IMG/VR virus record: IMGVR_UViG_3300005918_000098 | Span: 1-27,858 of that record | Direction: 5' to 3' (one strand) | From: a virus | DNA: 27,858 bases | In this document: in pieces, positions 1 to 27,858 of the stretch | How positions within the stretch are numbered: the stretch's first letter is position 1 | Layout: every line of letters starts with the position of its first letter | Program-made: the position numbers and the translations under genes | Notes under the pieces: generated by a model | What the model saw: only the letters and a program-made list of their open reading frames with translations | What the model was told of the DNA's origin: nothing | Database searches by the model: none

Positions 1-629
1 GTTCCTAAGTTTTGTGAGACTCCCCAAAACGCGGCTCGTCCAGAACGCTGTGACGCTGGAACGGTATATTTCTCCGTAACATGATGCTCGAAATCACCCG
101 ATATAGAATGGGCTTTGTAAACGTAGGACGTGACGTTAGCAGGTAAATCAGTGACAGTAATTTTATACTGTGCGACTGTTAGGTATCCACCTGTGTCAAC
201 TTCCGTGTAATCGGCTGCAAAATCTTCAAGTGGGTCTTTGAATGGTTCTGGCTCACCTTCGAGTTTGTCGAGATCAACATCGGTCATTGTTTTGATGTCA
301 GTCGTCTTGTGCGCAGCTTTACCTTCAGCCTTCAGTTTTACAAGTTCAGGGTCAACCCAATCTGGGTCAAGCGCGTGGTTTTTGGTGTCGTCACTTCGTA
401 CTGTAGGACGCAACTTCAACATTTCATCAATGGCTACATCCAGAATGCCAAGACACGTTTGGCGATATAGCTGAGCGTCAGCAGATAGATCATCATTTCG
501 CGTGTTATGCTTCAGCCTAACAGCCTCAATAAGGGCATACGAAAGCTGGTAGCGCTCTTTAGCAAGCTCGATACCTTTAGAGATTGATATAGGCCAAGTG
601 ATTTTTGGTTTAAATGAATCCAAAGCCAT
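1..629 (-). CDS. Virion-associated protein of unknown function, 3' end cut by window
   Basis: I do not recognise this gene. It opens with ATG at 629 behind an AGGA ribosome site about nine bases upstream and stays open to the left edge, giving at least 209 residues. The first 70 residues are helical and charged (MALDSFKPKITWPISISKG onward). A Pro- and acid-rich middle follows (about residues 75-140), then a beta-rich part with an ITVTDLPANVTSYVY-like stretch typical of Ig-like or fibre domains. It is the last gene visible after the tail genes and two modification enzymes, so a baseplate, fibre or other structural role is plausible. That is inference from position and composition only; there is no catalytic motif, signal peptide or membrane segment in the visible part. 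Confidence 0.7.
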   Translation of the reverse strand, partial: MALDSFKPKITWPISISKGIELAKERYQLSYALIEAVRLKHNTRNDDLSADAQLYRQTCLGILDVAIDEMLKLRPTVRSDDTKNHALDPDWVDPELVKLKAEGKAAHKTTDIKTMTDVDLDKLEGEPEPFKDPLEDFAADYTEVDTGGYLTVAQYKITVTDLPANVTSYVYKAHSISGDFEHHVTEKYTVPASQRSGRAAFWGVSQNLG

Positions 630-656
630 CTTGTCTCTTCCTAATGTACAACTACA

Positions 657-1850
657 TCAATTGGAAATTATGAGTAAGCAATCCGTTCCTACAGCGTGTG
701 GATAATGTTCCCACGTAAAATTGATGTCTAAGTCTCTGAGCCAACTGGATATTGCAGGAAGATAGTAACTGTTTTCCCAGAAGGTTTTACGCCCAGCCTT
801 TGCTCTAGGCCGAATGAAATCACGCGAAGACTTAGCCGAAGCAAAAAAGCTTACCAAAGACACACTTGAATTGATGTCTAAAACCCGCGACATAAATGGA
901 TTCCAGTGGCTGACGTGTTCAATAACACCGCAGGCGACAACTGCATCATACTTATCTCGCACTATATCTAAATCAGTAGTCAGAAAATCTCCTGTTTCAA
1001 ATGTAGCGTTAGGGGTTTTTGTTACTCGAGCCTGCGGATTTACATCTATTCCGTGGTACTTAGGATAGTTTGGCGCAAGGTGTCCAAGCCCACAACCTAT
1101 TTCATAAACCGATTGTATCTCTCTCTCGCGCAAAATAGCATCTACCCTATCCCATAATGCTGTATGTCGCGCTACCATCGGAACATAAAATTCCTTACTC
1201 TGCCCACGCCAAAAAGTACGTTCTGGCGTAGTCGGCTTCTCGGTTTCATCGTTTAGTTTAGTTCTTGAAATGAGAGCCATCCCACGATTTGTATGCAACA
1301 TTTCGCTGTAAATGTTCAGACGGTCGCAAGATGCTTCGACATTCTTACTGTCTCTCCGGGCGTCATCTAACAGAATTATGCCATCCTGCGCCAGAAACGG
1401 AAGCATAATATCAATAGCCATCATACGAGCTTCCGTGCCCGGGGGACCATCTATAACGATCGTATCAAACTTCCCAACCAGCTCGATTACATCATAAAAA
1501 CCTGTATCCTTATTTATCGTAAATGTTTTGCATTCAACAGGAGTATTTTGGCTGGTCTTAGCCGCAGCCCTTGCCGTTGTAACATATTTTGTAGCTTGCT
1601 CGGTGTACTTAAGCAGATGATCGATTGACAAAACACTGCTAACTTTCGCATTCTTTGCGAGATTCCAGGTACCTTTTCCTGTGCCAGAACCAAACTCCAA
1701 AACTCTTCCGTTTGCGAGCCGATTAAAACATCCTATTGCAGCTGATTCAAACGCTGCCCCACCACTGTCCTTTGGAATACCCTCTATCTTGGGAAGCAGT
1801 TTACGAAGTTCGGCGAGCTTTGCAAAAAACTCTTTATTGGTGTTTACCAT
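657..1850 (-). CDS. Tandem two-domain class I SAM-dependent methyltransferase
   Basis: This 397-residue protein holds two class I (Rossmann-fold) methyltransferase domains. Domain 1 (about residues 5-195) has motif I LEFGSGTGKG at 51-60, the acidic SID that would hold the ribose of SAM at about 75-77, and IVIDGPPGTEAR at 131-142, like the Methyltransf_24 group. Domain 2 (about 220-397) has motif I VYEIGCGLGHL at 248-258, GIDVNP at 267-272 and VACGVIEHV at 305-313, like the Methyltransf_11/23 group that modifies small molecules or sugars. Domain 1 is clearly paralogous to the C-terminal domain of the gene upstream, so a duplication has taken place. GGAG lies eight bases before the ATG, which also overlaps the stop of a methyltransferase remnant as TAATG. 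The substrate is unknown; a sugar on a virion protein is my preferred guess because of the neighbours. Confidence 0.88.
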   Translation of the reverse strand: MVNTNKEFFAKLAELRKLLPKIEGIPKDSGGAAFESAAIGCFNRLANGRVLEFGSGTGKGTWNLAKNAKVSSVLSIDHLLKYTEQATKYVTTARAAAKTSQNTPVECKTFTINKDTGFYDVIELVGKFDTIVIDGPPGTEARMMAIDIMLPFLAQDGIILLDDARRDSKNVEASCDRLNIYSEMLHTNRGMALISRTKLNDETEKPTTPERTFWRGQSKEFYVPMVARHTALWDRVDAILREREIQSVYEIGCGLGHLAPNYPKYHGIDVNPQARVTKTPNATFETGDFLTTDLDIVRDKYDAVVACGVIEHVSHWNPFMSRVLDINSSVSLVSFFASAKSSRDFIRPRAKAGRKTFWENSYYLPAISSWLRDLDINFTWEHYPHAVGTDCLLIISN

Positions 1851-1980
1851 TAAATTCTCTCCTTCGAGGATTCAGTTCCTTTAAGATATCGAACCACATC
1901 GTCTATTAGGATTATACCTCCGATTGCGGGACGAGGCAATAACAAGTCTAGGCCCCTGACCTCCGGTCCTTCTTTCCAGT
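1850..1980 (-). pseudogene. 3' remnant of a further class I methyltransferase
   Basis: Between the two methyltransferase genes, and in a different frame from the upstream gene, an open stretch reads YWKEGPEVRGLDLLLPRP, then GGIILIDDVVRYLKG, and ends in TAA at 1850-1852. This matches the end of motif III and the GGII-IDD strand of class I methyltransferases; the two flanking full domains have APDGIILIDDTKRD and AQDGIILLDDARRD at the equivalent place. There is no start codon with a ribosome site and no motif I, so it cannot be a working enzyme. Its stop overlaps the ATG of the next gene as TAATG, the junction style of intact pairs in this genome, which suggests a whole gene once ended here. The right boundary is approximate because the frame continues open beneath the upstream gene. 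Confidence 0.6.
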
Positions 1981-3696
1981 ACCTCTTTTTATGACACGAA
2001 AGCCACGATTTGTGTCTATAAGTTCCTGAGTTAAGCCTAATCTAATACACGCTTCGTCTATTTGCGCGTAATCTCTCTTTGTGTCATCTATCAGGATTAT
2101 ACCATCTGGAGCTAAATTAGACAGCAATAAATCTATCGCATGTTTTCTAGCTCGTGTGCCGGGAGGGCCGTCTATTAGAATTGTATTGTACAACTCAGTA
2201 TTAATAAAATCTAAGCTGTAGAAACCCGTTGCGCTATTGATTGTGTCTACAACAAACTCAACTTTGTTATCTGGCTCTACAAAATTGATGAATAGATGTG
2301 CGCCGTCTAAGTAGTGTTTGTTATTGTCTACTGAAGTCACGCTAGTAGTGTTAGAACGCATCAGAGCGAGTGTACCTTTCCCACTACCGGTACCAAACTC
2401 TAAAGCGTTTCCAGAGGCTCTAGCGGCAATACACTCGACTGCTTTACTCTCCAAAGTAGCTCCACCATCGTCACTCCTAACCGGTAACAGACCCTCTAAT
2501 TCGGATAATCTGTTGAAGAAATCCTCATCCGTTCTTTTGTTAAGCGACTTGAAGTTCTTTTGATCTTCTCCAGCGAACTCGTCTTCCTGATACAAATCAT
2601 AAGACCATTCTCCTATGAACTTCTCGAACAATTGCTTATACGCTTTATCCGAAAGAATAGTCTTGAAGGTGTGGCGCATATTACATGCGGCTGCGAACTT
2701 CCCATTTGGATTATAAGGTCTTTTATTTCTACTTGGATTACTTTTAGCTTGAAATTCATGCCCAACAATAAGATCGTGAGCCTGAACTATAGCTATTCTT
2801 GACATGAAAGCTCGCCAAGCAAGACCTCTTTCTTGTGAGCCTAGTAGGGAGAGAAAGTTATTCCAGCCACCTACAGCATTCCATGTTTCTCTCGATGCGA
2901 TAGTTGTACAGCTCGGCATCATAACTTGAGTGTCTTTGGTCTTTTCATCTGCAGAAGCTACCTGGTACTGTCCCCACCTACCGATACACGCCCCGTAAGG
3001 CTGTGTAGAAAACTTAGCCTTCCCGGGTACATACGGTTTCCATTCTTCGTCATAATAAATCTTCATCAATAGGGGTGTGTAGATAGCTTTATTTCTTAGG
3101 GCCTTTTGTATGACACGAAGTAAAGCTTCACTTATTACTTCCGTGTGCGCGTCTGTAAAGATGATTACCCTACCAACAGCTTTGCTTAAAAGATATCTCT
3201 TGGCTCTACCACAACCAACTGAGTCTTCGTTGATGAAAACCTTTACATCATCAAGACCTAAGTAACACTCAGCTTCACAACCATCTGCGAGAACAAGTAT
3301 CTCATGTTTTACATCAGCTAAAGCTTTATGGAAAGATTCACAAGTTCTCTTTAGTCTCAAGCCCTCGTCTTTAGAATTGATACATACCGACACAAGAACT
3401 TCTGTGTTATCAGCTGCATGAATCTCTTTCATGTATTCGGCGTAACTCTCATCATCGCCCCATTTGAAGGTCGGACAATGAGGTCTAGCCTTCGATGGAT
3501 CACCACAACCACAGATAGCGCACTTAAGGTGTCCGTTGGTTATAGTTGACTCAGAACAAGCCTCACAGATAGCTCTGTACTTTGATCTAGCAGCCTCAGA
3601 ACGATTTAAGGTTAATCTGCCAGGATAATGCTTTATAACTGTTCCACGCGCCTTGTGTGCCTTTGCTGCTACGAGTATCCTCTCCCTGAGCGTCAT
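1948..3696 (-). CDS. Glycosyltransferase (GT-A, DAH motif) fused to a class I methyltransferase
   Basis: This 582-residue protein has three parts. An N-terminal Cys cluster (Cys44, 47, 59, 62, 64 and 74, with CPTFKWG at 74-80) resembles the small CxxC...CxxCGC...CPxxKW module that precedes many phage glycosyltransferases. A GT-A domain (about 98-320) starts with VLVSVCINSKDEG and has TDAHTE at 181-186 as the metal-binding motif, GGW at 277-279, GSQERGLAWRA at 286-296 and VGHEF at 311-315. The order DAHxE, then a GG-E-xWR segment, then GHxF is like GT27 polypeptide GalNAc-transferases and related GT2 enzymes. The C-terminal methyltransferase (about 390-570) has LEFGTGSGKG at 432-441 and ILIDGPPGTRAR at 506-517. 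The ATG overlaps the preceding stop as TAATG, so the pair is translationally coupled. Fold calls are firm; donor sugar and acceptor are unknown. Confidence 0.87.
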   Translation of the reverse strand: MTLRERILVAAKAHKARGTVIKHYPGRLTLNRSEAARSKYRAICEACSESTITNGHLKCAICGCGDPSKARPHCPTFKWGDDESYAEYMKEIHAADNTEVLVSVCINSKDEGLRLKRTCESFHKALADVKHEILVLADGCEAECYLGLDDVKVFINEDSVGCGRAKRYLLSKAVGRVIIFTDAHTEVISEALLRVIQKALRNKAIYTPLLMKIYYDEEWKPYVPGKAKFSTQPYGACIGRWGQYQVASADEKTKDTQVMMPSCTTIASRETWNAVGGWNNFLSLLGSQERGLAWRAFMSRIAIVQAHDLIVGHEFQAKSNPSRNKRPYNPNGKFAAACNMRHTFKTILSDKAYKQLFEKFIGEWSYDLYQEDEFAGEDQKNFKSLNKRTDEDFFNRLSELEGLLPVRSDDGGATLESKAVECIAARASGNALEFGTGSGKGTLALMRSNTTSVTSVDNNKHYLDGAHLFINFVEPDNKVEFVVDTINSATGFYSLDFINTELYNTILIDGPPGTRARKHAIDLLLSNLAPDGIILIDDTKRDYAQIDEACIRLGLTQELIDTNRGFRVIKRGTGKKDRRSGA

Positions 3697-4121
3697 TATT
3701 TTGTATCCTCCGCCGCCAATTCCAAGTCATCTGCTATCCTATTTGCTTTTTCAGCGCTAAGACCCTTACATACAGCCCTGACCAAAGCATATTGAGCAAA
3801 CTTCTTACCGTTGAGCTTTTCTTCAGGTTCCGCAACCTCATTGTACTGTTCTACAAAACTCTTAGCCTTGCGAATTCTGTCCTTAATAGCTTCTTCATCA
3901 TTAGGGTCCGAGCGTTGAATATTTGCATGAAACGTTGCAGCCCTTTTCAGTAACGCCTTTGGCTTCTCGCTTCCATCACAATCAGGACAGTGTTGAGACT
4001 CTTGTACGGCGAGCGTCGAGTTAATACCTAGAATGCTTTGTAGCTTCTCGCAGCGTATCAGCCCTTCAGGAAACATTGAGGATGTTCCATAATAAAGACA
4101 GTTCTTTTTAGGGTCGAGCAT
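3696..4121 (-). CDS. Hypothetical protein with Cys motif, 141 aa
   Basis: I do not recognise a family. The protein is hydrophilic and charged, with a CPDCDGSEKPK segment near residue 46 that could be half of a zinc site; there are further Cys residues at the N terminus (KKNCLYYG, LIRCEK), and the C-terminal half is helical and acidic. The start was set at ATG 4121, six bases after GGAG; a TTG one codon earlier is less likely. It lies 11 bases downstream of the repeat-bearing tail protein and its stop overlaps the ATG of the glycosyltransferase fusion by one base. It therefore belongs to the same translational unit as a tail protein and a modifying enzyme. A chaperone, adaptor or minor virion role is possible, but nothing in the sequence proves it. 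Confidence 0.75.
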   Translation of the reverse strand: MLDPKKNCLYYGTSSMFPEGLIRCEKLQSILGINSTLAVQESQHCPDCDGSEKPKALLKRAATFHANIQRSDPNDEEAIKDRIRKAKSFVEQYNEVAEPEEKLNGKKFAQYALVRAVCKGLSAEKANRIADDLELAAEDTK

Positions 4122-4132
4122 CAATCTCTCCT

Positions 4133-6064
4133 TTAGTTACACTCGTACAACACACCACAAGCTGTGGCGCCGTCTTCACAGGTATCATACGGCCCACCTG
4201 TAACCTCGTAATAGTCACACGTCCAGACAGGATCCTCTGTGCAGTCACAGGTATCAATTAGAGCATCGAGCCAAGAGTACCCAAGGCTGACGCTGTAGAA
4301 AATCATGTCGAGATAAACAGCTTCACATTCCGGCGTGTCGGGCTCTTCACCGGTATACTGAGTATTTTTGATGCAATACCACTTAGATGGATCTAATCCC
4401 CCACTTGTAGTTGGCGCAGCCGTAGTCGGTGCAAGCGTTGTAGGCGCAAGTGTTGTAGGAGCCAAAGTAGTAGGCGCCAGTGTCGTTGGAGCCAAAGTTG
4501 TCGGCGCAAGTGTTGTTGGCGCTAGAGTAGTAGGAGCTAGAGTTGTCGGAGCCAAAGTTGTCGGCGCAAGTGTTGTTGGCGCTAGAGTAGTAGGAGCTAG
4601 AGTTGTCGGTGCGAGTGTCGTCGGAGCCAGTGTAGTAGGGGCCAAAGTCGTCGGTGCAGCTGTAGTTGGGAAATCACCTGAATCAGATAACACAACAATA
4701 CCATCGCCCGGATAAGTAGTCCCGCTCCACCATTGAATAGAAGAAGAATCATAAATTCGTTCATACAGCGGGTTAGTTGTCTCTGGCGTATACGTGATTG
4801 AGATTTCACCTGAACCATTGATGCGATCATTATCTGAATCAGTTATCTCTTTGTATGCGCTAACAGAAAATGCTGCATTATTTAACTTTAAGCTACCAAC
4901 ATTGTACACAGCATCATTGACAACAAACTTTGTCATGCCAGGAAGATGAATAAAAACATCTTCACCATCATCATATCCAGTTCTTGTGAGCTTAAGAGTC
5001 GATTTACCATCGCCAACTAGAGAAGGTGTGATATCTGTATCATCAAAAATATGCGTATAGCCCATATAGTTCTTGACAGTAGCTCCACCTATGTTACTAC
5101 CTATTGGAGAACCTCTTAAACCAGTGAGCTTGAATTGATATTGTGCTATATCGCCATAGATTTTACTTCCACCTGTTAACTCAACTGGTCCTAATGGATC
5201 TTGTATGAGTGTAACAGAGCCAGCCGCAGTACCATAACGCATAGGATACCTAAAGCCTGTGGTACCTATAGTGGCGCTCATGTAGGTCTTTTCTCTAACC
5301 CATGGAACATAAGCAAAGCCATATTCATCATCAAGTATTGTTTCAGCTGCGACTAGAAAGTGTGTGAGTCCATGATAAGTAGGCTTACAGACCTTGTAAT
5401 AATTGTATGCGCTATATTCCTCGCTTACTTGCACAACGTCACCACGGTTAATTGTGACACCACACTCATTGAAGATTTTGCATACCGTCGGGTCTTGTCC
5501 TACATATCTGACAGCAATTAAACCTGAGTTAGCAACGATACCGGCTGGAGGATCAGGTTGACTCGACGCATTATTGTTATCCAGTACGTAAGGACCACCT
5601 GCTGAGAGCGTTAGATAGGTGTCACTTGCGAGATTAGGGTCAATTCCATACCTGCCCTCAACTGGAGCAGATAATTTATCTCGACATAAAGCCCAGATAG
5701 TACCTAATTGCCTACATGGAACTACATAATTGTATTTAGATGCGCTGTCAAGTAAAACGTAATAGTTCAACAAAGGATCATAAATGTTAAGTGTAGCCGC
5801 TGTACCAATTAGAAGCTGAGAAGTGTATTCTTTTGAATAGACACTTTGACCTTCGACAATAGACCCCCAAGGAAAGTCCGTCGTGTCTGAATAAGCGGCG
5901 CTGAGATAAATGAGTCTCTCATCGTCTTTTGGTTTTATGCTACCTGTATCAATAGGCACATTGCGGAATTTGTCTCTAAAATCATCTACACCCTGAGCCA
6001 TAGAGTTCCATGCCTTGTCAGGGAGTACAGGTAAAGCCTCGCCCGGTTGTATGTTTTGTGTCAT
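4133..6064 (-). CDS. Tail protein with mucin-like Thr/Pro repeat and Cys-rich C terminus
   Basis: The 643-residue protein has three regions. Residues 1 to about 464 are Tyr-, Gly- and Asn-rich with many short beta-type strands, as in phage receptor-binding or baseplate-attached proteins. Residues about 465-551 are a repeat: one TTAAP-type unit, 15 units of TTLAP and another TTAAP-type unit. Residues about 555-643 are a small Cys-rich domain (WYCIKN, CDCTEDPVWTCDYY, GVLYECN) that looks like a secreted-type disulfide or metal knot. The long Pro/Thr stretch should form an extended, rigid stalk and is a good candidate for O-linked sugars. The start overlaps the stop of the upstream tail gene as TAATG. 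Its position directly after the tape measure and distal tail genes supports a tail-tip or fibre role; receptor binding is inference. Confidence 0.8.
   Translation of the reverse strand: MTQNIQPGEALPVLPDKAWNSMAQGVDDFRDKFRNVPIDTGSIKPKDDERLIYLSAAYSDTTDFPWGSIVEGQSVYSKEYTSQLLIGTAATLNIYDPLLNYYVLLDSASKYNYVVPCRQLGTIWALCRDKLSAPVEGRYGIDPNLASDTYLTLSAGGPYVLDNNNASSQPDPPAGIVANSGLIAVRYVGQDPTVCKIFNECGVTINRGDVVQVSEEYSAYNYYKVCKPTYHGLTHFLVAAETILDDEYGFAYVPWVREKTYMSATIGTTGFRYPMRYGTAAGSVTLIQDPLGPVELTGGSKIYGDIAQYQFKLTGLRGSPIGSNIGGATVKNYMGYTHIFDDTDITPSLVGDGKSTLKLTRTGYDDGEDVFIHLPGMTKFVVNDAVYNVGSLKLNNAAFSVSAYKEITDSDNDRINGSGEISITYTPETTNPLYERIYDSSSIQWWSGTTYPGDGIVVLSDSGDFPTTAAPTTLAPTTLAPTTLAPTTLAPTTLAPTTLAPTTLAPTTLAPTTLAPTTLAPTTLAPTTLAPTTLAPTTLAPTTLAPTTAAPTTSGGLDPSKWYCIKNTQYTGEEPDTPECEAVYLDMIFYSVSLGYSWLDALIDTCDCTEDPVWTCDYYEVTGGPYDTCEDGATACGVLYECN
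4412..4675 (-). repeat. 15-bp coding minisatellite (TTLAP units)
   Basis: About 17 consecutive 15-bp units encode Thr-Thr-Leu-Ala-Pro, with Ala replacing Leu in the two outermost units. Most units differ at third codon positions while the protein repeat stays invariant, so the amino-acid sequence is under selection. Bases 4488-4549 and 4548-4609 are identical, a four-unit (60-bp) duplication that must be recent. The stretch is in frame throughout, so unit loss or gain changes stalk length without breaking the gene. Confidence 0.95.
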
Positions 6065-6948
6065 TAGGCGATCCCATCTAAACCTAAACCATCAAAGTCT
6101 GTTTCTCGAAACACTCTGTGCATTTGTACGCCTATCGGAGTTGGCATAACAAATGTTTTACCGCCTATTAAAAGACTCGCCCTACCGTATAGCACGTCCA
6201 TAGCATCCCAACCAACCTTGTCAACAGTTAACGCTCCTACTGAGATACTACTTTCATCACGTTTAACACTAAAATGATAGGTCATTCGATATAAATCAGT
6301 ACCAAAGACCTGGTAAGGTGATCTTTCCTTCTCCGGGGGCCCCAACTCAAGCCCTCTAAAGAGAAGTTCACGTTTTGTATAGGTTACGCCATTCATCACA
6401 ACAGTCGAATCATTTACAGATGGTGTCATATCATCAATTGTGTCTTTGAACGCGGCTGAAGGCTCTGCAGTTTGCCATCGTGTTACATTAATTGATCTTT
6501 CGCTTGAAGGTATATCAAAACCACCTATGGAACCATCAAGTTTAGCTCCAATAACCTTTAGCGTGTCTGAGGGGTAAACGCCTTGATGTGAAACCACCTC
6601 GTAAGATTGCGTAATATGAGCGCTACCAGAAGCAGTTGTAGACTCCTCATAAAGCTCTTTGCCGTTAGTAGGTACCTCGAATGCTGAATAAGAAACCGTG
6701 ACTAGCCAAATACAGGCTGGTTCAGCTCCTATGTCAACGTGTACAGGCTCAACGGTTGGATAGGGCGTCTTGACAACATTTAGTATGATTGGAGCGCTCG
6801 CTGTGTTAATCGTTGCAGGAGCAGCCGTCCACGCCTCATTCATAGCCTCGATAGAATCGTTGGTTCCCCTTACAAGGTATTGAAGCGACCAATCCTTGAA
6901 CCGCGTCCCTGAATCACCATTATATTTTCTCTCAACCGTAACGGCCAT
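6064..6948 (-). CDS. Distal tail / baseplate-type structural protein
   Basis: This 294-residue protein has no signal peptide, membrane segment or catalytic motif. Its sequence is beta-rich, with many short strands. A recognisable feature is the region near residues 220-245 (FGTDLYRMTYHFSVKRDE, then GWDAMDVLYG), followed by a short domain ending in FDGLGLDG. Phage proteins placed just after the tape measure often have this build, with a strand-rich body and a conserved Trp-Asp region near the C terminus. It starts 14 bases after the tape measure stop, with GGAGG ten bases before the ATG, and its stop overlaps the next start as TAATG. By synteny it is a distal tail or baseplate hub component. 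I have not recognised a named family, so the role rests mainly on gene order. Confidence 0.72.
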   Translation of the reverse strand: MAVTVERKYNGDSGTRFKDWSLQYLVRGTNDSIEAMNEAWTAAPATINTASAPIILNVVKTPYPTVEPVHVDIGAEPACIWLVTVSYSAFEVPTNGKELYEESTTASGSAHITQSYEVVSHQGVYPSDTLKVIGAKLDGSIGGFDIPSSERSINVTRWQTAEPSAAFKDTIDDMTPSVNDSTVVMNGVTYTKRELLFRGLELGPPEKERSPYQVFGTDLYRMTYHFSVKRDESSISVGALTVDKVGWDAMDVLYGRASLLIGGKTFVMPTPIGVQMHRVFRETDFDGLGLDGIA

Positions 6949-6962
6949 AAGTCTTATCCCTC

Positions 6963-9900
6963 CTAGCCTACAGCTATTGGATTTCCGTTCTTAATTATGC
7001 GTTCGAGCAAAGAGTTTGATTTACGTGTTTGTCCTACAAGTTCAGCTGTATTCTTCGCCACTGGATCCGCTTTAGAGCCAAAGCCGATAAGCCCGGAAAG
7101 CTTACTTGTCTGCATGACTCTACTCTCAGTCCCAATCTTTTGTTGAGTGAGCTTGTCCAACTTTTTCCTAAGAGCATATTCTTTACCAATAGAGATACGC
7201 TCCTTATTGGACTTAGCATTCTCGAGAGCTTGACGCCTCTGCAAAGCCATCTGAGCCGCTTTAAGTTCATTATCTTTACCGTGATATCGAATCTGCAACC
7301 TCAAGTCTGCAAGTGTATATTCCCTACCACGCTCTTCTCTACGCATAACCTTGTCGAGATTACCCCACTTGATCTTGAATATTTCCTCTACATGCCGTCT
7401 CTCTTCTTCATTGGAGGCTTTACGCATTGCAACTCGTTCCTGGAGCAAGAGGTTTAACCCACGATTTTCACTTGTTTGGTCGCTGTACTCTTCGGCGTCA
7501 ATAGCTTCTTCTCTACCAGCTACTGTGTCAGCGCGTCTACCATCAAGTTCTGCACGTTTAAGTTCATAAAGTCTGTTTAAGTGCTGAATACTTTTGGCGT
7601 CACCACGGGCTTTAAGCAATTCAAGCTCGCGTTGCTTCTGTAATATTTCTTCTTCAATACCAGCCTGAGCTTTAGAATAACCTAATATATCAATGGCGCG
7701 TTGCATAGCTAACTCATCGGCTGTTAGTCGTTGTTGATGCACAGCCTCAGCATGCGTCATGTTCATGCGGTGTAATTCTTCAGCATGCTTCATCTTAATG
7801 GCGCGTAGTTCGGAAAGACGCGCCAGATTGCCTCTAGCATTACGAAGCTCTAATTTATGATCAAACTCTAACTCTTTTCTCTCTTTCGTATGAACATCTT
7901 GAATTGAATCAAGCTTGATACGTGTAATCTCGTCCTGAACTGTAAGCATACGTTTAGCCGATTCAAGAGCAATATTTTTACCAGTGAGAAGTTCTTCAGG
8001 CGTTTTAGCTTGACTAGCTGTGTACTTTTGTTTCCTGTTATATAAATCCTGTGATAGATCATTGACCTGTGATACGCGAGTCTCACGCTTGATGATGTCT
8101 ATTTTCTTCACGTTAGGATCACGCTCTGGATCAACCAAGTCCTTGTCTATTTTCTTTATTTCGGCTTTGGCTTTTGCAATACCTCGCTCTGTCTCTTGTA
8201 TTACATCTAACTGATTGCGTAACTCCGATTCTTTAAGAGCCTTACCAAGATCAGCTGAGATATTAAAGTTACCATTGGTATCAACCAGCATAGCCTTGAT
8301 ATCTTCTAAGGTCTTATCCTGAAATCCAGCTGACATGCGAGTTGCTTCAAACACGTCTGTTGCAAACTTGTTTAGAATGTCACCACCGAAGTCCATGTTT
8401 GCAGATAGACCGTTTAGGCTTGATAACGACTGGAACAATTCAAATGCGCTTGAGTTAGCTTTTGTTACCGCTTCCTCGAACTTCTTGGCTCTAGTGACAA
8501 TCTGCGCACCAAATAAGCCTTCACCAGCTGGTCCAATCTGTCCCATTGTCAAGCCAATAGAGCCTAGTGATTTATTTAACTCATCGGATTTGTCCCTGAA
8601 GTAGCCTAGTTTTGTTCCAATGGCGACAACAGCTTTAGAGATACCATAGGCTACAATCACCATAGCTGCGCCTATTAGAGCAACCTTTAAGGCTAACACA
8701 GCTGTAGCCGCTCCAGCTGTAACTGTTGCTGCGATATACACTTTTAACTTCACTATTGCGTCTACAATATTCTCTTTTATGGTTTGCCAATATAACGGTA
8801 TTGAATTAAGGTGTATGCGCACTAGGTGCAAAGCGCTACCTATTTTGCGTTTTATGGTGTCGCATAACCTGTTAAAACCAAACTTGAGGCTCTTAAAGTC
8901 AACTCTTATGTCTAATAAGCTTGCGAGCTCTTTTTTGATACTATTAAGTCCTGCGCCAAAGTTTGCTACTATTTTCTTAACATTGAAAGCCTTAAACATA
9001 TCGAGTGTTAGCACATTGAGCTTGTTGTCTATGGCACCAAAAAACGATAACATCGTAGCCTTAGACCCTGCAATTAGGCTTGCACGTTTTGCATTTAAAA
9101 GACATATTTTTTTATAGGATGTTTCTATTTGATTTAAATATTTAGACTCAGCAGCTCTCATTTCATTCAAGCGAAAAATAGCCATACGGGCTTGCTTGCT
9201 GTTAGGTCCAAAACGTTCTTTTTGCTGATCCACAAAGGGAACTTGTTGTATGATAGCCCCATTTACGTCTTCAAGATTATCCAATGCTCTATATTTCAGA
9301 GAGTCTTGGCGCTTACCTTTGTAGTCAGTAGCTTTCATATTTTTTGCAAACCTGCTCATATCGGTGAATAGCTTCTTTAATGAAGCACGCGCTCCTGTTA
9401 TTGCGCCAGCCATTAACCTGAATGGTGCAGTTAGCTTCGACGTGCTGTCTATCTTAAATGCCGCTGCCCAAGCAATTTTAAACATACCAGCTGCTTTTAC
9501 TGCGCCATATGAGACACCTGTAAAAACTAAAAGCGCAGTTCCCCACTTCAAGAATTTATCCACAAAGGGCACAGCAATAATAGTTCTACCAATATCGGAT
9601 AGTCTTGTAATCAGTGGAGCTACAGAAGCCAATAATTCTTTCAGGCTACGATTCAATGTTGAAAATAACAACGCTATAGAGTCGTTCATTGTTTCGATAG
9701 ACTCTGTGCCACCACGGAACGCTGAGGTTGCTTCTATCTCCTTAAGATACTTTCTAAGCCCCGCTCCGCCTTCACGCAGCATAGGTAGTAATGTTAAGCC
9801 TATACGCTCACCAAACAGCGCAGAGGCTACTCCAGCCTCTTCTGTGCCATCTGATAGGTTAACCCACGCGTCAGATATAGTTAGAAGCTTTTCATCTACA

Positions 9901-10313
9901 CTTTTACCAATAAGAGCATCATAAGATAAATTAAGCGCATCAAAAGCCTTCTGGTTCTGTGCTATACCAGTGGAGGAAGACGAGAACATTGTTTGTAGCT
10001 TGAATAATGCTTTGGTTAGACCTGCTGTAGATATAGCAAATAAGCCAGCTGTTTGCCTTAAAGCATCAAGTCTAGTAGCTGTCAGATTTAAGGCTTTTGA
10101 AGATTTACCAAGATCATCAAGAGAGGATGCAAAGTTCTTGACCTGTTTGATCAGGAAAGCACTAAACGCTACCTTGATAATAGAGCCTAAAGACACAAAA
10201 CTCTTCTTAAGCTTACCAACATCTTTATGTATTGATGCTGATGCTTTAGAAAAGTTGCTCTTGTCTAATACTACAGCAACTCTAGCTCTGGCAACTTCAG
10301 CTGTGTTAGCCAT
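6963..10313 (-). CDS. Tail tape measure protein
   Basis: At 1116 residues this is the longest gene in the window, directly after the tail assembly chaperone genes, the classic site of the tape measure protein that sets siphovirus tail length. The N terminus has the usual helical VVLDKSNFSKASASIHKDVGKL segment. Hydrophobic stretches lie near residues 250-275 (GTALLVFTGVSYGAV) and about 530-575 (Ala/Val/Ile-rich, ALKVALIGAAMVIVAYGI), as expected for a protein that enters the host membrane with the DNA. The last 450 residues are long charged helices, probably coiled coil. An AAAGG site lies nine bases before the ATG, and the start overlaps the end of the frameshift product by eight bases. No lysozyme or peptidase domain was seen. 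Confidence 0.92.
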   Translation of the reverse strand: MANTAEVARARVAVVLDKSNFSKASASIHKDVGKLKKSFVSLGSIIKVAFSAFLIKQVKNFASSLDDLGKSSKALNLTATRLDALRQTAGLFAISTAGLTKALFKLQTMFSSSSTGIAQNQKAFDALNLSYDALIGKSVDEKLLTISDAWVNLSDGTEEAGVASALFGERIGLTLLPMLREGGAGLRKYLKEIEATSAFRGGTESIETMNDSIALLFSTLNRSLKELLASVAPLITRLSDIGRTIIAVPFVDKFLKWGTALLVFTGVSYGAVKAAGMFKIAWAAAFKIDSTSKLTAPFRLMAGAITGARASLKKLFTDMSRFAKNMKATDYKGKRQDSLKYRALDNLEDVNGAIIQQVPFVDQQKERFGPNSKQARMAIFRLNEMRAAESKYLNQIETSYKKICLLNAKRASLIAGSKATMLSFFGAIDNKLNVLTLDMFKAFNVKKIVANFGAGLNSIKKELASLLDIRVDFKSLKFGFNRLCDTIKRKIGSALHLVRIHLNSIPLYWQTIKENIVDAIVKLKVYIAATVTAGAATAVLALKVALIGAAMVIVAYGISKAVVAIGTKLGYFRDKSDELNKSLGSIGLTMGQIGPAGEGLFGAQIVTRAKKFEEAVTKANSSAFELFQSLSSLNGLSANMDFGGDILNKFATDVFEATRMSAGFQDKTLEDIKAMLVDTNGNFNISADLGKALKESELRNQLDVIQETERGIAKAKAEIKKIDKDLVDPERDPNVKKIDIIKRETRVSQVNDLSQDLYNRKQKYTASQAKTPEELLTGKNIALESAKRMLTVQDEITRIKLDSIQDVHTKERKELEFDHKLELRNARGNLARLSELRAIKMKHAEELHRMNMTHAEAVHQQRLTADELAMQRAIDILGYSKAQAGIEEEILQKQRELELLKARGDAKSIQHLNRLYELKRAELDGRRADTVAGREEAIDAEEYSDQTSENRGLNLLLQERVAMRKASNEEERRHVEEIFKIKWGNLDKVMRREERGREYTLADLRLQIRYHGKDNELKAAQMALQRRQALENAKSNKERISIGKEYALRKKLDKLTQQKIGTESRVMQTSKLSGLIGFGSKADPVAKNTAELVGQTRKSNSLLERIIKNGNPIAVG

Positions 10314-10674
10314 CTTTAGATACCTTTATAACTTCGCGTTTAAAACCTGATTGATTACGAAAGCCGTGTAGAATAAACTTATCGGCTGTTGAGTCTTTGT
10401 CTTGTTCAACTTCATCTTTATCTTCGTTATAAAACGGATTAAACTGTTGTGCAGTGACAAGACTTGATTCTTCTGTGGCATTGACATTGATTATAAGCGC
10501 AACAAGCTCCGAGTGTCGCTGCATAGTGGTACTCATCTTTGCTTCCCACATATAATATAGCTCTGCAAAGGTAAATTGGTCTGGGTTTATTCCGATGATT
10601 CCGGCTGCTGTGTAAACAAAGTCCCAATAGAGTCCTCTACCTGTTTTGCTACGTCTTCGTCGCTTATCTTTTCC
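10306..10674 (-). CDS. C-terminal part of tail assembly chaperone, probably made by -1 frameshift
   Basis: In the -1 frame relative to the chaperone gene an open stretch runs across its end and continues to a stop at 10306. It reads LYWDFVYTAAGIIGINPDQF, then TFAELYYMWEAKM. This Gly-Ile-(Asn/Asp)-Pro-Asp-x-Phe-Thr...Glu-Leu...Met pattern is typical of the second half of lambda G/GT-like chaperones that load tape measure protein. There is no good start codon or ribosome site before this conserved part; the first ATG in the frame would remove it. The heptamer G GAA AAG at 10668-10674 is in the correct phase to let a ribosome slip back one base. The left boundary is certain; the exact slip site is inferred. 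The shifted product would be about 250 residues. Confidence 0.68.
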   Translation of the reverse strand, partial: GKDKRRRRSKTGRGLYWDFVYTAAGIIGINPDQFTFAELYYMWEAKMSTTMQRHSELVALIINVNATEESSLVTAQQFNPFYNEDKDEVEQDKDSTADKFILHGFRNQSGFKREVIKVSKDG

Positions 10675-11063
10675 ACTTCTTTGTCCAGAGCTATGAGAGT
10701 CGTCTTTACCATGAACTGCACCTTCTTGAGCGACTTCGCCTTCGCTATGTCCCCCTTCTTCTGGAAAAAATTTACTAGTTCATCCGTTAGGGCGTTGTAC
10801 CCTCCAGCGATTGTGTCGCCGTCTACAGCATCCAAGAAAGCTTCATAGGATACGTCTTTCTTATCTGCTTGTGGTTTAATCAAGTGATACAGTATATCAG
10901 CTAATTCACATGGATCATCCTGAAGTGAAAGCAAAAGTGGGGTTTCCTGAGCATCATCTGTGTAGAGTAGATCAATATCAATATTAGTCTTGACTCGCTT
11001 AATGGATCCAATATTAAGGGCTATAATCCACTCGTTGTTGTTTCCATCTTTGAAACTAGCCAT
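10587..11063 (-). CDS. Tail assembly chaperone (G-like, zero-frame product)
   Basis: This 158-residue acidic protein sits between the major tail protein and the tape measure, where lambda gpG-like tail assembly chaperones are found. It has a short beta-rich N terminus (DGNNNEWIIALNIGSIKRV), then helices, and an acidic C terminus ending in QQPESSE. The start was set at ATG 11063, eight bases after GGAG; the longer open frame upstream lies across the palindrome/terminator region and lacks a ribosome site. The conserved continuation lies in the -1 frame, so two products are expected in a fixed ratio, the shorter one abundant. A near-copy of the repeated palindrome (11090-11111) lies 27 bases upstream and may control this gene and the tape measure behind it. 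Confidence 0.8.
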   Translation of the reverse strand: MASFKDGNNNEWIIALNIGSIKRVKTNIDIDLLYTDDAQETPLLLSLQDDPCELADILYHLIKPQADKKDVSYEAFLDAVDGDTIAGGYNALTDELVNFFQKKGDIAKAKSLKKVQFMVKTTLIALDKEVEKISDEDVAKQVEDSIGTLFTQQPESSE

Positions 11064-11089
11064 AATTCTCTCTCCTTTTGTACGGTACA

Positions 11090-11111
11090 ATTCAGTAATG
11101 TGTCACTGAAA
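11090..11111. promoter_or_regulatory. Degenerate copy of the 22-bp palindromic operator-like site
   Basis: The half-sites read ATTCAGTAATG and TGTCACTGAAA; each matches the consensus TTTCAGTAACG / CGTTACTGAAA at 9 of 11 positions. The site lies between the major tail protein terminator and the ribosome site of the tail chaperone gene, and its right end touches the T-tract of that terminator. Confidence 0.6.
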
Positions 11112-11141
11112 TAAAGCCCTACTCTCCATGGCGAGTAGAGC
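11109..11141 (-). terminator. Rho-independent terminator after major tail protein
   Basis: Read on the minus strand, GCTCTACTC and GAGTAGGGC form a nine-pair stem (one G-U) around an eight-base loop, followed by TTTATTTC. It begins 28 bases after the major tail protein stop. The T-tract is short and interrupted, so read-through into the tape measure genes is likely. Confidence 0.6.
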
Positions 11142-11168
11142 CAAGAATCTGCCATGGCAGTGAATCAT

Positions 11169-11621
11169 CTAGCTGGCTACAACTTCAACCCACGTAACTG
11201 TACCAGACGGTTTTACGGTGATATCGTAAGTGATAGCCTCTTCGCTTCCTTCGTTACGGGTTAGTGAGAATACGGAACCTGTAAACTTCGGACCTTCAGA
11301 GTCGCTTGTGTCCTTATCGCCTGTTAGGGCGCAGAACTCCATAAGATCATCACCAAGGAAGTTGTCACGCATAGCATCAGCAACAACATTGGCTCCAGCG
11401 TTGAGCTGAACCTTAAACGTAAGCTCAAGAACACGGGTACTCTTTGCTGTAGCTACCCAACCGTCATTATCACGAGTTGTGATATCAACTTCATTAGCTG
11501 AGAGGCTAAGGGATACTTCCTTAACATTGGCGGCTTCTAGAAGATCAGCAAGTACATCTTCACAATCACCATAATACAACTTTGCGTTCATGCCTAACTT
11601 ATAGTTAGTTGTGCAAGCCAT
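11169..11621 (-). CDS. Major tail (tube) protein
   Basis: At 150 residues with a strand-rich sequence, this fits small siphovirus tail tube proteins. Supporting segments are the N-terminal MACTTNYKLGMNAKLYYG, the central EVSLSLSANEVDITTRDNDGW, which resembles the conserved VDLSLSxDEVDVTTR-type core of phage major tail proteins, and the C-terminal ITVKPSGTVTWVEV. The start at 11621 has AAGGA seven bases upstream; an upstream in-frame start would add only six residues and has no ribosome site. It has its own promoter (11661-11690) and a terminator behind it, as expected for one of the most abundant virion proteins. It lies between the tail terminator-like gene and the chaperone, the standard siphovirus position. 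Confidence 0.85.
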   Translation of the reverse strand: MACTTNYKLGMNAKLYYGDCEDVLADLLEAANVKEVSLSLSANEVDITTRDNDGWVATAKSTRVLELTFKVQLNAGANVVADAMRDNFLGDDLMEFCALTGDKDTSDSEGPKFTGSVFSLTRNEGSEEAITYDITVKPSGTVTWVEVVAS

Positions 11622-11660
11622 AATGATTTCCTTTCTCAAGAAAAGTAATTTACTACTTCG

Positions 11661-11690
11661 ATTATACGTTAAATGAACTACGTTTTACAA
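11661..11690 (-). promoter_or_regulatory. Sigma-70-type promoter for major tail protein
   Basis: On the minus strand TTGTAA (11685-11690) and TATAAT (11661-11666) are 18 bases apart, in the intergenic gap before the major tail protein. The -10 is perfect and the -35 matches four of six positions. Confidence 0.55.
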
Positions 11691-11720
11691 CAGCTATTGT
11701 CTATCGCATAATCCCTCCAC

Positions 11721-12125
11721 TTATTCTGCCCAATGAATCAAGGCAACTTGAGCGCTCATCGGATAGCTATCAGGGTCCATAGTTGTCAAGATACCTGATA
11801 CCAAGATACCAGCGTCCTTGAGTACATAGGCTATACGATATGTTAAGTCTCTAATACTCTTCATTGACGCATGTTTAGAGCCAATCACACGTACTCTAAG
11901 CTGCTGTTCGATTCCAAGGTTGCCTCTAGTCGAGTTATCAGAGCTTGAAATGTACCCAATCAGTATAGCTGGGAAGATTTTAGGTATGTCTTCATCAACT
12001 GGTAGTGTTTCTCGACCAAAGATAGCTGGAGCATTACCATTACCGAAATCATAGACACCTAATTGGTCTGTGATTAAGGCGCTCGCTGATAAAGTTTCAA
12101 TTATACACGTCATTGGACTAGCCAT
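11721..12125 (-). CDS. Tail completion / tail terminator-like protein
   Basis: This 134-residue protein follows the gp10-like gene and precedes the major tail protein, the slot of tail terminator or tail-to-head joining proteins (lambda gpU or DUF3168-like). The sequence fits that build: an N-terminal helix (IIETLSASALITDQLG), a strand pattern with IFPAILIGYISSSDNST and EQQLRVRVIGSK, a long helix (SMKSIRDLTYRIAYVLKDAG) and a final strand (SAQVALIHWAE). No catalytic or membrane signature was seen. Its start overlaps the upstream stop by eight bases. Sequence similarity to a named family is only suggestive, so the call relies partly on gene order. Confidence 0.68.
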   Translation of the reverse strand: MASPMTCIIETLSASALITDQLGVYDFGNGNAPAIFGRETLPVDEDIPKIFPAILIGYISSSDNSTRGNLGIEQQLRVRVIGSKHASMKSIRDLTYRIAYVLKDAGILVSGILTTMDPDSYPMSAQVALIHWAE

Positions 12126-12408
12126 TGTTTATCCTATCTATCGCAATATCAACAGCAGGTGTTAGGAATGGTTGTGGCGGCATCTTTCGAGTACCAAGTT
12201 CAACAAATAGTGCGTAATCAGCTGTAGCTTCAACACCATCTACCGTAGCTTCAATAGATTCTCTTAAATAGCCTGTATCTACTGGACAAAGAACTTTGGC
12301 TACTCTAACTGTTTCATCTTTAAGCTTCTTCATCGTGATTTTACTTACGTTTTCAACTAAGCCAGCTAACGCAGAGTTATTAAATGTCACAACTACATTC
12401 TTACCCAT
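12118..12408 (-). CDS. HK97 gp10-like head-tail joining protein
   Basis: The 96-residue protein shows the HK97-gp10_like pattern: an N-terminal basic helix ending in CPVDTGYLRESI, then a strand and YALFVELGTRKMPPQPFL near residues 66-83, followed by a C-terminal helix. The PVDTGxLRxSI and YAxxVExGTxxMxxxPF motifs are diagnostic of this family, which helps join heads to tails or complete the tail. The start shares one base with the upstream stop (12408) and the end overlaps the next gene by eight bases, so the connector genes are tightly coupled. Confidence 0.88.
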   Translation of the reverse strand: MGKNVVVTFNNSALAGLVENVSKITMKKLKDETVRVAKVLCPVDTGYLRESIEATVDGVEATADYALFVELGTRKMPPQPFLTPAVDIAIDRINNG

Positions 12409-12674
12409 TAATCCATACCCCTTTCAGCTGACCAAATAGTGTATCTAGCTCTGGGGCTTGAGAGTCTTTCAATAATAATATACCGTTCATCATCAGGCAT
12501 AACAACAACATCGCCTCTAATACACGCTATGCTTGATCTAAAGGATATTTGAATAACGTTTTGGTGAATTGATAGTGCGCCTTGTGCAAAAGATAAGTGT
12601 GCATACTCTCTGGTAATATCACCTTCACCATCCGGGCTCTTTACAAGTCTCAAGATTTCAATTTGGGAAAACAT
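12408..12674 (-). CDS. Head closure / head-tail adaptor protein
   Basis: The start at 12674 (MFSQIEILRL) comes directly after the TAA of the preceding gene, with AGGA ten bases upstream; an earlier in-frame start would overlap that gene needlessly. The 88-residue product is beta-rich, with GDITREYAHL, IACIRGDVVVMPDDERYIIIERL and ARYTIWSAERG. This resembles phage head closure proteins (SPP1 gp16 or Phage_H_T_join type), which are small beta-barrel rings that plug the connector after packaging. No enzymatic motif is visible. The place between the gp6-like connector and the gp10-like protein is exactly where this family occurs. Confidence 0.75.
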   Translation of the reverse strand: MFSQIEILRLVKSPDGEGDITREYAHLSFAQGALSIHQNVIQISFRSSIACIRGDVVVMPDDERYIIIERLSSPRARYTIWSAERGMD

Positions 12675-12675
12675 G

Positions 12676-13182
12676 TTATACCGTTCCTGTATTGTATTGA
12701 TTAACAAGGCTCATGATATCTGAGGCATAAAACTCAGGCCACGTTTGAGAGACACCGCCGGCCGAAATGTTATTAGCGCCTCTCGCGTCATAGAGTCTTG
12801 AAACAAGCATTGCAGTTGCATGATCGAGGTCTTCAGGAATCTCAGAATAGAAAGGTGTGTAAATAACGGTATAGATACCCGGCGTCCAGCTCCCGCTCGG
12901 CCTGAAAACAGCGTAAGACATCGGAGGAATAATGTAAGCCGATGAAGAAACAGCGGTCGTTGTTCCTAAACGAGTGATTGATGTGATTGTTTTGATGGGT
13001 CCCGTAGGTAGATTAAGGAAATGAGCGTACCCAAAGGATTGAGCCATCACCGTAATCTCTGTAGAACCAACAGATACACCAGCCAGGTCGAGTATATGAA
13101 TCTTGGCTGATTCGTAAAGCTTACGGGCGGTTTCAGAATCAACTCCACCACCAAGGAATGATAATAGTTGTTCAATCTTCAT
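12676..13182 (-). CDS. Head-tail connector protein (gp6-like)
   Basis: This 168-residue protein starts with helices (MKIEQLLSFLGGGVDSETARKLYESA) followed by strands including ITVMAQSFGYAHFLNLPTGP and ITSITRLG. After these come GIYTVIYTPF and a C-terminal helix (DLDHATAMLVSRLYDAR). The pattern (helix, then LP-x-GP-x-x-x-I-x-S-I, then Y-x-x-GY/F with a helical tail) is shared by gp6-like connector proteins that form a ring under the portal. Its ATG overlaps the portal stop as TAATG, so it is coupled to portal synthesis. Length is typical for the family when the long C-terminal helix is included. Confidence 0.8.
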   Translation of the reverse strand: MKIEQLLSFLGGGVDSETARKLYESAKIHILDLAGVSVGSTEITVMAQSFGYAHFLNLPTGPIKTITSITRLGTTTAVSSSAYIIPPMSYAVFRPSGSWTPGIYTVIYTPFYSEIPEDLDHATAMLVSRLYDARGANNISAGGVSQTWPEFYASDIMSLVNQYNTGTV

Positions 13183-14267
13183 TATACTACGCCTCCCTCT
13201 ATATCAGGTTGAAGAGCTTCCACATCATCCAAATTAAACCGGATAACATAATTATCCGTAGCCATGAAGTCCGTCAGCTCGCTCTCAACCTTACGCCACA
13301 GCGGTAGCATTGTTTCCATGTAGAAACTTGCGCGGGCCTCAGCATAATTGCTGTAAGTGCTCATCTTATTTCCATAATGACCCCCGATGAGAACTCCAGG
13401 GACACCAAGAGCTGAGGTAATTCTAGCCTCAATCATATCGAGAGCTTCCGTCATTGCGAAGTCTTTCAACGGGTTCTGAGTTTTAATCTTTACATCTGCG
13501 CCTGAATCACCTAGAACAAGCGTCCGTCCGCGATTACCTTTACCATAACCATCTGAGATCTTTGTGCGTACCCTTTGGTTTTTCTTTGAAGAGGTTGGCT
13601 TATTCAAGGCAATGACCGTACCAGGGATATCGAGATTACGTGTCACTTCCAAAAGAAGCGTTTGAATTTCAGCGTCAAGCATAACATCGGCGACAACACA
13701 ATCAACAGGAGACATTGGCTTGTAGTAATATCTAGGGTCAAGCTCCTGAAGTACAAACATATCCTCTGGAAGCACTGGTGTTCGTTTAGGAAGAATACGA
13801 TAACCACTCAAAAGGTCTGATCCTACCGCAATTCTTTCAACCTTGTCCGTAGGGACGGGCAGAAAGGAATCATCATCATATCGAATAGCGTAGCCAGCCC
13901 CTGTGAGATAATAACGCTCAACAACGAGCTTGAGCCACGTCTTCATCGATAGAAGGCGATGAGGCCTATCCAACACAGCTTGAAGCGGGTTAGACGGATC
14001 AGGCGTAAACTCACCATCACGTTCTGTACCTACTTGAAGGCTAGGTTCAACAAGTGACGTTGATATCTCGCGTAGACACGCAGAGATTGTTGGGTTGACC
14101 GTCATGAGAGACAACTTCGCAGTATTCCCCCACTTAGGCTTAGGGATTTCATTTCCAGCTAGACATACGTCAGCTAAGACATCGCTCCAGTTAGAAGCTT
14201 TACTGTCTAGGCTCGTGGTGTCTATATTTTTACTACGTCCGAATCCAAGCCATTTCAGCGGGTTCAT
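13182..14267 (-). CDS. Portal protein (HK97 family)
   Basis: At 361 residues this is an HK97-type portal, the dodecamer at the head vertex through which DNA is packaged. Family features include MNPLKWLGFGRSK at the start, MTVNPTISACLREIS near residue 55-69 and NPLQAVLDRPHRLLS followed by a LVVERYYLTGAGYAI segment. A long central helix region and the IEARITSALGVPGVLIGG segment near residue 280-297 follow, with a C-terminal helix (METMLPLWRKVESEL). The ATG has GGAG ten bases upstream and lies 22 bases after the glycosyltransferase stop. It is shorter than many HK97 portals at its C terminus. Its position after the capsid gene, not before the protease, is unusual. Confidence 0.9.
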   Translation of the reverse strand: MNPLKWLGFGRSKNIDTTSLDSKASNWSDVLADVCLAGNEIPKPKWGNTAKLSLMTVNPTISACLREISTSLVEPSLQVGTERDGEFTPDPSNPLQAVLDRPHRLLSMKTWLKLVVERYYLTGAGYAIRYDDDSFLPVPTDKVERIAVGSDLLSGYRILPKRTPVLPEDMFVLQELDPRYYYKPMSPVDCVVADVMLDAEIQTLLLEVTRNLDIPGTVIALNKPTSSKKNQRVRTKISDGYGKGNRGRTLVLGDSGADVKIKTQNPLKDFAMTEALDMIEARITSALGVPGVLIGGHYGNKMSTYSNYAEARASFYMETMLPLWRKVESELTDFMATDNYVIRFNLDDVEALQPDIEGGVV

Positions 14268-14289
14268 GATTGTTAATCTCCACGGCCTC

Positions 14290-16482
14290 TCACTCGTTCG
14301 CCTTAGTTTTCCACGAGTTCATACCATCAAAAGCTCGTCGGACAACACCTGGCAAAGGGACCTTTACCTCTTCAACAATACAGTCATAATAGTCGCCAAG
14401 TTGACCATTCCAATCGAGCCACGCTTTCATACGATCTAAGCGTTTCTGATCTCTTCCATCCCTTCGATTGTAGAATTCAAACTTAGCAAGCATAATCTCT
14501 TTTGGTAAACAATGTCCGAGATGCCACACACATGTATCGTAACACGGTTTGGCTCTTTTAAGAAGTGTAATTGAAGGGTTCTGAACATTTTCAGGAGGAA
14601 CCGGCGTTGGATGACTCTTGAATCGATAGCTATATCTCCAGTTGGATGCGCGATAATGAGTGAAGATAGAGCCTATCGGATACTTAGGAAGTTTTTCGCC
14701 CCAACGCGTATCCCCAGGCTGTCCATACGCCCAATGTTTATCATCATGCCAGAAGCCTACGATACGAATTCTCGATGTGTTGTTAGGGCTATCAATAACA
14801 TGCTTGATACCTGTCCAGATCTCATCACCATCAAGAATCAGCTGAAAGTTACCATCCATGCGATCAACAAGATATTGACGCATTTGTCTCTTGTCGCCCC
14901 AAAGAGACTTCTCATAGATTTTAATCTTGTTGTCCGGATCAGGTAAGCTCCTAAGATCTTCAAGAGTTCCATCTTCCTTCCAACCAGCCTTAATAGCGTC
15001 ACCTACAGGACCGTAAGCGATAAGAATCTCATCGACGTAAGGATAGACTGATTCGATAGCGTAACGCGGTAGACCTGAAGCGGAATATGCGATCATGTGG
15101 GCGCTAACGCGTTTCTTGTTAATGGCTAGATAGGGAAGGTTCTCAATACGCGCAGGCATGTTGTATAACGAATACTTTTCACGAACTCTCTTTTGTGTTT
15201 CTCGAGGAACCTCAATTGTCTTATTTACAATCTCCATCGTTTTGCTTATGAATGCTTTCTCATCCCGAATAGGAACAAAGTTAATGTCCTTGCCATAATT
15301 AGAGACGAGAACAGGGATGTCATAAGCCACGACTGGCGTCCCCAATGAAAGAGCCTCAGAAGGTACCATGCCGTAGCCTTCGAAGGTCGTAGGATAAAGC
15401 ACAGCCGCCGCGTGGCGCATATAAACAAGCTTGGATACTTCATCGGCGCCAGTCATATAGATGATTTTGTTCTTACCTGAGATAACCTCTTTACCGCTGT
15501 GAGAAGAGAATACAACCAGGTCAAGATTACGATGATACTTCTCGGCGCATTCACGAACCAGACGTTCGCAGAGCCCCAGGTTCTTTGACTTGGTTTTGCG
15601 GGCAGAGGCAACAAGGTATGGATATTCAGGATGTGGGTTTGTTGAAAGTAACGCCCTATCAACCGCCATTGAATTGACAGCCGGATGTAGCGCAGCCCAC
15701 TTATTAATGTTTGGAAAAGCTTTCTTAGCGAATGACGCCCCTACCTTATCCTCCAGAGTTACCATGAGATTCGGTTGAAGCGTCTTACCAAAATCATCCT
15801 GATCACGATGCGCCTTGGAAAGTTCAGGATCTGTCTGTGCAATGAAATCGGATACCTCGAAGGAGAAAGAGATATAACGAGCATTAACCTTCTTGGCAAA
15901 AGCCTGGGCTTGTTCAACCATCGTTGAGTTGGTAGATCCACCTATAACAATGTCGATGTCTTTAGGGAGTTTCTTGATACTGTTGACATAAATAGGTTCA
16001 AAGCCCGGGAAATCCTTCTCCCAAACAGGTTTTTGATCCACACAGAGATAAACGATAGCCCCAAGACGGCGAAGAGACCAGAGAATATGATAAAAGTAGA
16101 TTCGACCCCCGGAATAGAAATTACGCATCCATGTAATCAAAGCAATCTTGGGTGGGTCCCTCTCGATAAGATGACCACCAAGCGCATCGCGTTCCTGATT
16201 AAATCCTATGAGTTGTGGATTTGATTTCTCTAAAGCATCCATCTTTGAGAACGTGTGCATTTCAGGTTGTGGTTTAACATACACAACGTTTGGGCTACGA
16301 GGACGAACACATATAGATCCAGAGGTGTTAGGGATCATCTCGATAGCTTCACGAGAGAGTAGCTGTCTAACTTTTCCTCTGTTTGGAAGCGTAACAATAT
16401 CTCCTATGGACGCGCCGGCGTATCCAACGATATCTTCGAACAGTGGAAGCTTCTGCAAAATCCGGTACTTATCAGTTCTCAT
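14290..16482 (-). CDS. Two-domain glycosyltransferase (GT4-type plus GT-A-type)
   Basis: The 730-residue protein has an N-terminal unassigned section (1 to about 110). A GT-B domain of GT4 type (about 112-440) follows, with IALITWMRNFYSGGRIYFYH as its opening and the donor-binding EX7E motif at Glu368 and Glu376 within FEGYGMVPSEALSLGTPVVA. The C-terminal domain (about 460-690) has a GT-A-like look: YVDEILIAYG, LILDGDEIW with a DxD at 551-553, and WHLGH, which may bind metal. The start at ATG 16482 was chosen because the longer frame begins inside the terminator; AGGAGAGGG lies upstream of this ATG. It sits between capsid and portal, separated from the capsid by a terminator. The target is unknown; a virion protein or host surface glycan are both possible. 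Confidence 0.88.
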   Translation of the reverse strand: MRTDKYRILQKLPLFEDIVGYAGASIGDIVTLPNRGKVRQLLSREAIEMIPNTSGSICVRPRSPNVVYVKPQPEMHTFSKMDALEKSNPQLIGFNQERDALGGHLIERDPPKIALITWMRNFYSGGRIYFYHILWSLRRLGAIVYLCVDQKPVWEKDFPGFEPIYVNSIKKLPKDIDIVIGGSTNSTMVEQAQAFAKKVNARYISFSFEVSDFIAQTDPELSKAHRDQDDFGKTLQPNLMVTLEDKVGASFAKKAFPNINKWAALHPAVNSMAVDRALLSTNPHPEYPYLVASARKTKSKNLGLCERLVRECAEKYHRNLDLVVFSSHSGKEVISGKNKIIYMTGADEVSKLVYMRHAAAVLYPTTFEGYGMVPSEALSLGTPVVAYDIPVLVSNYGKDINFVPIRDEKAFISKTMEIVNKTIEVPRETQKRVREKYSLYNMPARIENLPYLAINKKRVSAHMIAYSASGLPRYAIESVYPYVDEILIAYGPVGDAIKAGWKEDGTLEDLRSLPDPDNKIKIYEKSLWGDKRQMRQYLVDRMDGNFQLILDGDEIWTGIKHVIDSPNNTSRIRIVGFWHDDKHWAYGQPGDTRWGEKLPKYPIGSIFTHYRASNWRYSYRFKSHPTPVPPENVQNPSITLLKRAKPCYDTCVWHLGHCLPKEIMLAKFEFYNRRDGRDQKRLDRMKAWLDWNGQLGDYYDCIVEEVKVPLPGVVRRAFDGMNSWKTKANE

Positions 16483-16524
16483 GGCTGCGTATCCCTCTCC
16501 TTGAATATTAAGCGTGTGTTGGGT

Positions 16525-16569
16525 TAAAAACAATCAGGGAGGCGAGGCTCCTTACACCTCAGCCTCCCT
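16525..16569 (-). terminator. Rho-independent terminator after major capsid gene
   Basis: On the minus strand GGGAGGC-A-GAGG-type halves (16557-16568 and 16537-16547) form an 11-pair stem with one bulged base and a nine-base loop, and TTTTT follows six bases after the stem at 16530-16526. It would cut capsid transcription off from the glycosyltransferase and portal genes. Confidence 0.8.
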
Positions 16570-16588
16570 TGACTGTTAGTTGAGATCA

Positions 16589-16610
16589 TTTCAGTAACGC
16601 GTTACTGAAA
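16589..16610. promoter_or_regulatory. Perfect 22-bp palindrome, operator-like
   Basis: TTTCAGTAACG is followed directly by its exact reverse complement, with no spacer. It lies 14 bases after the capsid stop codon and just before the terminator. Three other junctions in the window carry recognisable copies. Palindromes of this kind are typical binding sites for dimeric repressors. Confidence 0.8.
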
Positions 16611-16623
16611 CGGTAGAAATCGC

Positions 16624-17970
16624 CTAGCTTGCGGAAGCGGCGCCAAGAATAGCGAAGTCGGTCGGGGAAACAACAGCTCCGCCGACCAGGACGAATACCT
16701 TGACAGCGGTCATGTTCTTCTCGAAATACCTGTGCGAGGACATCGAGATAACAACTTCACCGGTAATGGCAAGGAAATAATTCTTCCAGTCGCCAAAAAT
16801 CACATCACCAGAAACACCAAGGCCCACGCCGTCACCTTCGACGTAAGTCTTGCCAATAAGACGATCATATGGCCCCGTGGCCATTGAAGCCATAAAGAGC
16901 CTACGATCATCAGTTGCGCTGACAGGAAGCTGCATGAGGGCCGTCACAACTTCAGAATCAAGGAACCACGCGCCAACTCTGCGGGCTCCAGCATTGGGCT
17001 GACGCATAACGCTAACGATATCTGTGTAAGATACCGCGCCAGCAGTTTCACGAGCGATGATGTTTGCGGCGGCGACACCCGTAACAACACCTTCGGGCTG
17101 TCCAGTTCCAGATCCGGATTCGATAGCGGTTTCGATGGTATCCGTAACGGCGCCGTTGAGCTTGTCAGAAAGCCAAGGAAGCAGATTGGTGGTATCTCGG
17201 GCCAACATGGTATCAGAGATAACGGTCATGGCGGCGAGCTCATCCAAGTCAATCGTCTTGGTCGTGAGCACGGGTTCGGTTTCGGGTTTGTCATCACCTT
17301 CATCAAGCCACGAAACAGAGACACCAGCGCGACGGCCGGCAGTTCCGGCTACGATAGGCACCTTAACCTGACCGGAGTTGGTCGGGAAAAGAGTAACGAG
17401 GTCGATAATACCGGTCTCAAACTCGGTGGGGCCATAAATCTTGGGCACACGAACGGGCTCCCAAAGGTTGGCGCCATTGTCAGCGTCGTCACTCTGAACA
17501 GCCTTACCCAACATCGGGCCAAGAATACGCTTCGCCATAAAATCAGGAACACGGAAACCCTGGGCTCCGTCTTTCCAACCCTGAGACTTGGGCTTCAAGG
17601 CATCCCGCATAGAATCGGAAATAGCCGCGCCCTTAAGGCCATCCATGAGACCTTTGGAAAGCGCCGAGTAATCCGATCGCTTGGAGGTGCGAGTTACAGC
17701 AACGTCCGTGCTTTTCGGTTCATCATCAATCACGACGTCAGCCGGAGCATCCGTAATGAGCTTGAGGGATTCCCGACGATCAGTACGAGCCTGGGTGGCC
17801 TTTGCCTCTTCGATGAGCTTGGCATATTCCGTTTCAAGCCCGGTGAATTCAGCCTTCAGCTCGTCAATCTTCTTGGCGAGTTCAGGATCAGTATCAGCCT
17901 TGACCAGCTTGGCCTCGATTGCATCCATCTTACCGAGAAGAGCCTCGGCTTTCTCTTTGTTCGTAGGCAT
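16624..17970 (-). CDS. Major capsid protein (HK97 fold)
   Basis: This 448-residue protein has an N-terminal coiled-coil region (about 1-100, KMDAIEAKLVKADTDPELAK and charged helices beyond) that should act as the scaffolding delta domain removed by the protease. The HK97-fold body follows, with the family's N-arm and E-loop area (GRRAGVSVSWLDEGD near 215-230), the spine helix and P-domain (DTMLARDTTNLLPWLSDKL) and the A-domain (GLGVSGDVIFGDWKNYFLAI). Length is typical for this family. GGAG lies seven bases before the ATG. The gene is visibly more GC-rich than its neighbours and favours C-ending codons, as expected for a very highly expressed protein. It shares a promoter with the protease (18691-18719) and ends at a terminator. 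Confidence 0.95.
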   Translation of the reverse strand: MPTNKEKAEALLGKMDAIEAKLVKADTDPELAKKIDELKAEFTGLETEYAKLIEEAKATQARTDRRESLKLITDAPADVVIDDEPKSTDVAVTRTSKRSDYSALSKGLMDGLKGAAISDSMRDALKPKSQGWKDGAQGFRVPDFMAKRILGPMLGKAVQSDDADNGANLWEPVRVPKIYGPTEFETGIIDLVTLFPTNSGQVKVPIVAGTAGRRAGVSVSWLDEGDDKPETEPVLTTKTIDLDELAAMTVISDTMLARDTTNLLPWLSDKLNGAVTDTIETAIESGSGTGQPEGVVTGVAAANIIARETAGAVSYTDIVSVMRQPNAGARRVGAWFLDSEVVTALMQLPVSATDDRRLFMASMATGPYDRLIGKTYVEGDGVGLGVSGDVIFGDWKNYFLAITGEVVISMSSHRYFEKNMTAVKVFVLVGGAVVSPTDFAILGAASAS

Positions 17971-17981
17971 ATCAATTCTCC

Positions 17982-18644
17982 TTAGTTATTAATGAACGCT
18001 GAGTGCATCCTAGCTACACGCAGGCGTCTTCGTACATCAGTGAGGGTCTCGGTGAGCGCGGCTTTGATCGAAGTGCGCTCGGCCATTTCCTCGGCTGACA
18101 GTGTTTCGCCTGAAAGACTCTTATCTGATTTACTGGACAGAACTCTTGAATCATCATTTGCTGGAAAAGGTGTGAGTGTAATTTCGTAGAGTGCGATCTC
18201 TTCCAAAAGGTTGACACCATCTTCGGGTCTATTAGATTCCTGAATGACCGCATAACCAATTGACAGCCCCGAAAGATGTCCCTCATTGACGAGTTGGCGA
18301 ACTTCTTGTGCATGAGTAACTCCCGAAAAGGTAGCGGAGATCTTGAGGCCATAGTCATCTTCAACAGCCTCGGTAATTGTGCCAACGATATCGGATACAT
18401 CGCCACCATATGCGGCATGACGAGACATAAGAGCTACTTTACCTGAAGAGACACGCTCTTTGATGGTTTTCTTATACGCCCCAGGTACAACTGAATCGCC
18501 ATAAGAGTCAACAACATTGAATACGGAAGCATAACCTTCTAGTTGTCCCTCGCCGGAGACGGATAACTTTGCGTGAACCAGGTCCATCTCTTTACTTCTT
18601 ACATCACGCGTTGGTTTCTTCGGCGCAACTGTTTCTGTAGACAT
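17982..18644 (-). CDS. Prohead protease (HK97 / U35 family)
   Basis: The 220-residue serine protease matures the prohead by cutting the capsid scaffold domain. The conserved core is visible: GEGQLEGYASVFNVVDSYGD near residues 31-50, the catalytic His76 in MSRHAAYG, and LSGLSIGY near 124-131 with the likely nucleophile Ser128. EITLTPFPAN is the typical late strand. The start at ATG 18644 (MSTETVAPKK) was chosen because a longer frame would use a TTG that is itself part of the -35 promoter element; GGAGG lies 13 bases upstream, a rather long spacing. The stop is 12 bases from the capsid start, so the two are co-transcribed. Confidence 0.9.
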   Translation of the reverse strand: MSTETVAPKKPTRDVRSKEMDLVHAKLSVSGEGQLEGYASVFNVVDSYGDSVVPGAYKKTIKERVSSGKVALMSRHAAYGGDVSDIVGTITEAVEDDYGLKISATFSGVTHAQEVRQLVNEGHLSGLSIGYAVIQESNRPEDGVNLLEEIALYEITLTPFPANDDSRVLSSKSDKSLSGETLSAEEMAERTSIKAALTETLTDVRRRLRVARMHSAFINN

Positions 18645-18690
18645 AATCGTGCTCTTGCCTCCAAGTGTAGATTCTTTGCTTCTTAATATA

Positions 18691-18719
18691 GGTATAAACT
18701 GAAACACGCACTGTGTCAA
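18691..18719 (-). promoter_or_regulatory. Sigma-70 promoter for protease-capsid unit
   Basis: On the minus strand a perfect TTGACA (18714-18719) is followed after exactly 17 bases by TATACC (18691-18696). It lies between the terminase stop at 18740 and the protease ATG at 18644, giving a leader of about 40 bases. Confidence 0.65.
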
Positions 18720-18739
18720 GTTGTTAAGTCTTAACTTTA

Positions 18740-20023
18740 TTAAAAAATTGAAACTGGACGCAAACGATCTCTATTGTTGTAAGCTATTGCGACAGCATCC
18801 ATAACATCGTCATGATCCTCGACTTGAACGATATGTTCAATGAATGTGTTATTCCACTTACCTTCAACGAGCTTAATGTTGCCGGCCTCAGCGGCAGCTA
18901 CAAGAGGTATCCAACGAGATCTTTTAGATCCTGTACATGGAGAAGATAACACAGTAACGTTACTAAAATCACGCTGCATATCCTCGATAACCATTTTACC
19001 GGAAGCCCCAGGCTCTTGCTCGACAATAAGGACAGCATTCTTGTGTTGTGACAGTACGTTTCTAACATTCCGTTTAATGATATGAGGAGTCTCCCTCCAT
19101 GTCCATACACCCAAAAGGTAACACGAATTGCCACAAACGTAACACTGAATCAGAGCTGAGAAGTCCGGATCTGGATTAGCAGATGATACAGGAGTAGCAG
19201 CCATATCTAAAGCAAAGATGGTAAAGGCATCCTCATCATCATCAGGTACTGAATCCTTAGATATAATCTGGAACCACTCAGGCTTCACTACAGCGCTCTC
19301 TAGAATATCCCAGTCACCGTTAAGTAATTGTTCGCGTTCAACAAGTGGGAGTTTCTCGAGAGATTTACGATACTGCTTAATATCCAGATAAGGGTTGTCT
19401 CGAATCGTTGCGGGAATGAAGGGCATATCTCCCCTCACAAAACGTTTCTTCACCCACGAATGTCCAGGGCCCCCTGGGTTAGTCGCTGAACGAACTCTCA
19501 ATGGAATGTTACTGTGGTTAACGCGTCGTAGGCGACTGAACATGTAAAGATACAGTAGGTCTGTTGGAAATTGGGTAAGCTCATCAAAGCCAATGAATGA
19601 GTATTGAGATCCTTGATATCTCATACGGTCAGCCCATGTTGATAAATATCCAAAGGTTAGGGTAGCTCCTGATGGGAATGTCCAGACCTTCTTTATCTCA
19701 CTCCACTGAGCTTTTGTATTATCGAGCCACTGATGGCCTACGTCTATTAGGGCTCCTGGTAGAGATAACTCTCCATAAGTACGTCTGATGATTAAGGCGT
19801 TGTAGCCGGGTTCATTAACATACTGTAATGCGCCGGCAAGTAATGAAATACTCTTACCGGCTCCCGCTGAACCACCAAACATAGCTTCTAGACAAGAAAG
19901 AGATAGAAAGCGAAGTTGCTTAGAGGTTGGCTCCATCTTAACGTACGGGTTGAGATAGATTGTTTTTACAATCGTCTCAGTAAGATGCTTAAGACAGTCC
20001 ATCTTGGATTGTGTCTTCGCCAT
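18740..20023 (-). CDS. terL: Terminase large subunit
   Basis: The 427-residue DNA-packaging motor has an N-terminal ATPase and a C-terminal nuclease. Walker A is GGSAGAGKS at 50-58, Walker B is YSFIGFDE with Asp147-Glu148, and the coupling motif is SATNPGG at 179-185. The nuclease half shows the RNase H-like acidic residues: FALDMA with Asp273, a DPDFSA segment, LIVEQEPG with Glu335, and DHDDVMDAVA near the end. The length is typical. The start was placed at ATG 20023, eleven bases after GGAG; a TTG two codons earlier is possible. It lies 32 bases after the small terminase stop, and promoter elements for the protease begin directly after it. Confidence 0.94.
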   Translation of the reverse strand: MAKTQSKMDCLKHLTETIVKTIYLNPYVKMEPTSKQLRFLSLSCLEAMFGGSAGAGKSISLLAGALQYVNEPGYNALIIRRTYGELSLPGALIDVGHQWLDNTKAQWSEIKKVWTFPSGATLTFGYLSTWADRMRYQGSQYSFIGFDELTQFPTDLLYLYMFSRLRRVNHSNIPLRVRSATNPGGPGHSWVKKRFVRGDMPFIPATIRDNPYLDIKQYRKSLEKLPLVEREQLLNGDWDILESAVVKPEWFQIISKDSVPDDDEDAFTIFALDMAATPVSSANPDPDFSALIQCYVCGNSCYLLGVWTWRETPHIIKRNVRNVLSQHKNAVLIVEQEPGASGKMVIEDMQRDFSNVTVLSSPCTGSKRSRWIPLVAAAEAGNIKLVEGKWNNTFIEHIVQVEDHDDVMDAVAIAYNNRDRLRPVSIF

Positions 20024-20055
20024 GACCAAATCAACTCCGCTTTCTACCTCTTATG

Positions 20056-20739
20056 CTACTCGTTAGTAACGCCTTCTTCATCATTATCAATCTCAGTAGC
20101 TTCGTCAGCGTCATCTTCAGCCGCGTCATTCTCAAGGATTGCGTCTAAGGCTCCATCCAATAGAAGCGTATCTAGTGTCTTCTTGATCGCAGCGCCCACA
20201 TCTAACTTAACTTCAACCTTTTGGGTAGCCTCAATCCTTTGTTCGATGCGAAGAAGCTTTTCCTTAGCGTTATCTGAATGACGGAGAGCTATAGCCGCTG
20301 ACTTGATACGACTCTCCTCCTTATTGGTAATGGTCTTCTTTTCATAGGAGATAACACCCTCAGTATCTGTATGCTTTAATGTATCATCTCTTTGCGCGGT
20401 CATCATTGACTCAAGAGTAGACTTCGCAAGAATAGGCAGGTCACGGTCAAGACGTTCAGACTCTTCTTTCAGATACGTAAGATACTTCTGACGGTAGTGC
20501 ATAAGGATTGTTACGCGGGCTGATTCTCCAGAAGAATACCCGAGTGTCTTACCAATAAGGTTCCAGGACTGTCCACTCGCTCGAAAGATAGCTGCGATAC
20601 GAATCTTACGATCGGTGGCCTTAGAACGAATATCTGAAAGAAACTTCTTTGAGATCGGGTCAATTCGCTGATAACCCAGGCCATGTGGCTTTCGAATAAG
20701 TTGATGAATACGCTTCTTATTCTTCTCGCTGAATGACAT
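20056..20739 (-). CDS. terS: Terminase small subunit (putative)
   Basis: This 227-residue protein directly precedes the large terminase, the normal place for the DNA-recognition subunit. A basic N terminus (SEKNKKRIHQLIRK) leads into a helix-turn-helix-like segment near residues 45-80 (IRIAAIFRASGQSWNLIGKT, then LGYSSGESARVTI). A long helical middle follows, then a very acidic tail (ENDAAEDDADEATEIDND). DNA-binding domain, helical oligomerisation part and acidic tail is the architecture of several small terminases. The start has GGAG nine bases upstream. Its first 23 bases overlap the end of a small membrane protein gene. The family call is from context and architecture, not from a diagnostic motif. 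Confidence 0.75.
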   Translation of the reverse strand: MSFSEKNKKRIHQLIRKPHGLGYQRIDPISKKFLSDIRSKATDRKIRIAAIFRASGQSWNLIGKTLGYSSGESARVTILMHYRQKYLTYLKEESERLDRDLPILAKSTLESMMTAQRDDTLKHTDTEGVISYEKKTITNKEESRIKSAAIALRHSDNAKEKLLRIEQRIEATQKVEVKLDVGAAIKKTLDTLLLDGALDAILENDAAEDDADEATEIDNDEEGVTNE

Positions 20740-20884
20740 AACCCAATCTCCTAATGAGTGAACCAGAAAATATCTTGGACCAGCTGAAAAACTTATGTAA
20801 CTTCATACTTAGTTTACGCCTGATCAGCGCAAGGAGCAAGAGTGTAATAATCGCACCACTGAATAGCGTTACTGAAATGAACAT
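20717..20884 (-). CDS. Small single-pass membrane protein, 55 aa
   Basis: This short gene starts with ATG at 20884, seven bases after AAAGG. A hydrophobic segment covers about residues 2-21 (ISVTLFSGAIITLLLLALI) and is followed by a basic tail (RRKLSMKLHKF). The positive-inside rule predicts the C terminus in the cytoplasm. Its end overlaps the start of the small terminase gene by 23 bases. It sits just after a strong terminator, so it may begin a new transcript, although no clear promoter was seen between the two. The first codons coincide with one exact half-site of the repeated palindrome (20867-20877). A holin-like or membrane-linked regulatory role is possible, but there is no family evidence. 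Confidence 0.6.
   Translation of the reverse strand: MFISVTLFSGAIITLLLLALIRRKLSMKLHKFFSWSKIFSGSLIRRLGYVIQREE
20867..20877. promoter_or_regulatory. Exact single half-site of the repeated palindrome
   Basis: CGTTACTGAAA matches one arm of the 22-bp palindrome at all 11 positions; the other arm is absent. It lies at codons 3-6 of the small membrane protein gene, within about 20 bases of the start. Confidence 0.35.
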
Positions 20885-20902
20885 GATATGACCTTTCTAC
20901 CT

Positions 20903-20973
20903 ATAAAATAAAAAAAGCGCCCTCTTACATCTCCTGGGGTTTTGAATCCGTCGATTGCTTTGGTTGTAAGAGG
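20903..20973 (-). terminator. Terminator with nine-pair stem and long loop
   Basis: On the minus strand CCTCTTACA (20973-20965) pairs with TGTAAGAGG (20929-20921) around a 35-base loop that contains its own small AATC/GATT hairpin. After a GCGC spacer come seven T and then ATTTT. It lies 16 bases after the HNH gene stop and separates the regulatory block from the packaging genes. Confidence 0.75.
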
Positions 20974-20988
20974 ACTCTCTATTAATAA

Positions 20989-21381
20989 TCACGCTACTTC
21001 TCTCTCCGCTCGACGCATACCTGCATGAAGCTTTCTGTGACACTTGTAACAGAGATTCATAACTTCAAGAGGCTTATCATAATTGGGATGATGGAATTGA
21101 ATCTCATCGGTCGAACCACAAATCTCACAAGAGGCGCCCAATTTGATATTTCCTTGTTTTCTGGCATAGGTTGCTTTATTCCTCGCAAGAGATCTACGTC
21201 TAGCCTCAGGGTCGTCCCGATATCTATCTCTCATAGTAGCGGCATGGTACTTAGGGTGAGCTTTGCGATAAAGGAGATTGTATTCAATCGCACAGATCTT
21301 ACAATATCCCTGTCTTCCAGATTTATGGACTCCAAACTCATCAAGATGCTTTGTAATTCCACATCGTGGGCATCGTTTCAT
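20989..21381 (-). CDS. HNH endonuclease
   Basis: The 130-residue protein starts at ATG 21381, eight bases after GGAGAGG; a much longer open frame upstream lacks a ribosome site. The N terminus holds a zinc ribbon (CPRCGITKHLDEFG with CKIC at 27-30). The C-terminal half is an HNH/HNHc nuclease: CEICGSTDEIQFHHPNYDKP with the His-His pair at about 95-96, then LCYKCHRKLHAG with the second Cys pair and the final His. Such nucleases often sit next to terminase genes in cos phages, where HK97 gp74 and relatives help cut or mature the packaged DNA. Here it is the last gene before the terminator upstream of the small terminase, which fits that role. A homing endonuclease origin is the alternative. Confidence 0.87.
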   Translation of the reverse strand: MKRCPRCGITKHLDEFGVHKSGRQGYCKICAIEYNLLYRKAHPKYHAATMRDRYRDDPEARRRSLARNKATYARKQGNIKLGASCEICGSTDEIQFHHPNYDKPLEVMNLCYKCHRKLHAGMRRAEREVA

Positions 21382-21454
21382 TGTTTTATCCTCTCCTGTA
21401 ATGCGTTCTAAGCGATCCAGTATCAAAGGTGGACAATTCCTACCCCCAAAGCGT

Positions 21455-21718
21455 TTACGTGTCGTGGCGACCCGGTACTGTTTGATCTTCAGGTGTTTTA
21501 GCGTCATTATCCGTATACTTGTTGTCCCATGCGCCATCGGGATCATCAACACCGGTTTCATCAGCGTCTTGTTCGAGTTCAAGTTTGATCTTATTAAGTG
21601 TTTTCTGAACTCTTACAGTAATCTCCGCAGCTGTATTTATGATTGCGGTTGCATTGTCCAGCTTTTCTTTTAGAGCTCTGAGTGTCAGGTTAGCGATCTT
21701 GAGTTCCATTTTACTCAT
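21455..21718 (-). CDS. Hypothetical coiled-coil protein, 87 aa
   Basis: The first 50 residues form a heptad-like amphipathic helix (MELKIANLTLRALKEKLDNA onward to KIKLELEQDADE), and the rest is a polar, acidic tail with DDPDGAWDNKYTDND. No family is recognised. Its ATG overlaps the preceding stop by four bases (ATGA), so it is coupled to the gene before it. The helix suggests oligomerisation, perhaps with the neighbouring small proteins. A 73-base gap separates it from the HNH gene; that gap holds the HNH ribosome site and nothing else I can name. Confidence 0.65.
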   Translation of the reverse strand: MSKMELKIANLTLRALKEKLDNATAIINTAAEITVRVQKTLNKIKLELEQDADETGVDDPDGAWDNKYTDNDAKTPEDQTVPGRHDT

Positions 21719-21948
21719 CGGTTTTCCTTGTAAACATCGAATTTTTGGATCAAGATATTACAAATCTCAGGAAATAGATCGAAGTTAAGCCCGCTCCGTG
21801 ATGGAAAGATTTCCTCAACAGTACATTCGTTGGTATGAATCAAAACAATAAGGCTGGCGCAAGGATGTTCAATAACGGCGATGGATATTAAGTTAAAGCC
21901 GTTGTGTTCCATCCAGCTTATCAGTGGGTCAAACTTTCCTTCGTGCAT
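21715..21948 (-). CDS. Hypothetical protein, 77 aa
   Basis: A small protein without a recognised family. It is moderately hydrophobic in the middle (FNLISIAVIEHPCASLIVLI) but has a His, Pro and Cys inside that stretch, so it is more likely a buried core of a small alpha/beta fold than a membrane span. The C-terminal part is acidic then helical (LFPEICNILIQKFDVYKENR). Its ATG overlaps the upstream stop as TAATG and its stop overlaps the next ATG by four bases, so three genes here are translationally linked. Nothing shows its function. Confidence 0.65.
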   Translation of the reverse strand: MHEGKFDPLISWMEHNGFNLISIAVIEHPCASLIVLIHTNECTVEEIFPSRSGLNFDLFPEICNILIQKFDVYKENR

Positions 21949-22520
21949 TACGCGCCCTCTAAATCAAACCAACTCTTGCGCTTTGTATCAAACCAACTAT
22001 CGTGAATTAAATGTTTGTGCCACGTCTCCAGCTCATTTAAAACATAAAAAGCTTCCCTGGGCGAACATGTCCCTTGCTGACGCTCGCAAGGAAGACAAAC
22101 CTTTGAATCACTCGAACGATAATACTGTTCCTCGAGTAACCTACCGCAGCTTGTGCAACAGCGCATCAGGCTCAAGTAGAATATGGAAACCTCCATAGGA
22201 ATCATTAAGAAATTAGGAGCGGCGGTTCCATCCGGAGCTGATTGTTGAATTCTGATAAGATACTCTTCTCGAATAGCTTTGTAGAATGCGCTTGAGGCAA
22301 CACCATAGGGGAGCTGTGTTAGCTTGGCGATATCTTTGAGACGCAATAGGTGTGAACCGTATCGAGTTGAATTCTCGAAGATAGCTGCAATGACGAGACG
22401 TATCTCGGGTGTCTCAAAGTCACGGGACTGAATAAACGCCCGATCAATATCTGTGTATCGTATTGAGCTTTGATTGATTGAGAATAGATCAATAGGCCCA
22501 GCGATTCTTGGAAAATACAT
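21948..22520 (-). CDS. Winged-helix-like protein with C-terminal zinc ribbon
   Basis: The start was set at ATG 22520, six bases after GGAG, giving 190 residues; a longer frame overlaps the zinc-ribbon gene upstream. Residues about 40-95 look like a winged helix (EIRLVIAAIFENSTRYGSHL, then RLKDIAKLTQLPYGVASSAF with IREEYLIRI as a wing strand). Residues about 125-155 hold a zinc ribbon (CCTSCGR ... CLPCERQQG). A helical C terminus with WFDTKRKSWFDLEG follows. DNA or RNA binding is the likely activity. It lies in the regulatory block, under the promoter at 22796-22824 together with the small zinc protein before it. Confidence 0.7.
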   Translation of the reverse strand: MYFPRIAGPIDLFSINQSSIRYTDIDRAFIQSRDFETPEIRLVIAAIFENSTRYGSHLLRLKDIAKLTQLPYGVASSAFYKAIREEYLIRIQQSAPDGTAAPNFLMIPMEVSIFYLSLMRCCTSCGRLLEEQYYRSSDSKVCLPCERQQGTCSPREAFYVLNELETWHKHLIHDSWFDTKRKSWFDLEGA

Positions 22521-22530
22521 CTCACGCTCC

Positions 22531-22734
22531 TTAGAGAGTTTGCTTTTTAGCTTCGATCTGCTTGACCAGCTCGTTACGGCGTTGGCAATACTCTCGCTGA
22601 TAGGAACAGGAACAGGGCTTACAATAAGCTGTGAAGGGGTTATAGAACTCAGAGGAAGGAAGAGTCTTTCCACAACGAGCGCAACGTCGTTCAGTACGCG
22701 CCAGCTTTGTTTTTAATGTGTCAGGGTTAATCAT
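22531..22734 (-). CDS. Small zinc-ribbon protein, 67 aa
   Basis: The protein has CARCGKTLPSSEFY followed by YCKPC, a two-CxxC zinc ribbon. The same arrangement forms the N terminus of the HNH endonuclease about 1.4 kb downstream (CPRCGITKHLDEFG ... YCKIC), so the two share a module. Here the module stands alone, followed by a basic helix (QREYCQRRNELVKQIEAKKQ). The ATG lies six bases after GGAG. It is the first gene behind a near-consensus promoter. Nucleic-acid binding is probable; an HNH-derived fragment with its nuclease half lost, or an independent regulator, are both possible. Confidence 0.72.
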   Translation of the reverse strand: MINPDTLKTKLARTERRCARCGKTLPSSEFYNPFTAYCKPCSCSYQREYCQRRNELVKQIEAKKQTL

Positions 22735-22795
22735 GCGCTTCTCCTTTTTTCTCTGTTACAAGATTATGCTGCTCTCAGTTGAGGCTTATAGTTAT

Positions 22796-22824
22796 ATCAT
22801 AATCTAAATACGTATAAAAGTCAA
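22796..22824 (-). promoter_or_regulatory. Sigma-70 promoter for the zinc-ribbon/HNH operon
   Basis: On the minus strand TTGACT (22819-22824) and TATGAT (22796-22801) are separated by 17 bases. The flanks are very similar to those of the promoter at 25785-25813, both continuing as ATAACTATA after the -10. The leader to the ATG at 22734 is about 55 bases. Confidence 0.8.
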
Positions 22825-22857
22825 GCGAAGAATCTAAGAAAATAATTAGGATAACCA

Positions 22858-22879
22858 TTTTAGTAACGCGTTACTGAAA
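22858..22879. promoter_or_regulatory. 22-bp palindrome (one mismatch), operator-like
   Basis: The left arm TTTTAGTAACG differs by one base from the consensus and the right arm CGTTACTGAAA is exact. It covers the last codons and stop of the 485-residue gene and ends 34 bases upstream of the -35 element at 22824, a place suited to regulation of that promoter. Confidence 0.75.
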
Positions 22880-24317
22880 CGGGGGCTTTCATCTTGCTGT
22901 CCTCGAAGACGTAAGCCTCTCCACCTTTGTCGGCATAGGTAGCAACGATTTTGCTGTTGGTCAGGAACCTATCGATTGATATGGGAGAATCAGCGCCCTG
23001 AGACTCACCTCGGAAGTACGGGTTTGTGAACATCTTACTTAAGGTGTACAAGAGATTCTCACGCCACAGGCTGTCCCTCCAACGAATGTGAAAGTGACGC
23101 TCGCATGTTGAATTCGGTTTAAATATCTCCGAAACCTCGTCACAAGCTAGTCCAGCCAACTTCACAAAGTAGTTCCACATCTTCACAAACTCGATGAAAG
23201 GGGGATTTTTCTCGTCGGTACAGAGCGTATCAAAATTACGAACAGGATTATCAGGAATCTTAACCACCTGAAGACAAGCCGCTGCCCATCTCTCTACCCC
23301 GAGCTTAAGAAGCTCAAATACACCATAGACTGTAAAAACCCTTGGAGCTTCATCAAGATCGAAGATAGCATGGGTGGACGGAGAAACACGCAGCCGCTTT
23401 AAGAGTCTTGTGTTAATCTTAGTAACGATCTCTTTTGATTCGAGAATAAGCTTTAGAGTATCAAGTCCATTATCGAGAACATTAGCGAGTTCATCTGGGC
23501 TCAAGAAATAAATAAGACTATCAGCGGCTTTGATGAGCTTCACTCTCGATACAAAGATTGGCTCTGTATCTGAATATTTAGAGGCTATCTCGATGGCCTT
23601 GGATTGGTCCTCTGAATTAGGTATCTCCGACGTAATATCCAGGGATATATCTCGATCGGGTCTCGCAGGTATTGTGTCTTCCAATATCTTATCTATGTGG
23701 AATTTGAAAAAGTTATTATTAACGATCTTATTGAGTTTTTCGCTTGTTGATGTTCCTTTCGAGAATAGGCTGTAAAAACCTTCCCCTTTGGATCGTCGAG
23801 AAGAAGAAGATACCCTCGACGCGGCGAGCTTTTTTGGAGCCGCGTTATATTCTTCTATTTGGTGTTGTAGTTGCTGTAAGTCTTTAGGGTGTTCTTTTAT
23901 ACTGGTAGGTTGTGGTGACATAGGGGGGGTAGGTTGTGGTGACATGGGGGGGTTGTTCTCATGACTTACCGATAAATAGGTATTTTCTTCTTTTTTAGGA
24001 CTTTCCATCAATCCTCGATCGACACACTTTTTAGCGATTGAGGCGCAACAAATCAAATAATACTCGTTACTGAGGTCCATTTTTGTTTTCTGGTCTACTC
24101 TTGCCACTTTTAAGACAAGCCCCTTCTCGACAAGAGCCTTAATACATAAAAAGATGGTTTTTGGGGCTAACATTATACGTCTATGCATCTCATTCTTACT
24201 TAACCTGTTAGCGCCTGTTTCTTGATCAGCTCCGCGTGCTAAATCCACTAATACAAGTATTTGGTTTGCGGTAAGCCCAGATACCTTTTCCGTCGCTAAC
24301 ATCGAAAGATAGTGCAT
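22860..24317 (-). CDS. Winged-helix replication/regulatory protein, 485 aa
   Basis: The N-terminal 90 residues form a MarR- or replication-initiator-like winged helix (LTANQILVLVDLARGADQET with LSKNEMHRRIMLAPKTIFLC and LVEKGLVLKVARV). Phage replication proteins of the lambda O type often have this architecture: winged helix first, then a low-complexity linker. The linker here contains a tandem PPMSPQPT repeat and poly-Ser/Arg (RVSSSSRRSK). The C-terminal 300 residues are alpha-rich and unassigned. No helicase, primase or nuclease motif was seen. The ATG lies eight bases after GGAG and eleven bases after the preceding gene. The stop codon is inside a palindromic operator-like site. Replication initiation is a reasonable but unproven role; a transcription factor is the alternative. 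Confidence 0.65.
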   Translation of the reverse strand: MHYLSMLATEKVSGLTANQILVLVDLARGADQETGANRLSKNEMHRRIMLAPKTIFLCIKALVEKGLVLKVARVDQKTKMDLSNEYYLICCASIAKKCVDRGLMESPKKEENTYLSVSHENNPPMSPQPTPPMSPQPTSIKEHPKDLQQLQHQIEEYNAAPKKLAASRVSSSSRRSKGEGFYSLFSKGTSTSEKLNKIVNNNFFKFHIDKILEDTIPARPDRDISLDITSEIPNSEDQSKAIEIASKYSDTEPIFVSRVKLIKAADSLIYFLSPDELANVLDNGLDTLKLILESKEIVTKINTRLLKRLRVSPSTHAIFDLDEAPRVFTVYGVFELLKLGVERWAAACLQVVKIPDNPVRNFDTLCTDEKNPPFIEFVKMWNYFVKLAGLACDEVSEIFKPNSTCERHFHIRWRDSLWRENLLYTLSKMFTNPYFRGESQGADSPISIDRFLTNSKIVATYADKGGEAYVFEDSKMKAPVSVTRY

Positions 24318-24328
24318 CTAAATCTCTC

Positions 24329-24595
24329 CTACTCGTTGACAAAATTCAAGTGATATGCGTTAATTGCGCCACGCCCAACAACCGGAGTATAGCTGATTAT
24401 CTTTTGTCGTTTGAGACTTCTAATAACCTTTTGGGAATGTGATCCAGAGCATCCAGCCTGTTTCATTAGCTCACGATTATAGATTTTAGTAACGTTATTC
24501 TTGTCAGCGTGGTGGGCAAGAACAGACAAAATAGACCTCTCGTAAGCATTGAGTCCTTCGAGCCCCTGAATCGATGTAAGCGCTTTGATCGACAT
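24329..24595 (-). CDS. Small winged-helix DNA-binding protein, 88 aa
   Basis: The whole protein is one winged helix: LNAYERSILSVLAHHADKNN (helix 1), NRELMKQAGCSGSHSQKVIR (helix-turn-helix) and SLKRQKIISYTPVVGRGAIN with a wing to AYHLNFV. It matches the start of the 485-residue protein and the proteins on its other side in design, which suggests a duplicated family. It is the first gene after the promoter at 24648-24676 and has GGAG eight bases before the ATG. It is a good candidate for a phage repressor or activator; its target could be the recurring palindrome. Confidence 0.75.
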   Translation of the reverse strand: MSIKALTSIQGLEGLNAYERSILSVLAHHADKNNVTKIYNRELMKQAGCSGSHSQKVIRSLKRQKIISYTPVVGRGAINAYHLNFVNE

Positions 24596-24647
24596 TGAAA
24601 CCTCTCCTTAGTTAATCTTCACCTGTGTGTTCCTGACCAATGTCTGT

Positions 24648-24676
24648 ACTATACCTTAATATAAGCTATTTGTCAA
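24648..24676 (-). promoter_or_regulatory. Near-consensus sigma-70 promoter
   Basis: On the minus strand a perfect TTGACA (24671-24676) and TATAGT (24648-24653) are exactly 17 bases apart. The -35 is preceded by CCAG, as in the promoter at 25785-25813. It drives the 88-residue winged-helix gene and the 485-residue gene behind it. Confidence 0.85.
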
Positions 24677-24684
24677 CTGGTAAT

Positions 24685-24728
24685 AAAGGGCCTGTCAAGC
24701 CCTAGAGCATACTAGACTTAACAGGCCC
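24685..24728 (-). terminator. Rho-independent terminator with twelve-pair stem
   Basis: On the minus strand GGGCCTGTTAAG and CTTGACAGGCCC pair (one G-U) around a 17-base loop, followed by TTTATTA. It starts ten bases after the stop of the 210-residue gene and directly precedes the next promoter, so it closes one operon and the promoter opens the next. Confidence 0.8.
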
Positions 24729-24737
24729 CGGTCTTTC

Positions 24738-25370
24738 CTACTCTTCTGAGTTGCTGGCTGCTGCGCTATCCATCATGATCTTCTCGATGTTGATGAAGAA
24801 AAGCTCCGGATGATCCGGATCCATACTCCTAACGATATACATGAGGTCCTCAAGCACAACCAGATGCTTCTTAATCGTATTAGGGTGTAGATCCAGCTCC
24901 ACAGCATTCTTGGTCACATCGACGATCGCTGCGCCATTCTCATCAGAGTTTCCACACAGCGAGCTGAGAACGATCTTAGCGTTAGATTCCAGATCTCTGA
25001 GTCTCATAATCATCTTCATCGCTTCGAGTTCGAGTTCGGCGCCTTCTGAGCCAAAACCTCGAAGGAAGGCTCCCCATTTAGAGACCAAGAAAACCGGATC
25101 CAACGGGTCATTTGTCAAATTGAGCAAATAAAGGTCTTTCCAAACCCTGTCCATATGAATGCGTGTGACAACTCGAGCGTTACTCAATCCTTCGATGGCC
25201 TCTTTGATCTCTTCGAGGCCCAGGCTGGTGTCTAAGTCGATTATAGCGAGACTAACTAAGCATACATTCACACCCTCTTCAGCATGTTCAGCGAGTGAGG
25301 TAAGAACTTTAGACTCGTTGGGCGTACAACCTTTGACCTTAAAAGCCAATTCAGTAGCGTAATTAGACAT
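24738..25370 (-). CDS. Tandem winged-helix protein, 210 aa
   Basis: The protein is built of two winged-helix-like units. The first (about residues 12-85) has TPNESKVLTSLAEHAEEGVN, LGLEEIKEAIEGLSNARVVT and a wing ending in LYLLNL. The second (about 125-200) has RDLESNAKIVLSSLCGNSDE, TKNAVELDLHPNTIKKHLVV and a wing ending LFFINI. A polar helix links them. The plan resembles transcription factors or replication/partition adaptors that bind two adjacent sites. It is the second gene of the operon from the promoter at 25785-25813, twelve bases after the first, and ends at a terminator. Specific target unknown. Confidence 0.72.
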   Translation of the reverse strand: MSNYATELAFKVKGCTPNESKVLTSLAEHAEEGVNVCLVSLAIIDLDTSLGLEEIKEAIEGLSNARVVTRIHMDRVWKDLYLLNLTNDPLDPVFLVSKWGAFLRGFGSEGAELELEAMKMIMRLRDLESNAKIVLSSLCGNSDENGAAIVDVTKNAVELDLHPNTIKKHLVVLEDLMYIVRSMDPDHPELFFINIEKIMMDSAAASNSEE

Positions 25371-25381
25371 AAATCTCTCTC

Positions 25382-25744
25382 CTAGACGTCGAGTTCAACA
25401 ACGGGAATAGTCCAATCAATCGTGACGGTAGCATTCAGCTTTTTGTAAACAAACCCTTTTGTTCTAGCGTCAGAAATCGCATAAAAGAACGTATCACTCA
25501 TCCTCATGCACTTGTGTCCTCCTGAATAAAGTTCACCCAACTCCAACATTCCAAGAGCCTTGTTGACGCTTTGAATATCCAACCCCGATTCTTCAACAAG
25601 AATATCAAGGCTAATCTCGCCTCTGTTCCACTCTCTATCCACATGATTTTCAAGACTTCTGAGTGTAGCCAACTTCATGCGAGCGTTTCTTACATCCAGG
25701 TCTTGCGCTTGTTCCAGTATTTGCATCTTCATCTCCCTTTTCAT
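25382..25744 (-). CDS. Winged-helix DNA-binding protein, 120 aa, first gene of regulatory operon
   Basis: A helix-turn-helix-like core is visible near residues 27-75 (LATLRSLENHVDREWNRGEI, then SLDILVEESGLDIQSVNKAL with LELGELYSG). A strand-rich C terminus follows. The gene has two plausible starts: ATG at 25744, which falls on the edge of the palindrome, and ATG at 25726, which has GGGAG six bases before it and is the better ribosome site. It is transcribed from a perfect-consensus promoter with the palindrome lying between the promoter and the coding region, a layout that suggests autoregulation. It could be the protein that binds the palindrome, but any of the neighbouring winged-helix proteins could be. 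Confidence 0.72.
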   Translation of the reverse strand: MKREMKMQILEQAQDLDVRNARMKLATLRSLENHVDREWNRGEISLDILVEESGLDIQSVNKALGMLELGELYSGGHKCMRMSDTFFYAISDARTKGFVYKKLNATVTIDWTIPVVELDV

Positions 25745-25765
25745 TTCAGTAACGCGTTACTACCT
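25744..25765. promoter_or_regulatory. Palindromic operator-like site in leader of regulatory operon
   Basis: The left arm TTTCAGTAACG is exact and the right arm begins CGTTACT before diverging, so a 14-bp core palindrome remains. It lies about 20-40 bases downstream of the -10 element at 25785-25790, at about +13 to +34, where a bound protein could block transcription. Confidence 0.75.
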
Positions 25766-25784
25766 TGATCCCATCTATAGTTAT

Positions 25785-25813
25785 ATTATAACCTAAATAT
25801 ATATATCTGTCAA
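25785..25813 (-). promoter_or_regulatory. Perfect sigma-70 consensus promoter of the regulatory operon
   Basis: On the minus strand TTGACA (25808-25813) and TATAAT (25785-25790) match the consensus at all twelve positions with a 17-base spacer. This should be a very strong constitutive promoter unless repressed, which makes the palindrome placed directly downstream significant. Bases 25814-25940 beside it hold nothing else I can name. Confidence 0.9.
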
Positions 25814-25940
25814 CTGGAAAAAGGAGAAATATTTAGATATTCTTTATGGGGGTGGACACGCTCAGTAAACCTGAATAGATGTACACTGGAGCTCTGTGGC
25901 TTTAGACTTTATGAGGTATGTAATCCCGGGGGGTAGACGA

Positions 25941-25988
25941 CACGCAAGAAGAGGTCCAGGTTAGATTGGACCTCTTCACGTTTGCGTG
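25941..25988 (-). terminator. Strong nested hairpin after the lipoprotein gene, possible terminator
   Basis: An 11-pair inner stem (GAAGAGGTCCA with TGGACCTCTTC, eight-base loop) is extended by an outer seven-pair stem (CACGCAA with TTGCGTG) across a four-base asymmetric bulge. It begins 14 bases after the lipoprotein stop. There is no clear T-tract on either strand, so it may instead protect mRNA ends or bind a protein. Confidence 0.5.
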
Positions 25989-26001
25989 GCTTAGACGGCG
26001 T

Positions 26002-26535
26002 TTATTCGGAGATGAACTTTTTCACAAAAGAATTTAATTTTCTCTCAGCGCCATCAACAATCGCTCTTTGTTGAATAATGGTTTTGACCCTGTCGCTTTT
26101 CGATGCTTCAACTCCTCGAATCAAAGACTTGATAACCATCATAGCTGGACGCGCAAATGGGAAATAGAGACTAGCCCCGCCTAATGCAACCCCACCCAAA
26201 GAGTAAAGCAGGGAGATCCAGATACCTCCACCTCCTGTGTTCCCTTGTTGTTCATTTTCGAGCCTACTGAGTTCGGATTGAGCCTTATATTTCGCGTCCT
26301 GAAGCCCTGATATCTCAATCTTCGCAGCAGCTACAGAGAGTGTTCCAGCTTTCAGCGACTGTAAAACATTCTCAATGCTTTTGTCTCCTTGGGATAAGGT
26401 TGCTTGAACCTCGGCAATATCTGAAACAATTTCCTCATTGCTTCGCCCGGGCATAGCTCGACACCCTAATACCAAGACAAACATAACCAAAGGAATAGCT
26501 ACATACAATACTCTCGAGTTCAAGGTTCGCATCAT
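26002..26535 (-). CDS. Lipoprotein with coiled coil and second hydrophobic segment (spanin-like candidate)
   Basis: This 177-residue protein has an N-terminal signal of lipoprotein type (basic start, hydrophobic VLYVAIPLVMFVLVLGC) with a lipobox Cys at residue 25. A helical, probably coiled-coil region follows (about 32-97), then GNTGGGG and a second hydrophobic segment (about 105-125, IWISLLYSLGGVALGGASLY) before a basic helical C terminus. A lipid anchor at one end and a membrane span further on is reminiscent of unimolecular spanins, which fuse the membranes of Gram-negative hosts, although in those the span is at the very C terminus. GGAGAGA precedes the start. Two small membrane genes lie just upstream, which supports a lysis role; no endolysin was found nearby. 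Confidence 0.65.
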   Translation of the reverse strand: MMRTLNSRVLYVAIPLVMFVLVLGCRAMPGRSNEEIVSDIAEVQATLSQGDKSIENVLQSLKAGTLSVAAAKIEISGLQDAKYKAQSELSRLENEQQGNTGGGGIWISLLYSLGGVALGGASLYFPFARPAMMVIKSLIRGVEASKSDRVKTIIQQRAIVDGAERKLNSFVKKFISE

Positions 26536-26636
26536 TCTCTCCTAAAATAGTGAAGGGGAACCGCGTTGGACGCATGGGAGAGGGTCACGCGCCTTTTCGC
26601 AGCCCCCCTTCTAGCCCTAGCCAGGGTATCTTTCAA

Positions 26637-26846
26637 CTAAGTGGTTTGACAGAATATCATGATTCCCACGATTGATGTGATAACGACCAATGAAAGAAGA
26701 AATCGATTCCACGTAAAATGTTTCATATACGTACTGATCATATTAGAGTCGTCGCGCTGATCAATCGTTTCAGCTCTAACCTCTGCTAGCGTCTCACGGG
26801 CAATTTCTCGAATAAGCTCTCTATCCATTAACGTCATCTGAGTCAT
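26637..26846 (-). CDS. Small C-terminally anchored membrane protein, 69 aa
   Basis: The start was set at ATG 26846, nine bases after GAGG; the longer frame would overlap the upstream gene. The protein begins with an acidic amphipathic helix (LMDRELIREIARETLAEVRA), then a polar linker, and ends in one hydrophobic span (about residues 50-66, FLLSLVVITSIVGIMIF). The gene upstream has the same plan and a similar N-terminal helix, so the two appear to be duplicated relatives. This layout occurs in some holins and other small phage membrane proteins, but there is no family-defining motif. Confidence 0.65.
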   Translation of the reverse strand: MTQMTLMDRELIREIARETLAEVRAETIDQRDDSNMISTYMKHFTWNRFLLSLVVITSIVGIMIFCQTT

Positions 26847-26872
26847 CGAACTGTTCCTCTCTAAGCTTGTGG

Positions 26873-27100
26873 TTACGCGAGAATTGTTTTGATCAATAAT
26901 ACAAAGGTACCACCTGTTAATCCAGAACAAAGAATCAACCCTATAACAATTCCGGTAAAGCGGTTTTTCCACTTAATGAATTCCTTACCAACTACACATG
27001 AGTTAACATGAGCTTCGATGACATTCGGGATAACTTCCTTGATTATTTCGCGTGAAATCTCCTTGATGAGCGCCCGATTAGCGTCTGTAGCCATTGTCAT
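26873..27100 (-). CDS. Small C-terminally anchored membrane protein, 75 aa
   Basis: The N-terminal helix (ANRALIKEISREIIKEVIPN) parallels the one in the next gene, and a hydrophobic span occupies about residues 49-72 (FTGIVIGLILCSGLTGGTFV onward). The few residues after the span would lie on the other side of the membrane. AGGA precedes the ATG at 27100 by five bases; the ATG two codons later is also possible. With its neighbour it forms a pair of short, single-span proteins before a lipoprotein gene, as in holin/antiholin plus spanin groups, though this is inference. Confidence 0.65.
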   Translation of the reverse strand: MTMATDANRALIKEISREIIKEVIPNVIEAHVNSCVVGKEFIKWKNRFTGIVIGLILCSGLTGGTFVLLIKTILA

Positions 27101-27133
27101 TCGATTCCTGCGACTTTCTTTGATCTTCGTGGG

Positions 27134-27499
27134 TTATGCGTCGGCGCCAGCGGCATATCTCGATACAATGAATCCCCGGGCTTCAGCTACAGCGAATATT
27201 GCAGACCCTGTATCCGCTGTTAAATCAACATAGAGCTTACCTGAAACAAGTTCTACAGTAGCCTCAGCAGTAGCCGAGAAGGTCATTACAAGGTTACCAT
27301 CCGTGTCATAAACCGTCGTGATAGCATCAATTGTTAATAGAGGATCATTCCCACCCTCTTCTTGCGAGAAGATAAGCGACCAACCCCACGTATTCGCCGC
27401 AGCGGGTATTACATCCGATTCAACCTTGACCGAAATAGAGCCGTGCCAGGGCCAGTCTAAACCGATGTAAACAATACCATAATCCTGTTGCTTATTCAT
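27134..27499 (-). CDS. Phage structural protein of the small fibre/baseplate-associated type
   Basis: The 121-residue protein is strand-rich. The block GWSLIFSQEEGGNDPLLTID, then a YDTDGNLVMTFSATAEATVE segment and GKLYVDL follows the pattern (aromatic-x-hydrophobic strand, LL-x-I, DG-x-hydrophobic, T/S-x-A-T-x-x-L, YxDL) of small proteins common in siphovirus virion or upper-baseplate regions. The gene cut off at the right edge shows the same kind of composition, so the pair may be related. The ATG overlaps the upstream stop as TAATG. Virion location is inferred from this pattern; the exact role is unknown. Confidence 0.65.
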   Translation of the reverse strand: MNKQQDYGIVYIGLDWPWHGSISVKVESDVIPAAANTWGWSLIFSQEEGGNDPLLTIDAITTVYDTDGNLVMTFSATAEATVELVSGKLYVDLTADTGSAIFAVAEARGFIVSRYAAGADA

Positions 27500-27681
27500 T
27501 AGAGATTCTCCACTGTAACCGTCACGGCGGGTGAGTCTACAACAACACCAATCTTACCTACAAAGGTTCCTGTCTGTGTCCCTGAATTGAAGGAGACACC
27601 ATTCTTGACATCTTTTGCCGCAGGATAATCGCAAGTTCCAGAAGGAACAATTGCTTTCATGACGAAGTATTCTCCAAGCAT
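27499..27681 (-). CDS. Small virion-type protein with Gly-rich motif, about 60 aa
   Basis: The core motif AAKDVKNGVSFNSGTQTGTF matches a short element found in phage fibre-like and head-decoration proteins (D-V-x-x-G-V-x-F/Y-x-x-G-x-x-T-G-T). Two starts are possible: ATG 27681, or ATG 27660 (MKAIVPSGT), which has GGAG eleven bases upstream and gives 53 residues. The stop overlaps the following ATG as TAATG. It is too small to do more than decorate or link larger proteins, and no catalytic residues are visible. Confidence 0.62.
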   Translation of the reverse strand: MLGEYFVMKAIVPSGTCDYPAAKDVKNGVSFNSGTQTGTFVGKIGVVVDSPAVTVTVENL

Positions 27682-27685
27682 AGCT

Positions 27686-27858
27686 TTATGCCTTTGTCAT
27701 TGAAGCTATCGGCGTCGTAAGAGCAATAACAGAATTGCCATCCGAGTCGAAGAGGTCCTTGCGAGCTATTTCAGTAACGGTTCCCGCAGCATAAAAGACA
27801 ATCTGATATTGAGTAGCGTCTGAGGTATTAATCTTCCAATCGGCCGAAGCGAACTGTT
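27686..27858 (-). CDS. C-terminal end of a virion-type protein, 5' part outside window
   Basis: The last 56 codons before the TAA at 27686-27688 are visible: DWKINTSDATQYQIVFYAAG followed by TVTEIARKDLFDSDGNSVIA. The strand-rich, Asp/Asn/Thr-rich sequence with a DGN turn is similar in style to the 121-residue protein two genes on. It contains one exact 11-base half-site of the repeated palindrome at 27769-27779. The start, length and function cannot be judged from this window. Confidence 0.6.
   Translation of the reverse strand, partial: QFASADWKINTSDATQYQIVFYAAGTVTEIARKDLFDSDGNSVIALTTPIASMTKA

Follow-up and report, generated by a model that had tools for sequence, protein, structure and literature searches.

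Animal cells decorate mucins with sugars, and the GT27 polypeptide N-acetylgalactosaminyltransferases are usually thought of as eukaryotic enzymes. The bacterial GT2 enzymes WrtF, TarP and TarS act on polysaccharide or teichoic acid, and GtrB-type GT2 enzymes of phages alter glycans of the host surface or sugars carried on lipids. A DxH motif instead of DxD is described as restricted to families GT27 and GT60, both of which are polypeptide Ser/Thr O-glycosyltransferases, and in GT27 a C-terminal histidine binds the metal (PMC7185993). Virion proteins of Che8, Rita and related mycobacteriophages are glycosylated (Freeman et al. 2023, cited in PMC12619734 and PMC11256854), with the sugars placed at the C-terminal ends of the subunits of capsid and tail tube. 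Literature searches on TTLAP or on phage GT27 returned nothing on point.

The locus analyzed here would share with the mycobacteriophages the use of phage-encoded glycosyltransferases on virion proteins; it differs in that a tandem array of Thr/Pro units is proposed as the acceptor. With GT27, the predicted enzyme has in common the GT-A fold, the DxH motif, a candidate C-terminal GHxF histidine, the lack of the xED aspartate and a mucin-like Thr/Pro array as the presumed acceptor. It differs from GT27 in being viral, in being fused to both a methyltransferase and a Cys motif, in a structural match that is not decisive, and in the absence from the Pfam scan of the ricin-type lectin domain, the C-terminal place of which is taken by the methyltransferase; because no lectin domain was found, we do not file the enzyme as a member of GT27. 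The DxH motif and, as proposed, a protein Ser/Thr acceptor are also shared with GT60 (PMC7185993), but the Pfam scan of the protein gave no family of the GT60 type.

The stretch of DNA analyzed, hereafter the window, is a 27.9-kb tailed-virus record from IMG/VR; it contains genes for terminase, portal, capsid and tape measure, so that the glycosyltransferase is phage-encoded. All the named genes are on the minus strand (Table 1). TAATG overlaps couple the repeat gene to the gene before it and, further along, the glycosyltransferase gene to the 142-aa ORF, which is itself preceded by an AGGAG of the ribosome-binding type. These signals agree with the translational unit proposed in the initial annotation of this DNA; the gene with two methyltransferase domains begins after another 97 bp and has an AGGAG of its own. 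By way of correction, the enzyme gene is downstream of the repeat gene in the direction of transcription; one small gene separates them. For that small gene, the 142-aa ORF, the Pfam and PHROG scans gave no family match, and promoter and terminator scans of the window yielded only chance-level results. The terminase resembles those of the methanogen viruses psiM2 and psiM100, but the capsid and portal are like those of bacterial phages, and the tape measure is similar to those of Idiomarinaceae, Microcystis and Synechococcus phages; with these genes pointing in different directions, we claim no host.

Table 1. Features of the putative glycosylation locus (window coordinates)
Feature	Coordinates	Strand	Basis or remark
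Gene with two methyltransferase domains	657..1850	-	Methyltransf_24, residues 51-163, then Methyltransf_12/23/25, about 250-323
582-aa fusion: Cys motif, GT-A glycosyltransferase, methyltransferase	1948..3696	-	Pfam
Methyltransf_24 of the fusion protein, residues 432-539	2080..2403	-	Pfam, E = 1.2e-8
GT-A glycosyltransferase domain, residues 98-320	2737..3405	-	PF00535, AlphaFold2, Foldseek
GHEF, candidate C-terminal metal-binding histidine, residues 312-315	2752..2763	-	Sequence
DAHTE, DxH-type metal motif, residues 182-186	3139..3153	-	Sequence
N-terminal CxxC...CxxC...CPxxKW motif	3460..3567	-	Divergent relative of phrog_13558/DUF6171-type small Cys proteins
Small ORF, 142 aa, four N-terminal Cys	3696..4124	-	Start probably ATG at 4121; coupled to glycosyltransferase gene
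643-aa tail-module protein, proposed substrate	4133..6064	-	Translation; follows tape measure and 294-aa tail-module gene
15 TTLAP units, residues 472-546	4427..4651	-	Identical peptide units; 60-bp higher-order duplication
Second glycosyltransferase gene, between portal and capsid genes	14290..16533	-	GT4 domain: PF13692/PF00534

The count of 15 TTLAP units in the initial annotation is exact. The array, flanked by TTAAP units, lies near the C-terminus of the protein and is followed by a Cys-rich tail. Pairwise differences among the 15 units number 44, 0 and 354 at codon positions 1, 2 and 3, respectively, and because the position-1 changes are between the leucine codons TTG and CTN, every difference between units at the DNA level is synonymous. 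The array thus is conserved at the protein level and is neither a chance nor a freshly slipped repeat. As a second correction, the name "tail protein" is based on the position of the gene after that of the tape measure, since the protein itself matched no Pfam family above the cut-off and no PHROG family. A weak tblastn match of the 294-aa tail-module protein to DSH-type enzymes, the family described below (E = 0.006), was judged to be due to chance.

Within the fusion protein, residues 103-223 match Glycos_transf_2 (PF00535, E = 5e-8), and the motifs called in the initial annotation are all present (DAHTE at 182, GGWN at 276, QERG at 288, WRAF at 294 and GHEF at 312). Pfam domains also bear out one methyltransferase in the same polypeptide and two more in the next gene, the first of which shares 43 % identity with its counterpart in the fusion protein. 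In the second glycosyltransferase, the C-terminal half carries an LDGDE motif and has no Pfam match; it aligns with a triple-GT2 protein of another record, L275 (24 % identity, E = 1.3e-9).

We put at roughly 58 % the probability that these genes form a mucin-type glycosylation cassette that is embedded in the tail operon and decorates the phage's own virion on the threonines of the TTLAP stalk. The DxH-type GT-A enzyme, with D182, H184 and probably H313 binding the metal, would transfer the first sugar from a nucleotide-sugar to Thr of the stalk, presumably soon after the coupled transcript that they have in common has been translated into the stalk protein. Extension of this sugar could fall to the GT4 enzyme and its capping to the methyltransferase domains. 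The product would be a mucin-like stalk, stiff and resistant to proteases, that separates the tail-module domain from a small C-terminal domain rich in Cys. The data establish the gene content, the domain assignments, the conservation of the array in the protein, the coupling, and the co-occurrence across phages of GT27-like enzymes with Thr/Ser/Pro arrays; we infer that this enzyme acts on this stalk, and likewise the identity of the sugar, the order of the steps and the methylation of the glycan.

Co-occurrence of such enzymes with Thr/Pro repeats across genomes, called for in the initial annotation, was surveyed, and the refuting outcome named there, a lack of such co-occurrence, was contradicted: GT2-type genes proved to be strongly enriched in repeat-bearing phages, where they often lie within a few kilobases of the repeats. 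PF00535 genes were detected in 19 of 45 records with TTxAP arrays compared to 5 of 150 control records (Fisher test, 4e-10) and, among records shorter than 60 kb, in 14 of 39 compared to 2 of 139 (p = 6e-9). No PF00535 gene is seen in over half of the records with TTxAP arrays, though many of these are fragments. A DxH-type enzyme is encoded in 14 of the 20 GT2-bearing records, the window included; DxD-type GT2 genes are also found in some TTxAP phages.

The strongest of the competing explanations, although we consider it unlikely, is that the cassette glycosylates another virion protein, such as the capsid or major tail protein, and that TTLAP is a plain flexible or rod-like linker that is a neighbor by chance. 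The glycosylation sites known so far from phages, at the C-termini of subunits of the capsid and tail tube (Freeman 2023, as cited in PMC12619734), favor this possibility, as does the location of the second glycosyltransferase gene between those for portal and capsid. However, among records shorter than 60 kb, the density of GT2-bearing records is about 20 times higher with TTxAP arrays than in the controls (16.6 versus 0.8 per Mb), which ties the enzymes to the arrays in particular.

The resemblance of the window enzyme to GT27 is apparent in its DAH and GHxF motifs and in the Foldseek search seeded with the AlphaFold2 model of the glycosyltransferase domain (pTM 0.68), in which GalNAc-T2 ranked first and polypeptide GalNAc-transferases made up most of the top 30. 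The structural comparisons of this model gave hundreds of GT-A matches. In contrast, VIA-align gave a tie between the WrtF fucosyltransferase (17.4), a Leptospira enzyme (6p61; 17.4) and GalNAc-T2 (17.0); bacterial GT2 enzymes such as WrtF, TarP and TarS share the GT-A fold and similar structural scores for this domain. The region around H313 has pLDDT below 50 in the model, though GHEF is present in the sequence. A profile of viral DxH enzymes scored the window enzyme at 13.5 bits compared to 1.8 for a DxD GT2 profile, and a comparison by hhalign of the window sequence on its own with the same two kinds of profile was uninformative. In a phmmer search of the PDB no hit was convincing: phosphoglycerate kinase outranked GalNAc-T10, the E-value of which, 0.63, was not significant. 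We therefore regard the GT27-like identity of the window enzyme itself as plausible but unproven. Firm grouping with glycosyltransferases acting on lipids or DNA was not seen with either Foldseek or VIA-align.

GtrB is among the fold matches, and this, together with the known action of phage enzymes of that kind and the DxD-type GT2 genes of some TTxAP phages, is what favors the somewhat less probable alternative that the targets are glycans of the host surface or sugars linked to lipids, modified for superinfection exclusion or receptor change, rather than the virion. Against it stand the placement of the gene within a coupled tail operon, the reported confinement of the DxH motif to polypeptide transferases (PMC7185993) and the lack, on reading of the sequence, of an apparent hydrophobic membrane segment of the GtrB kind.

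A search for related loci in viral and genome contigs gave no close relative of the window enzyme, and tblastn searches of phages and plasmids produced only chance-level matches; a DAHxE...GHxFR pattern search of the DNA of viral contigs gave 10 matches, none of them to a glycosyltransferase. At E <= 1e-3, none of the proteins of the window shows a relationship to the loci with repeats or to those of the DSH family. The comparative evidence is therefore by analogy. It is stronger than the evidence from the window enzyme itself and includes two other viral DxH families that look like polypeptide GalNAc-transferases. The model of the DSH family (L080 and relatives; pLDDT 85) matched only polypeptide GalNAc-transferases at structural ranks 1 to 29 (Z 22.9-24.7, over residues 1-322), the next family scoring 19.1. 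Three DAHC-type enzymes are encoded in G168, the only control record with DxH enzymes; their first 14 sequence matches are all to GT27, including human GalNAc-T4 (E = 4.7e-14, 264 residues).

The DSH family was gathered by its own sequence, and 32 of its records were not preselected for repeats. TTxxP arrays are present in 9 of these 32 compared to none of 50 controls and, by a local criterion, in 8 of 32 compared to none of 170 control loci (p = 1.8e-7). A looser measure of Ser/Thr richness (13 of 30 residues) was not discriminating, given that 43 of the 170 control loci pass it. Poly-Thr tracts occur in further family members (L109 and L118), and in several records, including L080, methyltransferase genes lie about 1 kb or less from the DSH gene.

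These data also bear on the view, which we consider improbable, that Thr/Pro arrays and glycosyltransferases are accessory genes that accumulate together in variable parts of the genomes of environmental phages, without any functional link. Many of the matches indeed come from few phage lineages, and 23 of the 42 DSH-family records contain no TTxxP array, though many of them are fragments; yet several kinds of DxH enzyme (DSH, DPH/DCH, DAHC and the DAH of the window) are associated with arrays, usually on the same strand and within a few kilobases, and G168 encodes a long Ser/Pro-rich SPSxS protein as well. Modification of phage DNA bases by the glycosyltransferase and methyltransferases is very improbable, since, although DNA-acting phage glycosyltransferases are known (cited in PMC12619734), the genes belong to a tail operon, the methyltransferases are of the Methyltransf_24/12 families and no base-hypermodification gene was recognised in the window.

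Beyond decoration of the TTLAP stalk in this one phage, we consider the chances evenly balanced that several tailed-phage lineages encode mucin-type O-glycosylation, with GT27-like enzymes starting glycans on the phages' own Thr/Pro or Ser/Pro stalks and the products of neighboring genes extending and methyl-capping them. If so, the initiating chemistry of mucins would be present in phages, raising the question of the origin of GT27; the TTxAP arrays of environmental phages would be accounted for, and small soluble enzymes for making mucin-like glycoproteins in bacteria would become available. The pairing of enzyme and acceptor is directly testable by placing the two together in E. coli.

Finally, the N-terminal Cys motif of the fusion protein aligns with positions 29-68 of the 69 in the phrog_13558 profile (E = 0.022). 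In four records (L022, L029, L031 and L033), this motif occurs as a stand-alone protein encoded downstream of a TTxAP gene, and in L352 it is joined to another GT2.

A self-contained system for mucin-like decoration of the virion is the best reading of the repeat protein and the neighboring enzymes, with a probability of about 0.58; support is stronger for the general pairing, across phages, of Thr/Ser/Pro arrays with enzymes resembling GT27 (polypeptide GalNAc-transferases) than for the window enzyme in particular. Phage-encoded virion glycosylation has been described for capsid and tail-tube proteins of mycobacteriophages, according to the passages citing that work in PMC12619734 and PMC11256854; a literature search for a mucin-type form found none. 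The initial annotation was correct in its observation, with exactly 15 TTLAP units counted in the repeat protein. The units differ in DNA at codon positions 1 (44 differences, all Leu TTG/CTN) and 3 (354) but not at position 2 (0), and because every difference is synonymous, the TTLAP peptide is under selection.

A four-unit TTxAP DNA pattern retrieved 46 stretches in 45 viral records, which were compared with 150 control records (three sets of 50, comprising holders of arbitrary 14- or 16-base words and terminase relatives). The co-occurrence of Thr/Pro repeats and glycosyltransferases, for which the initial annotation had suggested a survey, was borne out: PF00535 (Glycos_transf_2) was found in 19 of the 45 TTxAP records and 5 of the 150 controls (0/50, 1/50 and 4/50; Fisher p 4e-10), counts that ignore phylogeny, come mostly from fragmentary records, include near-duplicates (G008/G022/G024 and G017/G039), and use controls that may by chance lack tail modules, for which the terminase-matched set is only a partial remedy. 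Among records below 60 kb the proportions were 14/39 and 2/139 (p 6e-9). A DxH-type enzyme (DSH, DPH, DCH or DAH) was present in 14 of 20 GT2-bearing records, the window counted, and Methyltransf_23, often adjoining the DSH gene, in 10/45 TTxAP records versus 2/50 controls.

The reverse search, with DSH-family alignment A2, yielded 42 viral loci, 32 of them not preselected for repeats. Within the fetched stretches, [ST]TxxP arrays occurred in 8 of these 32 and in none of 170 control loci (p 1.8e-7, again ignoring phylogeny and mostly from fragmentary records); across whole records, three tandem TTxxP units were found in 9/32 versus 0/50. By gene order, the arrays of L080, L091, L101, L105, L115 and L116 lie 0.2-7 kb from the enzyme, within or beside structural-looking genes, and an epimerase and a methyltransferase adjoin the L080 enzyme. 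Two further loci, L109 and L118, combine DSH-type GT27-like enzymes with poly-Thr tracts rather than TTxxP arrays.

Modeled from 25 rows (pLDDT 85, pTM 0.87), the DSH family gave whole-length alignments to 29 entries for polypeptide GalNAc-transferases (Z 22.9-24.7), ahead of the first non-GT27 match, chondroitin polymerase (Z 19.1), and Foldseek agreed. The less telling sequence profile A3 listed chondroitin synthase, TarS and TarP, then GalNAc-T9 and T10. The sole control record with DxH enzymes, G168, encodes three DAHC-type proteins. By hhalign their profile shows kinship to the DSH family (96%), and its match to human GalNAc-T4 spans 264 residues (4.7e-14), the first 14 matches all being GT27; the DxD control profile matched polysaccharide enzymes, among them chondroitin synthase, and gave no GT27 match at E <= 0.001. 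The SPSxS array of G168 is long and lies ~7-14 kb from these enzymes on the same strand, and this record offers a cleaner test than the window does.

In a survey of GT-A enzymes, replacement of DxD by DxH was confined to GT27 and GT60, which have polypeptide Ser/Thr O-glycosylation in common, and in GT27 the metal is bound by a C-terminal His (PMC7185993). The Pfam domains of the window enzyme are Glycos_transf_2 (residues 103-223) and Methyltransf_24 (residues 432-539), and all the motifs initially cited for it are present (DAHTE 182, GGWN 276, QERG 288, WRAF 294, GHEF 312). In Foldseek, GalNAc-T2 ranked first (E 6.6e-8) and most of the top 30 were GT27 chains; a second structural alignment gave a tie of WrtF (17.4), 6p61 (17.4) and GalNAc-T2 (17.0). 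The AlphaFold2 model used (pLDDT 65, pTM 0.68; residues 116-168 and 217-251 poor) leans on viral DxH and DxD enzymes, since its 11-row alignment was built from them at 13-20% identity. Against the combined viral DxH profile the domain scored 13.5 bits, versus 1.8 against the DxD profile, which lends weak support because 1 of 16 DxD enzymes also exceeds 13.5 on the former. Kinship of this protein to GT27 is a plausible proposal. The Cys motif at the N-terminus matches phrog_13558, though divergently (E 0.022); better members are small proteins ~0.3-0.5 kb downstream of TTxAP genes, ending in CPxGKW, and one such motif is fused to a different GT2 in L352.

Coordinates of the features in the window and in other viral loci
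Locus	Position (strand)	Feature
Window	1948-3696 (-)	glycosyltransferase-methyltransferase fusion (window enzyme), 582 aa
Window	4133-6064 (-)	repeat protein, 643 aa
Window	14290-16533 (-)	747-aa glycosyltransferase, GT4 plus unassigned LDGDE-containing half
Window	18740-20029 (-)	terminase large subunit
Window	12613-20439	region matched by L266
L022	3584-3850	DUF6171-like/phrog_13558 Cys protein
L029	531-821	DUF6171-like/phrog_13558 Cys protein
L031	8381-8608	DUF6171-like/phrog_13558 Cys protein
L033	6821-7087	DUF6171-like/phrog_13558 Cys protein
L105	4046-6061	B12-binding, radical SAM and GT2 domains in one phage protein; near DSH-type enzyme, upstream of TTxAP protein
L109	13993-14739	protein with ~30-residue almost pure Thr run
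L118	5296-7776	protein with ~30-residue almost pure Thr run
L358 (G168:C1:1-20000)	1336-16845	three DAHC enzymes, SDR-like gene, 602-aa SPSxS-rich protein

No window protein was related at E <= 1e-3 to those of the repeat-bearing or DSH-family loci; the window virus is therefore a separate case, which favors the convergence argument and weakens direct inference. Its record is linear (27,858 bases, IMG/VR), with minus-strand genes in the order terminase, protease, capsid, glycosyltransferase, portal, head-tail, major tail and tape measure; after these come a tail-module gene (294 aa), the gene for the repeat protein, an ORF of 142 aa, the fusion and a gene with two methyltransferase domains. 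Two gene pairs are coupled through TAATG junctions: the repeat gene with its upstream neighbor, and the 142-aa ORF with the fusion gene. A glycosyltransferase gene lies between portal and capsid here; in L275 the capsid gene is followed by one whose 934-aa product has three GT2 domains. The terminase is nearest to those of the archaeal viruses psiM2/psiM100 (44%), and the other structural genes are bacterial-phage-like. The 8.1-kb L266 (IMGVR_UViG_3300023246_000122; 99.8% identity) is the same virus from a second assembly and ends short of the repeat gene.
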